From the NCBI RefSeq assembly GCF_003464085.1, contig NZ_QSDR01000008.1, positions 1-64,000 on the forward strand: a stretch of 64,000 nucleotides of DNA, given 5' to 3'. The position numbers were made by a program, and so were the translations under genes. Source of the DNA: Clostridium sp. AM58-1XD (lineage in GTDB: Bacteria; Bacillota; Clostridia; Lachnospirales; Lachnospiraceae). Within the stretch, counting starts at the first letter, position 1, and the number at the start of each line of letters is the position of its first letter. Positions 1 through 64,000 of this stretch are shown piece after piece. The notes under the pieces are model-generated. The model did no database searches. It was not told the origin of the DNA and was given only the letters and a program-made list of their open reading frames with translations.

Positions 1-183
1 ATAAGAATTTTTCAGGGTTTTACATACTGTTTAATCTTCAATTTTCAAGGTTCTTTTGTCTGTTTCTGTCGGCTGTTTTTTTCAGCGACGCGTTATATCT
101 TATCATAACTGCTCGGCCTTGTCAACAACTTTTTGAAACTTTTTTGAAGTTTTTTGTTGAAGCAGTTTCTTCTTAACTGCTAA

Positions 184-272
184 CGCAGAAGGAGGGATTT
201 GAACCCTCGCGCCGCTACTAACGACCTACTCCCTTTCCAGGGGAGCCCCTTCAGCCGCTTGGGTACTTCTGC
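184..272 (-). tRNA. tRNA-Ser (anticodon GGA)
   Basis: Read on the minus strand this folds as a class II tRNA. The acceptor stem pairs GCAGAAG with CUUCUGC, the discriminator base is G, there is a long variable arm typical of serine tRNAs, and the T-loop is GTTCAAAT. The anticodon loop CUGGAAA gives GGA. A second serine tRNA lies directly upstream in the same orientation, so the two may be co-transcribed. No CCA is encoded. Confidence 0.95.
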
Positions 273-326
273 TCATGTAGCTGATTAAAATCTTCTATTT
301 AATTACTCCAGCAGAATAATCTGCAG

Positions 327-412
327 CGGAGAGGGTGGGATTCGAACCCACGCGCCCTTGCGGACAAACGGTTTTCAAGACCGCCTCGTTATGACCACTT
401 CGATACCTCTCC
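327..412 (-). tRNA. tRNA-Ser (anticodon UGA)
   Basis: On the minus strand a GGAGAGG / CCTCTCC acceptor stem, a G discriminator, a long variable arm and a GTTCGAAT T-loop are visible. The anticodon loop CUUGAAA reads UGA. It is the first of a pair of serine tRNAs, 54 bases upstream of the GGA isoacceptor, and follows the terminator of the lipoprotein gene. Confidence 0.95.
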
Positions 413-515
413 AAAACGCGTTGTTCACCGAACGTGCTTTATTATTCTATATAAATTCCATCATTTTGTCAAGCACTTTTTTACCTTAATTTTCATTTTT
501 TTACATAGGTTTTTC

Positions 516-560
516 AAAAAGGTGGAAAATGCTCATTTTTACGTTTTTTCCACCTTTTTT
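516..560 (-). terminator. Rho-independent terminator after the DUF4846 gene
   Basis: Arms AAAAAGGTGGAAAA and TTTTCCACCTTTTT form a long stem with A/T runs on both sides, so it can act in both directions. It lies just past the stop of the lipoprotein gene and ahead of the serine tRNAs. Confidence 0.8.
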
Positions 561-586
561 CCGCTTATTTCAACGTGTATTTTCCT

Positions 587-1537
587 TTAATATGTCATTC
601 TTCGGAGACTTCCTTCCTGAAATGTAAATTCAGGTGTCTCAAACGGCCAAGCAAACTCAGATGTATAATACCACGGATCATCTTCATGCTTCGGATTATT
701 CAGTATATGAAACTGCTGAGCCGGCATGTATCCCTGCGCCAGAAGAAATGCCCTCTCTCCGTTTTCGTCTTCACATACATCGGCCACCATTACAACGTGT
801 CCAGGACTTCCGCTATAAAGAAAAACATCTCCGATTTTTATATCATCGATTTCTAACGGAATGGATTCTTCTTTCATTGAAAGCGTACTGGCATATGCAA
901 ATACCGTATTTAAATACTGTTCGAAGCTTTCCCATGAGGAATCCGGCGCTGCTTTTTTTACCCATTGTACGTTATTTCCGCTAATACTTACCCGGTATCC
1001 TTCCTTCCATTTGCTGTATGGACATTGAAAACCGCTTACAAAGCGAAAATTAATTTTCTCATGATGGCCATTCTTCCAATAGTATTCCGCATAGATTCTC
1101 ATAATTGAGTCGGCGCACTGCTGAAGATCGCGGTTTGGCAAGTGCATATTAAAAACGGCGGCATGATCAGTCTGAATTCCCTTCTCTTCCCCATTATAAA
1201 GGAGCACAGGGCTCCCATCCGGCAAAAGAGGATAATTTCTTATAAATTCTTCGAAACTGCCTTCTGTCTGATTTGTTCTTACAAAACCGGAAGGCGTCAG
1301 AAACCGTTCTTTCAAATTATTTCCTTCAGGCCGTAAAATATACCCTTTTTCTGTTACTTTTGCGTCCGAAATAAAACCGTTTTCCCCTGCCGGTCCTCCT
1401 GACGCCCCCGCTCCTCCTGACGTAGCAGCTTTCGTGTTTTCCGTTCTCATGCATGAAACCATCAATACTGTCATTACAGCCAGCAGTAACAGACCTGCCT
1501 GTTTTCTGATTTCCGTAGTACTGAAGTTTTTTCTCAT
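587..1537 (-). CDS. DUF4846-family lipoprotein
   Basis: Predicted surface lipoprotein of 316 residues. A hydrophobic stretch ends in VSC, a lipobox with Cys29 as the lipid-modified residue, followed by a low-complexity Gly/Ala/Ser linker. The rest resembles the DUF4846 family, which has a conserved C-terminal part around the DVFLYSGSPGHVVMV segment. The biochemical role is unknown. The start follows a GGGAGG Shine-Dalgarno sequence 7 bases upstream. It is the last gene of the ispD-tsaD-rnz run, 34 bases after ispD, and ends before a strong terminator. Family assignment comes from recalled sequence pattern, not a search. Confidence 0.75.
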   Translation of the reverse strand: MRKNFSTTEIRKQAGLLLLAVMTVLMVSCMRTENTKAATSGGAGASGGPAGENGFISDAKVTEKGYILRPEGNNLKERFLTPSGFVRTNQTEGSFEEFIRNYPLLPDGSPVLLYNGEEKGIQTDHAAVFNMHLPNRDLQQCADSIMRIYAEYYWKNGHHEKINFRFVSGFQCPYSKWKEGYRVSISGNNVQWVKKAAPDSSWESFEQYLNTVFAYASTLSMKEESIPLEIDDIKIGDVFLYSGSPGHVVMVADVCEDENGERAFLLAQGYMPAQQFHILNNPKHEDDPWYYTSEFAWPFETPEFTFQEGSLRRMTY

Positions 1538-1571
1538 CCAAAATCCTCCCGCCCCGCGGCTTCTCTCTCAT

Positions 1572-2311
1572 TTAACAAGTTTTCTGTCTTTCAGTAAAAA
1601 ATGCTTCTGCCAAAACCATATCTTCCGGCGTTGTGATCTTGATGTTGCGGTAATCTCCCGGAATCATCTTTACCCTGCAATCGGTCATACTTTCCACAAC
1701 CATAGCATCATCGGTCACCCCATTCTGATACTCCTCTTTCGAGAACAGCCTGTCATAAGCAGCACGAATCAGTTCGTAATCAAATGCCTGCGGCGTCTGA
1801 ATCTGCACAAGCTGCTCCGCTTCGGGGTTTCCTTTGCAAATCCTTCTTCATCCGCTACCTTGATCGTATCCTTAACAGGCATCCCTACTACGCAGGCCTT
1901 AAACTCACATGCTCCCTCTATGCATGAGCGGATTATTTCCGGTGTAATAAATGGTCTGGCCCCGTCATGGATCAAAACCGTCCCGCACTGTCCAATTTCC
2001 TCATTCAGCTCACCGACGGCCTTCAGCCCTTCATAGACGGAATGATATCTCTCCCTGCCGCCTTCCACGACCCTTCTTATTTTGCAGAATCCATATCTGT
2101 CTGTAATCTCTTCGCGGCAGTACTCCATCTCGCCTTTACCGGCTACCAGAATAATATCATCGACCCCGCTTGATTCAAACTCCTTCAGAGCATAATATAT
2201 GAGGGGATTCCCCTGCAGAAGCATATACTGCTTCTGAATACTGCTCTGCATCCGTTTTCCCTGTCCTGCTGCCAGTACGATAGCCGCCGTGCGTTTTCTC
2301 CTGTTCTCCAT
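1572..2311 (-). pseudogene. ispD: IspD (2-C-methyl-D-erythritol 4-phosphate cytidylyltransferase), one-base frameshift
   Basis: IspD transfers CMP to methylerythritol phosphate in the non-mevalonate isoprenoid pathway. The N-terminal part carries the nucleotide-binding signature IVLAAGQGKRM and the HDGARPF motif. The C-terminal part (IQTPQAFDYELI, TDDAMVVE, IKITTPEDM) is also intact but lies in another frame. The frame breaks near 1808-1813 (minus strand TTGTGCAG), where one extra G would restore SLVQIQTPQ. Restored length is about 246 residues, normal for the family. The start ATG at 2311 lies two bases after the tsaD stop, with a Shine-Dalgarno inside the tsaD end. Because IspD is normally essential, I infer a base-calling error rather than a true pseudogene. 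Confidence 0.85.
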
Positions 2312-2313
2312 CC

Positions 2314-3336
2314 TTACCGCTCCCCAAGCTTTAAGTTCGGCACCGCATTCAGATTCCATCCGGAACGGTTTCCCTTCTTGTATTCGTAATAAGCCGCTAC
2401 TCCGATCATAGCCGCGTTATCCGTGCAAAAAATTGGTGATGGGTAATAGAATTTCAGATGTTCCCTATCACATGCCTCTTTCATGGCTTCTCTCAGTGCA
2501 GAATTAGAGGCCACTCCTCCAGCAATCGCCAGCTTATCATATCCGAATTCCTTCGCTGCAGCCACTGCTCTTGTGACCAGAGAATCCACCACCGCATTTT
2601 GAAAAGACGCCACCAGGTCCGGAACGCATATCTCTTCCCCCATCATCTTCGCATGGTTAATGTAGTTCAGCACCGCCGACTTCAAGCCGCTGAAGCTGAA
2701 ATCATAAGGTGCATCCGCCACCTTTGCCCTCGGAAACTCTACCGCATGTTTATTGCCCTCTTTTGCCGCCTTGTCCACTTTAGGCCCTCCCGGATAACCG
2801 AGTCCTACTGCCCTGGCAACTTTGTCAAACGCTTCCCCTGCTGCATCATCCCTCGTTCTGCCGATAATCTCAAATTCCCCATAATCCTTTACTACTACGA
2901 GGTGTGTATGTCCGCCGGATACGATCAGGCAGACGAAAGGCGGCTCCAGATCGGGATGTTCAATAAAATTAGCCGATACGTGGCCTTCAATATGGTGAAC
3001 GCCGATTAACGGCTTCTTTGCGGCATATGCAATTGCCTTCGCCTCTGCTACCCCGACCAGAAGCGCTCCAACAAGTCCTGGTCCATAAGTGACGCCGACT
3101 GCATCGATCTCTTCCAATGTTACTCCTGCTTCTGACAGTGCTTCTTCAATCACCTGATTGATTTTTTCTATATGTTTTCTGGATGCGATTTCAGGAACTA
3201 CGCCGCCGTACAGCGTGTGCAGTGCGATTTGAGAAGAAATCACATTGGAAAGAATCTGGCGGCCGTTCTTAACGACAGACGCAGCCGTCTCGTCGCACGA
3301 ACTCTCTATAGCCAGTATAAGCACATCTTTTTCCAT
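2314..3336 (-). CDS. tsaD: TsaD, tRNA t6A threonylcarbamoyltransferase subunit
   Basis: TsaD (formerly Gcp) transfers threonylcarbamoyl to A37 of ANN-decoding tRNAs, working with TsaB and TsaE, which are encoded 2-3 kb upstream. The protein starts with [15 protein letters not shown] and carries the HHIEGH metal-binding motif and the glycine-rich SGGHTHLV and [10 protein letters not shown] motifs of the ASKHA fold. I chose the ATG at 3336 (340 residues) because GGAGG lies five bases upstream and family members begin here; a longer in-frame reading exists upstream. It lies in a tight run: rnz ends 10 bases before it and ispD follows at once. Confidence 0.97.
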
Positions 3337-3346
3337 GAGGTCCTCC

Positions 3347-4263
3347 TTATTTATCATCTTTATCAAATTCCAGCTCCATGGTAAATCCGTCACGGGCTGC
3401 TTTCGTTTTTGGAAAAATCTTACGCACGCTATCGATAAATTCTTCCGGCCTCGTAAGCGACGGGCTGTAATGTGTCAGCCACATCTCCTTTGGTCCGGCC
3501 GTTTTAGCCAGACGCGCCGCCTCATACATCGTCATATGTTTGTATTCTCTGGCCTTCGCTTCTTTTCCGTCTTCCCCGTACATCCCTTCGCAGATAAAGA
3601 GGTCTGCCTCTTTTGCGTACTCGGCTATGACAGGTACCGGCCTGGTATCCGTACAATAAACAACCTTCAGGCCTCTCCTCGGCGGTCCAAGAACCATGTC
3701 AGGAGTAAAGACCGTGCCGTTATCGCTGATCGTTTCTCCCTTTTGAAGTCTGCTCCAGAGCTTCTGGGGAACCTCCTGTGCACGTGCCCGTTCTACGTCA
3801 AAACGGCCTGTTCTTAAAATTGAAACGGCGTAACCATAACATACCACATTGTGATTCACCTTATATGCATCGATCACATATGGACCGATTGAAACCTGCT
3901 CCCTGGGCTCCGTAAGCTCAATAAATTTTATTGGAAAAGGAGCTCGGGCGCAATGGTTCTAAGTGCTCCCACTACCCGCTCCAGACCCCTAGGGCCAATC
4001 ATAATCAACGGTTCCGTCCGTTCCGCATTTCCCATCGTCAGCAGAAGTCCGGGAAGGCCACTGATATGGTCTGCGTGATAATGAGTAAAGCAGATGATAT
4101 CAATTGGTTTTGGACTCCATCCCTTTTCTTTCAGAGCGACCTGCGTCCCCTCTCCACAATCAATCAGAAGGTTGCTTCCATCGCATCGTGCCATCATGGA
4201 AGTCAGCCATCGGTAAGGCAGCGGCATCATTCCGCCTGTTCCCAGCAGACAAATATCTAACAT
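3347..4263 (-). pseudogene. rnz: Ribonuclease Z, one-base frameshift
   Basis: tRNase Z trims 3' trailers of tRNA precursors. The N-terminal part begins [10 protein letters not shown] and carries the metallo-beta-lactamase zinc motif [14 protein letters not shown]. The C-terminal part has GPPRRGLKVVYCTDTRP and the late histidine motif WLTHYSPS. The two parts are in different frames. One missing T in the TTTT run near 3936-3939 explains the break, since restoring it joins ELLF to [10 protein letters not shown]. Restored length is about 306 residues, the usual size. Start ATG at 4263 has GAGG six bases upstream. tsaD follows closely, so the two are probably co-transcribed. Confidence 0.85.
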
Positions 4264-4382
4264 AAGCATCCTCATTTCATTCGAATTCCGTCCCACTCCG
4301 CTCTTATTTCTTCGTGAAACGCCTATTTGGAATCATAGCACAAATGTCTCGCCGGAATCAACTATAATAAAAGAAATAGAAC

Positions 4383-4418
4383 AAAAAAAGAAATCACTGC
4401 ATCATGAGCAGCGATTTC
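4383..4418 (-). terminator. Rho-independent terminator after the zinc-ribbon gene
   Basis: On the minus strand GAAATCGCTGC pairs with GCAGTGATTTC (one mismatch), followed by seven T. It lies 9 bases beyond the stop of the zinc-ribbon gene and separates it from rnz. Confidence 0.8.
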
Positions 4419-4426
4419 TCATTTTT

Positions 4427-4669
4427 TCAGAGCAGCTCTGTCTGCTCTTCCTCTTCTACAGGAATTCTGAACTGACTTGTAATTTCATCATAGCAACATT
4501 CACATAAATCAAAGTGATGGATTTCCCCGTCTTTCTCCGAAAAGAAATCCCATGCATAATTAATTGAAATTACGCCTTCCCGTACAATTCCACTCTCAAC
4601 TACGATCTTTTTCCCACAGTTGTTGCAGATTACGGACTCCAGCACTCCTCCGTTTCTGTACCTTCTCAT
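4427..4669 (-). CDS. Small zinc-ribbon-like protein, function unknown
   Basis: An 80-residue protein with CNNC near the N-terminus and CECC about 40 residues later, spacing suitable for a four-cysteine zinc ribbon. The C-terminus is acidic. The start ATG at 4669 is chosen because GGTGAGG lies six bases upstream; a longer in-frame reading begins at 4723 but its first residues are a lysine-rich stretch without a good ribosome binding site. It is flanked by a terminator downstream and a 120-base gap before rimI, so it may be its own unit; a TATAAT at 4753-4758 on the minus strand could be its -10. I do not recognise a named family. Confidence 0.65.
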   Translation of the reverse strand: MRRYRNGGVLESVICNNCGKKIVVESGIVREGVISINYAWDFFSEKDGEIHHFDLCECCYDEITSQFRIPVEEEEQTELL

Positions 4670-4792
4670 TTTATCCTCACCTTTCTCTTTCCGGCCGCCT
4701 TGCCTCTCCTTTTTTGGCTTCACAAAAGGTGCAGCTGCCCGGGTACCCCTACATTATAATCCGAAAAACGGTGTTTTTAAGTGGTAAATGTT

Positions 4793-5260
4793 TCAAATAC
4801 AACGCAGTCCCATCAGTACGGCATCCTCACTGGGATTGTCATAGTAATTCTTCCTTCGTCCTTCCTCTTCAAATCCCCATGATTTATAAAGCTTTCTGGC
4901 TGCTGTATTGCTTTCACGCACCTCCAGAAGGATACATTCCGCTCCCATTTCCCTGGCATACTCTGTCATGGCTTCCATCACTTTACTTCCCAGCCCCTTT
5001 TTTCTTTCAGAAGGCAGGACCCCGATTCTCTGTATTTCCCCTTCTCCTGCAAGAATGCGGAGAATTCCATATGCCGCAGTCCCTTTCCCCTCTCCCTGAT
5101 CCAGAAGGAAACAGGTATCCAGGCGGCTTTTGGGCAGCTCTGCCAAAAGTTTTTCCGACCACGGAGAAGAAAAGCAGAGCCTTTCCAGCTCTGCTACATC
5201 TCTGATATCGGACATTTCCATTCTGCGGATTGCGCTGTTGTACCGTTTTTTCTCATCCAT
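4793..5260 (-). CDS. rimI: RimI-like ribosomal protein S18 alanine N-acetyltransferase
   Basis: GNAT-fold acetyltransferase of 155 residues that in the family acetylates the N-terminal alanine of S18. The acetyl-CoA loop is visible as IGVLPSERKKGLGSKVM, and the C-terminal part NTAARKLYKSWGFEEEGRRKNYY is the classical RimI ending. Shine-Dalgarno GGAGG precedes the ATG. It follows tsaB by 18 bases; the tsaE-tsaB-rimI order is common in Firmicutes, and the cluster is likely an operon. Confidence 0.93.
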   Translation of the reverse strand: MDEKKRYNSAIRRMEMSDIRDVAELERLCFSSPWSEKLLAELPKSRLDTCFLLDQGEGKGTAAYGILRILAGEGEIQRIGVLPSERKKGLGSKVMEAMTEYAREMGAECILLEVRESNTAARKLYKSWGFEEEGRRKNYYDNPSEDAVLMGLRCI

Positions 5261-5278
5261 ATGTCCGTCCTCCTGTCT

Positions 5279-5977
5279 CTATAGAGATTCTCCATTCCTT
5301 TCTCTCTCTGCCTGGGATTTTCTCAGATAATCCGGCGCATGCTCTGCTGCTGGCTCCGTCTTCCCTTCCCTGTAATAGACTGCGCCAAGAGCGGCAACGG
5401 CGCCGGCTCTCTGACGATTCATATGAGGCGGTGCGAATTCATATGGCACAGCCATGACCTCCTCAATAATCGGGCGGCAGACAGGCATTCCATCCCCTAA
5501 AAATACAACCTTTTCTCCCAGCACATTCAATTCCTCTGCCAGCTTTCTCATATCCATCGGACACTGTTCCTTTATGATTTCCATTCCGGCGCTCATTCGG
5601 TATATTCCCGTATATACCTGATTTCTTCTGGCGTCCATAATCGGGCATACAAGCCCATTGTATCCCCACATATTGTAAGCCATGGCGTCCACCGTAGGCA
5701 CATGAATCAGAGGCTTTTTCAGCGCCAGGCCAAGCCCCTTGGCCGTAGCCGAACCAATCCTGAGCCCTGTAAAAGAACCGGGGCCGCCGGAAACGGCAAT
5801 CGCATCGACCGAATTCAAATCCAACTCTATCATCTTAGCTACTTCATCCAGCATAGGGAGAAGGGTCTGGGAATGAGTTTTTTTAAAATTGATCGTATAT
5901 TCGGCGGTCAGTACATCGTCTGTCACAAGGGCGACAGAGGCCACCAGTGATGAACTTTCTATTCCTAAAATTCTCAT
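5279..5977 (-). CDS. tsaB: TsaB, t6A biosynthesis dimerization subunit
   Basis: A 232-residue ASKHA-fold protein that partners TsaD in threonylcarbamoyl-adenosine formation. It begins ILGIESSSLVASVAL and carries SGGPGSFTGLRIG, the hallmark of TsaB. Its ATG overlaps the tsaE stop by four bases (ATGA), indicating translational coupling. The C-terminal PDYLRKSQAE segment matches the usual end of the family. Confidence 0.95.
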   Translation of the reverse strand: MRILGIESSSLVASVALVTDDVLTAEYTINFKKTHSQTLLPMLDEVAKMIELDLNSVDAIAVSGGPGSFTGLRIGSATAKGLGLALKKPLIHVPTVDAMAYNMWGYNGLVCPIMDARRNQVYTGIYRMSAGMEIIKEQCPMDMRKLAEELNVLGEKVVFLGDGMPVCRPIIEEVMAVPYEFAPPHMNRQRAGAVAALGAVYYREGKTEPAAEHAPDYLRKSQAERERNGESL

Positions 5978-6402
5978 GCTTTTCCCTCCACTGTGATTTT
6001 CCGGTAATCGAAGCCCTTTTCCACATCTTTTTCGATCACAATATCGATCACACGGTCAGGAAGGATTTCTTCAATTAGCCCGGACCACTCGATCAGGCTT
6101 ACTCCCTCCCCGTAAAAGCAGTCTTCATATCCGATTTCTTCCATTTCCTCCACGTCACCGATCCTGTACACATCAAAATGGTAAAGAGGGAGCCGGCCAT
6201 CCTCATACTGCTGAAGGATCGTAAATGTAGGGCTGTTAACAGGCCCTTTAATTCCCAGACCGCTGGCAAATCCCTGGGTAAATACCGTCTTTCCCGTACC
6301 GAGGTCACCGTTCAGGCAGTACACTTCGCCGGGCTTTGCTTCTTTTCCCATCTTTTCACCCAGGGCAAATGTCTCCTCTGCTCCATAAGTCTCAATTACC
6401 AT
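5974..6402 (-). CDS. tsaE: TsaE, t6A biosynthesis ATPase
   Basis: P-loop ATPase of 142 residues that supports the TsaB-TsaD complex. The Walker A motif is GDLGTGKTVF and the downstream NSPTFTILQQY and HFDVYRI segments are typical for the family. It lies just after a YcxB-like membrane protein gene and overlaps tsaB. With tsaD and rimI the window holds nearly the whole t6A set except TsaC. Confidence 0.96.
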   Translation of the reverse strand: MVIETYGAEETFALGEKMGKEAKPGEVYCLNGDLGTGKTVFTQGFASGLGIKGPVNSPTFTILQQYEDGRLPLYHFDVYRIGDVEEMEEIGYEDCFYGEGVSLIEWSGLIEEILPDRVIDIVIEKDVEKGFDYRKITVEGKA

Positions 6403-6406
6403 ATTA

Positions 6407-6901
6407 TCAGATTCCTTTCAGCTGTTTTTCCTCCAGATGTTTATGAACCAGCCTGGAGAATTCTCCCATATCTCCTCCGATCACACGGGCCGGAAGAAGA
6501 TATGCACGTATCTTATCCATATATATAATGACCATGGTACGTGTTACGACAATCTTAACAATCTTTTTCCAAGGAAACTTGATCTCCTGACCTCCCTGGC
6601 TCACTTTTACTTCCTGCGTTCCGAATTCGAAATCAAGAGCCGCCTGCCCCTCGGCACTTTTAATCTGTTTTTTAGCCTTTATATACGCAATGACCGGCTG
6701 CCATACGGCAAAAATCAAAATCCACATGATAAACAGCACTATATAATTCAGATTTGTTGACAGCCATCCCCAGCGCAGAAATAAAAGCGCAACCATAACA
6801 ACTGCAATAAATATGTTAAATAACCCCTGTTTGCTGTGGATCATGTTATATACGGAGTATCTCCACAGATCCATAGCTTCTAATTTTACATGAAATCTCA
6901 T
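6407..6901 (-). CDS. YcxB-like membrane protein
   Basis: A 164-residue protein with two hydrophobic segments near residues 28-65 (FNIFIAVVMVALLFL and NYIVLFIMWILIFAV), then a soluble part with alternating strands (IKFPWKKIVKIVVTRTMVIIYMD) and a leucine-proline motif AYLLPARVI. This resembles the YcxB domain found in many Firmicutes membrane proteins of unknown role. It sits between tex and tsaE with short spacing (33 and 4 bases), so it is probably in the same operon. A second protein of similar plan is at 38970-39509. Confidence 0.7.
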   Translation of the reverse strand: MRFHVKLEAMDLWRYSVYNMIHSKQGLFNIFIAVVMVALLFLRWGWLSTNLNYIVLFIMWILIFAVWQPVIAYIKAKKQIKSAEGQAALDFEFGTQEVKVSQGGQEIKFPWKKIVKIVVTRTMVIIYMDKIRAYLLPARVIGGDMGEFSRLVHKHLEEKQLKGI

Positions 6902-6934
6902 TTTTCCTCCACCTTTCGATTCTCTACGGCCTTC

Positions 6935-9082
6935 TTACAGCAGCATGCTTAAAGAAATCCTTTTTTTCGCAAGGTCCACGGAAAGCACTTTTACTTCCAC
7001 AATATCTCCAACGCTCACCGCCTCCAGCGGATGCTTGATATAGCGCTTCGTCATCTGGGAGATATGTACCAGACCGTCCTGATGAACTCCGATATCCACA
7101 AATGCGCCGAAATCAATTACGTTGCGCACCGTTCCCTTTAATACCATTCCCGGCTTCAGATCCTTCATATCCAGGACGTCCGTGCGCAGGATCGGTTTGG
7201 GCATCTCATCTCTTGGGTCACGGGCCGGCTTTTCCAGCTCTTTAACGATATCTTTCAGCGTAATATCGCCGATCTCCAGTTCCGCCGCCAGCTTTTTGTA
7301 ATCATGCACTTTTTTTCCAAGTTCCCTTAAGCCTCCGGAAGTGATATCCGATGGCTTGTACCCCAACCGTTCCAGAAGAGCCGTTGCCGCCTTATAGCTT
7401 TCCGGATGTACCGACGTCCCGTCAAGGGGATTTTTACCACCCTGGATTCTCATAAAGCCCGCGCACTGTTCAAATGCCTTCGGTCCCAGTTTTGCAACCT
7501 TCAGCAGCTGCTTTCTGTCTGTAAAAGCACCGTTATCTTCCCTGTAAGATACGATGTTCTTAGCGATTGTCTTATTGATTCCTGAAATATATTCCAGCAG
7601 GGACGCAGAAGCAGTATTCAAATCGACACCTACTTTGTTCACGCAGTCTTCTACCACGCCCTGCAGCGTCTCGCTTAAATGCTTTTGATTCATATCATGC
7701 TGATACTGGCCTACGCCAATGGATTTTGGATCGATTTTTACCAGTTCTGCAAGCGGATCCTGGAGCCTTCTGGCGATAGAAACAGCACTTCTTTGTCCTA
7801 CGTCGAATTCTGGAAATTCTTCCGTAGCCAGTTTACTGGCCGAATACACGGAAGCTCCTGCTTCATTAACGATCACGTACTGCACCGGTTCCTTTATTTC
7901 CTTCAGCAAATCTACAATAATCTGTTCCGATTCTCTAGAAGCCGTTCCATTGCCTACTGAAATGAGGGAAATATGATATTTCCTAATCATGTCTTTCAAA
8001 ATTTTCTTGGATTCCTCCACCTTGTTCTGAGGCGCAGTCGGATAAATGACCACGGTATCCATCACTTTTCCCGTATCATCCACAACCGCCAGCTTACAGC
8101 CCGTACGGAACGCAGGATCCCATCCCAGCACGACTCTCCCTGTAATCGGAGGCTGCATAAGCAGCTGGTCCAGGTTTTTTCCAAATACCCTGATCGCCCC
8201 ATCCTCTGCCATTTCGGTCATCGCATTCCTGATTTCTCTTTCAATGGCAGGCGCGATCAGTCTTTTATAGCTGTCTTCAATGACTTCTTTCAGCACAGGC
8301 GCCGTATATGGATTGTCCCTGATAATTACCTGCTTTTCCAGAAAGCGGAGTATCTGTTCTTCCGGCGCCATAATTTTTACTGTCAGGAACTTTTCATTTT
8401 CTCCTCTGTTCAATGCCAGAATTCTGTGGCCGGCACACTTTTTCACCGGCTCTTCATGGTTGTAATACAGTTCGTATACAGATTCTTTCCCCTCTTCTTT
8501 CGCCGAAGACTGAATCATGCCCTGATCGTACGTTGTCTTCCTTATATAAGTGCGGTATTCCGCATTATCAGAAATTCTCTCAGCCAGAATATCTTTTGCA
8601 CCTTCTAGGGCCGCCGCTGTATCTTCAACACCTTTTTCTGCGGAAACGTATTCTGCCGCCGTCTCTTCTAAAGAAACTTTTGCCATCTGAAGGCTGATAT
8701 AATCTGCAAACGGCTCCAATCCCTTTTCCTTTGCAATCATCGCTCTCGTTCTGCGTTTCGGACGATAAGGACGGTATAAGTCATCCACAGCCACCATGGT
8801 CATGGCATGTTTAATCTTTTCTTCCAGTTCCGGAGTCAGCTTTTCCTGATCACGAATAGAAGAGAGTACCTGTTCTTTTTTCTCTTCCAGGCTGCGCAGA
8901 TATTTCAAGCGTTCATCCAAGTTACGAAGAACCTCGTCGTTCAAAGAGCCTGTTGCTTCCTTTCTATATCGGGCAATAAAAGGAATGGTATTACCCTCAT
9001 CAATCAGCTTTACCGCCGCCTCTACCTGATGGCGGCCAATCTGTAATTCTTTTTGCAGTACTTCTGTTATGTCCATTTTCAA
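6935..9082 (-). CDS. tex: Tex-family S1 RNA-binding protein
   Basis: A 715-residue homologue of Tex, a nucleic-acid-binding protein related to Spt6. Visible parts are the N-terminal helical region, the YqgF-like RNase H fold (LGWDPAFRTGCKLAVVD), helix-hairpin-helix motifs (NTASASLLEYISGINKTIAK), and a C-terminal S1 domain (GMVLKGTVRNVIDFGAFVDIG). Length is as expected. It is the first gene of the operon leading to ycxB-tsaE-tsaB-rimI. Confidence 0.95.
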   Translation of the reverse strand: MKMDITEVLQKELQIGRHQVEAAVKLIDEGNTIPFIARYRKEATGSLNDEVLRNLDERLKYLRSLEEKKEQVLSSIRDQEKLTPELEEKIKHAMTMVAVDDLYRPYRPKRRTRAMIAKEKGLEPFADYISLQMAKVSLEETAAEYVSAEKGVEDTAAALEGAKDILAERISDNAEYRTYIRKTTYDQGMIQSSAKEEGKESVYELYYNHEEPVKKCAGHRILALNRGENEKFLTVKIMAPEEQILRFLEKQVIIRDNPYTAPVLKEVIEDSYKRLIAPAIEREIRNAMTEMAEDGAIRVFGKNLDQLLMQPPITGRVVLGWDPAFRTGCKLAVVDDTGKVMDTVVIYPTAPQNKVEESKKILKDMIRKYHISLISVGNGTASRESEQIIVDLLKEIKEPVQYVIVNEAGASVYSASKLATEEFPEFDVGQRSAVSIARRLQDPLAELVKIDPKSIGVGQYQHDMNQKHLSETLQGVVEDCVNKVGVDLNTASASLLEYISGINKTIAKNIVSYREDNGAFTDRKQLLKVAKLGPKAFEQCAGFMRIQGGKNPLDGTSVHPESYKAATALLERLGYKPSDITSGGLRELGKKVHDYKKLAAELEIGDITLKDIVKELEKPARDPRDEMPKPILRTDVLDMKDLKPGMVLKGTVRNVIDFGAFVDIGVHQDGLVHISQMTKRYIKHPLEAVSVGDIVEVKVLSVDLAKKRISLSMLL

Positions 9083-9274
9083 ACCTCCGCGGGCGTATTT
9101 AAACCGGCCGTCCGGACCGGCCTAAGCGTAACAGTTCAGACGTTTGAACTGCTACGCTTAATCCTGTTTATTATATAGCGAAACTCCGGCTACGTCTAGA
9201 CAATATTTCTTTTTCATGTTAATATGGGGAAAGTGTTTACCATGTGATACTATCACAAACGGAGGAAATTTTTA
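9083..9274. other. Intergenic spacer with two inverted repeats between divergent genes
   Basis: Two imperfect hairpins precede tex: CGGCCGTCCGGACCGG near 9105-9122, and TAAGCGTAACAGTTCA / TGAACTGCTACGCTTA at about 9123-9160 (one mismatch in 16 pairs). No T-run follows, so they are not classical terminators. They could be leader structures of tex. No gene is visible here. Confidence 0.5.
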
Positions 9275-9658
9275 ATGGAACCAACAAATAATTTTAACGA
9301 CCAGGGAGAGAGGCACGGAACGCCTGTACCGCAGAAAAATCCAGCCAGCTGGATGGCCGCGTTTTCGCTGATTTTCGGCATAACCGGCGCCCTCTTCTGT
9401 GTCTCCCCTTTAATACAGCTTCCCCTCGGGATCGCCGCCATCGCATTTTCCTTTCTATCCAGACAGCAGGGAATCCGCAACGTACAGACATCCGTCGGAA
9501 TGGTTACGGGTATTATGGCCGTTATCCTGAGCCTGATTATTTTCTTTTCGATCATTTATGTGTATCGTGTCGTATTAAACGATCCGGTTATGGGGCCGAT
9601 TTACAATGACATGTACGAACAGGTCATGGGATACTGGGGACAGATGGCGCCAAAATAA
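9275..9658 (+). CDS. DUF4190-like small membrane protein
   Basis: A 127-residue protein with a polar N-terminus and two to three membrane segments (about residues 26-58 and 70-97). The plan resembles DUF4190-type integral membrane proteins of unknown role. GGAGG lies eight bases before the ATG. It stands alone on the plus strand between tex and a DUF2752 gene and ends at a strong terminator. Confidence 0.7.
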   Translation: MEPTNNFNDQGERHGTPVPQKNPASWMAAFSLIFGITGALFCVSPLIQLPLGIAAIAFSFLSRQQGIRNVQTSVGMVTGIMAVILSLIIFFSIIYVYRVVLNDPVMGPIYNDMYEQVMGYWGQMAPK

Positions 9659-9696
9659 TAGAAAAGTAACGTTCATCAATCCTGTTTTAAAAAAGC

Positions 9697-9750
9697 AAAA
9701 CACCTATCTTGTTTTAAGGCAGAAGCCGAATCACAAGACGGGTGTTTTTT
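9697..9750 (+). terminator. Bidirectional terminator
   Basis: AAAACACC-T-TCTTG pairs with CAAGA-GGTGTTTT around a 25-base loop, followed by T6 on the plus strand and A-rich flank on the other side. It can serve both the plus-strand membrane protein gene and the converging DUF2752 gene. Confidence 0.75.
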
Positions 9751-9789
9751 ATGTGTAAATATAAACTGATTTGGCGCCCAAAACTCCTT

Positions 9790-10143
9790 TCAGGAAAGAA
9801 GATCGATTCCCTTTGCTATAAGCATATAATTTTTGTAAGCCCAGTTAATGAGAACAATGCCAAGACCAACATAGACAAACAATGGCAGCCGGCCGATAAA
9901 CAGCTTTTTCTTCTTAAATACTTTTGACAGAAGCCACGTAATCAGTTCCGCCGCCGCTACAAGCGCCATATACGGCACAATAGGATGATAAATGAAGCTC
10001 TCCCGCCAGTTTCCATGAATCAGAAACCGCACCGACCTCGTTCCTCCGCAGCCGGGGCAATAGAATCCGGTAACCAGATGAAACAGGCAGGGAAATCCCT
10101 GCCTGACAATTCCTGCAATCCAATCTGTCATCTGTTCGATCAT
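9790..10143 (-). CDS. DUF2752-family membrane protein
   Basis: A 117-residue protein carrying the DUF2752 signature CPGCGGTR near residues 29-36, then HGNWRESFIYHP and two membrane segments (MALVAAAELITWLL and LPLFVYVGLGIVLINWA). The function of the family is not known; the paired cysteines suggest metal or redox chemistry, but this is not shown. It follows hom by five bases on the same strand and may be the last gene of the ACT-hom operon. Confidence 0.8.
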   Translation of the reverse strand: MIEQMTDWIAGIVRQGFPCLFHLVTGFYCPGCGGTRSVRFLIHGNWRESFIYHPIVPYMALVAAAELITWLLSKVFKKKKLFIGRLPLFVYVGLGIVLINWAYKNYMLIAKGIDLLS

Positions 10144-10148
10144 ATATC

Positions 10149-11366
10149 TTAAATCTCTGCCCTGATAACCTTGATTACGGGAAGTGCAGCCTTGGCCCTG
10201 TCGAATGATTCCTCTGTCATCTCTCCCGTTAGGACTGCAAATTCGTTCTCATCTGCAATATCAATAGTCTGGATATTCACAAAGGCTTTTTCCGCTTCTT
10301 TTCCCATTGTCTCCGGCCTTCCGGATATCCTTACAAAATAGCGGCAGGAGGATGTATTCATCGGAGCTATCACCTGTTTTTCCGCTGTCCAGCCCATGGG
10401 TACGTTTGTCTCCATATTCTGAACCGCTTCAATCATATCTGCCACAACGGCGCTGGCAGTCGGAAGTTTGCCCGCTCCCCTTCCATAAAACATGGTAGTT
10501 CCCAGCATGTTTCCCTTAACCATGATTCCGTTATAAACATCATTTACAGCAAAGAGCGGATGTTCCGGGCCAATCATAACAGGAGCTACCCATGCATGGA
10601 CGTTACCGTCTTTGATCTGGCTGGAACCGAACAGCTTGATAGAAGCTCCCAGCTTGTCCGCATACTGAAAGTCCTCTTCCGTTATCTTCGTGATGCCTTC
10701 CGTATGGATATCCTCATAATTTACTTCTTTTCCCGTTACCATCGCTGTCAGGATTGCGATCTTGCGGCAGGTATCGTGGCCTTCCACATCCGCTTCCGGA
10801 TTTCTCTCCGCATATCCCAGCGCCTGAGCCTCTTTCAGTACTTCTTCAAAAGATGCCCCTTCCTGATCCATCTTTGTCAGGATATAATTCGTAGTACCGT
10901 TTAAAATGCCCGTTACTTCTTCAATTTTCTCTCCCATCAGGCAGCGGTAAAGGGGCCGGATAATCGGGATTCCTCCTCCTACGCTTGCTTCAAACAGGAA
11001 ATTCACCTGTTTTTCTCTCGCAATCTCCAGAAGCTCAGTGCCGTGCGCCGCAACGAGGGCCTTATTGGAAGTAACCACGTGCTTTCCTGCTTCCAGACAC
11101 GCCTTCACCCATGGATATGCCGGATTCAGACCGCCCATGGTCTCTACAACTATTTTTACGCTTTCGTCATTTTGAATCACAGAGAAATCATGCACAATTT
11201 TCTTTTCCACGGAGGTTCCCGGGAATTCTCTCAAATCCAGGACGTATTTTACTTCGATTTCCTGTCCTGCCTGCTCTGCAACCACATCTCTGTTCTGTTC
11301 CAGTATCTCTACCACTCCGGAACCAATTGTTCCGTATCCCATTACTGCTGCATACATCATCGTCAT
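10149..11366 (-). CDS. hom: Homoserine dehydrogenase
   Basis: Catalyses NAD(P)H-dependent reduction of aspartate semialdehyde to homoserine, the branch point to threonine and methionine. The nucleotide-binding motif is GYGTIGSG near the N-terminus; the catalytic region includes SNKALVAAHG and GTTNYILTKM; residues 325-405 look like a C-terminal ACT domain, the site of threonine feedback in the family. 405 residues is close to the usual length. Its ATG directly abuts the TAA of the upstream ACT-protein gene, implying coupling. Confidence 0.96.
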   Translation of the reverse strand: MTMMYAAVMGYGTIGSGVVEILEQNRDVVAEQAGQEIEVKYVLDLREFPGTSVEKKIVHDFSVIQNDESVKIVVETMGGLNPAYPWVKACLEAGKHVVTSNKALVAAHGTELLEIAREKQVNFLFEASVGGGIPIIRPLYRCLMGEKIEEVTGILNGTTNYILTKMDQEGASFEEVLKEAQALGYAERNPEADVEGHDTCRKIAILTAMVTGKEVNYEDIHTEGITKITEEDFQYADKLGASIKLFGSSQIKDGNVHAWVAPVMIGPEHPLFAVNDVYNGIMVKGNMLGTTMFYGRGAGKLPTASAVVADMIEAVQNMETNVPMGWTAEKQVIAPMNTSSCRYFVRISGRPETMGKEAEKAFVNIQTIDIADENEFAVLTGEMTEESFDRAKAALPVIKVIRAEI

Positions 11367-11810
11367 TTACTCCCTGGCTAAAATTTTTACATAGTGTACA
11401 TTCTTTTTTTCTTCAATATCTTCCACCATCTTTGATATGTTTCCGGTGTCCGAACGGACTTCCACGCTCAATGTCAGCGTAGCTACGCCATTAACCGGGA
11501 TACTCTGGTGGATTGTCAGAATATTTGCTTTATACATGGCAACTACATGAAGAATTTCCGACAGGAATCCCTGAATATCGTCCATCTGAATGACCAGGGT
11601 AATCGTCTTGCCCTTGGCATTGTCATAAAACGGAAAAATGTCATCTTTATACTTGTAGAAAGAACTTCGGCTAATGCCGACCCTGTCCGTCGCTTCCTGT
11701 ACCGTAATCACACGTTCTGTCTCCAAAAGGCGCTTTGCCTCCACAACTTTCCGCAATACCTCCGGAACTGCTTTCTGTTTTACTACGAAATACTTATTCT
11801 TGTCTTCCAT
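11367..11810 (-). CDS. ACT domain protein (PheB/UPF0735 type)
   Basis: A 147-residue protein with an N-terminal helix-turn-helix-like segment (TVQEATDRVGISRSSFYKYKDDI) and a C-terminal ACT domain (ITLVIQMDDIQGFLSEIL, QSIPVNGVATLTLSVEV). This is the plan of the UPF0735 / PheB-like family, often beside hom and thought to sense an amino acid. The start at 11810 has GGAAGGG seven bases upstream; upstream in-frame codons lack this. It is co-transcribed with hom. Confidence 0.88.
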   Translation of the reverse strand: MEDKNKYFVVKQKAVPEVLRKVVEAKRLLETERVITVQEATDRVGISRSSFYKYKDDIFPFYDNAKGKTITLVIQMDDIQGFLSEILHVVAMYKANILTIHQSIPVNGVATLTLSVEVRSDTGNISKMVEDIEEKKNVHYVKILARE

Positions 11811-12238
11811 GCCATCCCTTCCTGTTCGTTGTACAAATACATCTGTGTTTGTAGAAAAGATATTACCATGATTGAAACAGGAATGCAATCAGTTTTTAAA
11901 ATTTTTTTGCAAAAGTTTTCAAAATACGCATTTTGAATATCCTCAAATGCTGCTGAACCGCTTTTGTATTTTATGCAATAATCATGAAAAAATATGAGTT
12001 TCTTTCATGGCAGCCCGCCTGTATATCCGGCAGCATCCGAATTTTTTTCACCATAGACCAAAGAGTTCCGCTTGCGAAACTCTCGCGCTGAGCGCAGTAC
12101 CCGATAAAGCGGGGCATGCAATCGCATTAGCGACATAATTCCTTTCGCGCGAGTGCACATCCATAGCGGAGCGTTTTTGTTTTCTAGGAAATCATACGCT
12201 TTATCACTTTACAATAACAAGATCTTTCCTGGAAAGCA
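11811..12238 (-). other. Intergenic region with clustered stems; possible structured RNA upstream of ACT-hom
   Basis: No gene is visible. On the minus strand GCGCGAG (12147-12153) can pair with CTCGCGC (12082-12088), enclosing TCGC-taat-GCGA and CCCG-ctttat-CGGG hairpins, followed by AGAGTTTCGC-aa-GCGGAACTCT (12061-12083 region). A repeat copy with promoter-like hexamers (TTGTTA, 18 bases, TATGAT) lies just upstream at 12186-12240. The block is richer in CG than its flanks. It may be a leader or small RNA, but the pairing is by eye only. Confidence 0.35.
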
Positions 12239-12240
12239 AA
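12186..12240 (-). repeat. Dispersed repeat, copy A
   Basis: About 55 bases that recur almost unchanged at 49966-50020 (roughly five mismatches). The core catacgctttatcacttta is identical. Both copies sit immediately beyond the T-run of a minus-strand terminator (prfB here, rpsI there). It contains a short dyad CTTTCC-t-GGAAAG. Confidence 0.8.
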
Positions 12241-12270
12241 AAAGGGCGTTGCAAAAGCAACACCCTTTTT
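12241..12270 (-). terminator. Terminator of prfB
   Basis: GGGTGTTGC-tttt-GCAACGCCC on the minus strand with T6 after it, one mismatch in the stem. It lies 34 bases beyond the prfB stop. The T/A runs on both sides make it bidirectional in principle. Confidence 0.85.
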
Positions 12271-12303
12271 TAACCTCTTTAATAAAAACAAATTCGTGAA
12301 CTG

Positions 12304-13435
12304 TTAATCTTCCTGTCCCTGAGCTTCTCCGCCCAGGCTCTGCCATCTCAGAAAAGCGCTGATAAACGGGTCCAGATTGCCGTCGAGTACCGCAGCAGCA
12401 TTGCCGCTCTCCGCGCCTGTCCTGTGATCTTTAACCATCGTATATGGCTGGAGCACGTAGGAACGGATCTGGTTTCCCCATCCGATTTCTTTTATATCGC
12501 CGCGGATATCGGAAATCTTTTCTGCATTCTCCTGCTGTTTCAGCAGAAACAGCTTTGCTTTCAGCATCTGCATGGCTTTATCCTTATTCTGGAACTGGGA
12601 GCGCTCATTCTGACACTGAACCACAACTCCCGTCGGAATATGGGTAATACGGATAGCGGAAGACGTCTTGTTGATATGCTGCCCGCCGGCCCCGCTGGAA
12701 CGGTACGTATCAATTCTAAGATCATCCGGATTGATATCCACATCCAGATCTTCCTCAATATCCGGCATAACATCGCAGGACACAAAAGATGTCTGCCTCT
12801 TACCGGCAGCATTAAACGGGGAAATTCTTACCAGACGGTGAACTCCCCTCTCTGATTTCAGATAGCCAAATGCATTATCCCCGTTGATCTGAACAGTCAC
12901 AGACTTGATTCCGGCCTCGTCTCCATCCAGATAATCCAGAACTTCTGTCGAAAATCCCTTACTGTCTGCCCACCTGCAGTACATCCGGTAAAGCATGCTG
13001 CACCAGTCGCAGGACTCTGTTCCGCCGGCTCCGGCGTTCAGGCGCAAAATTGCATTACAATTGTCATATTCTCCGGAAAGCAACGTAGATATCCTCATGG
13101 AATCGAGCTTCTCTCCGAATTCTTTCATCATTTCTTCAATCTCCGGAATTACGGATGGATCATTTTCCTCGTTGCCCATTTCAATCATGAATTCAATCTC
13201 TTCATAGGCTTCTTCCAGCTTTTTATAGCCTTCTACCGTATCCTTCAGATTTTTTGCTTCTTTTACAACCTTGGTAGAACGTTCCGGATCATTCCAAAAA
13301 TCCGGTTCTTCCATGGATTTGTCTAACTCGTCGATTCGCTTTACCTTGTTATCCAGGTCAAAGTGAATCCCTCACTTCCACTAATGGTTTTTTGAACGTA
13401 GATAACGTATACTTGAACTGGTCTAATTCAACCAC
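12304..13435 (-). CDS. prfB: Peptide chain release factor 2 with programmed +1 frameshift
   Basis: RF2 releases peptides at UGA and UAA. The main frame (336 residues after the shift) carries the tripeptide region around RSSGAGGQHINKT, with the GGQ motif that triggers hydrolysis. A short zero-frame leader starts at a GTG (13435) after GAGGGTGA, and reaches CTT TGA C at 13357-13363, the conserved autoregulatory shift site, with an AGGG Shine-Dalgarno-like element 6 bases before it. A +1 shift joins it to DLDNKVKRIDELD. Unlike the other frame breaks in this window, this one is a known feature of the family. Confidence 0.95.
13357..13363 (-). promoter_or_regulatory. prfB programmed frameshift site CTTTGAC
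   Basis: The in-frame TGA at 13358-13360 follows CTT and precedes C, the canonical slippery site by which RF2 level controls its own translation. AGGGATTCA upstream supplies the internal Shine-Dalgarno element. Confidence 0.95.
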
Positions 13436-13501
13436 TGTGTCACCCTCTTTCATTTTTATAATTATTTATAAATACTCCCGGCGCTTTGGCAGCTAAACCG
13501 A

Positions 13502-16075
13502 TTATACCGGATTTCGGCCGCAGCACTGTTTATATTTCTTACCGCTTCCGCATGGGCACGGATCATTCGGATAAACCTTCTTCACCTCACGGCGTTTTGG
13601 AGCCTGTACGGAAGAATCGTCTTTATTCGTCCCTGTCACTTTTGCGGCGGGCTCTCGCTCAACCTTTTGCTCTACACGGATATGGAAAAGAATTCTGACC
13701 GTATCTTCTTCGATTGCAGCCGTCATTCCCTCAAACATCTCATAGCCGTTCATCTTATACTCTACAAGCGGATCTCGCTGTCCGTAAGCCTGAAGGCCGA
13801 TGCCCTGGCGCAGCTGATCCATATCGTCAATGTGAGACATCCACTTATTATCGATTACTTTCAGAAGGACTACACGCTCAATCTCACGGATCTGCTCTGC
13901 ATCCGGGAATTCTGACTCTTTTGCTTCGTAAAGCTTAATTGCCTTTTCTTTCAGCAGATGCTTCAGCTCATCCTTCTTCATGTTCTTTATTTCATCCGTC
14001 AGAGTAACAGGCTCTAACGGAATAATCGGAAGCAGCAGGCTGTTCAGCTCTCCAATATCCCAGTTTTCCGGCGTCTGCTCTTCAGAGATAGACATATCTA
14101 CTGCATTCTCCACAATATCCGTAACCATCTTCAGAACGACTTCACGCATATTGTCTCCGTCCAGTACCTTCTTCCTCTCCTCATAGATGATTTCACGCTG
14201 CTCGTTGTTGACCTCATCATATTTGAGAAGCTGTTCACGGATTCCGTAGTTATTGTTCTCAATCTTCATCTGGGCTTTTTCGATCGCATTCGACAGCATC
14301 TTATGCTCGATCTGCTCGCCTTCCGGCACTCCAAGGGCATTAAACATACTCATCAGACGCTCGGAACCGAACAGCCTCATCAGGTCGTCTTCCAGACAGA
14401 TGTAAAATCTGGATTCACCAGGATCTCCCTGACGTCCGGAACGGCCTCGCAGCTGATTGTCAATACGTCTTGATTCGTGGCGCTCCGTACCAATAATCTT
14501 CAGTCCGCCTAAGTCCTTTGCCTCGTCGTCAAGTTTAATATCCGTACCACGGCCAGCCATATTAGTAGCGATTGTAACCGCACCGTGAATACCTGCATCA
14601 GCTACAATTTCCGCTTCCAGCTCATGGTATTTCGCATTCAGGACTTTATGCGGAATTCCTCTCTTCTGGAGCATGCGGCTCAACATCTCAGAAGTTTCAA
14701 TCGTAATCGTACCGACGAGCACTGGCTGCCCTTTCTTATGGGTTTCCACAATCTCGTCGACTACTGCATTGAATTTTTCCTTTTTCGTCTTATAAACGGC
14801 GTCTTCATGATCGATACGGGCAACTGGTTTATTCGTAGGAATTGCAATCGCATCCATGCCGTAGGTGTTACGGAACTCTTTTTCCTCCGTAAGAGCCGTA
14901 CCGGTCATACCAGCTTTTTTATTGAACTTATTAAAGAAGTTCTGGAATGTAATCGTCGCAAGTGTCTTGCTCTCACGTCTTACGTGTACGTGCTCCTTCG
15001 CCTCAATCGCCTGATGAAGGCCGTCAGAATAGCGGCGTCCAGGCATAATACGGCCCGTAAATTCATCTACAATCAATACTTCATCGTCTTTCACCACGTA
15101 ATCCTTATCACGGAACATCAGATAATTGGCGCGTAGTGCCAGAATCACGTTATGCTGGATTTCCAGATTTTCCGGATCAGCCAGGTTTTCTATATTAAAA
15201 AACTTCTCTACCTTCTTTACACCGTCGGCTGTAAGGTTGACAATCTTATCCTTTTCATTGACAACGAAGTCGCCCTCTTCCTCAATCTCCTCGCCCATAA
15301 TTGCATTGATCTTGGAAAATTCAGCTGATTCCTTACCTTTAATCAGCTGATGGGCCAAAACATCACAGACCTCATAAAGCTTTGTGGATTTTCCGCTCTG
15401 ACCGGAGATGATAAGCGGTGTCCTCGCTTCATCGATCAACACGGAATCGACCTCATCAATGATCGCATAATCCAGCTCTCTGAGAACTCTCTGTTCTTTA
15501 TATATAGCCATGTTGTCTCTCAGATAGTCGAAACCTAATTCATTATTGGTTACATATGTGATATCACATGCGTAAGCAGCACGTCTCTCATCATTATTCA
15601 TGGAATTCAGCACAACGCCAACCGTAAGGCCAAGGAACTCATGGACCTTGCCCATCCACTCTGCATCTCGTTTTGCCAGATAGTCATTGACAGTTACGAT
15701 ATGAACGCCCCTGCCGGAAAGCGCATTCAGATATGCCGGTGCTGTGGAAACAAGCGTCTTACCTTCACCTGTTCTCATCTCGGCAATGCGCCCCTGATGA
15801 AGAACGACGCCGCCGATGAGCTGTACCCGGTAATGCTCCATACTGAGCACCCTTCGTGCAGCCTCTCTGACAACAGCAAAAGCCTCCGGAAGAATATCAT
15901 CCAGAGTCTCTCCTGCGGCTAAACGCTCTTTAAAAATTCTCGTCTTGTCGCGGAGCTGCTCATCAGTCAGTTCGATCATCTCCGGTCTAAGGCTTTCTAT
16001 TTTGTCCACAATCGGATAAACGAGCTTCAGCTCCCTCTCACTATGCGTACCAAATACTTTTTCAATAATATTCAT
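13502..16075 (-). CDS. secA: Preprotein translocase ATPase SecA
   Basis: Drives Sec-dependent export. The 857-residue protein contains MRTGEGKT (Walker A) and [19 protein letters not shown] (DEAD-type region), the second nucleotide domain with [10 protein letters not shown] and [10 protein letters not shown], and the C-terminal zinc tail [17 protein letters not shown] that binds SecB or ribosomes in the family. Length is normal. prfB follows on the same strand after 66 bases, the usual Firmicutes order; hpf lies upstream but divergent. Confidence 0.98.
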
Positions 16076-16474
16076 AGAGTCTCTCCTGCTTCTTATCTAT
16101 TACTTTTCTTAACATATTTAACGGTACAATCCCGTATATTGTAACACCTTCCATTCTTTTATTCAACTCGTTCATGAAAATTTAACAATATTACTATGAA
16201 TGTGTCATAATTGAGCAAACACTCGGAGCTTGCGTGTTATTCCGTCCATACCGCGCCTGATCAAGCCGGTATGAGCAGACAGGCACCTGCGTTCATATGT
16301 ATATCACACCCGCTGTCAAGCATCCGTTTTGATTTTTGATCATCTTCTCCCATATTATCATTGACAGGATTCCATGCTTTTAATACCGTTTCCACAACAT
16401 GACACAAATTGACATAATCGACAAAATTATGGTAAACTTAGCATATTGCACAGAAAATAGGTTCTATTTTACAC

Positions 16475-16492
16475 TTATCCACATTATCCACA
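16475..16492 (+). promoter_or_regulatory. Tandem pair of DnaA boxes (TTATCCACA x2)
   Basis: Two perfect 9-mers directly abut at 16475-16483 and 16484-16492. The consensus DnaA box is TTATNCACA, and TTATCCACA is a high-affinity form. Confidence 0.75.
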
Positions 16493-16571
16493 CGAACCTT
16501 GTGAAAAAGTACCCATTTTTATCCCCACCAAAAACCCGCCATTTTAACAGAAAAAGCACTTATACACCAAG

Positions 16572-16589
16572 TTATCCACATTATCCACA
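16572..16589 (+). promoter_or_regulatory. Second tandem pair of DnaA boxes
   Basis: Two more perfect TTATCCACA 9-mers abut at 16572-16580 and 16581-16589, in the same orientation and 97 bases from the first pair. Confidence 0.75.
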
Positions 16590-16805
16590 TCTTTTTTCCC
16601 CACGATTCTGTTTTTTCCGAAAAAGTTCATACTTTTTTAATTTTTGTACACTTGTCATAAACTTGCATATTTCGACAAAAAAAACACGATTCTACTTGAC
16701 TTTTTAAAAAGGCCATATATAGTTTTTCAACAGCTTTTTAATTTTTAAGTAGAAACTTTTCACGAAAAATTTAGAATAATTGTCGAAATATTCAAGCTTG
16801 TCCTG

Positions 16806-16834
16806 TTGAGTTTTACAACTTCATATGCTATAAT
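16806..16834 (+). promoter_or_regulatory. Sigma-A promoter of hpf
   Basis: TTGAGT and TATAAT are separated by 17 bases, 34 bases before the hpf start codon. The RBS AAGGAG lies ten bases before the ATG. Confidence 0.75.
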
Positions 16835-16867
16835 AATCATATCACAAGAAAAAGGAGCTGATGGTTT

Positions 16868-17395
16868 ATGCGTTATGTGATTACAGGTAGAAATATTGAG
16901 GTAACTCCTGCATTGAAATCCGCAGTTGAGGACAAAATTGGAAAGCTAGAGCGTTATTTTACTCCCGATACTGAGGTAATCGCCACCTTAAGTGTTCAGA
17001 GAGATCGACAGAAGATCGAGATAACCATCCCTATGAAAGGCAATATTATCCGCGCGGAAGAATCCAGCAGCGATATGTATGTTTCCATCGATTTAGTAGA
17101 AGAGATTATCGAACGCCAGATCAAGAAATATAAGAGAAAATTAATTGATAAAAAGCAGTCCGCACTCTCTTTCTCAGAAGCTTTTGTAAATGAAGAATAC
17201 GATATAGATGACGAAGTCCGCATTGTAAAAACAAAGAAATTTGGGATCAAACCAATGGATCCTGAAGAAGCATGCGTGCAGATGGAACTTCTCGGCCACA
17301 GCTTTTATGTATTCTTAAATTCCGAGACCGATGAAGTCAATGTCGTTTATAAGAGAAAAGGAAATACCTACGGACTGATCGAACCGGAGTTTTAA
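16868..17395 (+). CDS. hpf: Ribosome hibernation promoting factor, long form
   Basis: A 175-residue long HPF. The N-terminal domain (MRYVITGRNIEVTPALKSAV, then KLERYF) binds the 30S subunit. The C-terminal domain from about residue 118 (RIVKTKKFGIKPMDPEEA, LLGHSFYVFLN) drives 100S dimer formation. A strong promoter lies upstream and a terminator just downstream, so it is monocistronic. The nearby ATG at 16861 is out of frame and is not the start. Confidence 0.96.
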   Translation: MRYVITGRNIEVTPALKSAVEDKIGKLERYFTPDTEVIATLSVQRDRQKIEITIPMKGNIIRAEESSSDMYVSIDLVEEIIERQIKKYKRKLIDKKQSALSFSEAFVNEEYDIDDEVRIVKTKKFGIKPMDPEEACVQMELLGHSFYVFLNSETDEVNVVYKRKGNTYGLIEPEF

Positions 17396-17441
17396 AACAT
17401 TTTGTGCCCCCGGGCAAACAGCACTGGAACGTATGATAATG

Positions 17442-17472
17442 GGCCGCCGCATTTAAATGTGGCGGTCTTTCT
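17442..17472 (+). terminator. Terminator of hpf
   Basis: CCGCCGCATTT and AAATGTGGCGG form an 11-pair stem with one G-T position, followed by TCTTTCTCT. Confidence 0.7.
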
Positions 17473-17624
17473 CTATTAATTGCATGAGAATATCCCTTAA
17501 ATTTCCCTATGCAGTAAAAGTTCTCTATTTAAAAAGCCAAAGCATTACGCAAGTGTATAGGAGAATTGAAACAGGAAAAATCCGAAGCGCCGTAAATATT
17601 TTCTATACTTTTAATCGTGACAGT

Positions 17625-17637
17625 TGTATAATATACA
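17625..17637 (+). promoter_or_regulatory. Palindrome over the -10 of the GntR gene, probable autoregulatory operator
   Basis: TGTATAATATACA is a perfect 13-base dyad that contains a TATAAT -10 (17627-17632), 32 bases before the regulator start. The half-site TGTATA recurs in the operator at 18828-18848 ahead of the cupin operon. Confidence 0.6.
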
Positions 17638-17663
17638 CAAACAAACGAATAGGACAAAATAAA

Positions 17664-18317
17664 ATGAAAACTCACACATCACTGACTGCAATCGCTTACG
17701 AAAATATTAAAGAGCAGATATTAAATCAGGTTCTCCGTCCAGGAAGCGCGATCGGGGAAATCGAGCTGGCGCAGCAGCTTGAGATGAGCCGAACTCCTGT
17801 CCGTGATGCAATTAAGCGTCTGGAATCAGAAGGATTAGTGGAAGTCATTCCCAGAAAGGGAACGTTTATCCGCCATCTCACGGCCAACGAACTGATTATG
17901 TGCTACGAGGTAACGGAAGGATTGGAGGGTATGCTGGCTTACCATATTGCTGCTCAGGTAAGAGAATGCCTGATCACGCAGGAGCAGCTTCAGCCCCTGC
18001 GCCAATGCATTGAAGCCATGGACTCCTACTATGAGCAAAATGATCCGAAGTCATGGGTAATGACCGATGAAAAATACCACGAGATCCTGTATTCCTTATG
18101 TGATAATACGATCCTTCAGGAATACATCCACAAGATAAGAACACAGTTCAATTGTGTTTCCTGGTTTATTACTCCAAGAGTCGACCGTAAGCGGTCGAAT
18201 GATGAGCACAAGGAATTGTACCAAAGCCTGCTGGACGGGGATGCCGAAAAAGCACGCAGTGTTGCCCAGGCCCAGCGTGCGCGAATCCGGGAAGAAATCA
18301 AAAAAAATTATATCTGA
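17664..18317 (+). CDS. GntR-family (FadR/FCD subfamily) transcription regulator
   Basis: A 217-residue regulator. The N-terminal winged helix has AYENIKEQILNQVLRPG, LAQQLEMSRTPVRDAIKRLE and the wing LVEVIPRKGTFI. Residues from about 85 form an all-helical FCD ligand domain with metal-ligand-like residues (DEKYHEIL, DEHKELYQSLLDGD). The ATG at 17664 is the conserved start; a longer upstream reading has no support. It precedes a cupin-permease-amidohydrolase operon and probably controls it through TGTATA half-sites. The ligand is inferred to be the permease substrate or a breakdown product. Confidence 0.92.
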   Translation: MKTHTSLTAIAYENIKEQILNQVLRPGSAIGEIELAQQLEMSRTPVRDAIKRLESEGLVEVIPRKGTFIRHLTANELIMCYEVTEGLEGMLAYHIAAQVRECLITQEQLQPLRQCIEAMDSYYEQNDPKSWVMTDEKYHEILYSLCDNTILQEYIHKIRTQFNCVSWFITPRVDRKRSNDEHKELYQSLLDGDAEKARSVAQAQRARIREEIKKNYI

Positions 18318-18344
18318 AACATCAAAGAGGATGTTGCAAAAAGG

Positions 18345-18385
18345 GAAACACCCAAAAACAGGTTTGATAGTTTTTGGGTGTTTTT
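18345..18385 (+). terminator. Terminator of the GntR gene
   Basis: AAACACCCAAAAAC pairs with GTTTTTGGGTGTTTTT around a ten-base loop, followed by T-rich sequence. A strong, near-perfect stem. Confidence 0.88.
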
Positions 18386-18482
18386 ATTTCACGTGGAGGA
18401 ATCCTGCCTCTGAAAAATTGTCTGAATATCAAAACGGCAGCCGTAACGTTGATCTGATAACTATGTTTTATGTTTTTCTGCT

Positions 18483-18674
18483 TTATAACGATATTTCAAT
18501 TCTCGGAAAGACCGCTAAATCATAGCGGGATTTGTTTGTCAGGTAACGGTATAAGTCCGGATGAGCTTTTCCTTCTTTTGTCTGCTTTTTAGTCAGAAGG
18601 AGATGAACCGGACAGTCAAACTCCTCAAGGCTTGGCAGGGGAAGGTTTGATATGGTTTTTCTTATATATATCAC
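18483..18674 (-). CDS. Possible small protein or gene remnant
   Basis: A 63-residue reading frame that starts with GTG after AAGGTGG. Its composition looks protein-like (LPSLEEFDCPVHLLLTKK, AHPDLYRYLTNKSRYD) and unlike the shadow frames elsewhere. I do not recognise a family. It is the only candidate gene in the 610-base gap between the GntR gene and the cupin gene. It may be the tail of a lost gene or chance. Confidence 0.25.
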   Translation of the reverse strand: MIYIRKTISNLPLPSLEEFDCPVHLLLTKKQTKEGKAHPDLYRYLTNKSRYDLAVFPRIEISL

Positions 18675-18827
18675 GTTTCCACCTTTCTTCTCTCCTTCTC
18701 TGTAGATCTATGTATTTATTTTGCAATACCGCTTACGCGTTACCCATCTTATTTTTCAATAATTATCGTTCGTCTTTTTCTTTTATTTTGACTAATATGC
18801 ACAAATATTTTGTCTATTATTGTAGTT

Positions 18828-18864
18828 AATGTATATTGACTATACATTTTTTCTTATGTATTAT
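18828..18864 (+). promoter_or_regulatory. Promoter of the cupin operon with operator over the -35
   Basis: TTGACT (18836-18841) and TATTAT (18859-18864) are 17 bases apart. The -35 is bracketed by a perfect inverted repeat AATGTATA (18828-18835) / TATACATT (18841-18848). A repressor bound here would block sigma-A. The half-site matches the palindrome in front of the GntR gene. Confidence 0.7.
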
Positions 18865-18867
18865 TGA

Positions 18868-18883
18868 TATATCACGTGATATA
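18868..18883 (+). promoter_or_regulatory. 16-base perfect palindrome downstream of the -10
   Basis: TATATCACGTGATATA reads the same on both strands and lies at the expected transcription start of the cupin operon. It may be a second regulator site (for a different protein, since the half-site differs) or a leader hairpin. Confidence 0.5.
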
Positions 18884-18930
18884 CAAGTAGGTATATAAGC
18901 ATCTCACTAGAAAAAGGAGGAAGCAACATT

Positions 18931-19290
18931 ATGATTGTAAAACCTGAAGAAATCCTGTTTACCGACAAAGGCGGCGGTGTCAGCCAGCGTATGCTGGGAT
19001 ATCGTCAGCCGCTTATGGCTGTAGAAATGACCTTTGCGAAAGGTTCTGAAGTGTCTCCTCACAGCCATCCAGACCATCTGCAGGGAATTTATATTGTAAA
19101 GGGAAGTTTTGAAATTACCTGCGGAGGGGAAACATCAATTATGAAAGCAGGCGATATGTGCTTTGCCGACAAAGGAGAAATTCACAGCACGCTCTGTCTG
19201 GAGGATCAATCCATACTGCTGGATATCCATACACCGATGAGAGAAGATATTTTGAAAGAAGGACTCGATTATAACAGCCAGTTCAAATAG
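18931..19290 (+). CDS. Small cupin-domain protein
   Basis: A 119-residue single-domain cupin. The metal motif appears as SPHSHPDHLQGIYIVKG with histidines in the first cupin motif and KGEIHSTL in the second. The role is not known; in this operon it may process or stabilise a ureide or hydantoin intermediate. AGGAGG lies ten bases upstream of the ATG. First gene of the permease-amidohydrolase operon. Confidence 0.82.
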   Translation: MIVKPEEILFTDKGGGVSQRMLGYRQPLMAVEMTFAKGSEVSPHSHPDHLQGIYIVKGSFEITCGGETSIMKAGDMCFADKGEIHSTLCLEDQSILLDIHTPMREDILKEGLDYNSQFK

Positions 19291-19302
19291 GGGGGAGTAC
19301 GT

Positions 19303-20649
19303 ATGAGCCAAGAAAACAAGACAGCCTATGACATTTCAAAAGACCAGTTACGTCCATCCGACACCAGAGTTATGGATCCTGTTTCCTATACATTCGCCTG
19401 GATCGGAGGAAATATTTCTGTAGCCATATTCATGGTAGGGGCCAGTCTGGTTCCTCCTGCAGGAAGTTTAAATCTTGTTCAGGCATTCCTGGCGCTGTTA
19501 ATCGGTTTAACTCTGACTGCTATTGTACTTACTATCAATGGTGCTCCGGGCCATAAATATGGTATTCCCTATGTAGTTCAGGCCCGCCCTGTCTTCGGCA
19601 CGATAGGCCTAAAGCTTCCGGCCCTTCTACGCGGTATCCCTGCACTTGTATGGTTTGGTGTGCAGAGCTGGGTCGGCGCTTCCGCAGTCAATGTAATTTC
19701 AGCCCGCATGTTCCATTATGACAATCTGATTGTTGTCTTTATTGGTTTTGTCATCATTCAGGCTATCCTTGCCTACACAGGTCTCAAAGGCGTCAAGTGG
19801 ATTGAAAATATTGGTGTTTTTGTCATTTTCTTTTCGGTCGTATATATGACCTACATTATCGTTACAAACTTCGGAGCCAGCATATCAGAAAATCTTATTG
19901 AATATAAAGGCTCATGGGGAATGCCCTTTATTACGGCAATTACTGCCAGTATCGGCTTTTCCACAACGATCGTAACGAATATTTCCGACTTTATGAAGGA
20001 CGTCTCTAAGTCTGTCAAAACGCCGTTTACCGCTGTGCTTCACTGGATCGCCTTTGTTCCTACCAATATGTTTTTAGGATTAATCGGCCTTATGACAGCC
20101 AGCATTACAGGGGAATGGGACCCAATCCAGCTTTTCACCAAGACGCTCCCCAACAGTCCTGTGCTCATTGTTTCCCTTATTTTTATCGCATTCGCACAGA
20201 TTACGACAAATTTGTACAACAATCTCGTTCCCGCAAGCTATGTGCTGATCGACTTAACAAAAATGGACTACAAAATAGCCGCTCCGATCTGTGTATTTTT
20301 ATCCATTGCAACATTCCCCTGGAAAATTGCTTCTGTGGGTGCGTTCCTTGTTTTTATTGAAATATGTACTGCTTTTTTCGGAGCCATTTTCTCTGCCCTT
20401 GTAACGGACTACTATCTGTTCAGGCGCAGGAATCTGGATATTCAGGATTTGTACAGCCCTACCGGGCCTTTTGTAGGCATCAACTGGAGAGGTATCATAG
20501 CCATTACCTGTGGAGCTGTAATCGGGCTGATCTTCATCAACGTCTCCTGGTTTGTCAGTCTGATCCCCACATCGCTTATTTATTATCTTCTGACCAAATA
20601 TACCGCATTAAGTCCAAGTTTTAATAAAGGAACTATTTTCGAGAAATGA
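19303..20649 (+). CDS. NCS1-family nucleobase / allantoin permease
   Basis: A 448-residue membrane carrier with about twelve hydrophobic segments. The early DTRVMDPVSYTFAWIGGNISV and the GAPGHKYGIPYVVQARPVFG segment are typical for nucleobase-cation-symport-1 carriers (cytosine, purine, allantoin, hydantoin). An RBS GGGGGGAG precedes the ATG. It lies 12 bases after the cupin gene and 13 bases before the amidohydrolase, so uptake and ring opening of one substrate are likely linked. The substrate cannot be read from sequence alone. Confidence 0.92.
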   Translation: MSQENKTAYDISKDQLRPSDTRVMDPVSYTFAWIGGNISVAIFMVGASLVPPAGSLNLVQAFLALLIGLTLTAIVLTINGAPGHKYGIPYVVQARPVFGTIGLKLPALLRGIPALVWFGVQSWVGASAVNVISARMFHYDNLIVVFIGFVIIQAILAYTGLKGVKWIENIGVFVIFFSVVYMTYIIVTNFGASISENLIEYKGSWGMPFITAITASIGFSTTIVTNISDFMKDVSKSVKTPFTAVLHWIAFVPTNMFLGLIGLMTASITGEWDPIQLFTKTLPNSPVLIVSLIFIAFAQITTNLYNNLVPASYVLIDLTKMDYKIAAPICVFLSIATFPWKIASVGAFLVFIEICTAFFGAIFSALVTDYYLFRRRNLDIQDLYSPTGPFVGINWRGIIAITCGAVIGLIFINVSWFVSLIPTSLIYYLLTKYTALSPSFNKGTIFEK

Positions 20650-20662
20650 AAGGAGATATCTC

Positions 20663-22014
20663 ATGCTGGATAAACTGTTTATTAATGGCACAATTGTAAC
20701 TAAGGATTCCCGGTTTGCGGGAAATATCGGAATTACAGGAGAAAAGATCACACATATTCTATCTCCTGACGTACAGCCTGAGGCAAAAGAGGTGATTGAT
20801 TTATCAGGAAAATATGTACTTCCCGGAATGATTGATGCCCATGTTCATTTTGAGGACCCAGGTCATACGGACAGGGAAGACATGCTTCACGGTACTGCGG
20901 CCTGTGCAGCGGGCGGCGTTACGACCGTTGTGCTGATGCCTACAAATGATCCTCTTATTTTTACATTAGATGCATATAAGAAAAATCTCGAGGCCTATAA
21001 AGACAGAGCATACGTGGACTATGGCATTCACGGAGCCTGGACGCCGGCAGTTTCTCTCATGCGCGGGAGCTTTGGCGGGAAAGCGGCGTCACTGCCATCA
21101 AAGTTTTTATGTGCTACGCCTCTGCAAATATGGGATTTGTTACAGATAAGACTCTGTATGAGACTCTGGAACTGGCAAAGGAAGAAGATGCCATCGTCAT
21201 TATTCACTGTGAAAATGATGAAATTATTAAAATGAACGAAGAGCGCATGAAAGCTGCCGGAAGAACCGACCGGCTTTCCTTCAATCACAGCCGTCCGGGC
21301 TTTGGAGAAGTGGAAGCAATCCGGCGCGCCCTGTTTTTTGCCAAGCAGACCGGCGCCAGGGTAATGATTCCCCATGTGTCTACAGCAGAGGGGCTCCTGG
21401 AGGTTCGCCGAGCAAAGGAAGAAGGAGTGCATGTGTGGGCGGAAAGCTGCCCTCAATACTTTACCTTCACCACTGACGACTTTGAAAAGCAGGGCCCGTA
21501 TCTTAAATTTACTCCTGTCATGCACGAAGAGGAAAACCGGCTCCTCATGTGGGATTTAATCGGAAAGGGGTATGTCGACTCCATTGGTTCCGATCACTCC
21601 CCATTTACGGTCGCGGAAAAAGAAGCAGGAAGCGATAACATCTGGAAGGCGCCCAATGGCATCCCAGGTCTGGAAGCGGAACTGGCTGTATTCCTGCAGG
21701 GAGTTAATGAAGGAAAACTCTCTCTGGAAGACGTCGTGAGAATGACAAGCTATAATCCTGCCCATATCTACCGTCTGCCTTCCAAGGGCGAGATTCGGAC
21801 TGGATATGATGCTGATTTAACTATCGTGGATCTCAGTCTGGAAAAGGAATTTACAAAAGAAACGATTCACTCAAAATGTCCATGGTCTCCCTATATGGGG
21901 CGTACCTTTAAGGGCTGGCCGGTAATGACGGTTGTCCGCGGACAGATTGTAGCCAAGGACGGCAAACTGCTGGGAAGTCCTTCTCACGGTAAACATATCT
22001 GCAGAGAAAAATAA
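20663..22014 (+). pseudogene. Allantoinase / dihydroorotase-like amidohydrolase, one-base frameshift
   Basis: Cyclic-amide hydrolase of about 450 residues. The first part has the metal motif GMIDAHVHFEDPGHTDRED; the second has AIKVFM with the lysine expected to be carbamylated, HCENDE, IPHVST and SIGSDHSPF. The parts are in different frames, broken near 21065-21067 in a GGG run; one extra G gives MRGELWRESGVTAIKV. Both halves are otherwise complete, so I infer a sequencing error. The family splits ureides, hydantoins or dihydroorotate; with an NCS1 permease allantoin or a hydantoin is the likely substrate. It is not obviously the pyrimidine PyrC, as no pyr genes are near. Confidence 0.82.
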
Positions 22015-22039
22015 TAATATTCATTAGAGTATATAACGA

Positions 22040-22088
22040 ATAGAGGCGTTGAAAGACTGGTGTAAGCCATCTCTCAGCGCCTCTATTT
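22040..22088 (+). terminator. Terminator of the amidohydrolase operon
   Basis: ATAGAGGCGTTGA and TCAGCGCCTCTAT form a 13-pair stem with one mismatch, then TTATTC. Confidence 0.6.
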
Positions 22089-22173
22089 ATTCTTGCTGCA
22101 ATCTCCATTCCGCCGCTACAAGGCGGCACAGCTTCTCCATAACGTTTCTGACTTTCTGTTGTTTTTCCATGTT

Positions 22174-25100
22174 TCATTTTGCTTTTAAATAATAGTCATA
22201 CTGGCCGCGAAACGACTCATACTCCTCCGGATTGCACTGCTGCTCCTTGAAAATGACCCCTAGCAGCCCCGGCTCCAAACGGATCTCCATAAAATTCATC
22301 GTTTCTCCTTCGGCCAACCGGCCGATCACCAGAAGTTTCTCCTTATCCTGGTCACTTTGTAACACGCGGTTTAAGGCTTCTCCTGCATCCAGGATATTCT
22401 CAAAATCATACAGATTCCATTCGTTATATTGAATCAGGCAGTCCCATTTCTCTAAACCGGCTTCCTCACCCTGCCGGCCGGCAACCAGCCCGCTAATCCT
22501 GATCATGTAATAGTCCCTGTATATCTCGCTGCCGCTGCTGTCATAGAGTATCCGCTGCTGCTCCCGGCCGCAGGCATCATATCGATACTCAACCCTGCAC
22601 GCCTCCTCTTTGATCAGCTCCCCTTTGTCATCGTAGAATATGGAGGACAGCCTCCAACCCTGGGGGCTGTACTCTATGACTGCCCGAAAGAACCCCTTCC
22701 CTGCCATGGCCGGCTCTCCGTTCTTGTCATAATATCTGAATTCCACTATATTTCCCCGGGAATCGTACTCAAACACAACTTTGGCGTAACCGTCGGAGCT
22801 TTCGCACAAGTCTCCTGCTTTATCATAGTACGCTTCTTCCAGCTGATTGCCCACCTTATCAAATACCCACTTCGCTTTGTAATATCCTGTGACAATATCA
22901 GTGGGACGGCCGTCTTTATCTTCATAGAAAATTTCCGTACAGTTTCCCCTGTCATCGTAGATGGAACGCATAGTATAAAGTATATTTTTCTTAACCGGAA
23001 CGCCCTTTTCCCCATAGTAAATTCTGGCGGCAATTCTGTTTTTCCCGTCATATTCGTCCCGCCTGGCCGCGTATCCGGAAGCGGCGACCGGATGTCCGGC
23101 ATCGTCAAACATCCGCATCAGTACCAGCCGGTTCTGCTCATCGTAAGAGTAGGAATAAAGAGCCACCCCATCCTCATCAGACCAGGAATTTCCATCTGCA
23201 TCCAGATAACTCTCCGCTGTCAGATTGTCCCACTTGTCATATTCATGTACCAGTGTGGTGTAGGAAGACGGTTCAGGAAACATTCCGCTTTTTGATATCT
23301 TAGTGACACGCACACAGTTTCCGCGGCCGTCGTAGCTGTATTCCAGCCGCTCAGCCCCCGGCATTCCATCGAAAGCCGGGGTAAGCTCTCCGTCCACATC
23401 GTGGTAGGACCGCTCCGTCTCGTTTCCGTAACTGTCGTAGGCGTATCTTATGGCCGCATATCCGCTGGATATCCGCATGGGGCTTTCCTGAGTGTCAAAG
23501 TAGGCTTCCTCTGCACAGTTTCCTGTAGCGTCATATTCCATGCGCATCATATGGTATCCCAGTTTCCCGATCACCGGCTGTCCCAGTTCGTCAAAGTAGG
23601 CTTCAGAGATTCTATTGCCGCCCTCATCATACTCGCAGGTGACACTGGCACTGCCATCGATGCACATGCATGGGTTACCGCTCTCATCCAGATACAGGGT
23701 TTCTAACAGGTTTCCGTTTCTGTCGTATGCGTACTGGATCACAGCATAGTTTTCTTTGCCGCGAACCGGCTCTCCCTGCTCGTCAAAAAAAGACTGCTTC
23801 ACGATTCTTCCTGTCTCATCGCGCTTCGTTCTTTCAGTAGCATAGCCGAATTTTGACAGGACCGGCTGCTCATTCTCATCCAGATAAGTTACTAAAGACA
23901 AGTTGCCGTCTTCGTCATATTCATACCGGGCGCCGCTGACGCCGGTGCTGTTTTCATAAACCGGAGCTCCTTCTTGATCCAGCACCTGATACCACACGAT
24001 CCGGTCCTTACTGTCATATTTATATCTGATCTTTGCGTAGCCCCAATTGTTGCTCATCGGCTGCATATCGGCGTCATAGTAGCATATTTCATTCTGATTC
24101 CTATTCTCATCGTAAAAAGCAGCAGTTCCGTGAGTACCCGTTAACTTTTCAAATATCGGCTCACCACTCTCGTCAAAGTACCTCTGGCTTACAGTAAATC
24201 CATCCGAATCATAGGTAAGTTTCGAAAACGCCCCCTCAGATTTAGAGTTGAAGAGTTTCCCGTTCTCATCCAGATAGTCCCATTCTACCGCATTGCCGAT
24301 TTCATCGTAGACCAGGCTTGTGGTAACATAACCGTTTTCTCCCGGTATTGGGTTTTCCTCTACGTCAAAATAGCTGGCCGTCACCTGGCGTCCCATGGCA
24401 TCGTAAGTGTATTTAACACCGGCTATTCCGTACCGGGAACTCTTTGGCCGGCCGTTTTCATCCAAGTACACGATCTTTACAATTTTCCCTTCTGCATCCC
24501 GCTCATAGCGCTTTCCGCAAATTCCGTTCGCATCCCTGGCCGGTGTGTTTAAGTTGTCACGCATATAAAGCTCCTGGATCAGGTAGCCGTTCTCATCGTA
24601 TGTATTTAAATGTCTGGTGATCTGGCTCTTGGGGGAATTCTGGTATCTGTTCATACCTGAGCTGTAGTATATGTCGTCCAAGTCTGTCTGATTGGAGGCC
24701 AGCGTCATGACCTGGCTGCTGTCGCCGGACTGCAAAAAATCCACTGCCTTCAGATTGGAAGTGTAGTCCTTGACCATCACCTCCCGTCCGTTCTCATCCC
24801 TGTACTCCACTCTGGAGAGCTGATCCTCCTCGTAAAAAAAGTTGGCCGTTACTGGCGCTTCCTCATTAGCGGTATAGGTAGAGATCATTGGCTTACCGAT
24901 GGAATTTTGACACTCCAGGCTGACAACCTTTCCCTTTTTCGTCACGATCTGATAGCTGGCGTAAAGGCTTTTCCTTTCTTTGCCAGACAGGCGGCCTATC
25001 CCAACAGGCACCTCATTTTTGTAGAGATAGTCCCTGTAGTAGGCGCTGTGAGGCAGTTCGTACCACAGGCCGGCCGCTGACGCTGCCATTGCCAGAATGG

Positions 25101-25662
25101 CTGATGCAGCCGCCAGGAGCCGCCATTTTAACTGCCTCTTGCGATCCCGCATGATAAGCTGATCAAATTTCAGGGAGAGCAGCGTAGCCTCCACCCGCAA
25201 AAATGCCTTCCGTTTGCCGAGTTCCTCCACACTGATCCCCAAAAGCTCCGACTGGACATCTGCCCGCAGCGCTTCCGGGAAACATTCCCGCTTCGGGTCT
25301 GCTGCATTTGGCTCCCCGCCCACCACGAACGGGATGATATAGTCCTCTCGCCCCAACCTGATAAAATGCCTGATCTCCTCGTTGACCCAGGAGGATTTAG
25401 CGCTGTTCTGTGAACAGATGACAATCAGGAATCTGGAATCCTCCAGCTCCTTATGTAACTGGTTTAACACTTTTCCGCCTATCAGATCGGTCTTATCGCG
25501 AAAGACTGGGTATATCTTTTCCGGCACATCCTGGTGCTGTCTGCGGATCACCAACGGGATCCGGTAGGTCTCCAACTGCCGCTGCAGCCATCCTGCCCAA
25601 TATTCATCTTCTCTCTTATAACTGATGAATGCGTAAAACTCAAACGTTCTATTCTCCGCCAT
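22174..25662 (-). CDS. TIR domain - transmembrane - YD-like repeat - PDZ-like protein
   Basis: A 1162-residue protein. Residues 6-155 form a TIR domain: FYAFISYKREDE opening, VFRDKTDL, FLIVICSQNSAKSSWVNEEI. Trp92 with Glu96 fits the WxxxE pattern of NAD-hydrolysing TIRs. A single membrane segment (about 181-200) follows a basic stretch (RDRKRQLK). From about residue 350 to 1050 there are some 22 units of about 32 residues, each near YDxxGN...YxDxxGxP...GYA, like RHS/YD or toxin-WG repeats. The last 100 residues (ISGLVAGRQGEEAGLEKWD) look PDZ-like. The basic stretch predicts a cytoplasmic TIR and outer repeats. It stands alone between two operons. It could be a sensor for defence or envelope stress; this is inference. 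Confidence 0.85.
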   Translation of the reverse strand: MAENRTFEFYAFISYKREDEYWAGWLQRQLETYRIPLVIRRQHQDVPEKIYPVFRDKTDLIGGKVLNQLHKELEDSRFLIVICSQNSAKSSWVNEEIRHFIRLGREDYIIPFVVGGEPNAADPKRECFPEALRADVQSELLGISVEELGKRKAFLRVEATLLSLKFDQLIMRDRKRQLKWRLLAAASAILAMAASAAGLWYELPHSAYYRDYLYKNEVPVGIGRLSGKERKSLYASYQIVTKKGKVVSLECQNSIGKPMISTYTANEEAPVTANFFYEEDQLSRVEYRDENGREVMVKDYTSNLKAVDFLQSGDSSQVMTLASNQTDLDDIYYSSGMNRYQNSPKSQITRHLNTYDENGYLIQELYMRDNLNTPARDANGICGKRYERDAEGKIVKIVYLDENGRPKSSRYGIAGVKYTYDAMGRQVTASYFDVEENPIPGENGYVTTSLVYDEIGNAVEWDYLDENGKLFNSKSEGAFSKLTYDSDGFTVSQRYFDESGEPIFEKLTGTHGTAAFYDENRNQNEICYYDADMQPMSNNWGYAKIRYKYDSKDRIVWYQVLDQEGAPVYENSTGVSGARYEYDEDGNLSLVTYLDENEQPVLSKFGYATERTKRDETGRIVKQSFFDEQGEPVRGKENYAVIQYAYDRNGNLLETLYLDESGNPCMCIDGSASVTCEYDEGGNRISEAYFDELGQPVIGKLGYHMMRMEYDATGNCAEEAYFDTQESPMRISSGYAAIRYAYDSYGNETERSYHDVDGELTPAFDGMPGAERLEYSYDGRGNCVRVTKISKSGMFPEPSSYTTLVHEYDKWDNLTAESYLDADGNSWSDEDGVALYSYSYDEQNRLVLMRMFDDAGHPVAASGYAARRDEYDGKNRIAARIYYGEKGVPVKKNILYTMRSIYDDRGNCTEIFYEDKDGRPTDIVTGYYKAKWVFDKVGNQLEEAYYDKAGDLCESSDGYAKVVFEYDSRGNIVEFRYYDKNGEPAMAGKGFFRAVIEYSPQGWRLSSIFYDDKGELIKEEACRVEYRYDACGREQQRILYDSSGSEIYRDYYMIRISGLVAGRQGEEAGLEKWDCLIQYNEWNLYDFENILDAGEALNRVLQSDQDKEKLLVIGRLAEGETMNFMEIRLEPGLLGVIFKEQQCNPEEYESFRGQYDYYLKAK

Positions 25663-26015
25663 AGAAGCACCTCTCTATTCCCAAAGAAATTGTCCCGTCC
25701 CCGAACTGCCTCGTTTGCAAAGACGGACCCGCCTTCAGGCAGATCCGTCCGCTTATCAACCGCCCTCTGCAATTTTGTGACTGCAGATCCGGAAATCTTA
25801 TCATACCACGCCGGTTTGATTTTGCACTACAGCACCGACGCGCGCCGCTATTTAAGATTATTGTACCATATCCGCTGCGCGAATACGGTACCTCCGACAG
25901 AACTCAGCGCTCGGGTTTCTGCGGTGTACGCAGAGACCGGTATGCGCAGGTACAATGTTTGCTTTGTAAACATTGTACCATGTTTTTGGGAATTGGGATA
26001 CTGTTCTATATAAAA
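25663..26015. other. Intergenic region with repeats and stems upstream of the TIR gene
   Basis: About 350 bases with no convincing gene. It contains GACGGA-...-TCCGTC (about 25723-25753), TCTGCGGTGTACGCAGA-type stems near 25917-25934 and the REP-like hairpin at 25941-25981. A promoter for the TIR gene was not clear by eye. Confidence 0.5.
25941..25981 (+). repeat. REP-like hairpin element, copy 1
   Basis: TATGCGCAGG followed by a perfect 12-pair hairpin GGTACAATGTTT / AAACATTGTACC. The same layout is found at 36540-36580 with paired base changes in the stem. Confidence 0.75.
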
Positions 26016-26053
26016 CAAGGGCAAAAAGCCTGGTATTCAAGCCTTTTGCCCTT
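26016..26053 (-). terminator. Terminator of the first tripartite transporter operon
   Basis: AAGGGCAAAA and TTTTTGCCCTT pair around an imperfect inner stem. On the minus strand GTTTTATA follows. It lies about 75 bases past the tctA stop. Confidence 0.7.
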
Positions 26054-26128
26054 CCTTACCCATAAAAAAATCTCGTTTACAAACTTTTCTTCATAGTCTC
26101 GCTGCAGCACTCTTGTTTATACTGCATA

Positions 26129-27634
26129 TTAACTTCTTTTATTTATTCTAATTTTTTCTGCCAGCGGCTTCAGGACCGGAACGGCACACATCAGCACCGT
26201 TAAAATAATGAAAAACCAACAGATCCCGCCGCGGAAGAAAATCGACACATCTCCGCGCGTCATATCGAATGACTGGCGTACGTATTTTTCCAGCATGGGA
26301 GCCAGAACAAAGGTCAGAAGCATGGGGGCCGCCGGTATGTCGGAAACCTTCATGAGATATCCCACCACTCCTGCTCCAATCATAAAATAAACATGAAACA
26401 TGTTATTTGCCGTCGCATAAGCGCCCATTACGCAGATTGCCGTAATAATCGGAATGAGAACCCCGTTCGGAACGCGTATTGCACGCACCAGAATCGGAAT
26501 ACATGAGAATGCAATTACCAGACAGATAATATTGCCCAGATACATGGAAGAAATCAGCGGCCATACAAAATCGGGATTGTCACGGAACAGTGTTGGTCCT
26601 GGCCTCAGTCCCCACATCATCAACCCGCCCATAAGGACGGCAGTTGTGGAACCTCCTGGTATCCCCAGCGTCAGAAGCGGTGCAAACGCGCCTGCTGCCG
26701 CCGCATTGTTGGATGCTTCCGGCGCCGCTACGCCCTCAATACATCCCTTTCCCATCTCACTGCGGTTTTTGTTAATCCTCTTTTCCATAATATACGATAA
26801 AAAAGCGGATGTCGTTGCGCCTGCTCCCGGCATAACTCCGATAAAGGTGCCGAGAAATCCCTGCCTTAGAGCGATCGGCAGTACCCTTTTCATTTCTCCT
26901 TTTGTCAGGACGCAGTCTTTTCGGCTTATGGATACTTTCTCCCCATCATCCTTTTTATTAGCCACTGCCATTTCGATGACCTGGCTGAATCCGAATACCC
27001 CGATTACCATAGGAATAAATGAGATTCCGGACAGTAAGTTAATATTTCCAAAACTGAATCTGGAGAGCCCAGCCGCCTGATCCACTCCGACCGTGGCCAG
27101 CATTAAACCGATTCCCGTAGCTAAAAGCCCCTTGACCGGATTGTCTCCAAGAACCCATCCGATAGAAGTCATTGCAAAGATAATCAGCAGCGCAAGTTCC
27201 GGCGGACCGAACTTCAGCCCAAAGTCGGCCAGGATCGGACCGGAAATTGTAAGCAAAATAATGCCGATTGTACCGCCGATAAACGATGAAATATTGGAGG
27301 TAGCCAGAGCCTTTCCCGGCATCCCCTTTTTCGTCATCATATTGCCGTCAAGGGCCGTCATAACGGCAGGGGAATCCCCTGGTATATTAAGAAGAATCGC
27401 GCTGAAACTGCCGCCGTACATAGTTGAATAATAAAGGGAAGCCAGCATGATAATTGCTGTAGTCGGATTCATGCTGTATGTAAGCGGCAGAAGAAGGGAT
27501 ACTCCCGTAATGCCTCCCAATCCCGGCATTGCCCCGACAATCAGACCTATGACAGCTCCAAAGAGCGCCGCTCCAAGATTTGCCGGGCTGACTGCGAGCG
27601 TAAAACCGTGCATTAATAAACCTATATTTTCCAT
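26129..27634 (-). CDS. tctA: TctA-family large membrane subunit, module 1
   Basis: Large permease subunit of a tripartite tricarboxylate transporter (TTT), 501 residues with about 10-12 membrane segments. Family motifs: GAMPGLGG near residue 38, NIPGDSPAVMT, a repeat of the glycine-proline motif as GVMPGAGATTSAFLSY, and APEASNNAAAAGAFAPLLTLGIPGG (in two parts). Partner subunits TctB and TctC lie directly upstream. It imports carboxylates delivered by TctC; the substrate is unknown. Last gene of the sigma-54-controlled operon. Confidence 0.96.
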   Translation of the reverse strand: MENIGLLMHGFTLAVSPANLGAALFGAVIGLIVGAMPGLGGITGVSLLLPLTYSMNPTTAIIMLASLYYSTMYGGSFSAILLNIPGDSPAVMTALDGNMMTKKGMPGKALATSNISSFIGGTIGIILLTISGPILADFGLKFGPPELALLIIFAMTSIGWVLGDNPVKGLLATGIGLMLATVGVDQAAGLSRFSFGNINLLSGISFIPMVIGVFGFSQVIEMAVANKKDDGEKVSISRKDCVLTKGEMKRVLPIALRQGFLGTFIGVMPGAGATTSAFLSYIMEKRINKNRSEMGKGCIEGVAAPEASNNAAAAGAFAPLLTLGIPGGSTTAVLMGGLMMWGLRPGPTLFRDNPDFVWPLISSMYLGNIICLVIAFSCIPILVRAIRVPNGVLIPIITAICVMGAYATANNMFHVYFMIGAGVVGYLMKVSDIPAAPMLLTFVLAPMLEKYVRQSFDMTRGDVSIFFRGGICWFFIILTVLMCAVPVLKPLAEKIRINKRS

Positions 27635-27651
27635 ATATTTTCCCCGCCCCC

Positions 27652-28089
27652 TTAATAACTACTGAATAATTCTGCAATTTTCCCGACCGGAACCGGAATC
27701 TTCAGCCAATAATCAAATATCAAAAAGAGAACAAGTCCCGTTCCTGCCCCCAGGCATATGGATTTTACCCAGCCGTATTTTTCAAAGCATTTCAGCCATC
27801 CGGTTACAAACAGGCTGAGAGCTGCAATCAGTCCGGCTGCATAGCTGAAGAGAACGGCAGCCAAAACGGCAGCAATTGGATAAACCATGCGTATTTCAAA
27901 TTTTACAACCGATTTCTTTCTGATTTCTCCGATCAGATATACAATCCCAAATACGACGATCAGAAGGCCGGCAATCACCGGAAAAACGCCTCCCCCTGGG
28001 CCATGATTGACCCAGAGTTTATATGACGTTCCTTTTATCATCCAATACAGCCCTGTCAGAATAGCTAATATGGAAAATAAAATATTCAA
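27652..28089 (-). CDS. tctB: TctB-family small membrane subunit, module 1
   Basis: A 145-residue four-helix membrane protein, the small subunit of the TTT transporter. Segments visible: ILFSILAILTGLYWMI, GGVFPVIAGLLIVVFGIVYLI, MVYPIAAVLAAVLFSYAAGL and SICLGAGTGLVLFLIFDYWL. The GPGGGVFP motif is typical. It lies between tctC and tctA with spacings of 11 and 17 bases. Confidence 0.92.
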   Translation of the reverse strand: MNILFSILAILTGLYWMIKGTSYKLWVNHGPGGGVFPVIAGLLIVVFGIVYLIGEIRKKSVVKFEIRMVYPIAAVLAAVLFSYAAGLIAALSLFVTGWLKCFEKYGWVKSICLGAGTGLVLFLIFDYWLKIPVPVGKIAELFSSY

Positions 28090-28100
28090 TGTATTCTACC

Positions 28101-29198
28101 TCACTTTGCTTCGTCAAAATATCCTACTTCCGTAAAGATATTCATAACTTTCTCCATGTCATCTTTGATATACTGTGTTGCCTCGTCGTGCCCCATAAAC
28201 GCCGGCGTAAGGCTGTTTGCTTCCAGATATCCCGTTTTCCATTCGTCTGTTTCCACAATCTTTTCGGCCATATCTTCGTAATAAGCCAGTGCTTCTGCAG
28301 GCATATCTTTCGCGCCGGAGATTCCGCGGTACTCTCTGAATGTAACTTCCGGATATCCCGTTTCTACAAACGTAGGCGCGTCTTTGAAATATTCACCTGT
28401 GATTCTCTCCGGAGCAAATGTTACGACCGGCTTGAAATCTCCTGATTCTACCTGAGAAATACATTCGCAGGGATTGAGGATTCCAACATCGACATGGCCT
28501 CCCAGAAGCGCTGTAGCAACATCTCCTGAACTGTCAAACTGCACATAGTTGAAATCGGCACCCGTATACTTTTTAATCAGTTCATATCCCAGCTGTGACG
28601 TATTGCCTCTCTGGTCAGAGCCAAACTTCAAAGTCCCAGGGTTTTCTTTGGCTGCTTCCAGCAGTTCCTCTATGGTCTGGTAAGGGCCGTCCGTTCTGAC
28701 ACATAAGGTAACATCGTCAAAGGCCATAATTGCTATAATATCCGTCAGATCATCCCATTTCTGCTCCCATCCGTTCACTTCCGAAACTACAATATTACCA
28801 GAATGCAGGGAGAGAAGTGTATATGGATCCCCTTTCTTCGTTCCCACATAATTATATCCAACTGCGCATGCTCCGCCTGGTTTATTGACAACCATCAGAT
28901 TCTTTTCCGCAAATTTATTCTTCTGAGCAATTTCTGCAATTACGCGGGCGCTGATATCGCTGCCTCCGCCTGGGTTTGCAGGAACTACGTATTCCGCTTC
29001 TTTTTTCATTTCCCATGCAGCTGCTGGTGCCTCACTCTTTTCCTCTTCTGCGCCCTCAGACGTTCCTTCTTTTGTTGCCTCTGAAGCTGCCTCTGTCTTA
29101 GCTTCCGATTCAGGAGCCTTCGTTTCTTTTGCTGCCCCTTGTCCGCATCCTGCCAGCATAAATCCTGCCATTGCCAGTGCATACCACGTTTTTTTCAT
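28101..29198 (-). CDS. tctC: TctC-family substrate-binding lipoprotein, module 1
   Basis: A 365-residue extracytoplasmic binding protein (Bug/TctC family). A signal peptide ends in LAGC, the lipobox, followed by a Glu/Ala-rich linker of about 40 residues. The mature part has VVPANPGGGSDISARVIAE, the usual first ligand loop of the family, and FGSDQRGNTSQLG. It captures a small carboxylate for TctAB. Located between the oxidoreductase and tctB. Confidence 0.95.
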   Translation of the reverse strand: MKKTWYALAMAGFMLAGCGQGAAKETKAPESEAKTEAASEATKEGTSEGAEEEKSEAPAAAWEMKKEAEYVVPANPGGGSDISARVIAEIAQKNKFAEKNLMVVNKPGGACAVGYNYVGTKKGDPYTLLSLHSGNIVVSEVNGWEQKWDDLTDIIAIMAFDDVTLCVRTDGPYQTIEELLEAAKENPGTLKFGSDQRGNTSQLGYELIKKYTGADFNYVQFDSSGDVATALLGGHVDVGILNPCECISQVESGDFKPVVTFAPERITGEYFKDAPTFVETGYPEVTFREYRGISGAKDMPAEALAYYEDMAEKIVETDEWKTGYLEANSLTPAFMGHDEATQYIKDDMEKVMNIFTEVGYFDEAK

Positions 29199-29229
29199 TT
29201 TTCTTTCCTCCTTATATATAGTCTTTCAT

Positions 29230-30635
29230 TTATATGTTCATATCATCCTGTTCTCTTCTCAGCTTCCAGAGCATGCTGTCCTTTGGCTCTTCGACCATAT
29301 CGTAAGTTATCACAGTCCCTTTAGGCACATCACAGACCAGTTTTTTTCCATTTAACATGTGCGCCGGTATCGGTCCTCTCCCTTTCACCGGAGATTTCGC
29401 CACCATATGGGTCAAAAGCCGTGTATCGTGATCGCTTCCCATAATCTCGCCCTTTTTCAGATCGGTCTTTGCTTCCTGAACAATGTCGTATCTTTGTTCA
29501 TAAACTCTTGAACCCGTCCCCACATGGAGCAGACCTGCACATAATAGTGTACTGGAAGCTTCCACTCCACATAAATGGTAAGGCCGGTAAATCAGGGATA
29601 CTTCTCCATCCGAACTGCTCAGACAGCCTTTCGTTGCCAATATCATCTGTGAATATGGATTCGCGCTGTGAACTGTTAAAAAGACTCCGCCTCCAAGACC
29701 TGCTTCCCCTTTTTCATGAAGATTTGTCACAACCTCTATCACGCCTTTTTTCGTAAGGATGCCTCCATTCTTCTTTTCACATAGAACCTTCGGTATTTCA
29801 GGCGTCCTCAGATTTCGTCATATAGCAAAGAAGTATCAGGTTCAAGTCCGGAAGAATTTGCTGCTATGACCATTTCGCAGAGATCGAAGCCGCCTCTTGG
29901 ATCCAGTTCATGAAGCAGATCTTTTCTCTTTTTCAAAAAAGTTCCTATTTCTTCATCGGTCATGGTCTCCATATACCGGCATTCCTCTTTCGACAGCATT
30001 GCTGTTACCGTCTCAGGAATCGTGATTCCCCCATCACAGTATACCGTAACCGTACCGGCTTCTCTGTCATAAATAAATTCTGCATCCCGGCTTTTTCCTG
30101 CGCAGATTACTTCCAGGCCCAAATCTCTCGCCCATTCAATCATCTGCATTAGAGCTCCATGCTGGTCACCGTCAACCGGTGTACAGACGACGTTCTTTTC
30201 TTCTGCCTTTTTTCTTAATATGGGGCCCACACAGGAATCCACTTCTTTATTTACCATAACCACGTTTTTCCCGCGTTCAATTGCCGCCATGCAGTATCTT
30301 GCACCTGCTTCAGGATTACCGGTTGCCTCTACGATTGTATCTAATGGGATTTCCATAAGAATCATCGGGTCTGTTGCTGCAATTACCTTTCCGGTGCCCC
30401 ACCAGGATTTCGCTTCCTCTGCCGTTTCGCAAACGGCTATGTTCTCTTTTGGAATTCCTGCTTTTTCAGCAGCCGTCCATATGGCCGACATATTTCTGTC
30501 TGCAATGGCTGCAATCGCGAGCTGTTCCTGCATAGCTGACTGCCCGATCACTGCAATGCCAAAATGCCCCGTACCGATCAGCCCGGCAGTCGTTACCTCT
30601 CCCTTATGTCTGTCATATAAATTGTGATAAATCAT
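29230..30635 (-). pseudogene. NAD(P)-binding homoserine-dehydrogenase-like oxidoreductase with SAF domain, one-base frameshift
   Basis: First gene of the operon. The N-terminal part has a Rossmann fold (TAGLIGTGHFGIAVIG), a catalytic region (VEATGNPEAGARY, MVNKEVDSCVGPIL) like homoserine dehydrogenase, and a middle domain. The C-terminal part (KGEIMGSDHDTRLLT, LVCDVPKGTVITYDMV) is SAF-like. They are in different frames; the break is near 29810-29812, where one extra C restores LYDEILRTPEIPKVLCEKK. The restored length is near 468 residues. The start at 30635 has AGGAGG 9 bases upstream. Proteins of this class are common near TRAP and TTT transporters, with unknown substrate. Confidence 0.8.
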
Positions 30636-30726
30636 CTTATTCTCCTCCTGGTTCCAGCTGTACATCATTTATGGCCATTTGATCTCATGCTGTTATTTAT
30701 CTCTTTCCTTATCTGACCATATATAC

Positions 30727-30742
30727 AGCAAAAGAAATGCCA
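30727..30742 (-). promoter_or_regulatory. Sigma-54 (-24/-12) promoter of transporter operon 1
   Basis: TGGCATTTCTTTTGCT on the minus strand matches the sigma-54 consensus TGGCAC-N5-TTGCW with GG and GC at correct spacing; one base of the -24 box differs. It is 92 bases upstream of the oxidoreductase start and directly downstream of a sigma-54 activator gene. Confidence 0.82.
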
Positions 30743-30745
30743 ACT

Positions 30746-30772
30746 AAAAAAAGGCGGAAATCCGCCTTTTTT
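30746..30772 (-). terminator. Terminator of the first PrpR-type activator
   Basis: AAAGGCGGA-tt-TCCGCCTTT, a perfect stem with A/T runs on both sides. It separates the activator gene from the operon it probably controls; the sigma-54 promoter begins only four bases downstream. Confidence 0.88.
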
Positions 30773-30799
30773 GTCAAATCGCCACTCGCCGCTGACGCA

Positions 30800-30835
30800 T
30801 GATTGCATGGTTTATGCATTGTATTATTGCATTAT
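30800..30835 (-). promoter_or_regulatory. Possible enhancer site for the activator
   Basis: TGCAT-ggttt-ATGCA dyad with a further TTGCAT after ten bases, 60-95 bases upstream of the -24 box, the usual range for activator binding. No other copies are seen in the window, so the call is tentative. Confidence 0.4.
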
Positions 30836-30865
30836 AGTCATAATTTCCTCGATTGCCTGAACTTT

Positions 30866-32787
30866 CTACAGATGAATCCCATACTTTTTAATTTTTCTAT
30901 ATAAAGTACTCGTATCGATTCCAAGGGTTGCTGCCGTTCTCTTTCTGCTGTAATTACATCGTTTCAAAGCTTCCATCAACTCCTCTTTTTCACTGGAGCC
31001 AAATCCCCGAACGATCCGTTCTTCTGTTCCGTATTCCATCCTCTCTCTTGGAAAATGAGCTCTTCCTCCATACAGGGCCGCCATAACGTCTTTCTTCCCT
31101 GCAGTCTGTCTGTCGCAGATTACGCTCAGCCGTTCACAGAAATTCCTGAGTTCTCTGACATTCCCTGGCCAGTCATACTGAAGGACTTCTTTTCTGGCCT
31201 CCTGGTCAATCCCGTGCAGGATGCAGTTTGTCTTGCTCCGGGTCTTCTCTATATAATACTCCATGAGAATCAAAATATCGTTTCCCCGTTCTCTCAACGG
31301 CGGAACGGACAGACAGAGCACATTCAGACGATACAGCAGGTCCTCCCTGAATTCCCCTTTTTCCACCTCCTGGTAAAGTTCCTTATTCGAAGCAGATATT
31401 ACGCGGACATTGACGGGCAGTACGCGGTCATCTCCCAGCCTCATGATCTCTCTTTCCTGAATGACGCGCAGCAGTCTGGCCTGAAGCTTCAGCGACATAT
31501 CTCCGATCTCATCCAAAAAAATCGTACCGTTATGAGCCAGCTCAAACAGACCTTTTTTCCCGCCCTTGACCGCCCCTGTAAAGGCACCTTCTACATAGCC
31601 GAACAGTTCGCTTTCCAGCAGATTTTCCGGCAGAGCCGCACAGTTAATGGCTACAAATGGCCCGCTTTTCCTGCTGCTGGCATTGTGGATACTCTGAGCA
31701 AATAATTCCTTACCGGTGCCTGTTTCCCCATAAATAAAAAGATTCGAATCCGAGTTTGCAAACTTTTCCGCCATGCGGACTGTTTCCATCATTTTACTGT
31801 CACTGCATATGATATTTTCAAATTTGTATTTAACAACGAAGCCCTTCTGATGGAGCTGCTTTCTGATTTTTTCCTCTTCCTCCTGAATCTGCGTAATGTC
31901 CTGAAATGTTGTCACACTTCCTATAATGGCCCCGCGGATTACGAGAGGAACACAGTTTACCGATACCACCATTCGTTCCAGCTGATACATCTCGGACAAA
32001 AAACGCTCGCCCTTTTTCAGAACATTCTGTATCGGAAGAGATTCAAAATACTGTGTAATCCGTTTTCCAGCCAGCTCCTCCCCCAAAGCTGCCAGAATGT
32101 TTTGGGCGTACTGGTTTGCCATAGTAATTCTGCCTTCCACATCCGTCGAAAGAATACCCTCAAACGTGTAATCCATAATCGTCTGGATCCTGGCGCTTTT
32201 GGCCTGTTCACTTCGCCTGATTTCTACTGCCCGTATTGCTTCGTCAACGCATTTGTTAACCGATTCCCGTCCAAATCCCAGCATAACAGCCGGTATACCC
32301 AGCTTCTCCGCTTTTTTATACAGAGAATTTCCTCCTACAAACGCCTCTGTCCCTCCCTCCTGAAGCCGTCTCAGCGTCTCTTCCAGATATTCTTCCTGGT
32401 CCAGCATGCAGCAGCTGACATCTACATCCTTATAGATATCATTGATGGAATCAGCTCCGTATACCATATTAAACGTACCTACCACCTTGATTTTTCGGCA
32501 TTTATATTTCTCAATACATTCGTTCACCGCTCTGACTATATCAAATCCTGTCACGCGCAGTTCAATCTTTGGCAGCTGAGTTCGGATGGTAGCCGCCGTA
32601 TATCCCCTTGATACGACAGCGTCTGCCCGGTCTGAAGAAATACTCAGTTTTTCCCCTGCATTCACTACGATCGTTCATATTCAATATCATTCTTATATGC
32701 CCTCTCAGCCAATACCTCTTCGACAACATTTTCTCCCCTCTGATACGGAATTACAAATAAAATACGTATAACACCCTTTTTTTCCAC
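30866..32787 (-). pseudogene. PrpR-type sigma-54-dependent activator, module 1, one-base frameshift
   Basis: Activator of about 640 residues: PrpR_N sensor domain (VIRILFVIPYQ start; VVSRGYTAATIR), PAS domain (TFEGILSTDVEGRITMAN), AAA+ domain (GETGTGKE Walker A; ESELFGYVEGAFTGA with the GAFTGA loop that contacts sigma-54; LDEIGDM Walker B; WPGNVRELRN), and a Fis-type helix-turn-helix (RTAATLGIDTSTLYRKIKK). The first 39 residues lie in another frame: from a GTG at 32787, after GGGAG, the sequence reads EKKGVIRILFV to ERS, and one base missing near 32670-32672 joins it to VVNAGEKLS. It likely activates the transporter operon downstream. Confidence 0.85.
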
Positions 32788-32861
32788 TCTTCTCCCAGCC
32801 TTTCTCTCTGTCTGTCCTCTGCCTCTATTCAAACCTCACCTTTCACACAAGGTTATTATAC

Positions 32862-32903
32862 AAAAATGGAACAGGATTCTGCAATGATCCCGTTCCATTT
32901 TAT
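32862..32903 (-). terminator. Terminator of the NlpC/P60 gene
   Basis: AAAATGGAACGGGATCATTGC-type stem: AAAATGGAAC pairs with GTTCCATTTT and an inner GGAT/ATCC, with A/T on both flanks. It follows the stop codon at once. Confidence 0.78.
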
Positions 32904-32908
32904 TGCGC

Positions 32909-34234
32909 CTAGTTAAGGAAAGTAACAGCCTTGCACGGCGTTCTGTAATTCGATTTTGTAATTGTAATTCCTGTCTTCGGTGTACTGGAATGGATAATCT
33001 GTCCGCCTCCGATATAAATTCCCACGTGGTTTATGTAATCTCCGCTGGAGTAGAACAGCAAATCTCCGGGCTGCACGCTGTAAACCGGTATCTCCTTACC
33101 CTTTGCCGCCTGATCTCTGGAGCTTCTGCCCGTGGTGATGCCAAAATGTTCAAATACGCTCATTACAAATCCGGAGCAGTCTGCACCGCTTGTCAGGCTG
33201 GTTCCGCCGTACACATATGGATTACCCAGGAACTGTTTGGCATATGCTACAATTGCACTCCGCGTTGCTGATGTAACACCGTCGGATACGTATGGCCCTG
33301 ACGATCCTCCACTTCCTCCAGGTCCAACCTCAGAGGATGTTGGGCCGCCTGAGCCGCTGCCGGACTGAGAATTATCTCCGGACTGACTTCCACCGGAAGC
33401 AACCGGCGGTGCCGCCACATTATTTGACTGACCGTTTCCTTCCGGGTTTGCTTCAATCACCCCTCCGGAGCCTGATGAACCTGAGGAAGTATTATTCTTG
33501 GATTCTCCCGCCTTCTTCTTCGCATCTTCCAAATCCTGAATCGCCTGGGCCGCCTCCTGTTTTAACTTCTGGTCTTCAGCTGCTTTCGCCGCCTCTTCCT
33601 CAACAGAAACAGCCTGTCTGAATTCTACCGTAATGTTTATATACTCTTTCGACACATACCCTTCCAGATCCGTATCGATCTGAAGTTTTGCAAACTCACC
33701 GTTTTCCTCGATTACCTGATACCGTGCGCCCTGAGAAAGAAGTGTCAGCGTCTTGCTGTTTAAATCCGGCTGTTCATGAAGCCTCAGCGTCGTTGCGTTA
33801 ATAACCGTAGCATAGCTTGTCCCTACCTGTTTCGCAATTTTAGCCGCCTCATCTCCGGTAATAAAGTATTGTGCCTTTATATAGCCCTGGACGCTTCCTG
33901 ACTGAATCTGATACCATTTTCCGCCCTCTCCGTCCACCGTATTTAATATTGTAGCAGCACAATCGTTATAAATCTTTCCTACAATTGTACTTTTTGTATT
34001 CGCTTCCTGTCGCACGTTTACGTAGTCGGTTACCTGTGAGATCGCAACATTGTCATATGTCTGCTCTGTAGCCGTGACTCTCGGCACATCTGTCTTCCTG
34101 CTTTTATCCAAAACTGCAGGAGCGGTCTGAGCCGCTCCTTCTGCTCTCAGCGTCATGGGCGCATGGGAAATCATCGTTCCTCCAAATGTCATGAAACAGC
34201 TGAAGAACAGCAGTGTCTTCCATCTTTTTTTCAT
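32909..34234 (-). CDS. Secreted NlpC/P60 cell-wall endopeptidase with SH3 domains
   Basis: A 441-residue secreted peptidoglycan hydrolase. After a signal peptide (residues 1-31) there are two SH3b-like domains (DYVNVRQEANTKSTIVGKI and TTLRLHEQPDLNSKTLTLL), a coiled segment rich in Ala/Glu/Lys (about 205-245), a long Gly/Ser linker (245-318), and a C-terminal NlpC/P60 domain. The catalytic Cys is in SGADCSGFVMSVF, the His in YINHVGIYIGGG. It probably cleaves stem-peptide bonds during growth or separation. Single gene next to trxB. Confidence 0.95.
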   Translation of the reverse strand: MKKRWKTLLFFSCFMTFGGTMISHAPMTLRAEGAAQTAPAVLDKSRKTDVPRVTATEQTYDNVAISQVTDYVNVRQEANTKSTIVGKIYNDCAATILNTVDGEGGKWYQIQSGSVQGYIKAQYFITGDEAAKIAKQVGTSYATVINATTLRLHEQPDLNSKTLTLLSQGARYQVIEENGEFAKLQIDTDLEGYVSKEYINITVEFRQAVSVEEEAAKAAEDQKLKQEAAQAIQDLEDAKKKAGESKNNTSSGSSGSGGVIEANPEGNGQSNNVAAPPVASGGSQSGDNSQSGSGSGGPTSSEVGPGGSGGSSGPYVSDGVTSATRSAIVAYAKQFLGNPYVYGGTSLTSGADCSGFVMSVFEHFGITTGRSSRDQAAKGKEIPVYSVQPGDLLFYSSGDYINHVGIYIGGGQIIHSSTPKTGITITKSNYRTPCKAVTFLN

Positions 34235-34250
34235 TGGGATTCTGCGCCCC

Positions 34251-35168
34251 CTACTCTTCCGCGAGATAGCGCTCTACGCTAGTAATCGCATTTGCGCCGT
34301 CGGAAACGGCAGTCACAATCTGGCGCAGCTGTTTCGTTCTCACATCACCTGCCGCGAGAATGCCGGGCTCAGAAGTGCGGCAGTCTTCACCTGCTTTGAA
34401 ATATCCGTTTTCCATCTCGGTCAGGTTCTCCAGTCCCTTGCTGTTAGGAGAAATACCTACGGCTATAAACACTCCGTCCACCGCAACGTCTTTTTTCTCT
34501 CCTGTTTTTACATTTGATACTGCCATCGCTTCCACGTGGTCTTCCCCTTTAATTTCATCAATAACGCTGTCCCATACCATTTCTACATTTTCCAGAGAGA
34601 ACAGCTTTTTCTGAAGGCTTTTCGCCCCTCTCAGCTCATCCCTGCGGTGGACGACATAGACCTTTTTACACAGTCTTGCTAAGAAAATCGCGTCTTCAAT
34701 GGCGACGTCACCGCCTCCGATCACCGCTGTCGTTTTATTTTTAAAAAATGCGCCGTCGCATGTAGCACAATAAGAAACGCCCAGTCCTGTCAGCTTCTCT
34801 TCCCCTGGTACTCCCAGTTTTCTGTGACTGGCTCCCGTCGCAATGATAACCGTCTTCGTCTCATATGTTCCATTCTCACAGACTACCTTTTTGATTTTTC
34901 CATCCTTCTCTATGCGGAGAACTTCATCTTCTACAAACGTAGCGCCCAGTCCATCTGCATGTTCTCTGAACTTCATCCCCAGATCAAATCCGCCAATGCC
35001 TCTGGACCCCGGATAATTGTCTACTTCATATGTGGTCAGAACCTGACCACCGCTGACTACATTCTTTTCTATTACAATCGCATTCATCTCTGCGCGCTCT
35101 GCGTATATTGCAGCTGCCAGGCCCGCCGGGCCCGATCCAATGATTACGGTATCAAAAATCTCTGCCAT
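34251..35168 (-). CDS. trxB: Thioredoxin reductase
   Basis: A 305-residue FAD/NADPH flavoprotein. FAD-binding motif VIIGSGPAGLAAAIYAERA, redox-active CATC in SYCATCDGAFF, NADPH motif GGGDVAIEDAIFLA, and the late ILAAGDVRTKQLRQIVTA. All are in order and length is normal. It keeps thioredoxin reduced in the cytoplasm. Upstream on the minus strand lies a small stem GGGT-CAAA / TTTGAACCC (35248-35270), possibly part of its leader. Confidence 0.97.
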   Translation of the reverse strand: MAEIFDTVIIGSGPAGLAAAIYAERAEMNAIVIEKNVVSGGQVLTTYEVDNYPGSRGIGGFDLGMKFREHADGLGATFVEDEVLRIEKDGKIKKVVCENGTYETKTVIIATGASHRKLGVPGEEKLTGLGVSYCATCDGAFFKNKTTAVIGGGDVAIEDAIFLARLCKKVYVVHRRDELRGAKSLQKKLFSLENVEMVWDSVIDEIKGEDHVEAMAVSNVKTGEKKDVAVDGVFIAVGISPNSKGLENLTEMENGYFKAGEDCRTSEPGILAAGDVRTKQLRQIVTAVSDGANAITSVERYLAEE

Positions 35169-35400
35169 ATTATTTCCTCATACTTTCTCAAAGCTCATCC
35201 ATTATGCATTCCATTGTCTATAATACGTCACTTTATAGATGTTGGGTTCAAAAGCAATTTGACCCTGGTATCTCTTATATAGTATAGCACAGCGTTCTGA
35301 AAGAATACAATTAATTCAAGATGACTGTAATAAATATTTAAGATTTTATACGCCATCCTTCACAAACCTTTCACAATCCATTTACAATTTTCACATACTT

Positions 35401-35428
35401 TCGACACAAATAAACGGTATTCTATAAT
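35401..35428 (+). promoter_or_regulatory. Orphan sigma-A promoter on the plus strand
   Basis: TCGACA (35401-35406) and TATAAT (35423-35428) with a 16-base spacer. No protein gene follows on this strand; a strong terminator lies 40-70 bases downstream, so it probably drives a small RNA. Confidence 0.55.
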
Positions 35429-35434
35429 CATAGA

Positions 35435-35497
35435 AAACAATTTTTTTCATAAATACTCCTCCCTTTATCCGGCAGCTTGACAGCTGCCGGTTTTTTT
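35435..35497 (+). ncRNA. Candidate small RNA with C-rich loop and terminator
   Basis: Expected transcript of about 63 bases from an orphan promoter to a perfect terminator CCGGCAGC-ttgaca-GCTGCCGG plus T7 at 35469-35497. The single-stranded part carries ACTCCTCCC, complementary to Shine-Dalgarno sequences. This resembles C-rich-loop trans-acting sRNAs of Gram-positive bacteria. The T-run exists only on the plus strand, so it does not belong to the minus-strand genes around it. Confidence 0.55.
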
Positions 35498-35538
35498 CAG
35501 AAAAGAAACTGTTTTCCATACGCCGGTCGCACTTTAAC

Positions 35539-35566
35539 AAAAAAGAAGGCATACGCCTCCTTTTTT
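35539..35566 (-). terminator. Terminator of the SDR gene
   Basis: AAGGAGGC-gtat-GCCTTCTT on the minus strand followed by TTTTG; one mismatch in the stem. About 77 bases after the stop. Confidence 0.7.
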
Positions 35567-35642
35567 ATCCATCGCACAACTGTTCCTATTCCATTCCGCA
35601 TTCCTGCCGTCTTCTGAACATTCTCAGCCGTATGAAATCAGT

Positions 35643-36374
35643 TTATATCCAGCCTCCGTCCAGGCCGATCACCTGTCCGGTCAGATATTCATTTTTATAT
35701 GCCAGCTGATAGACAAGACCGGCCACCTCTTCCGCCCGTCCCAGACGGCCTGCCGGAATCTCATCCACAAGGCTGATCAATTCATCTTCTTCCATCCACT
35801 GATTCATCTCCGTATCGATTGCCCCGCAGGCAACGGCATTCACCTGAATGTTGCTGGGTGCCAGTTCTTTCGCCAAAGCCTTTGTCAATGCATTGACTCC
35901 GCCTTTGGTAGCAGAGTATGCCGTCTCACAGGATGCCCCTACAACGCCCCATTCGGAAGAAATATTAATGATTTTCCCTGATTTCTGAGCTACCATATCA
36001 GGAATGACCTGCCGGCAGCAGTTAAAAACAGATGTCAGGTTTGTCCTCATAATCTTATTCCAGTCGTCATCTGTCATCTCCTGAAGAAGTCCAATATAAG
36101 AAATTCCCGCATTATTGATCAGCACATCAGGAGTTCCCAACTGTTTTTTCACCATATTATAAAACTCTGCACACTGTCTGCTGTCTCCCATATCTCCCAC
36201 ATACGCCAGACAGGATACCTGATATGATTCAATCTCTTTCTTTGCCTGCATGAGACGCTCTTCACTCTTCACACAGTTGATCGCCACATGATACCCTTTT
36301 TTGGCAAACTTAACTGCAATCGCTTTTCCTATTCCTCTGGATGCACCTGTCACCATCACTGTCTTCTTTGCCAT
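35643..36374 (-). CDS. Short-chain dehydrogenase/reductase (FabG / YmfI-like)
   Basis: A 243-residue SDR. NAD(P)-binding TGASRGIGKAIA, the NNAG motif, and catalytic Ser in INISSEWGVVGASCETAYSATK split over two segments with the YxxxK pair. The ISSEWG...GASCE wording resembles YmfI-type reductases (EF-P 5-aminopentanone reductase) more than FabG of fatty-acid synthesis, but no EF-P gene is near. RBS AGGAG precedes the ATG. It stands alone. Confidence 0.88.
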   Translation of the reverse strand: MAKKTVMVTGASRGIGKAIAVKFAKKGYHVAINCVKSEERLMQAKKEIESYQVSCLAYVGDMGDSRQCAEFYNMVKKQLGTPDVLINNAGISYIGLLQEMTDDDWNKIMRTNLTSVFNCCRQVIPDMVAQKSGKIINISSEWGVVGASCETAYSATKGGVNALTKALAKELAPSNIQVNAVACGAIDTEMNQWMEEDELISLVDEIPAGRLGRAEEVAGLVYQLAYKNEYLTGQVIGLDGGWI

Positions 36375-36539
36375 AAAATCACTCCTTTACAATACTCCTC
36401 TTATTTATTTTTAATGTACATGCCCCGCCTGAATGAAGCCTGCCTCCTGCCGTACATACCACCGCTGTACCGTGTTCTCATTTCCCCTTTGCCTCATTCC
36501 GGTCACCGGCCTTTGTCCTATAATCGACCGCAGGAACAG

Positions 36540-36580
36540 TATGCGCAGGTATAATGTCCGCCTTGCAGACATTATACCAT
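36540..36580 (+). repeat. REP-like hairpin element, copy 2
   Basis: TATGCGCAGG followed by GGTATAATGTC / GACATTATACC, an 11-pair perfect hairpin. Compared with the copy at 25941, two stem positions differ and both partners changed together. Confidence 0.75.
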
Positions 36581-36654
36581 AACTGCCTGGTAGTTTCGAG
36601 AGTGTGATGTAATTTTAGTTCTACAAAATCTGCATTATTTCGGAGACTATTATC

Positions 36655-37992
36655 CTAAATCTTTTCCTTCTTCATCAGATATATGACGTAAATCAGTGTG
36701 TAGACTGCCATAGTACCTGATACTGCCGGAGCAATGGAACCTATAACAAAAAGGTTATCAGGACAATGAGTGAATACCAGGTATATGAGAGGCATACGCA
36801 GGGCCAGGGCGCCTATGCACACGCTTATCATTGTAAAAATAGTCTTGGATCTGCCGTTCAGATAGCCGTTTAGTCCGAAAACGAAGCTGACGGCCAGGTA
36901 ATCATAGCTGCAGGAACGGAAAAACGGTATACCGGCCTGTATGATATTCTGGTCCCTTGTAAATACTCCGATCATCGTTTCCGGTGACATTTGTGCCCAA
37001 AGCCAGAAACAGGCCGAGGCAGCAAAGGCAAAGGCAATGCCGGCGGCCATGGAAACCTTGGCGCGTTTCGGTTTCCCCGCTCCATAATTCTGTGCTGTAA
37101 TCGCAGCCAGTGCACTTGCAATAGAGGTTGCCGGAAGCATGGCAAAAACGTCGTATTTGCTGGCTACACCGACCGCCGCCGCCGCGTTAACCCCCAAACG
37201 GTTTGTCACAGAGGTAAGGTAGAGAAAGGATAGCCGGACCATGCACTCCTGGAGAGAAATCGGAATACCCACCGCTGCCAGTTCTTTCGCTCTCTCCCTG
37301 TCGATCCTGAAATTCTTCAGTTCAAACGTGAATATAAATTTCTTTTTATTTAAGTATATAATTGCACAGAACATGCTGATAGCTTGGGAAGAGATCGTCG
37401 CCAGAGCAACACCGGCTACGCCCATTCCTGCATATTTAACGAGTATAATATCACCGGCCACATTGAGCACACACGCCAGGGCAACAAACAGCATAGGTCT
37501 TTTCGAATCCCCATATCCCCTCAATACTGCGCTAATCGCATTGTATCCGCATGTAAAAAATATCCCGCAGGCACATACCATAACATATTGCCTAGCAAGA
37601 GCAAACGCCTCCGGAGGCGTCTTTAATGCGCTTAAGATTGGATTCACAAAAATCATCATCAGTACAGTCAGAATCACTGCTACAACGGCAAATATGGAAA
37701 GCGTTGTGGCCACAGTTTTCTGCGTCTGTTTCAAATCCTGCATCCCCGTATACTTTCCTACCATTATCGTTCCGCCCAGCGTCAGGCCGGTCACCATACT
37801 TGTAATGATCTGCGTCACCTGAGTCCCCGTAGAAACAGCCGCCACGCTTTCCGGAGAACAGTACCACCCGATCACCATCAAATCCACCGCCCCATAGAGC
37901 GCCTGAATAATATTGGCAATCAAAAAGGGCACGGAAAATGACAGCAGCACCTTCAGAACATTACCTTCCGTCAAATTGTTTTCAGCATTCAT
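36655..37992 (-). CDS. MATE-family efflux transporter
   Basis: A 445-residue multidrug/toxin extrusion protein with twelve predicted helices in two halves. NLTEGNVLKVLLSFSVPFLIAN split over two parts and LYGAVDLMVIGWY are typical N-terminal features; the second half begins near VGIPISLQECMVRLSF. The start at 37992 is chosen because GGGAGG lies upstream and family alignment begins here. A MerR-type promoter-operator lies 112 bases upstream, at the end of the merR gene, so the drug-responsive regulator next door probably controls it. Confidence 0.94.
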   Translation of the reverse strand: MNAENNLTEGNVLKVLLSFSVPFLIANIIQALYGAVDLMVIGWYCSPESVAAVSTGTQVTQIITSMVTGLTLGGTIMVGKYTGMQDLKQTQKTVATTLSIFAVVAVILTVLMMIFVNPILSALKTPPEAFALARQYVMVCACGIFFTCGYNAISAVLRGYGDSKRPMLFVALACVLNVAGDIILVKYAGMGVAGVALATISSQAISMFCAIIYLNKKKFIFTFELKNFRIDRERAKELAAVGIPISLQECMVRLSFLYLTSVTNRLGVNAAAAVGVASKYDVFAMLPATSIASALAAITAQNYGAGKPKRAKVSMAAGIAFAFAASACFWLWAQMSPETMIGVFTRDQNIIQAGIPFFRSCSYDYLAVSFVFGLNGYLNGRSKTIFTMISVCIGALALRMPLIYLVFTHCPDNLFVIGSIAPAVSGTMAVYTLIYVIYLMKKEKI

Positions 37993-38103
37993 ACTCCAAA
38001 ACCTCCCAGTTATCTTATATTTTTCATTTAGAACAAAACGATTGAAAAACAATGCAGATCAACATTTTATATTTACTTCATAACATATAATTTCCCATAA
38101 AAT

Positions 38104-38134
38104 AAAATAGACCCTCCAGTAACTGGAGAGTCAA
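38104..38134 (-). promoter_or_regulatory. MerR-type promoter with 19-base spacer and dyad operator
   Basis: On the minus strand TTGACT (38129-38134) and TATTTT (38104-38109) are 19 bases apart, longer than the normal 17. The spacer holds the dyad GACTCTCCAGT-t-ACTGGAGGGTC (38110-38132). This over-long spacer with a dyad is the hallmark of MerR-activated promoters. The -35 overlaps the merR stop codon. Confidence 0.85.
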
Positions 38135-38973
38135 GTGCTGCCGGCATATTTTAGACAACTGATCTGAACAGGCAGCTGCAGTTCAGTTATATACTTGTCG
38201 GAATCACTGGTAAATCCTGAATCAATCAACGTAATCTCCACGGAATCACCACAGCATGAATATCCATGGCCATCAATGTAATCCAAAAGCTTTTTATAGG
38301 AATGTTCCGCCTCTCTATGTGTGCCTGAATACCTGATTGTCACATAATTGCCGCCAGCCAAGCTTACTTCTTGGCACTGAAATTCGTCTTCTTTTTCTAA
38401 AAATACGAATATCCCTGAAAATCTCGAAAATTCTCCCACTAAAATATTTTCCAATGCGATGGATACGCCTACCTTTCCCAAGAACATCATTGGTTTTAAA
38501 TGGTTCTTTTTTTCCAGTTCGCGTATCGGATATTCCAGATCTTCATCCAGTGGTATTTCTTTTCTTAGAAAAGCGATTTTTCGATCCGGAATATAGGTTA
38601 CCTTAATTTCGTCCAATTGTGAATCCATAGCATCCGAAAGCTGTAGAATTCTGCGCTCCAGCTTTCTCTCGATCGTTTCCAGGCGGGCCTTCAGGACCTT
38701 CGTCTCTTCCTGCTGCTCCTTTAAAAGTCCCATCAAAGTCGCCGTGTCCTTGTTTTCAAAAAAACGGATAATCCGTTCCAGAGGCATGTCCATGGCCCTA
38801 AGATATTTAATTGTATTCAGGCGTTCAAACTGCTTGGTGGAATAATAACGGTATCCCGTCTTCTCATCCACATGTTCCGGATGCAGCAGTCCGATTTCAT
38901 CATAATACCGCAGAGTTCTGATATTCATATCGAACAGCCGCCCGATCTCTCCTACGGTAAATAATTCTTTCAC
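38131..38973 (-). CDS. MerR-family regulator with GyrI-like effector domain
   Basis: A 280-residue BmrR-like regulator. Helix-turn-helix and wing: FTVGEIGRLFDMNIRTLRYYD, GYRYYSTKQFERLN. A long coiled coil (about 80-120) is followed by a GyrI/AraC-effector-like domain that binds drug-like molecules in the family. It probably activates the MATE gene downstream from the dyad operator at its own 3' end. Its start overlaps the stop of the YcxB-like gene by four bases. Confidence 0.93.
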   Translation of the reverse strand: MKELFTVGEIGRLFDMNIRTLRYYDEIGLLHPEHVDEKTGYRYYSTKQFERLNTIKYLRAMDMPLERIIRFFENKDTATLMGLLKEQQEETKVLKARLETIERKLERRILQLSDAMDSQLDEIKVTYIPDRKIAFLRKEIPLDEDLEYPIRELEKKNHLKPMMFLGKVGVSIALENILVGEFSRFSGIFVFLEKEDEFQCQEVSLAGGNYVTIRYSGTHREAEHSYKKLLDYIDGHGYSCCGDSVEITLIDSGFTSDSDKYITELQLPVQISCLKYAGST

Positions 38974-39509
38974 GTTGTTTCTCCTTCAGCAGATATGCCC
39001 TGTTCCCGAACCCATTGAACAAATTGCTCCTGCTTGCCCTGTATAAATCCGTCTTTTGCAACGTAAATACAGGCTTCGCCCTGGTAAACCAGTGCAAAAT
39101 ACAGTTCCATATCTTTGATTTCCCCGATTTTGTCATAGCAATACTCTGACGCTGTCGTATTTTCTTTCAGATAGATCTTATCGCCAAACTGAATCGTCCT
39201 GGTCCATTTCGAAGATCCCTGAATCTTCGCCAGCTGCCGAAATACATTCCTGCCTATCACATTTCCTCTCAAAAATCCACGATATATACAGTACAATGTA
39301 AGTAGTACAAAGACTGCACCGAATCCGAATTCTCCTGAAACAAAGCCTTTCCATGCATTGAATACCACAAATAATCCAAGCAATGTCCATATCATTCGGA
39401 ATATCGCCCCTATTCGTACCTGTTTTGTTTTCACTGCCGGATGATTGAGCCAGTACAGATATCTCTTTTCGTTCACTTCATACTGATTGACAAATGCGAA
39501 TTCATCCAC
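38970..39509 (-). CDS. YcxB-like membrane protein, second copy
   Basis: A 179-residue protein with two membrane segments (IFRMIWTLLGLFVVFNAW and FGFGAVFVLLTLYCIYRGF) and a soluble tail with YCYDKIGEIKDMELYFALVYQ, the plan of YcxB-domain proteins. It overlaps the phosphatase gene upstream (8 bases) and merR downstream (4 bases), so the three are translationally linked. The function is unknown. Confidence 0.68.
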   Translation of the reverse strand: MDEFAFVNQYEVNEKRYLYWLNHPAVKTKQVRIGAIFRMIWTLLGLFVVFNAWKGFVSGEFGFGAVFVLLTLYCIYRGFLRGNVIGRNVFRQLAKIQGSSKWTRTIQFGDKIYLKENTTASEYCYDKIGEIKDMELYFALVYQGEACIYVAKDGFIQGKQEQFVQWVREQGISAEGETT

Positions 39510-39996
39510 GTTCTTTTCCTTCCCTTTTCGTTATACACTCCAACAATGCCTGACACCCCTCCATAATATCATCATACGTAACATCAAAATTTCCAGTATA
39601 CCATGGGTCCGCGATATCACGTGGGCGGTCTGAAAAATCCAGCAGGCGTTTTACTTTGCCTTCCGGGTCCTCCCTCAGTATTTTCATCATATTTGTGATG
39701 TTCCAACGTTCCATCCCAAGTATATAGTCATATTTCTGATAATCACTCTTTCTCAGCTGCACCGCATATTTCCCATCTGTGGATATCCCATACCGGCGCA
39801 GCTTTTCCCGTGTTCCCCGGTGCACCGGATTGCCGATTTCCTCCATACTGGTCGCAGCAGACGCCACATAAAAGCGCTCTGCAAGCCCCTTTTTTTCCAC
39901 CAGATCACGGAATACAAACTCAGCCATCGGGGACCGGCAGATGTTGCCGTGACAAACGAAAAGTATCTTAATGTTATTCTTAAATTGTTTCGTCAT
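39502..39996 (-). CDS. Low-molecular-weight protein tyrosine phosphatase
   Basis: A 164-residue phosphatase. The P-loop is CHGNICRS with Cys15 and Arg21 as catalytic residues, and the general acid lies in DPWYTGNFD. It removes phosphate from tyrosine (or arginine) in proteins; the partner kinase is not in the window. First gene of an overlapping three-gene unit with YcxB-like and MerR proteins. Confidence 0.93.
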   Translation of the reverse strand: MTKQFKNNIKILFVCHGNICRSPMAEFVFRDLVEKKGLAERFYVASAATSMEEIGNPVHRGTREKLRRYGISTDGKYAVQLRKSDYQKYDYILGMERWNITNMMKILREDPEGKVKRLLDFSDRPRDIADPWYTGNFDVTYDDIMEGCQALLECITKREGKERG

Positions 39997-40079
39997 TTAC
40001 TGTATCTCCGTTACTTTTTGATAGATAAAGTCTACTATAAATTCAAGCTTTGAACAAGGATTTCTTTTTTATTCTTCTA

Positions 40080-40108
40080 TTTACAGCCTATTTACCATCT
40101 TGTATAAT
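40080..40108 (+). promoter_or_regulatory. Promoter of the type I toxin mRNA
   Basis: TTTACA (40080-40085) and TATAAT (40103-40108), 17-base spacer. The predicted leader of about 55 bases contains a stem GCAGGCAGT..ACTGC before the strong RBS. Confidence 0.72.
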
Positions 40109-40166
40109 TGAAGCAGGCAGTTCCTACTGCTGGGTGACTTCCATCTCCGAAAGGGGGTGGTATAAC

Positions 40167-40244
40167 ATGAGTACATATGAGACACTTTCTTTAATGATTG
40201 CGTTTGGGGTACTTGTTGTTATGATTATAGGTACAAAAAAATAG
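40167..40244 (+). CDS. Small hydrophobic toxin, TxpA/Hol-Tox type
   Basis: A 25-residue peptide starting MSTYETLSLMIAFG, the recognisable opening of the 'putative holin-like toxin' family (type I toxins related to TxpA). It is one membrane-spanning helix ending in a short basic tail (GTKK). The RBS AAGGGGGTGG lies before the ATG, as usual for the family. A longer reading frame from 40050 exists but only the short peptide matches. An antisense RNA with a near-consensus promoter overlaps its 3' end, as expected for type I systems. Confidence 0.82.
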   Translation: MSTYETLSLMIAFGVLVVMIIGTKK

Positions 40245-40331
40245 TCACCCGCCCTCCAAAGCAAATGTGACTATTTTTATAGATACATAATATTTTGGAA
40301 GCCACTCGCTGGAGTGAACTGCCTTTTTGTA
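40235..40331 (-). ncRNA. Predicted antisense antitoxin RNA
   Basis: A minus-strand promoter TTGACA (40361-40366), 18 bases, TATAAT (40337-40342) would start an RNA near 40331. It runs into the hairpin AATAGTCAC / GTGACTATT at 40240-40276 followed by T6, ending about 40235 after roughly 97 bases. The RNA is complementary to the 3' end of the toxin mRNA, including its last codons. The same hairpin ends the toxin mRNA on the plus strand. Confidence 0.72.
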
Positions 40332-40336
40332 CCTTT

Positions 40337-40366
40337 ATTATAAGCTATTTTCAATTCGTCTGTCAA
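40337..40366 (-). promoter_or_regulatory. Promoter of the antisense antitoxin RNA
   Basis: Perfect TTGACA and TATAAT hexamers on the minus strand, 18-base spacer. Both boxes match consensus better than the toxin promoter's TTTACA/TATAAT, as expected when antitoxin RNA must be in excess. Confidence 0.78.
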
Positions 40367-40505
40367 TCATGATTTTTCGAGCTGACTTGAAAAAGGAAAT
40401 TCCAGTGCAAGGGTAAATTCCATCCCTCCCTAGTTCAGTGGAATTCAAATAAAATTTTCGTTTTAATAAATATTTTAGAATTTTCACTAATTCTAAAAAT
40501 AGTTC

Positions 40506-40534
40506 TTGACATTAAATAAAATCCGTGTTATATT
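40506..40534 (+). promoter_or_regulatory. Promoter of the cold-shock gene
   Basis: TTGACA and TATATT with a 17-base spacer, giving a leader of about 120 bases ahead of the csp start. Confidence 0.8.
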
Positions 40535-40562
40535 AAGGGAGTATTTTTTATAAGATTTTGAT

Positions 40563-40624
40563 CTCACATATTTTTGTAAGTCATTATTCCTATGATGGGT
40601 TACAAAAATATGTGATTTTTTTGT
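40563..40624 (+). promoter_or_regulatory. Long hairpin plus T-run in the cold-shock leader
   Basis: TCACATATTTTTGTAA pairs with TTACAAAAATATGTGA, 16 perfect pairs, followed by T7. It lies between the promoter and the start codon, so it looks like an attenuator or temperature-sensitive leader. Confidence 0.65.
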
Positions 40625-40664
40625 TTTAGGAAAATATAATAATATAATTTAGGAGGTATCTTTC

Positions 40665-40868
40665 ATGAATAAAGGTACAGTAAAATGGTTTAACTCACAG
40701 AAGGGCTTTGGCTTCATCACTAACGAAGAGGACGGACAGGACATATTCGTTCACTTTTCCGGAATCTCATCCAATGGCTTTAAGTCATTAGAGGATGGAC
40801 AGCAGGTTACTTTTGACATCACAAACAGCGCCAGAGGTTTACAGGCTGTCAATGTCTGCGCTGCATAA
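40665..40868 (+). CDS. Cold-shock domain protein (CspA family)
   Basis: A 67-residue single cold-shock domain protein with the RNA-binding motifs [10 protein letters not shown] and DIFVHFSGI in order. It acts as an RNA chaperone. Strong RBS AGGAGG before the ATG; a terminator follows. The long leader with a hairpin suggests post-initiation control, as known for cspA-type genes. Confidence 0.97.
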
Positions 40869-40896
40869 TCAAGCCTTGTGTTAACAATAGTTAACC

Positions 40897-40927
40897 GGAC
40901 CGCCTCCCTTGCGGGGCGGTCTTTTTA
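40897..40927 (+). terminator. Terminator of the cold-shock gene
   Basis: GACCGCC-tcccttgcggg-GCGGTC followed by T5. Confidence 0.85.
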
Positions 40928-41029
40928 TTATTTTCTTATTATTACAACTATATCACGGGAAGTAGAAAATGTACTGAACTAAACTAATATCCCATTAAAC
41001 GGAACAGCATTGTTCAGAAAGGTCGGAAT

Positions 41030-41530
41030 TTGTTTAAAAAAGGAAATTTTATACTCTATGAAACGATTGGTGTGTGCCAGGTAAATGAAATATCAAGAAC
41101 AGATTTCTCAGACAACAATCAATTATATTATTATTTGGTTCCCAGATTTGAGAAGAACATGACGATTTATATTCCAGTGGACAGCGACAAGGTAACCATG
41201 CGGGCGATTTTATCCAGGCAGGAGGCTGAAAGCTTCGTATTGTCCTGGCCTGGTGTCAAATGCAAGAAATATTCGAATGACAGAGAGCGTGCTCAAGTCT
41301 ATAAGCAGGTAATTAAATCTGGAAATTGTCTGGAGTTAGCTTCTATGATTAAAGAAATCGCTCAGATTGAGCAGTCCTGTAAAGGCCGTGGGAAAATGCT
41401 GCCTCTGCGCGAAAAAGACGGCATAAAAACGGCCCGTAAATTGTTATTTGGCGAGTTGGCTACGGCACTGGATATTGGCCCGGAAGAAGTTCCGGATTAT
41501 ATTCTAAGCCAAACCGGCTGTTTCTGTTAA
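41030..41530 (+). CDS. CarD-like transcriptional regulator
   Basis: A 166-residue protein. The first 65 residues (FKKGNFILYETIGVCQVNEI, YYYLVPRFEKNMTIYIPV) match the CarD/TRCF RNA-polymerase-interacting domain; the rest is helical as in CarD C-termini. It modulates rRNA or stress promoters in related bacteria. The start is a TTG after AAAGGTCGG; no ATG fits, so start choice is moderately sure. Confidence 0.88.
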   Translation: MFKKGNFILYETIGVCQVNEISRTDFSDNNQLYYYLVPRFEKNMTIYIPVDSDKVTMRAILSRQEAESFVLSWPGVKCKKYSNDRERAQVYKQVIKSGNCLELASMIKEIAQIEQSCKGRGKMLPLREKDGIKTARKLLFGELATALDIGPEEVPDYILSQTGCFC

Positions 41531-41599
41531 GATCACTGAGGCACTAATTTAATTAATTCAGAAACACCATAACATAAAAGCGAGAAAATTCTCCGCCTT

Positions 41600-42271
41600 T
41601 TATGTTCTCATAGTATTTTGTTCTTCTCTGTCCCTGTACATCTGTTTCACTGCTTCTATATCCCTCGTAAACATTCGGTACATATCTCTGCTGTAACCGC
41701 TGATGATACCCGGATAATACCGCTGCAGACTCCAAACGGCATTCGTAACAATGTCGTCCTGATCTCTTCCGCCCCAGATGGGACACATACCAACCTCACA
41801 GTTGTGCTTTTCCCCGTCCTCTGTGTACATATAGACAGAATAATATTTAAAGAGCGGAACCATAATATCAATCTTCTCATAGGCCCATAAAATCGTGCTT
41901 GTAGGAATCGCGTGTACACCATGGCCATTCGTAAAAAAGGTGATTTCCGGTGTAGCTGCAAATCCTGCTTTCCACTGCTCGTCCGGCATTTCTCGGAGCT
42001 TTTCCATCACCTCATGTTGTTCGTCCATACTGAGCCTGCCAAACAGCCTGTCGATATTTTCACGGGCAGATTTACGCCTGGAATGCTCAATTGCATAAAT
42101 AATTGCTATGTACAGTACAGATACTGCACCGCAAAACAGAAGGTATATACCTGGAGCTCTGCACAAAAGCATGATCCCAAACAGCAGGGCCAGACATACA
42201 AGAAGCCCATAATAAATCTTCATTGATTTTACAGACATCTTCTTTACATACCCCAACAGTTCCTCATTCAT
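41600..42271 (-). CDS. Hypothetical two-helix membrane protein
   Basis: A 223-residue protein with two adjacent membrane segments (MKIYYGLLVCLALLFGIML and IYLLFCGAVSVLYIAIIYA, about residues 17-60), then a soluble domain with DEQHEVMEKLREMPDEQW and a beta-rich part ending in a basic helical tail. Start ATG at 42271 follows GGGGGATGGG. The layout is loosely like YcxB proteins, but I cannot assign a family. It follows the lipoprotein gene on the same strand. Confidence 0.65.
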   Translation of the reverse strand: MNEELLGYVKKMSVKSMKIYYGLLVCLALLFGIMLLCRAPGIYLLFCGAVSVLYIAIIYAIEHSRRKSARENIDRLFGRLSMDEQHEVMEKLREMPDEQWKAGFAATPEITFFTNGHGVHAIPTSTILWAYEKIDIMVPLFKYYSVYMYTEDGEKHNCEVGMCPIWGGRDQDDIVTNAVWSLQRYYPGIISGYSRDMYRMFTRDIEAVKQMYRDREEQNTMRT

Positions 42272-42388
42272 GACCCATCCCCCTCTTCTGAAATGCGAAA
42301 ACGGCATCCATAAAGGTTTTCACTTTAATGGATGCCAATTCGCTCAGACGTCAAACTGCCTTCCGTTCTTAAACGTCCTGAATTTGAT

Positions 42389-42934
42389 TTACTTGTTGTT
42401 AATCCCTGTAATTCCCAGGGCACCGTCTTCTCCAATATTAAACGTTACATTCGGAGTTCCGTTCCCGATTACATAGCCTGCCTCAGATTCCTCAATTTCA
42501 GAAGCGTTGAAGGATGTTACCGCATCCACAAAAGCCTCTGCAAACAGAGTGTTTTTATCGAGTGCAAGGAATGCTTCCTTGTCTGCTACAATGCCCTCGT
42601 TCTCCTTAACAGATGCGACGTAAACCGGATAAGTAATCATTTCTGCAAGGGACTTCATATTCTTATTCATGACTGCATCTTCCACTTCTTCCACAAAAGC
42701 TATAATGTCATCCTCTGTCACCTCTGCCTTTTTTGCTTCAGTCGTCTCTTCTGCAGCTTCAGAACTATCATTTGTACTTTCCTGGGAAACCGCATCTGTT
42801 GCGTCTTCTGCAGAGCTTTCCGCTGTGGTTTCAACAGCTGTAGTTGTCTCTTCTTTTGTATTTCCGCCTCCACATGCTGTGAGTGCCAGTGCCAATGCAC
42901 TTGCTGCTGCAATTACGTAAGTTCTCTTTTTCAT
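42389..42934 (-). CDS. Small lipoprotein with acidic linker
   Basis: A 181-residue lipoprotein. Signal peptide ends in LTAC (lipobox), followed by a Thr/Ser/Glu/Ala-rich linker of about 55 residues and a globular domain (DDIIAFVEEVEDAVMNKNM, LAEMITYPVYV) whose shape suggests an NTF2-like fold. No specific role is known. RBS GGAGAG precedes the ATG. A 20-base palindrome lies in its leader. Confidence 0.7.
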   Translation of the reverse strand: MKKRTYVIAAASALALALTACGGGNTKEETTTAVETTAESSAEDATDAVSQESTNDSSEAAEETTEAKKAEVTEDDIIAFVEEVEDAVMNKNMKSLAEMITYPVYVASVKENEGIVADKEAFLALDKNTLFAEAFVDAVTSFNASEIEESEAGYVIGNGTPNVTFNIGEDGALGITGINNK

Positions 42935-42952
42935 AACGATCTCTCCTCTTCT

Positions 42953-42972
42953 ATGCAGGTACTCCTGCATAG
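42953..42972 (-). promoter_or_regulatory. Perfect dyad in the lipoprotein leader
   Basis: TATGCAGG-tact-CCTGCATA on the plus strand, 8 perfect pairs, 19 bases upstream of the lipoprotein start codon. It may be an operator or an RNA stem near the RBS. Confidence 0.5.
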
Positions 42973-43045
42973 CGCATATGTTACCATACTTCACTCAAAA
43001 TTGCACGAAACAAAAACTTATTATTTTCTTAAAATAGTATAAATT

Positions 43046-43549
43046 TTAAAAGCCACGGATCCTGTCACTTTCGGCTTCTCCCGTTTTTTCTATGGACTTT
43101 ATCACCACATAATAACCATAATCTGCGGTGGCCTGTACAAAAACCCGTTCTCCCGCCCTGTGCCCCAGAAGCGCCCTTCCCAGCGGAGATTCGTTGCTGA
43201 TCCGCCCGTCCAGAGAATTACCGCGGATCGTGGTCACAATCTTATAGTTTTCCGTTTCATCCTCTTCTTCAAAATAAACAGAAACCGTATTGTTAATGCC
43301 CACTTCGTCATCCTTTGATTTGTCTGAGATGATCTTCGCAGTTTTAATCATTCTCTCCAGGTATCGTATACGGCTTTCGTTTTTATTTTTATCCTTTTTC
43401 GCCGCGTAATATTCAAAGTTTTCGCTCAAATCCCCCTGAGCTCTTGCCTCTTTTACTGCTTCGATCGCTTCCTTACGCACTACCAGTTTACGGTAGTCAA
43501 TTTCTTCCTGAATCTTCTTGATATCGCTTTCTGTAAGCTGGTCATTCAT
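43046..43549 (-). CDS. greA: Transcription elongation factor GreA/GreB family
   Basis: A 167-residue cleavage factor that rescues backtracked RNA polymerase. The N-terminal coiled coil contains EARAQGDLSENFEYYAAK, whose acidic tip carries the catalytic Asp and Glu, and the C-terminal FKBP-like domain has ISNESPLGRALLGHRAGE. Length is typical. A promoter TTGTTT-17-TATAAT lies upstream, back to back with the rrf2 promoter. Confidence 0.95.
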   Translation of the reverse strand: MNDQLTESDIKKIQEEIDYRKLVVRKEAIEAVKEARAQGDLSENFEYYAAKKDKNKNESRIRYLERMIKTAKIISDKSKDDEVGINNTVSVYFEEEDETENYKIVTTIRGNSLDGRISNESPLGRALLGHRAGERVFVQATADYGYYVVIKSIEKTGEAESDRIRGF

Positions 43550-43855
43550 ATCTCTGTTCTCCGCCTTTCTGAATATTATCCGGTTCTTTTCTTCCCGTTT
43601 ATACCGTTCTTACCAGTTTCACTGAATTTACGTTCTTACTGTTTCTCCAGATTATATCATTTCTTAAGTAAAAACTCTTACACATTTTTCATCTGCTCTC
43701 CTGTCTCACATTTTACGCCGCCTATTATTATAACGCCTATCTTATAAAAAAACAATTCATTGACTTTTTTCCTTTTCGCATCTATGCTAAAAACAGCATG
43801 AAATCTACTTACCTTCCAGGAAAGTAGGAAAATATGGTTACGAAGGAGGCCGTAT
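43550..43855. promoter_or_regulatory. Divergent promoter region between greA and the Rrf2 gene
   Basis: On the minus strand TTGTTT (43750-43755) and TATAAT (43727-43732), 17 apart, for greA. On the plus strand TTGACT (43760-43765) and TATGCT (43783-43788), 17 apart, for the Rrf2 gene. The -35 boxes are four bases apart. CTACTT-...-AAGTAG at 43806-43829 may be an Rrf2 operator. The greA leader (170 bases) has a direct repeat GTAAGAACG. Confidence 0.65.
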
Positions 43856-44287
43856 ATGATGATATCAACAAGGGGGCGCTATGCGCTCCGCGTAATGATC
43901 GATATAGCAGAGCATGATAAGGGTACCTATATTCCTTTAAAGGATATTGCCGGCCGCCAGCAGATTTCAGAGAAGTATCTGGAGAGCATTGTTGTGATCC
44001 TCTCCAAAGCCGGACTGCTGGAGGGACTGCGCGGAAAGGGCGGCGGTTACCGCCTTACCTGGCGGCCGGAACAATATACAGTCGGAAGTATTTTAAAGCT
44101 CACAGAAGGCTCTCTGGCTCCCGTAGCGTGTCTTGAATGCGGTCCCAATCACTGTGAACAGGCTGATCAGTGCCGGACTCTTCCGATGTGGATTAAGCTG
44201 GACCGGCTGATCGATGAGTTTTTTGAAGGCATACGGCTCTCCGATCTGATGAAGAAAGAAACAGCAGATTCTCACAGTTTCCTGTAA
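43856..44287 (+). CDS. Rrf2-family regulator (IscR/CymR type) with cysteine cluster
   Basis: A 143-residue winged-helix regulator (STRGRYALRVMIDIAEHD, ISEKYLESIVVILSKAGL, RGKGGGYRLT). Cysteines in ACLECGPNHCEQADQC could hold an iron-sulfur cluster, as in IscR; classic CymR lacks this set. It lies upstream of met17-cysK and may control sulfur supply in response to cluster state or O-acetylserine. Its promoter carries a dyad. Confidence 0.92.
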   Translation: MMISTRGRYALRVMIDIAEHDKGTYIPLKDIAGRQQISEKYLESIVVILSKAGLLEGLRGKGGGYRLTWRPEQYTVGSILKLTEGSLAPVACLECGPNHCEQADQCRTLPMWIKLDRLIDEFFEGIRLSDLMKKETADSHSFL

Positions 44288-44613
44288 GGCGTCACATCTG
44301 TCATGGGAGTGCTGCCGAAAAGGAAAAATCGGTCCTGTGCGGCCGGATGGAGTGGTCCGGCCGCTGCATGGAACGAAATCCGGTATTATAAGCATGCCGG
44401 ATTCAGCTGGTTCCGCACTCTCTTTCATTTTACCTATTGACACAGTAGGTTTATAGTGCTATGATTCCTAAAAACATATGGGAAAGATAGGTAAATGCTA
44501 TGGAAAAACGATTTGCACTGCTGATCCGGGCAAATTTTCGTTTCGGCCGAATGTGCCGATGTTGTATGCAAATTTGAGAACTGTCACCGCTTACAATGAA
44601 AGGAGATTTTGCC
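44288..44613 (+). promoter_or_regulatory. Region between rrf2 and met17: stems, promoter and leader
   Basis: Contains two perfect stems, GCGGCCGGA / TCCGGCCGC (44339-44364) and AATCCGG / CCGGATT (44377-44403), with no T-run. Promoter TTGACA (44437-44442), 17 bases, TATGAT (44460-44465). A dyad ACCTA-ttgacacag-TAGGT (44432-44450) covers the -35 and is a plausible Rrf2/CymR operator. The leader is about 140 bases. Confidence 0.65.
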
Positions 44614-45900
44614 ATGTCAAACAACAATTACAGATTCGAAACGCTTCAGCTTCACGTCGGTCAGGAAAATGCCGATCCGGCCACCGATTCCAGAGCCGTT
44701 CCAATCTATGCCACAACGTCCTACGTATTTAGAGATTCCGCTCAGGCAGCCGGAAGATTCGGCCTGACAGAAGGCGGCAATATTTATACCCGTCTTATGA
44801 ATCCCACTTCCGACGTATTTGAGCAGCGTATTGCGGCTTTAGAAGGGGGCGCAGGAGCTCTGGCAACTGCTTCCGGCTCGGCAGCAATTACATATGCCAT
44901 ACGCAACATTGCAGGTGCAGGTGACCATATCGTTTCTGCCTCTACCGTATATGGAGGCACGTATAATCTCCTTGCCAACACCATGAAAGAAGTCGGCATT
45001 GAAACGACATTTATAGATGGACGGGACCCAAAGAACTTTGCACAGGCCATTCGGCCGAATACGAAAGCCGTTTATCTGGAATCCCTGGGAAATCCGAATT
45101 CCGATATTATCGATCTGGAAGCTGTATCGGCGGCAGCTCATTCAAATGGAATTCCAGTAATCATCGACAACACCTTTGCAACGCCCTACCTCTTTCGCCC
45201 CTTAGAACACGGAGCAGATATCGTTGTTCATTCCGCTACAAAATTCATTGGCGGCCACGGCACGGTTATGGGCGGCGTGATCGTTGACGGCGGAACCTTT
45301 GACTGGTCCCGGAACGATAAGTTTCCAGGACTCTCCAAACCAAATCCATCCTATCACGGCATTGTATTTACAGAGGCAGGAAATCTTGCATATATTTTAA
45401 AAATCCGAACTACACTTATGAGGGATACAGGAGCATGCATTTCACCGTTTAACTCCTTCCTGCTGCTCCAGGGGCTGGAAACATTGTCTCTAAGGGTGGA
45501 GCGCCATGTGGAAAACGCATTGAAAACCGTTGCCTTCTTGAAAAATCATCCTCTTGTATCCAAAGTAAATCATCCTTCTCTTTCATCAGGAAAGGAAAAA
45601 GAACTGTATGACAAATATTATCCAAACGGCGGCGCTTCCATTTTTACCTTTGAAATCAATGGAACGGAAGAACAGGCAAAACGCTTCACAGAATCCCTGA
45701 AACTGTTCTCTCTTCTCGCTAACGTTGCCGATGTGAAATCCCTCGTGATTCATCCCGCATCAACCACTCATTCTCAAATGACAGAAGAAGAACTGCGGTC
45801 TGCCGGGATTCAGCCTACTACGGTCCGTCTTTCCATCGGCACCGAACACATAGACGACATTATTGCTGATTTATCACAGGCGTTTGAATCGATTATATAA
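44614..45900 (+). CDS. O-acetylhomoserine sulfhydrylase family enzyme
   Basis: A PLP-dependent Cys/Met metabolism enzyme of 428 residues. It starts [11 protein letters not shown], has [19 protein letters not shown] and the PLP-lysine motif [11 protein letters not shown]. The length and sequence fit O-acetylhomoserine aminocarboxypropyltransferase (MetY/Met17), which makes homocysteine from sulfide, rather than the shorter cystathionine synthases. RBS AAAGGAG. cysK follows after 17 bases, so both sulfide-fixing steps are in one operon. Confidence 0.95.
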
Positions 45901-45917
45901 TGACAGGAGGAATCAAT

Positions 45918-46849
45918 ATGCAGAAAATTTATACTTCATCACAACAGCTGGTCGGAAGGACCCCGCTTCTGGAATTAAAAAATATAGAAAAGCTATATGG
46001 AGCCGAAGCGGAAATCATCGCCAAGCTGGAATATCTCAATCCTGCAGGAAGCGTAAAAGACCGGGTGGCAAAATCAATGCTGGATGCTGCTGAAAAGCAG
46101 GGGCTTTTAAAGCCCGATTCCGTTATCATCGAACCTACCTCAGGCAATACGGGGATTGGCCTGGCTTCTGCAGCAGCCGCCAGAGGATACCGTATTATCA
46201 TCGTGATGCCGGAAACTATGAGTGTAGAACGACGTACCCTTATGAAGGCATACGGCGCTGAACTCGTCCTGACGCCAGGAACAGAAGGTATGAAAGGCGC
46301 AATCGCGAAAGCGGCAGAGCTGGCAGAACAGCTGCCCGGAAGCTTTTTCCCCAGCCAGTTTGACAATCCTTCCAATCCTGCTGCCCACAGGGCTGGTACA
46401 GGTCCGGAAATCTGGGAAGATACAGACGGAAACATTGATATCTTTGTTGCCGGAGTCGGTACCGGCGGTACGGTTACAGGTGTAGGTGAATACCTGAAAT
46501 CACGAAATCCGGCTGTTAAAATTGTTGCCGTAGAGCCTGCCTCTTCTCCTGTACTTACAGAAGGCTGGGCCGGTAGCCATAAAATCCAGGGAATCGGCGC
46601 CGGATTCGTACCACAAAATCTGAATCCAAGCATCTATGATGAAATTATTGCCGTTACAGATGAACAGGCCTCGACACAGGAAGGGAAATCGGAAAGTCCG
46701 AAGGAATTCTCGTCGGAATCTCTTCCGGAGCTGCTGTATGGGCTGCTGTGCAGCTTTCAAAGCGGCCGGAAAACAACGGCAGGCGCATTGTAGCCCTCCT
46801 TCCCGACTCTGGAGACAGATACCTCTCTACGCCGCTTTTTGGCGGCTGA
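45918..46849 (+). pseudogene. cysK: Cysteine synthase A, one-base frameshift near the 3' end
   Basis: O-acetylserine sulfhydrylase of about 310 residues. NPAGSVKDR holds the PLP lysine (Lys47), [10 protein letters not shown] and [13 protein letters not shown] are intact. The frame is lost near 46671, where DEQA is followed by TCGACACAGG; one extra T gives [16 protein letters not shown], and the frame then continues to [18 protein letters not shown] and a normal stop at 46847-46849. The rest is sound, so I infer a base-calling error. AGGAGG lies seven bases upstream of the ATG. Confidence 0.9.
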
Positions 46850-46996
46850 TAGCAGAAAGGCAATGAGCAGAGAGTCCGCCGGGGCGAACTCCTTTGCCGG
46901 GCACAGCTGTTTCAGCGTCCCCAATCCTTCCATGCGAATGCACACCCTGCAGTGCATTCTTTGATTCATAGAAACTCTTTTCTATTAAATAAAATC

Positions 46997-47071
46997 AGGT
47001 GTTTCAAAATAAAGAATTCGTCGTTCCGATCCGCAAAACTCTGTCGATTCTGATTTTGAAGCACCTTTTTA
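46997..47071 (+). terminator. Terminator of the met17-cysK operon
   Basis: AGGTGTTTCAAAAT pairs with ATTTTGAAGCACCT (one mismatch) across a 42-base loop, then T5. A further small stem AATGCAC / GTGCATT lies at 46940-46961. Confidence 0.6.
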
Positions 47072-47125
47072 TATTTTTTATATAATGATATTATTTATAG
47101 TTTCACATTTTGCAACACTTCCATT

Positions 47126-47677
47126 TCACTTCACATAACAAATAATCATGCTCATTGCCGCTTCTCCATCCCCTGCATTTCTGTACTCATGGTTCTGATC
47201 CGCGTAAAAATGCAGTGAATCTCCTGTTTTCAGGAGATGTACCTCTTCCCCAACCGTGATCTCCACCTGACCGCTGAAAACAGTAACGTATTCTTCCGAC
47301 TCCGCCAGATGAGGTTTCGCCTTCAGACCTCCGCCCTGTTTGATCAGAATCCTGTATGTCTCAAATAACTTGTCCTCATTAAAAGGAAATATGGGATAAT
47401 TAATGTATTTCCCTTCATCCTCATAAACAGGATTCAGAGACGCTAGCGGAACAAATGTCATCTCTTTTCTGTTTTCCTCTACAAGGGATGAAAACGACAC
47501 TTTATAGCCATTTGCTATCTTCCAAAGGACTGATATCGTTGGATTTACACTTCCTTTTTCAATCTGGGTCAGCATGCTGCGTGAAACGCCGGTAACGGCT
47601 GCAGCGGTGTCGAGCGTCATCTTTTTCTTCTCGCGTATTCTCTTTACATTATCCGCAACAGTCATATTAATATCCAA
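47126..47677 (-). CDS. XRE-cupin transcription regulator
   Basis: A 183-residue regulator with an N-terminal helix-turn-helix (NVKRIREKKKMTLDTAAAVTG, SRSMLTQIEKGSVNPTI) and a C-terminal cupin (SEEYVTVFSGQVEITVGEE). The likely start is a TTG at 47677, seven bases after GGAGG; an ATG four codons later has poorer spacing. It is divergent from a LysE-family exporter and probably represses it through the repeated ATATTGTACTA motif between them. Confidence 0.92.
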   Translation of the reverse strand: MDINMTVADNVKRIREKKKMTLDTAAAVTGVSRSMLTQIEKGSVNPTISVLWKIANGYKVSFSSLVEENRKEMTFVPLASLNPVYEDEGKYINYPIFPFNEDKLFETYRILIKQGGGLKAKPHLAESEEYVTVFSGQVEITVGEEVHLLKTGDSLHFYADQNHEYRNAGDGEAAMSMIICYVK

Positions 47678-47712
47678 AATCGTTCCTCCTCATTGACAAT
47701 ATATTGAATCAA

Positions 47713-47766
47713 TAGTACAATATAATAAATCAATATTTTGTACTATTATTACTCTATATTGTACTA
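47713..47766. promoter_or_regulatory. Triple operator-like repeat between the XRE regulator and LysE exporter
   Basis: ATATTGTACTA occurs at 47756-47766, as ATATTTTGTACTA at 47733-47745 and inverted as TAGTACAATAT at 47713-47723. The first two inverted copies form a dyad. This fits a regulator controlling both divergent genes. Confidence 0.55.
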
Positions 47767-47791
47767 CCATTACAGAAAAGGAGCAACTACT

Positions 47792-48372
47792 ATGTTTAGC
47801 TGGATGAATTTTCTTACTTACGCCATTATTACCGCTGTAACCCCCGGTCCCAACAATATTATGTCCATGTCCAATGCAAGCCGCCTTGGTTTCCGAAAGT
47901 CCCTTCCCTTTAATCTGGTATATGGGGTGGATTTTCTCTTGTCATGGCCATGTGCACGCTTTTTTGCAGTCTGCTGTCCTCGTTCATTCCCAGGATCAAA
48001 ACGCCTATGCTCCTTGCCGGTGCTGCCTACATGCTCTATCTGGCTTATGAAACATTCCGCAGTTCTTCGGATATACAGGATCAGAACAGCCGGAGCAGTT
48101 TTCTATCAGGTCTGATTCTACAGTTTATTAATCCCAAAATCTATATTTACTGTATCATCTCCATGGAAGCATACATACTGCCCTATTATTCCCATTCGCC
48201 TTTTATCCTGTTTTGTTTCGCCATGCTTTTGGCTTTCATCGGATTTCTCTTCACCTTATGCTGGTCGGCTTTTGGCTCTGCCTTTAAACTGCTGTTTTCA
48301 AAATACGCCAGAATCACAAACACAGTTATGGCCCTGCTTCTGATCTATTGTGCCGTATCCCTGTTTTTTTAA
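47792..48372 (+). pseudogene. LysE-family amino-acid exporter, one-base frameshift
   Basis: Membrane exporter of about 194 residues. It begins FLTYAIITAVTPGPNNIMSMSNA, the signature of LysE/RhtB carriers. After NLVYG the frame breaks near 47926-47930 (GTGG), and one extra G would join it to GFSLVMAMCTLF. The second part holds four to five further membrane helices and ends in a normal stop. Start at 47792 follows AAAAGGAG. The XRE-cupin regulator lies divergently upstream. A cysteine or other amino-acid export role is possible given the cys genes nearby. Confidence 0.85.
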
Positions 48373-48390
48373 CCTTATCATATGAAAGCC

Positions 48391-48441
48391 GGCTGCATGT
48401 TTAAGCTTGCTGCCGTTAACCGCAAGCTTAAACATGCAGCC
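48391..48441. repeat. Perfect 20-base inverted repeat
   Basis: GGCTGCATGTTTAAGCTTGC (48391-48410) and its exact reverse complement (48422-48441) flank an 11-base loop. It sits between two converging genes, LysE and dgt. There is no T-run on either side, so it is not a standard terminator, though the stem is strong enough to stop polymerase. Confidence 0.8.
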
Positions 48442-48460
48442 CAGAACCTCTGCGGCTCTG

Positions 48461-49861
48461 TTATGCAAACAATTCCTTATACAGTCTTTTCGCATAATTA
48501 TCAGTCATACCGCTTATATAATCAGTGATCATAAGAATGCGAAGATACAGCCGTTCTCCCTCGCTCTTCCCCTCTGACTCCGAACGGTACATGGATTTGT
48601 AAAATCCGGAAACGATATCCATGGTTCTGCAGTCTATAAAAGTCAGTTTTTCTTCCGTATCATACTTTACGGCCGCTGCCATAAACTGGCTGAGCAGAGA
48701 ATCGATCACACGGCGTCCGAACAGTTCTGTTTTGATTTTTACGGAACTCGTGTAAATAAATGCTTCACTCAGTTTTGAAATAGCCTGTATCATATGGCCT
48801 GAAACCGTTCCTTCAAACAGATCGCCTGCAAATTTACCCGTCATAATCGCCTCGTAATTTCTCACAAAAGACGTGACTGCATCATGAATCATAAGTTCCT
48901 GTATCAATTGATTCCATCTCTGTACCGCAGTCAGTTCCGGTTTACGCCCTCTATTGTCAATCTCCTCCTGATACATATCCTTTAACTTAGAAATACACTG
49001 AATAACTATTTTTCTGTCACGTTCGTCGTCCATATGGTGGGCGGCATGATATTCAAAGGCCTCAGTTATCTGTGAAAAATTCAGGACCTGCTTCACCATG
49101 GCATCTTCCATATCCGACGTCCTGTATGCAATGTCGTCTGCCGCTTCCAGAAGATAAGAAAGGGGATGGCGGCTGCCGTTCATGCCCGTCTTCCGATCCA
49201 GTGCCAAAAACAGCTTTCTCTCCGATACATTGTAGCCGAATTTCCTGTATTTCTGTGGATTATCCGCCTTCAAAGCTCCCGAAGAAACCGGATATTTTAC
49301 AATTGTTCCCAATACGGCATAAGACAGGTTAAATCCTTCCATTCTGCCTAAATACGGAGTTTTGGAAAGGACTCTCAGGGACTGGGCATTTCCCTCAAAA
49401 TTAAAAAAATCGGAAAGCTGTTCCGATGATAATATATCCGTGATCTTGTTTTCTCCAAGTCTCATGTCCTGAATATGATCCTGAAACCACTCGCGGACCG
49501 CATATTCCCCAAAGTGTCCAAAAGGAGGATTGCCGATGTCATGTACAAGGCCTGCACACAAAAGAATATCCGAAAATTCTTTTTCGGAGTGGTTATCAAA
49601 CCATACATCCTTCTTTTCTTTTTTCAGCTCCTGGAATGCATATTCTCCCAGCTTCTTTCCTACAGCAGATACTTCCAGAGAATGCGTAAGCCTGGTTCTT
49701 ACGTAATCGTCCTCTTCCAGGGGAAAAACCTGTGCCTTGTCCTGCAGCCTGCGAAACAACGTACTGCAGATAATTGTATCATAATCATTTTTATAAGGTT
49801 TGCCGCCCTCCTTCTTTCTATCAAAAAAGCGTTCATCCGTAAGCAGTTTCTCCCATTCCAT
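48461..49861 (-). CDS. dgt: dGTP triphosphohydrolase
   Basis: A 466-residue HD-domain dNTPase that splits dGTP (and other dNTPs) to nucleoside and triphosphate. Motifs: RRLQDKAQVFPLEEDDYVR split, RTRLTHSLEVS, VHDIGNPPFGHFGE (HD pair), and LLEAADDIAYRTSDMEDA. The length fits the long Dgt subgroup. Family members balance dNTP pools and some act against phage. It is the only gene between the LysE and rpsI regions. Confidence 0.95.
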   Translation of the reverse strand: MEWEKLLTDERFFDRKKEGGKPYKNDYDTIICSTLFRRLQDKAQVFPLEEDDYVRTRLTHSLEVSAVGKKLGEYAFQELKKEKKDVWFDNHSEKEFSDILLCAGLVHDIGNPPFGHFGEYAVREWFQDHIQDMRLGENKITDILSSEQLSDFFNFEGNAQSLRVLSKTPYLGRMEGFNLSYAVLGTIVKYPVSSGALKADNPQKYRKFGYNVSERKLFLALDRKTGMNGSRHPLSYLLEAADDIAYRTSDMEDAMVKQVLNFSQITEAFEYHAAHHMDDERDRKIVIQCISKLKDMYQEEIDNRGRKPELTAVQRWNQLIQELMIHDAVTSFVRNYEAIMTGKFAGDLFEGTVSGHMIQAISKLSEAFIYTSSVKIKTELFGRRVIDSLLSQFMAAAVKYDTEEKLTFIDCRTMDIVSGFYKSMYRSESEGKSEGERLYLRILMITDYISGMTDNYAKRLYKELFA

Positions 49862-49965
49862 GCAGTCATCTCCTTATCCTAAATATTATTATATTTTTAG
49901 AAGAAAATAGTATTCTATCACTTTAGCCGCAGTCTTTCAACTATCCAGTATGGGATATTTGCAAA

Positions 49966-50020
49966 CGGAAACCATACGCTTTATCACTTTACAATAACAA
50001 GGCCTTTCCTAGAAAGTAAA
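49966..50020 (-). repeat. Dispersed repeat, copy B
   Basis: Near-identical to 12186-12240. It again directly follows (on the minus strand) a terminator, that of rpsI. The promoter-like TTGTTA...TATGGT pair is retained with one change. Confidence 0.8.
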
Positions 50021-50055
50021 AAAAACCCACAAACATTAGGTTTGTGGGTTTTGCT
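50018..50055 (-). terminator. Terminator of rplM-rpsI
   Basis: AACCCACAAAC-ctaat-GTTTGTGGGTT on the minus strand, a perfect 11-pair stem followed by T-rich sequence. Confidence 0.9.
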
Positions 50056-50077
50056 TATATCATAAATAAATAATTGC

Positions 50078-50470
50078 TTATCGTTTGGAGAACTGTGGTG
50101 CACGACGTGCAGCTTTGAGACCATATTTCTTTCTTTCTTTCATTCTCGGGTCTCTTGTTAAGAAACCTGCTTTTTTCAGAACTGGTCTGTATTCACCGTC
50201 TACCTGAAGCAGTGCTCTGGAAATACCATGTCTGATAGCACCTGCCTGGCCGGAGAAACCACCGCCGCGAACGTTTACTAATACGTCAAATTTATCTGTT
50301 GTCTCTGTAGCAACAAGCGGCTGACGAACGATTAATTTTAATGTTTCAAGTCCAAGATACTCGTCGATATCTCTTTTATTAATTGTAATCTTACCTGTAC
50401 CAGCTACTAAGTATACTCTGGCGATAGATTTTTTTCTTCTTCCTGTTCCGTAGAATTTTGCGTTAGCCAT
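50078..50470 (-). CDS. rpsI: 30S ribosomal protein S9
   Basis: A 130-residue S9. It starts with [13 protein letters not shown] and ends in [17 protein letters not shown], the tail that reaches the P-site t[22 protein letters not shown] is intact. It follows rplM by 26 bases, the conserved order. Confidence 0.98.
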
Positions 50471-50496
50471 TTCTATTTCCTCCTTTCAAGACCTCA

Positions 50497-50925
50497 TTAA
50501 AATGTTAAAACTTCTGGTTTCTGTGCTGCCTGCTCATGATCAGGTCCTGCATATACGTGAAGTTTGTCCATCATGCTTCTTCCTAAAGGTCCCTTTGGAA
50601 GCATACCCTTAACTGCTAACTCAACTACCTTCTCAGGCTTTTTAGCCATCATTTCTCTTAAAGTAGTCTCTTTCATTCCGCCTACATAATCAGAGTGATT
50701 GTAGTAGATCTTCTGATCTAACTTCTTACCTGTTACAGTAATTTTATCTGCATTTACAACGATTACATAATCACCGCAGTCAATATGTGGTGTAAAAATC
50801 GGTTTATTCTTTCCTCTTAAAACCTTAGCAACTTCTGAAGCTAAACGTCCTAATGTACATCCTTCTGCATCGACTACATACCATTTTCTATCAATTGTCG
50901 CTGGACTAGCCATAAAACTCTTCAT
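50497..50925 (-). CDS. rplM: 50S ribosomal protein L13
   Basis: A 142-residue L13 with [32 protein letters not shown] and [13 protein letters not shown] in order. Its leader has a strong hairpin and a consensus promoter, in keeping with L13 autoregulation known in Firmicutes. Confidence 0.98.
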
Positions 50926-50975
50926 TGGTCAACCTCCTGTTAAAATCAATGTCATTGTAGAGATAACTTATATCC

Positions 50976-51012
50976 TAAAATGCTTACTCCGGGGCATTGG
51001 TTAAGCATTTTT
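50976..51012 (-). promoter_or_regulatory. L13-type leader hairpin
   Basis: On the minus strand AAAATGCTTA-accaatgccccggag-TAAGCATTTT, ten perfect pairs, in the rplM 5' leader. Placement agrees with the L13 leader class known in Firmicutes; sequence agreement with that family was not checked. Confidence 0.6.
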
Positions 51013-51032
51013 GTCTAACGTCACAGTTATAC

Positions 51033-51061
51033 ATTATATTATATGAAAACTTTTGTGTCAA
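51033..51061 (-). promoter_or_regulatory. Consensus promoter of rplM-rpsI
   Basis: TTGACA and TATAAT, both perfect, spacer 17. It overlaps the last codons of truA, so rplM-rpsI can be expressed without the ecf-truA operon. Confidence 0.88.
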
Positions 51062-52229
51062 CCCATTTTTCCAGAAAAATCAAGTAAAATCGTAGGAAAT
51101 CAGGCCTTTTTTCCATCTTCCGCAATAAATACGGGCAGTCGGGCCAGTTCTCAGCGGCCCTTGGGTTTTTAAGTTCCGGAATCCTATCCAAAGCGGAAAG
51201 ATCAGAAGGTTCCATGCCTCCCCAAAATAGCTCTCCATCCGCTTCTCTTCTCATGCGGTAGTACCCGTACATTCCCTCTTTCACACCCGATTTTCCAAGA
51301 TCCGCTACCATAACGCGCGCAGCTCCGTTTCGGAAAGCCTGGTGGATCACGCGTTTCATCACACCTGCCAGCTCTTCTTCCGTACTCCTGTGAAGAAAGA
51401 GATACGCCGTTTTGTCTGATGGAATGTGGGTCTGCAGCACATCATAGCTCCAGTACTTATTCTTTCCGGAAAGAAACGTCCTCAGCTCTTTTTCATATTC
51501 CAGCCCTATGAGGGTCAGGCCTTTTGCCGCCACTTTCTGACCGGCCTGCTGACGGTCCCTGGCATCCAGAATCTCTTCCACATGCTCCGGAGGATAAGCG
51601 CCCATACCGACTTTGATCAGCGTACCTGCAATAATGCGTACCATATTATACAGAAAACCGCTTCCGCTGATCCGAATGGTAATGATATCGTCATGAGACT
51701 TCGTCACATCCAGACTGTATATGGTTCTCACCGTTTCCTCAGCCTGAGTGCGAACGGTGCAGAAGCTTTTGAAGTCGTGTTCTCCCAGGAAATAAGAAGC
51801 CGCTGCCTTCATTTTTTCCACATCCAGCGGAAAATAGCAGAAATGTGTGTAACGCCTCCATACAGGCATATCAATTTTCCTGTTTAATATCTTGTATTCA
51901 TATGTTTTCACGCAGTTTTGTTTCCTGGGATGCCAGCCTGCCGGCACTTCTATGGAGCTTTGAACTCTAATATCCTCCGGAAGCCTCTGATTCAGTGCAT
52001 AACAGATTTTATCAGCGGGAATTCTGCTTTCCGTATCGAATACAGCCACGTTTCCCATCGCGTGAACGCCTGAGTCCGTTCGGCTGGCCCCTATTACAGC
52101 AACAGGCTCTTTCAGAAGATCTGAAAGAGCTTTATTTAATACTTCTTCAATTGTCACCCCATTGGGCTGCAGCTGCCATCCGCAGTATTTTGTACCGTCG
52201 TAGGCAACTACCAGTTTTACACGTTTCAT
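51039..52229 (-). CDS. truA: tRNA pseudouridine(38-40) synthase TruA with long C-terminal extension
   Basis: Residues 1-245 form a complete TruA: VVAYDGTKYCGWQLQPNGVT, the catalytic Asp52 in GASRTDSGVHAMGN, and SGSGFLYNMVRIIAGTL. The enzyme isomerises U38-U40 of tRNAs. After residue 250 about 145 extra residues follow (KYWSYDVLQTHIPSDKTAYL, NGAARVMVADLGKSG) that I cannot assign. Normal TruA is near 250 residues, so 396 is unusual. The last codons overlap the rplM promoter. It follows ecfT after 70 bases. Confidence 0.92.
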   Translation of the reverse strand: MKRVKLVVAYDGTKYCGWQLQPNGVTIEEVLNKALSDLLKEPVAVIGASRTDSGVHAMGNVAVFDTESRIPADKICYALNQRLPEDIRVQSSIEVPAGWHPRKQNCVKTYEYKILNRKIDMPVWRRYTHFCYFPLDVEKMKAAASYFLGEHDFKSFCTVRTQAEETVRTIYSLDVTKSHDDIITIRISGSGFLYNMVRIIAGTLIKVGMGAYPPEHVEEILDARDRQQAGQKVAAKGLTLIGLEYEKELRTFLSGKNKYWSYDVLQTHIPSDKTAYLFLHRSTEEELAGVMKRVIHQAFRNGAARVMVADLGKSGVKEGMYGYYRMRREADGELFWGGMEPSDLSALDRIPELKNPRAAENWPDCPYLLRKMEKRPDFLRFYLIFLEKWVDTKVFI

Positions 52230-52299
52230 GTAAATTCTCCTGATTTTATTTGATTCATGTCTTCCTGTAATGATCCCATATCTTACCGGATAATCTATA

Positions 52300-53106
52300 T
52301 CATCTCTTCAAGGCAAATCGGATTCCGATCATGACGGCCAGATAAAGGAGTAAAAATGCGTAAGCCGCTTGATCCCTGCCGGCATACTTCAGCGGTTTCA
52401 TCTTCGTCCTGCCGTCTCCACCTCTGTAACATCTCGCTTCCATTGCCATCGCCAAGTCCGTGGCCCTCCGAAACGCCGAAATAAACAGCGGCACGAGCAG
52501 CGGTACCATGCTTTTCGCCTTCTGAATCAGATTTCCGCTCTCAAAGTCAGCCCCTCTTGCCATCTGTGCTTTCATGATCTTGTCTGTTTCTTCTACCAGT
52601 ATAGGAATAAAACGCAGGGCAATGGACATCATCATGGAAATTTCGTGTACAGGCACCTTCACGATCCGAAGAAAACCAAGCCCTTTTTCCAGCCCGTCCG
52701 TCAGTTCGTTCGGCGTCGTTGTCAGCGTCATAACCGACGATCCGATTACGAGGTATACAAGGCGTAATGCCATAAATGCAGCCATCTGAATGCCTTCCCT
52801 GGTAATCTTTAAGAAGCCCAGCTGCACTACAGGTTCTCCCGTTGTCAGAAACAGGTTGAAGCTGACACTGATCAGGAGCAGGATAAAAACAGCTTTCAGC
52901 CCCCTGACAATAAATCGGAACGGAACGTTCGACAGCCTGACAACACAGGCCAGGAATGCGGTTGCCAGCAGATAGGCCCACAGATTTTTTGCTATGAACA
53001 GGGAGATGATGAAAATCATCGTCCCGAACAGCTTTGTCCTTGGATCCATGCGGTGCAGCACGGAATCGACAGGATAATATTGTCCTATTGTAATTTCTCT
53101 CAGCAT
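52300..53106 (-). CDS. ecfT: ECF transporter transmembrane subunit EcfT
   Basis: A 268-residue membrane protein that couples the two ATPases to different substrate-binding S components. Four to five helices; the signature coupling segments are ARGADFESGN (Ala-Arg-Gly) and the later MAMEARCYRGG, both conserved in EcfT. It follows ecfA2 by eight bases. No S component is in the window, as expected for group II ECF systems that serve many vitamins. Confidence 0.95.
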   Translation of the reverse strand: MLREITIGQYYPVDSVLHRMDPRTKLFGTMIFIISLFIAKNLWAYLLATAFLACVVRLSNVPFRFIVRGLKAVFILLLISVSFNLFLTTGEPVVQLGFLKITREGIQMAAFMALRLVYLVIGSSVMTLTTTPNELTDGLEKGLGFLRIVKVPVHEISMMMSIALRFIPILVEETDKIMKAQMARGADFESGNLIQKAKSMVPLLVPLFISAFRRATDLAMAMEARCYRGGDGRTKMKPLKYAGRDQAAYAFLLLYLAVMIGIRFALKR

Positions 53107-53114
53107 GACTTCTC

Positions 53115-53963
53115 CTATCTTCCGAGTAATTTCAGTATTGCATCCTTTGCTTCCTGTACGGTAATCAGACTGTTGTCAATCGGAATCCCCGCCTCTCTCA
53201 GCGCATGTACGATATACGTAATCTGCGGTGCTGCCAGACCCATTTTTTCCAGTTCTCTGAAATGTTTAAATACCTCCCTTGGAGTATCGTCAAACACCTT
53301 TTCTCCCTGGTTCATTACGATAATCCGATCCGCATATTTCGCCATGTCTTCCATGCTATGGGATACAAGTATGATTGTCATCTTCTTTTTTCTGTGAAGT
53401 CCGGCAATATGTTCCAGAATTTCATCCCGCCCTTTCGGATCCAGGCCGGCCGTCGGCTCGTCCAGAATCAGAACCTCCGGCTTCATCGCCAGAACTCCTG
53501 CAATTGCAACCCTGCGCTTCTCTCCTCCTGAAAGCTCAAAAGGTGACTGTTTATAGTAGCTCTCATCCAGGCCAACCATCTCGAGCGCGTCTTTTGCACG
53601 CTGCTCAATCTCTTCCTGCGGCAGCTTCTGATTTTTAGGTCCGAAACACACATCCGTAAACACATCTATTTCAAAAAGCTGGTGTTCCGGATACTGAAAA
53701 ACGAGTCCCACCTTCCCTCTCAGCTTTTTCATATCATATCCGTTTTGATATATATTTTCCCCATTATAATAGATTTCACCGCTGTCCGCCCGTAAAAGCC
53801 CGTTTAAGTGTTGAATGAATGTCGATTTTCCCGATCCTGTATGACCGATCAGTCCTATAAACTGACCGTCTTCAATCTCCATATTAATATTTTTCAGGGC
53901 GTATTGTTCGAAAGCAGTGCCTTTTCCATATATATGACTTAAATTAACAACTTTAATTGCCAT
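53115..53963 (-). CDS. ecfA2: ECF transporter ATPase EcfA2
   Basis: A 282-residue ATPase: Walker [12 protein letters not shown]-loop [13 protein letters not shown] signature [13 protein letters not shown], Walker [14 protein letters not shown]. The start at 53963 ([10 protein letters not shown]) is chosen over a longer upstream frame because that extension is only Lys/Arg and overlaps ecfA1. ecfA1 overlaps by 11 bases. Confidence 0.95.
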
Positions 53964-54888
53964 GTTCTGCCTCGTTCTTTTCTTCGTTCTTTTCTTCTTT
54001 CTGTTCCGGCTCTTTTTCATCCATCCCCAGCTGTTCCTTCATATAAGGAACGAGTTCTGCGATCAGTTCCTTCATGCTCAGTATCCCGCGGCTCAGCGGA
54101 ATACCTGCTTCTGCCAGTTCATATGCCAGTTCCGTCACCTGCGGCACATCCAGGCGGTATTCTTTCAGTTCTCCTACCCTGGAAAATATTTCTTTCGGCG
54201 TGCCGTCCATGACGATTCGTCCGTTGTCCATAACAATTACGCGGTCTGCCCGGACAACTTCTTCCATATAATGGGTGATCAGAAGAACCGTAATCTTTTC
54301 TTTCTTATTTAATTCACGAATTGTTCTGATAACTTCTTTTCTGCCGTTGGGGTCCAGCATAGCCGTCGGCTCGTCCAGAATAATGCATCTTGGCTTCATC
54401 GCCATGACGCCAGCAATAGCAACCCGTTGTTTCTGTCCTCCGGAGAGTTTATTAGGGGATTTCATTCTGTAAGCTGTCATACCTACCGCTTCCAGACTCT
54501 CGTCCACGCGCTTCCAGATCTCTTCCGTAGGCACTCCCATGTTCTCAGGGCCGAATCCTACATCCTCCTCAACGATATTGCCGATAATCTGATTGTCAGG
54601 ATTCTGAAACACCATTCCGGCTGTCTTGCGGATATCCCAAATATATTCTTCATCACTGGTATCCATCCCGGAAATCCATATGGTGCCTTCTGTGGGCATA
54701 AGTATTCCGTTCACATGCTTGGCAAATGTGGATTTTCCCGATCCGTTATGTCCCAGTATTGCCACAAAGTCACCTTCCCGGATATCCAGCGTCAAATCAT
54801 CGATCGCCCGGTTAACTTCTTCCACATGCTCTTCATCATCTCTTTTAACATAATCAAAGATTAATTTAGCAGCTTTTATTATTCCCAT
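53953..54888 (-). CDS. ecfA1: ECF transporter ATPase EcfA1
   Basis: A 311-residue ATPase: Walker [12 protein letters not shown]-loop [10 protein letters not shown], signature [13 protein letters not shown], Walker [13 protein letters not shown]. The last 30 residues are a Glu/Lys-rich tail ([13 protein letters not shown]) not needed for activity. First gene of ecfA1-ecfA2-ecfT-truA. In many Firmicutes rplQ precedes it; here the sulfatase island does. Confidence 0.95.
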
Positions 54889-55112
54889 TTTGGACCTTCT
54901 TTCATAATTTCACCCCCAAGTATACAAGAGGAAAGCATGTAACGCAAGAAAAATTTTATTCCTGATGATGTACAGGTTTGTTTCACTGTGATATATTGAG
55001 CGGTGCTGCTTTCTTTTCCTCAATCTTACTTCCATTCATTTCATATGGCAAGGTAATGCTTTCAATATTATATGGAAATAGTTCAATTCCAAAAAAGAAA
55101 TTTTAACATCAT
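54889..55112. other. Spacer between the ECF module and the sulfatase-maturase operon
   Basis: About 220 bases with no gene seen. It is AT-rich; candidate promoter hexamers for ecfA1 are not clear by eye. Its right end is the terminator at 55113-55151. Confidence 0.5.
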
Positions 55113-55151
55113 AAAAGCCGGCTGTCGTATCTGTGATTACAACAGCCGGCC
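55113..55151 (-). terminator. Terminator of the sulfatase-TTT-maturase operon
   Basis: GCCGGCTGT and ACAGCCGGC pair perfectly around a 16-base loop, and TTTTATG follows on the minus strand. It lies 40 bases past the maturase stop. Confidence 0.8.
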
Positions 55152-55190
55152 TGTTTTATTATGATATCAGAAAGAGCCGTTTGAAACGGG

Positions 55191-56282
55191 TCACCTTCCA
55201 TTAAACGCCATTGCAGCAGTCTCCAACCGCCTAATCGCATAATCGAAAAATCCCTTGTAGCTCTGGCAGAAGATATTCTTCCCCTCCTCTCTGTCGCGGC
55301 GGCAGCCTCCCTTGCACACCAGCCTCCATTCACAGCCCAGACACGTTTCTCCCAGGGCAGAACCAGCAATAAATTTTTCTGCCGTTTCCCCCGACCGCAT
55401 CTCTTCCCAGGAATGGTCTTTGATATTGCCCAGGCACCATTCATCTGTCATGTAAAAATCACATGGGTACACGCTGCCGTCAGCCTCTACGGCAAACTGA
55501 CAGCTGCATCGTTCTTTCATTGTACATAATTCCGGTACCTCTCCTGCCAGTATGGCCAGGTAATTGTCGATATGGCGGATACTGATATACTTCCCCTTTT
55601 GAAAATCCTGAAACCACAGATCAAATATGGTCTTTAGAAAGCTTTCAAATGCCTGATCGGAAAGGGCATATGCCCCTCTCTCTTTGCCGGACGGTTCCAT
55701 ACACGGAATAAATTGTATATGAGAAAACTCCTGTTTTTTACAATATTCATAAATTTTCATTCCATACCTCGCAGAAGCAGAAGTAACAACGCAGAGTATG
55801 TTATATGGAACGCCATACCTGGTCAGCAGGCTGCATGCACTGCGGACTTTGCCGTACGTGCCTTTCCCATCGCCATCTATCCGCATCTGATTATGTATTT
55901 CTGCCGGACCATCCAGGGAAATCCCAACGAGAAAATGATTTCTCCTGAAAAACTCTGCCCATTCCTCGTTCAGATGTATCCCATTTGTCTGAACTGCATA
56001 ACTGACCTTTCTATTTTTCTTATTGCAGGATCGTACCGTCTCCGTAAACCAGCGATAAAAGTCCAGACCTCTCAAAAGCGGTTCGCCTCCCTGAAAAGCG
56101 AAGCAGCAGGAAAGAACCTGTTCTTCCATAACACGTTTAATGATTACTTCAGCTGTCTCCGTATCCATCATACCGCAGTTTTTTACATTCCGCTTTTCGG
56201 TGATATCATGATAAAAACAGTATCTGCAGCGCAGATCACAAAGCCCGGAGGCAGGTTTTATCATGACTGTTATGTTTCGCAC
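55191..56282 (-). CDS. Anaerobic sulfatase-maturating radical SAM enzyme (anSME)
   Basis: A 363-residue radical SAM/SPASM enzyme. The cluster motif is CDLRCRYC (Cys15, 19, 22). QGGEPLLRGL and SLDGPAEIHN follow, and the C-terminal SPASM cysteines appear in CSCQF...YPCDFY and CLGCEWRLVCKGGCRRD. This class oxidises an active-site Cys or Ser of sulfatases to formylglycine without oxygen. A sulfatase with CMPAR is encoded in the same operon, so enzyme and target are paired. It follows tctC after 23 bases. Confidence 0.94.
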   Translation of the reverse strand: MRNITVMIKPASGLCDLRCRYCFYHDITEKRNVKNCGMMDTETAEVIIKRVMEEQVLSCCFAFQGGEPLLRGLDFYRWFTETVRSCNKKNRKVSYAVQTNGIHLNEEWAEFFRRNHFLVGISLDGPAEIHNQMRIDGDGKGTYGKVRSACSLLTRYGVPYNILCVVTSASARYGMKIYEYCKKQEFSHIQFIPCMEPSGKERGAYALSDQAFESFLKTIFDLWFQDFQKGKYISIRHIDNYLAILAGEVPELCTMKERCSCQFAVEADGSVYPCDFYMTDEWCLGNIKDHSWEEMRSGETAEKFIAGSALGETCLGCEWRLVCKGGCRRDREEGKNIFCQSYKGFFDYAIRRLETAAMAFNGR

Positions 56283-56305
56283 TGCTTTTCCTCCATTTTC
56301 TTTAT

Positions 56306-57358
56306 CTATTTCTCCGCCAGGATCGTATCCTGATAATCCTTCATATAAGTTGCCGCCTCTTCAGCTGGTATATATAGCGGAGTGAGCATATTTTTCTCGA
56401 TGTAATCGTTCTTCCACTCCTCCGTTTCCGCTACCTTTCCCATCGTATCACTCCAGAATTGCACAGCCTCATCCGGCATGGAAGCCGGACCGACTATTCC
56501 CCTCCAGATAGGAGCTTCTATGTCCTCAAGCCCTGTAACCTCGGAAAGAAGCGGGACCTCGGAAAGACTTCCTCCAAATCGTTCCTTTGCTAACGCCGCT
56601 TCTGCCTCTACATCGCCTGATTCCATATACTGAATGCTGGATGCCGGTTTCGATATGCAGTAATCGATGTGGCCGCCTAAAAGGGAAGTAATGGCATCCG
56701 AAGTGGCGTCATACATGATATAAGTCAGCTGTTTATCTGTCAGCCCGGAAACAGAAAGCAGCATATTATATAGCCTGTAATCCTCCCCCTTAGAGCCCCC
56801 GACCGTAACTTTCGTTCCATCCTTTGCCGCCTGAATCGCAGTTTTCAAATCTGCATACGGCGTTGCTTTTCCTTTCAGCAGCAAATGCCTGTCCACCGCC
56901 ATAACTGCAATCGGTCTGAAATTTTCAATTCTGTTATCCGTATTCGTAACCATTGGTACAAGATCCCCGCTGTTGAATGTGAGCAGCAGGTGGCCGTCGC
57001 TCTTCTCCTGGCTGACCCTGAGGCGTCCCACTTCACCTCCTCCATCCGTCTGGTTATTAACCAGAATCGTCTGATCTACAAGCCCCTCTTTTTTCATAAT
57101 GTCTGAGATCATTCTTGTGTAGATATCACTGCCGCCGCCTGCGCTGGATGTCACGACCCATTCAATATTTTTTTCCGGTTTCCAGGCATTTTCCCGGCCG
57201 CTCTCTTCCTGCCCTGTTTCCTTCTCCCCTGTCTGAACCGCCTGTGCTGCCTCTGTCTTTGGGGTGTCTGTCTTCGAAGTTTCCTTCCCTGTCCCTGAAC
57301 ATCCAGCTGTTGCTGCCATACACATCCATACTGCCGCCCCTAAAATCATTTTTTTCAT
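56306..57358 (-). CDS. tctC: TctC-family substrate-binding lipoprotein, module 2
   Basis: A 350-residue Bug-type binding protein. Lipobox TAGC ends the signal peptide; a Thr/Glu/Lys-rich linker follows. VVTSSAGGGSDIYTRMISDI is the first ligand loop, FNSGDLVPM the second. The start at 57358 is three bases after the tctA stop. It resembles the module 1 TctC only in plan, so a different ligand is likely. Confidence 0.94.
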   Translation of the reverse strand: MKKMILGAAVWMCMAATAGCSGTGKETSKTDTPKTEAAQAVQTGEKETGQEESGRENAWKPEKNIEWVVTSSAGGGSDIYTRMISDIMKKEGLVDQTILVNNQTDGGGEVGRLRVSQEKSDGHLLLTFNSGDLVPMVTNTDNRIENFRPIAVMAVDRHLLLKGKATPYADLKTAIQAAKDGTKVTVGGSKGEDYRLYNMLLSVSGLTDKQLTYIMYDATSDAITSLLGGHIDYCISKPASSIQYMESGDVEAEAALAKERFGGSLSEVPLLSEVTGLEDIEAPIWRGIVGPASMPDEAVQFWSDTMGKVAETEEWKNDYIEKNMLTPLYIPAEEAATYMKDYQDTILAEK

Positions 57359-57360
57359 AA

Positions 57361-58856
57361 TCAGTTCTCCTTTCGCATTCTCCCCCGCGCTGCGCGGATA
57401 GTCGGTATCATAATCAAAACAATCAGTACGCACATGAACACTGCTGATATGGGATGCTGGAAGAAGATCATGGGACTTCCTCCCGACATCAGAAATGCCC
57501 TTCTCAAATTCGTCTCGAAAATCTTAGACAGCACAATAGCCAGAACAAGCGGAGCCGTAGGATAATCGCAGCAATTCATAAGATATCCCAGGCATCCGGC
57601 CAAGAGCATGACAATCACCCCATAAATGGAATTGGTTGCGCTGAATGAGCCTACAATGCAGACTGTGGTAATCGCAGGAATCATATATCTTGTTGGTACG
57701 GACAGTATTTTTACGAGGAATGGAATAATGCAAAATGCAATTCCCAACGTAATAATATTTGCAAGGAACAACGAGGCAATCAGCCCCCATACGAAATCAG
57801 GATTCGTTGTGAACAAAAGCGGTCCTGGATTCAGTCCCCACATCATCAGTCCGCCCAGCAGCACGGCTCCCGTTCCTGATCCCGGTATTCCCAAGGCAAG
57901 AAGAGGAGAAAATGCCCCTGCCGCCGCGGCATTGTTCGCCGCTTCACATGCTGCAATTCCTTCTACAGCCCCTGTACCAAGAGGCTCAGCACTTTTAAAC
58001 TTCTTCTGCACCGCGTAACCTGCAAATGCTCCCGTCGTGGCTCCGGCTCCCGGCAGTATTCCGATAAACGTTCCCAAAATTCCTGACCGGATCGCAACAG
58101 GCAGCAGCCGTCTGAAATCAGAGGATGTTATAAAACTGTCCTTTAACCGCAGCTTCACGGTTACCGGAGGTCGTTCTTCTCTCTTCCCCATCAGGCTCAT
58201 AACCCTTGAAAAGCCAACAATACCGATGACAAGCGGTGTAAATGGAATGCCGCCCAGCAGATACGTATTTCCGAAATGGTATCTGGGCGTGCCAGTCACG
58301 GCATCCATTCCAATACATGCAATCAGGATTCCGGTCAGGGATGATATGATTCCTTTCGTGGGATTCTCTCCCATCAACCATCCGATCGAAGTCATCGCCA
58401 CCAGCAGAAGGGCCGCCATTTCCACCGGGCCGAAGTTCAGCCCCAGCCTGGCCAGCATAGGGCCGGTAAACGCGAGGATAATCATGCCGATCAGACCGCC
58501 CAGGAAGGAGGAAATATTGGCTGTAAACAGCGCCTGTCCCGGCCGTCCTTTCTGAGCCATGGGATATCCGTCCAGAGACGTCATAACTGCCGGACCGTCG
58601 CCGGGGATATTAATCAGAATTGCGCTGTAGCTCCGCCAAACATATTGGAATAATAAAGCGCTCCCAACATGATAATTGCCGTCGTCGGATTAAACTTGTA
58701 CGTGAGCGGAAGCAGCAATGCAACTCCTGCCAGGCTTCCGATTCCCGGCATGGCTCCGACTATAATTCCCAGCATGGCTCCCAGGGCTGCAGCTCCTATG
58801 TTCTGCACGGTCAGCGCCACCTGAAATCCCCGGAACAATAAGTTCAGATTTTCCAT
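57361..58856 (-). pseudogene. tctA: TctA-family large membrane subunit, module 2, one-base frameshift
   Basis: TTT permease subunit of about 498 residues. The first 80 residues (GAMPGIGSLAGVALLLPLTY) end in FGGATAQF and stop; the rest starts at NIPGDGPAVMTSLDGYPM in another frame. One base missing near 58630 (minus strand GCTACAGC) would restore GGAYSAILINIPGD. The second motif GILPGAGATTGAFAGY and ACEAANNAAAAGAFSPLLALG are intact. Ten to twelve helices overall. Works with TctB and TctC on either side. Confidence 0.88.
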
Positions 58857-58869
58857 ACCTGCCTCCTTT

Positions 58870-59319
58870 CTAGTACTTTATAAAGTTTCCCAACATGCCC
58901 CTGGGAAACTGGATTCCCAGCCATACGGAAAAGATCATCCATGCTGCCCCTCCAACACATACAGTCAACAGCAGCGTCTGTTTCCATCCCGCCTTTTCGA
59001 TCCATTTCATCCAGATCGCAAGATAGAGGAAGATTGCCGGAATCATCCCCACCACATATGAGGCAGCCAGAATCCCGACAGCAGCAAGGGCGACCTTAAT
59101 GTCGTCCTTTTTCAACTCCGGTACGTCTTCCTTCCAGGACTGTCCAAAGGCCAGGACGCTGACTATCAGCAGCATTCCTGCAATCAGGGATGGATAAAAT
59201 CCACCTACCGGGCCTTTCACCTCGTCCCAAAATCCGAATTTGCTGATCCCAAGGTAGAGAAATACAGCAGCCGCAGCTATGGTACACAGCGGAAAATTTT
59301 TCATGTTCAGCCTCTTCAC
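58870..59319 (-). CDS. tctB: TctB-family small membrane subunit, module 2
   Basis: A 149-residue protein with four membrane segments (LCTIAAAAVFLYLGI, GFYPSLIAGMLLIVSVLAFG, VALAAVGILAASYVVGMIP, TLLLTVCVGGAAWMIFSVW) and the GPVGGFYP motif. Its ATG overlaps the sulfatase stop by four bases, coupling transporter and sulfatase translation. Confidence 0.9.
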   Translation of the reverse strand: MKRLNMKNFPLCTIAAAAVFLYLGISKFGFWDEVKGPVGGFYPSLIAGMLLIVSVLAFGQSWKEDVPELKKDDIKVALAAVGILAASYVVGMIPAIFLYLAIWMKWIEKAGWKQTLLLTVCVGGAAWMIFSVWLGIQFPRGMLGNFIKY

Positions 59320-60802
59320 GTCGTATCCTCCTCTCTCAGCCTGTACCGCACGAATACTTCCTCAGGGACACTGTTTTCTTCCATAATATGAATCATATGT
59401 TCACGCATCATTTTAGCGATTTTCTCATCTTCCATATTCCGGTTCATACTCCTGTCTTCCTTCAGGTCAAACAGGAAATCCCCCAGATTCATCTGTCCTG
59501 ACTGTGTCTTTGGTTTTATCTTTTTGACCTTCAGTACAGGGTAGCCATTCGTAAAGCCAAACGGTCCTGTCAGCCTGGCCTTCTCCATTTCCTCCCTTGT
59601 AAATCCCTGGCACATGTGAGAACAGTTCAGCGTATAATTAAAAAGCTCATCATTTTCCGGGTCCGGAGCGCGCATGTATACGTATCTTCCATCCGTACAG
59701 TTGATATTGCCGCCATGACTTCCATATGCGACTGCCTCATGAATTTTTTGATCTCCCTGGATCACAGTCTGCAAATCCTTTCCCATGACACTTTCAGGTA
59801 CAGGAACCTGAAAATATTGATAAATGGTTGGCGCCAGGTCTATTGTCTGGACCAGTGCATACCTCGTTTCACCTACTTTTTTGTGTCTTGGATCCCATAT
59901 AAATAAGGGGATGTTGGCAATTTCATTATATGTAGGACCTACATTTTTCCCCCACCAGTCATGTTCTCCCAGCATAAATCCGTGATCCGTATTTACAATC
60001 AGCATTGTGTCATCCCACATATTTTTCTCATCCATCCAATCCAGCAATTTACCCAGATTCCTGTCGCACATGGAAAGCAACGCCGCATACTGGCAGCGTA
60101 TATGTTCTCTGGCGCCGTCCGGATCATCCTCCTGAATCTTCCTGTAAGGCGGCCAGTCAAAAAACGGGCCCTTATAATCATGAGGATATAAATCTTTATA
60201 CTTCTGCTGGGTAAAAAAGGGTTCATGAGGATCGAGCATTCGATCTGGAGCATCCAGTTGTCACAATCGCTGTTTTCTTTTAAAAAATCTAAGGCCAGCC
60301 CCCATGTTACCGTCTGCGGCTGTTTCTCTTCACAGTCCATGTATCCGCGGTTTACCCAGTCCTGCCTCCATCTGTGGGTAGGCCTGGCGATCACCTCTTT
60401 AGGAATTGAGGGGTCCTTCAGATTCGCTTTCCATTTGTCTCCTTCCTGTCCTCTGACAATTTCCCAGGTTCCGAAATGTGTGTGGTAATTAGCGCCTCCC
60501 TCTTCCCAGTAGTGATAGTGATCGCTGATTAAATGAGTATGAATTCCGTTTTTCATCAAATTTTCAGGAAGCGAGTCGTCAAACGGCTCTAACGGCCCCC
60601 AGCTTCTCGTAAAAAAATTATATCGCCCCGTATGCATCTCCCGCCTCGCCGGCATGCATGGCAGGCTTCCCACATAACAATTTTCAAATTTTAAAGTATG
60701 CTCTGCCAGCCTTTGAAAATTTGGAGTTCTCGTCCACTCACATCCGTACGGCTGAAGCATATTTTTTACCAATGAATCGTACATCAGAATAATTGCTCTC
60801 AT
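59316..60802 (-). pseudogene. Type I sulfatase, one-base frameshift
   Basis: Alkaline-phosphatase-fold sulfatase of about 495 residues. CMPAR (Cys49) fits the CxPxR motif in which Cys becomes formylglycine. Metal sites are seen in MYDSL and NTDHGFMLGEHDWWGK. There is no signal peptide, so it is cytoplasmic. The frame breaks near 60237-60240 at ATCGAATGC; one extra A gives LQIEMLDPHEPFF, and the second part runs on to a normal stop. First gene behind the sigma-54 promoter; the maturase is the last gene. The substrate is unknown. Confidence 0.88.
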
Positions 60803-60850
60803 ACCTTCGATCCTTTCTGAAATAGAAATCAGGTTTCTACCTAAATATAA

Positions 60851-60866
60851 AGCAATTCATATGCCA
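60851..60866 (-). promoter_or_regulatory. Sigma-54 (-24/-12) promoter of the sulfatase operon
   Basis: TGGCATATGAATTGCT on the minus strand matches TGGCAC-N5-TTGCW with exact spacing; the same single base of the -24 box differs as in the module 1 promoter. It is 49 bases upstream of the sulfatase start. Confidence 0.85.
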
Positions 60867-60874
60867 AAAAGTGC

Positions 60875-60925
60875 AAAAAGAGCAGGATTATTTATTATTT
60901 CTGATAATCCTACTCTTTTTGCTTT
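60875..60925 (-). terminator. Terminator of the second PrpR-type activator
   Basis: AGTAGGATTA / TAATCCTGCT stem with flanking AGAG/CTCT and T5 on the minus strand. It lies between the activator and the sigma-54 promoter, as in module 1. Confidence 0.78.
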
Positions 60926-61005
60926 ATTTACTGTTTTTTTACTACTATTTCACGATCAGTAGTCCCTTTTCCGCTTCATTTCATCGGGAAAACTGCCTGA
61001 TGATT

Positions 61006-61036
61006 TTCAAAACGAAAATTTATTTTTCATTTTGAA
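61006..61036 (-). promoter_or_regulatory. Long dyad, possible enhancer site
   Basis: TTCAAAACGAAAA and TTTTCATTTTGAA are inverted repeats with 12 of 13 positions matching, five bases apart. It overlaps the activator stop codon and lies about 140-170 bases upstream of the -24 box, fitting an activator site. Confidence 0.5.
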
Positions 61037-62914
61037 TTTCCCATTCCTTCATTCTGCGCCATAGGGTAGTTGCACTGATCCCCAGTTCTCCGGCGGCTTT
61101 CTCTTTATTCCCACCGTTTCTTTGCAACGCTTTTAGAATCATCCGTTTCTCTGTTTCTTCCAGCGTCTGTATGTTTTTTTCCGCCTCAGCATGATAAACT
61201 GTCTTAGAATTCCTTCGGCTTTTATCTGATAAAATCTCTTCTGTTACATATTCTATCCCACCTTCACCAGGCTGACCGTTCAGAACTGCTATCCTTTCCA
61301 AAATATTTTCCAGCTCCCGTACGTTTCCTTCCCATGGTCGCTTCTGAAACAGGCATATCTCTTCTTCACTGAAATCAGGCCGGCTAATCTGCAGTCTGTG
61401 CGAAATCTTATCCGTCAGATATTGGATCAGCATGGGATATCATCTGCCCGCTCTCTCAGGGGCGGAATATGGAGGTTCAGAATATTCAGCCGATAATACA
61501 AGTCTCTCCGGAATGTTCCTCTTTCCATTTTTTCTTCCAGGTTCGCAAGAGTAGCCGCTATGACACGCACATGAACAGGAATTGCCTCGCTGCTGCCAAC
61601 CCTCATAATTTCCTTTTCCTGCAGCACACGCAGGAGCTTAGCCTGCAGCTGTGCCGGAAGCTCGCCAATTTCATCCAGAAATATGGTGCCGCCTTCCGCC
61701 GCTTCAAATAGCCCCTTTTTTCCGGAGCGCAGCGCTCCTGTAAATGCTCCCGGCTCGTACCCGAACAGTTCACTTTCCAAAATACTTTCTGGAATTGCAG
61801 AACAGTTTACTGCTATAAATGGCTGGTCTCTCCGGTAACTCGCATTGTGGATGCTTTGAGCGAAAAGCTCTTTGCCCGTGCCCGTCTCTCCGGTAATCAG
61901 AATCGTAGAGTTTGTCTTTGCATATAAAACGGCGTGACGGATCAGTTTTTTCATACCGTCATTTCGGGTTACGATATCTGAAAACATGTATTTCGCCGTT
62001 TTCTTACCTTCAGGGCTGTACGTTCGCATTCTCGAATGAAGCATTTCGATCACATCGGAATCGTAAATCTGTATCATTTTTCCTTCAAACGTATTGTCCA
62101 GACAGACTGAGGAATATGTCTGAAGAAAACATTTTTTCTTAAATGTAAACGCCGTATATATTCCATACGTGTCATCTTTTGTTTTTCCTGCTGACGACAG
62201 CATCGGCAGCACGTCTTCCAGGCGTTTATTTAAAATGGCAGCCTGATCGGCTGCCATCATTCTGCAAGCGCTGTCATTGACATAAAACACTTCATTCGCC
62301 TGGTCTAGTATGATAATTCCTTCCTGAAGACTCTGAAACATCTCCAGCCCATAGCTGCCTCTGGCTCTCACCACGGCCTTCTCTATGGCTGTAAAAACAG
62401 AATCTCTCCCTGACTGAAGAGAAACGGTCTTCATTCCTTCCTGCTGGGCAAAATATACAGGAGCCACGCCGCCTGCGATTACGTCGAATCCGTCTGCCTT
62501 CGCCTTCTGGATCGCATCAATTAGCAGTCCGTTCGGCGGAATCCTTATGACATCCACGTCTATGGACAACATCTCTCTGATTCTGTTTAAATCATATTCC
62601 AGAACCGTATTGATGCTGATTCCCACTTTCTTTCCCAATGATTTCGCCAGCGTGACAGCCTCAGCAATATCCTGGAAACTGATTTCTATAGGCACTGCCG
62701 TCACTCCGGCCTCCCGTTCAATTGCCTTGGCCATGCCGCCGCGGCTGATGAACACTTTGATGCCGTTTTCCTTGTACTTTTTAGCAAATTCAACGGCAAC
62801 GCTGTTGTTCACACAGTAAATGACTCTGCACGGCCACTTTCTTTTCCTGCACTCTTCCTCTGCGATATCAGCAATTTCTCTCTGAGGCGCCAACAGTACG
62901 CAGCATTCTTTCAT
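61020..62914 (-). pseudogene. PrpR-type sigma-54-dependent activator, module 2, one-base frameshift
   Basis: Activator of about 631 residues. PrpR_N domain (KVFISRGGMAKAIE, DVIAGGVAPVYFAQQEG), PAS domain (SLQEGIIILDQANEVFYVN), AAA+ domain (GETGTGKE; ESELFGYEPGAFTGA with the GAFTGA loop; LDEIGEL) and a Fis-type helix-turn-helix (KAAGELGISATTLWRRMKE). The frame breaks near 61434-61436 in a GGG run (plus strand); one more base restores RADDIPMLIQYLTDKI. The gene directly precedes the sulfatase operon and most likely activates it on sensing the substrate. Confidence 0.87.
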
Positions 62915-62928
62915 TTATGCACTCAACC

Positions 62929-64000
62929 TCATCTCATGATCCAGACGCCGTTCGCATCCAGCTGGAATCCATTAATTGTCGTATTTGCTGCCATGGAGCC
63001 GTCGCCCGGATAGAAATAGTAGTATCCGTCGCCGATTTTATACCATCCCTCTATCATAGCGCCGCCAGGGCCCATGTAATACCGTTTGCCGTTCACAGTG
63101 AGCCAACCGGTCACCATTGCGCCCTCCGGTCCGTCTGGGCTGGGGTTCAGATAATACCAGGCATTATTCAGCTGAATCCATCCAGTCTTCATGGCCCCTT
63201 TCGGGCCGTTTCCATCTGTACTCAGGTAATACCATATATTGTTGATCTGTTTCCATCCCGTCTGCATGTAGCCGTTGGCATCAAACAGATACCATTTATC
63301 CGACCATTTCAGCCAGCCGTTCTTGTGATAATTGCCGTCGGGATACTTAAAGTACCAGTTGTCGCCATCCTGGATCCATCCGACCTGTCCGTTGTTGCCG
63401 CCGCTGCCTGTTCCGTTGTTGTCCGTTTGTCCGCTTCCGTCAGAAACATCTTCTGATGCAATATACTGTTCATCTGATTCTACCCAGTCACTCTTCTTGC
63501 CATACTTCTTCTCATCTGAACTCTTCGGCACTGTCCTGACCTTAAAACTGTAGGTTCCCTTCTGGGTCATATATGGATAAAAGTTATAAGATGTTGCTTC
63601 AATCTCTTCTACCTTCTTAATCAGGGAACTGCCGCGGTACAGATACACATCGTACGCTCCGCTGCTGCTGTCGCCTCTGCTCCATCTTGCCTTTCCAAGG
63701 CTGTTTTCCTTCCAGTATGCATCATCCGGCTCGTCGTACGTACCTTTGATCGGATTTAGCTTGACTGTAACTACCAGATCGCCGTCGTCCTTCTTCGCGT
63801 CCACAAAGCTTCCGCCGCTTACCGAAACGTTGCTGGAACGATATGTCCCGCGGAAATAGTAATCATCATCATCTGAAGTAAGCCACACCTTCATCTTCGG
63901 CTCGTCTCCGACCTTCATATCCTTGGATTCTGATGTCACCCATTCCACTTCCCGGATAATATATTTACCTGATGTCGTATATACATATACGCCTCCGTCA
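62929..64000 (-). CDS. Cell-wall-binding-repeat surface protein, 5' end outside the window
   Basis: At least 356 residues, open to the window's right edge. The N-proximal part has SKDMKVGDEPKMKVWLTS and beta-rich segments. The C-terminal 155 residues hold about six to seven glucan/choline-binding type repeats (GWIQDGDNWYFKYPDG, WYYLSTDG, GAMKTGWIQL, GWYKIGDGYYYFYPGDG), each about 20 residues. Such repeats hold proteins on the cell wall. The catalytic or binding partner domain, if any, lies beyond the window. Confidence 0.88.
   Translation of the reverse strand, partial: DGGVYVYTTSGKYIIREVEWVTSESKDMKVGDEPKMKVWLTSDDDDYYFRGTYRSSNVSVSGGSFVDAKKDDGDLVVTVKLNPIKGTYDEPDDAYWKENSLGKARWSRGDSSSGAYDVYLYRGSSLIKKVEEIEATSYNFYPYMTQKGTYSFKVRTVPKSSDEKKYGKKSDWVESDEQYIASEDVSDGSGQTDNNGTGSGGNNGQVGWIQDGDNWYFKYPDGNYHKNGWLKWSDKWYLFDANGYMQTGWKQINNIWYYLSTDGNGPKGAMKTGWIQLNNAWYYLNPSPDGPEGAMVTGWLTVNGKRYYMGPGGAMIEGWYKIGDGYYYFYPGDGSMAANTTINGFQLDANGVWIMR

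Follow-up and report, generated by a model that had tools for sequence, protein, structure and literature searches.

Why would a bacterium place a sulfatase, a tripartite tricarboxylate transporter (TTT) and a sulfatase maturase behind one candidate sigma-54 promoter? The question is raised by a locus at 55-63 kb of the 64-kb stretch of Clostridium sp. AM58-1XD DNA analysed here (the window). To our knowledge, the bacterial desulfation described so far acts mostly on glycans. We judge it probable, at roughly 0.6, that this locus is an inducible operon in which a TTT takes up a small sulfated carboxylate, the sulfate is removed in the cytoplasm, and a sigma-54 activator switches the system on. 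At the level of the sequence, the gene content, the gene order, the motifs, a promoter-like site and the retention of the order in a distant relative are in evidence.

The genes lie on the minus strand in the order activator, terminator, -24/-12 promoter, sulfatase, tctB, tctA, tctC, maturase, terminator. A sequence-only reading had proposed this content, order and strand, and domain and profile matches together with the positions of the open reading frames bear it out. The genes are real; what that reading overlooked is that three of them, those for the activator, the sulfatase and TctA, are divided between two reading frames in this sequence. The features are:

61427..62914, minus strand: activator, larger open piece, with PrpR_N, PAS and Sigma54_activat domain matches
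61020..61433, minus strand: activator, C-terminal piece in another frame, with AAA lid and Fis-type HTH domain matches
60873..60922, minus strand: terminator of the activator gene, a 19-bp perfect stem with a T-rich 3' side (z -6.2)
60851..60866, minus strand: sigma-54 (-24/-12) promoter-like site, TGGCAT-N5-TTGCT, 48 nt upstream of the sulfatase ATG
59999..60802, minus strand: sulfatase, N-terminal piece with the CMPAR motif; frame lost before the listed end
59316..60239, minus strand: sulfatase, C-terminal piece in another frame, with the TDHG motif and SGSH_C region (open reading frame and domain match)
58870..59319, minus strand: tctB (PF07331), GTG start
57361..58856, minus strand: tctA, frame-broken, main open piece 57361-58584; PF01970 on the larger piece
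56306..57358, minus strand: tctC, solute-binding lipoprotein of 350 aa (PF03401)
55191..56282, minus strand: anaerobic sulfatase maturase (radical SAM/SPASM), GTG start (TIGR03942)
55113..55152, minus strand: terminator hairpin 3' of the maturase (z -9.8)

These coordinates confirm the close gene spacing and the hairpin beyond the maturase that had been described. The overlap of the sulfatase stop with the start of tctB is GTGA, not ATGA as had been read. The proposed promoter is a perfect-match site (60866-60851); the exact consensus pattern occurs twice in 64 kb against 0.22 expected, and 0 of 100 shuffles gave two. A long dyad and a terminator had been listed as two separate elements. The dyad is present (60922-60873), but we read the two as a single feature, the terminator of the activator gene. 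A binding site for the activator was considered and set aside: in our judgement, both the position of the dyad, 6 nt upstream of the -24 element, and the run of T at its end are more in keeping with a terminator.

The sulfatase carries the motifs of a type I (formylglycine) enzyme: CMPAR (C-x-P-x-R), located in the N-terminal piece as had been claimed, and TDHG. Both pieces exceed the PF00884 cut-off (the intact relative in Candidatus Epulonipiscium fishelsonii scores 110.3 bits), and a PF16347 (sulfatase-type) region is also matched. Residues C49, P51, R53, D9, D273 and H274, which cover this motif and the Asp/His residues of the metal site, are invariant among 10 aligned relatives. The start codon sits at the catalytic domain and leaves no room for a leader, which agrees with the claimed absence of a signal peptide and rules out a secreted enzyme. 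Sulfatase models of NCBIfam match too, though under their cut-offs; the choline sulfatase model TIGR03417, with a cut-off of 433.45 bits, gives 36.5 and 62.6 for the two pieces. A search of genome contigs with the C-terminal piece returned relatives at 46-53% identity only, the structure model is weak (pLDDT 60.4), and viral contigs scanned with the sulfatase and TctC alignments yielded no relative.

TctA, TctB and TctC are all present, as in a complete tripartite tricarboxylate transporter. A modest model of TctC (pLDDT 68.6) resembles in fold the TTT binding proteins whose ligands are malate, terephthalate and oxoadipate; it supports a TTT binding-protein fold and says nothing further. Sulfolactate is a sulfonate, with a C-S bond, in contrast to a sulfate ester. 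According to a TTT review (PMC5812351), every known ligand except nicotinic acid carries two carboxylates or else further groups, sulfate and amide among them; galactarate/glucarate and sulfolactate are examples. The proposed system would resemble SlcHFG (sulfolactate) and the TctABC for the sugar acids galactarate/glucarate in using a TTT to take up acids with a second acidic group (PMC5812351); the word sulfatase was not found in the text of that review that was searched.

The maturase passes the equivalog model TIGR03942 (360.8 against 349.45 bits), which upholds its earlier assignment as a radical SAM maturase, albeit slightly below a second equivalog, NF010321 (426.9 against 441 bits). 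The activator was likewise correctly named as PrpR-type: like the propionate activator PrpR, it combines PrpR_N, a sigma-54 domain and a Fis-type HTH, here with a PAS domain and across two pieces, and an intact relative of 624 aa (P0242) is 84% identical. Its two pieces, those of a broken gene, score 308.2 and 59.5 bits against the TIGR02329 cut-off of 499.2, and no propionate genes were recognised nearby.

From these parts we infer a substrate, a direction of transport, a mode of sensing and induction, and an enzyme activity. The TctC lipoprotein and the membrane components TctA and TctB would import a sulfated carboxylate of small size. It would be a dianion, as TTT binding proteins favour, and probably sugar-acid-like. 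The co-encoded maturase would convert the active-site Cys of CMPAR into formylglycine, and the cytoplasmic type I sulfatase would then strip sulfate from the imported acid. The PrpR_N-type activator may sense a carboxylate and open the -24/-12 promoter with RpoN. No enzymes of catabolism adjoin the window operon; the freed acid, probably sugar-acid-like, would be degraded by enzymes encoded elsewhere.

Loss of the gene order in related genomes had been named beforehand as one of two results that would count against the proposal, the other being separate transcription of the sulfatase and transporter genes. On gene order the proposal holds up. Ca. E. fishelsonii, a fish-gut bacterium (locus L185), has an intact sulfatase-tctB-tctA-tctC run orthologous to the window operon, with a similar -24/-12 site whose distance to the ATG is 69 nt. 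Identities are 81% over the first 189 residues of the sulfatase (N-terminal piece) and 64% for its C-terminal piece, 47% for TctB, 74% for TctA (main piece), 64% for TctC and 45% for the maturase. The maturase gene is divergent from the operon there, so the maturase appears not always to be part of it. Measured against first-order Markov resampling, exact -24/-12 sites number 2 in L185 (0.05 expected), 4 in L150 (0.06 expected) and 1 in L213 (0.06 expected; reached in 10 of 200 resamples); the comparison loci L090-L138 hold 2 in 726 kb. The window activator has no counterpart beside the E. fishelsonii operon. A single PrpR_N activator was found in that genome, next to rpoN on a different contig; BLAST of its residues 1-310 against residues 1-300 of the window activator gave no match; nor did the N-terminal 300 residues of the window activator match the activators of L149 or L213.

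All three of these activators match instead the activator of a second, related system in the window, which has no sulfatase:

26129..32665, minus strand: whole second system (activator, -24/-12 site, oxidoreductase, TTT)
32665-30866, minus strand: PrpR_N activator
30742-30727, minus strand: -24/-12 site
30668-29230, minus strand: split DRL oxidoreductase, followed by tctC, tctB and tctA

This second operon favours a different account of the first, in which the genes are co-transcribed but serve separate pathways: the TTT would import a common, unsulfated kind of sugar acid, while sulfur scavenging, or another imported compound under the same inducer, would be the business of the sulfatase. Consistent with this, the two nearest TTT relatives among 397 genomes (L149 and L150) show no sulfatase in the stretch read; they accompany PrpR_N activators, rpoN, PdxA, a 2-hydroxyacid dehydrogenase, transketolase halves and TIM-barrel isomerases. 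Further, the sulfatase family often occurs elsewhere. An enterobacterial member from Enterobacter, WP_006808784.1 (52% to P0001), lies near ibpAB and dgo genes and adjoins PTS IIC/IIB and an aryl-sulfate sulfotransferase, and the stretch shown carries no annotated TTT; we take it to be YidJ, and a search for YidJ with sulfatase gave no paper on its function among the matches listed from the open PMC literature. In 53 of 60 loci from the family and order samples, no TctA lies in the stretch read (some are short contigs), so there is no general bond between this family and TTTs.

Against separate pathways stands the joint occurrence of the sulfatase and TctC in one E. fishelsonii run, and probably on three more contigs. 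These, of 25818, 29229 and 315471 bases, each appear among the best 120 matches for both proteins. Matching contig size is indirect evidence, and only long contigs were counted: sulfatase P0013 and activator P0242 share a size of 2229, too short for both genes. Members of the same sulfatase family also occur near further TTT lineages at a rate above chance, although most members do not. Of 42 sulfatase loci, 6 have a TctA no more than 10 kb away, where 0.60 would be expected (P 4e-5, taking loci as independent), the 42 being the best few candidates per genome (5 of 54 in G637) rather than a full census; without the TTT-rich G637 there are 2 (0.11 expected, P 6e-3, likewise). At L101, a TTT of another lineage forms part of a five-gene run of sulfatase, TctC, TctB, TctA and maturase. 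We regard separate pathways as unlikely.

More improbable still is an account in which the three breaks are genuine and this strain has lost the function of the system. Frame is lost in activator, sulfatase and tctA alike, and sulfatase record P0002 is a C-half only on a 3.32 Mb contig (the contig of the Lachnoclostridium edouardi activator is equally long). However, the frames are open on either side of each break, intact relatives are known, and ispD, an amidohydrolase and the DRL oxidoreductase, all conserved genes of the same window, are broken likewise. We therefore reject decay as the main account and consider sequence error likelier.

Finally, it is very improbable that the TTT imports a phosphorus compound and that the formylglycine enzyme hydrolyses phosphonate monoesters or phosphodiesters: phosphonate monoester hydrolases (4upk, 2w8s) are found beside sulfatases among its PDB relatives, all distant, but the sulfatase regions named above match, as do the sulfatase models below their cut-offs, and a sulfatase maturase adjoins in the window and lies near the sulfatase in several relatives, an argument that is weak because phosphonate hydrolases of the sulfatase fold also require formylglycine. 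Import of a sulfated anion with desulfation inside the cell appears the best reading of these genes.

Choline sulfatase, encoded by betC, works in the cytoplasm on a small sulfate ester that the cell has taken up. The window enzyme would be like it in both respects and is unlike it in scoring far under the TIGR03417 cut-off. Another likeness is found in the ats1/ats2 glycosulfatase clusters of Bifidobacterium breve (Egan 2016, as described in PMC9239261), where a sulfatase and its anaerobic maturase share a cluster with a transport system and a transcriptional regulator, as here. The window operon has a TTT and a sigma-54 activator in these roles, whereas the B. breve transporter and regulator are reportedly of other kinds. 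In our assessment, the general plan is already known from B. breve, and the version that uses a TTT together with a sigma-54 activator would be new. The claim that no described system has this combination agrees with the open PMC literature, where none was found among the matches listed, nor anything on point for a TTT paired with a sulfatase. Two papers gave no lead in the parts available: one on fluoroacetate (PMC10838667) and one on acesulfame (PMC10413263), in which the enzyme is of the MBL type and the importer an ABC transporter.

The contig of the E. fishelsonii operon shares with the surroundings of the nearest TTT relatives the 2-hydroxyacid dehydrogenase (66%) and the transketolase halves (57% and 63%). 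It also carries racemase-like and TIM-barrel genes, and a PdxA gene preceded by a separate -24/-12 site. A tentative extension, which we hold to be possible but doubtful, is that a TTT with a leaderless sulfatase forms an unnamed class of importer that takes in sugar acids and lactones as their sulfate esters, arisen several times from different TTT lineages. The window branch would be sigma-54-switched and feed a sugar-acid route of the PdxA/transketolase type; another branch, with genes of the ascorbate-6-phosphate-lactonase type, would use ascorbate sulfate. In the open PMC literature, ascorbate 2-sulfate with bacteria and sulfatase gave no paper, ascorbate 2-sulfate alone gave metabolite or association studies among the matches listed, and UlaG with sulfatase gave nothing on point among those listed.

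Many sulfated small molecules reach gut bacteria from the host, the diet and algae. If true, a transporter-coupled route for sulfated acids would give both the orphan TTT binding proteins and a large, uncharacterised family of sulfatases a class of substrates. Candidate substrates are suggested by the clusters: sulfated sugar acids and, for the UlaG-linked relatives, ascorbate 2-sulfate.

The gene order and strand claimed for the operon in the sequence-only reading are borne out by gene calls, domain models, and promoter and hairpin scans. The regions of the window that concern us are as follows.

55113-62914, minus strand: activator, stem, -24/-12 element, sulfatase, tctB, tctA, tctC, maturase, terminator
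26129-32665: second PrpR_N activator, -24/-12 site, DRL oxidoreductase, TctC-TctB-TctA; no sulfatase
1572-2416: ispD, frame break
20663-22014: amidohydrolase, frame break
29230-30668: DRL oxidoreductase, frame break
22174-25662: protein of 1162 aa that carries RHS repeats and, at its N-terminus, a TIR domain
51039-52229: TruA, 396 aa, with a C-terminal extension

The genes are tightly spaced, as had also been claimed: from the sulfatase through the maturase, a 4-nt overlap is followed by gaps of 13, 2, and 23 nt. The letters of the sulfatase-tctB overlap are GTGA, not the ATGA reported earlier. The activator comprises PrpR_N, PAS, sigma-54 AAA+, and Fis-type HTH domains, and between it and the sulfatase lie a 19-bp stem with a T-rich end arm and then a perfect -24/-12 element. 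The maturase is of the radical SAM/SPASM type, with a strong terminator next downstream. The sulfatase starts at its first catalytic strand; in the alignment with 5g2v, the best PDB match, relative P0001 has its residue 4 opposite residue 32. Sulfatase activity, the ligand of the tripartite tricarboxylate transporter (TTT), and operon induction are predicted from sequence.

Overlooked in that reading was the loss of frame, once each, in the activator, the sulfatase (thus split into N and C pieces), and tctA. Both flanks of every break are open, and intact relatives exist for all three: P0242 for the activator (84% identity), P0001 for the sulfatase (82% across the C piece), and the tctA of locus L185 (74%). 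At least three more genes are broken, namely ispD and those for an amidohydrolase and a DRL oxidoreductase; the window sequence thus seems rich in small errors. Because a housekeeping gene such as ispD is hardly lost, we take the breaks to be probable sequence errors. The window TruA is 64-69% identical to TruA of 25/25 genomes of one related genus; on this ground, and with Lachnoclostridium edouardi among the named relatives of its proteins, the window is attributed to a bacterium of Lachnospiraceae type. In that genus 24 genomes have a TruA frame of 345-360 aa and one has 428 aa; the 396-aa length in the window may be owed to a frame break.

The order sulfatase-tctB-tctA-tctC, for which conservation in relatives had been sought, is kept in Ca. 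Epulonipiscium fishelsonii (locus L185, genome G835). The sulfatase was found at E <= 1e-120 in 20 of the 392 genomes of the order-level sample, with a near relative in this one only. All four genes are open there; against the window, the sulfatase is 81% identical over the N piece and 64% over the C piece, TctB 47%, TctA 74%, and TctC 64%. The L185 sulfatase has an open 493-aa frame in the ORF list; one TAG was counted in the search match. A maturase 45% identical to the window's lies divergently, immediately upstream of the sulfatase. Further, a -24/-12 site lies 69 nt 5' of the sulfatase ATG, and a second precedes a pdxA gene about 5 kb past tctC. These two exact sites in 16.9 kb compare with 0.05 expected; elsewhere they are uncommon, with 2 across the 726 kb that loci L090-L138 span, and none was found at the other TTT-sulfatase loci looked at.

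The E. fishelsonii activator does not adjoin its operon. Over its first ~300 residues, the window activator has no BLAST match to the activators of E. fishelsonii and loci L149 and L213; the window's second activator does match them. The TctA of that second operon is 55% identical to those of L149 and L150, the two loci nearest to the sulfatase operon's own TTT among 397 genomes. No catabolic gene adjoins the sulfatase operon in the window.

In the family sample (sulfatase family at E <= 1e-60 in 24 of 299 genomes), TctA lies within 10 kb of the sulfatase at 6 of 42 scored loci, against 0.60 expected (P 4e-5, treating loci as independent); without the TTT-rich genome G637, the figures are 2 and 0.11 (P 6e-3). 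Because TctA at these loci is only ~33-36% identical to the window's, several TTT lineages must have met this sulfatase family. Over all regions read in the family and order samples, L185 and L162 included, TctA matches at 7/60 loci; it matches at 0/9 loci of another set and 0/41 of a contig scan with the C piece. For most family members read, no TTT was found nearby. Family models agree with by-eye calls of the transketolase halves, a dehydrogenase, the L213 rpoN, and the L099 TctB. The arrangements are these.

L101: sulfatase-TctC-TctB-TctA-maturase
L099: sulfatase-TctC-TctB-TctA-second sulfatase
L103: TctC-TctA-sulfatase
L134: TctC-TctB-TctA-sulfatase-UPF0261-class II aldolase
L151, 1147-8855, with L115, 7776-16668 (both genome G637), UlaG-linked: TctC-TctB-TctA-UlaG-type lactonase-AraD-type epimerase-TIM barrel-transketolase halves, three more genes, sulfatase
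L112, 9606-15143, UlaG-linked: TctC-TctB-like ORF-TctA, methylguanine-methyltransferase-type ORFs, sulfatase-FGGY kinase-UlaG-FG-GAP protein-UlaE-AraD type

Both UlaG-linked loci, L112 and L151/L115, carry genes for UlaG-type L-ascorbate-6-phosphate lactonases, scoring 648.9 and 543.5 bits against a cut-off of 306, as well as for AraD-type epimerases, with a UlaE-type one also at L112. Together with the sulfatase family and the TTT, the UlaG-type genes offer a lead toward use of ascorbate 2-sulfate. Separately, at five of five Lokiarchaeia/Lokiarchaeota loci from the contig scan (L015, L022, L025, L029, L034) the sulfatase is followed by a same-strand maturase-like stretch (32-39%), and in Enterobacter (L153, 4465-9485) a family member adjoins PTS IIC/IIB and an aryl-sulfate sulfotransferase.

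Shared contig sizes among the matches listed are an indirect sign that sulfatase, TctC, and activator are co-located in other genomes. Sizes of 25818, 29229, and 315471 bases each recur for sulfatase and TctC relatives, 12984 bases is common to a TctC and an activator relative, and 3320486 bases to a sulfatase C-half and a Lachnoclostridium edouardi activator (59%).

For Bifidobacterium breve, PMC9239261 describes clusters that combine a sulfatase, a maturase, a transporter, and a regulator, and the window operon shares these four elements. Among the matches listed from open PMC papers, no description was found of a TTT within such a cluster. We therefore rank the window operon as a variation on a known plan, in which the general arrangement is that of B. 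breve and the TTT as its transporter is apparently new.
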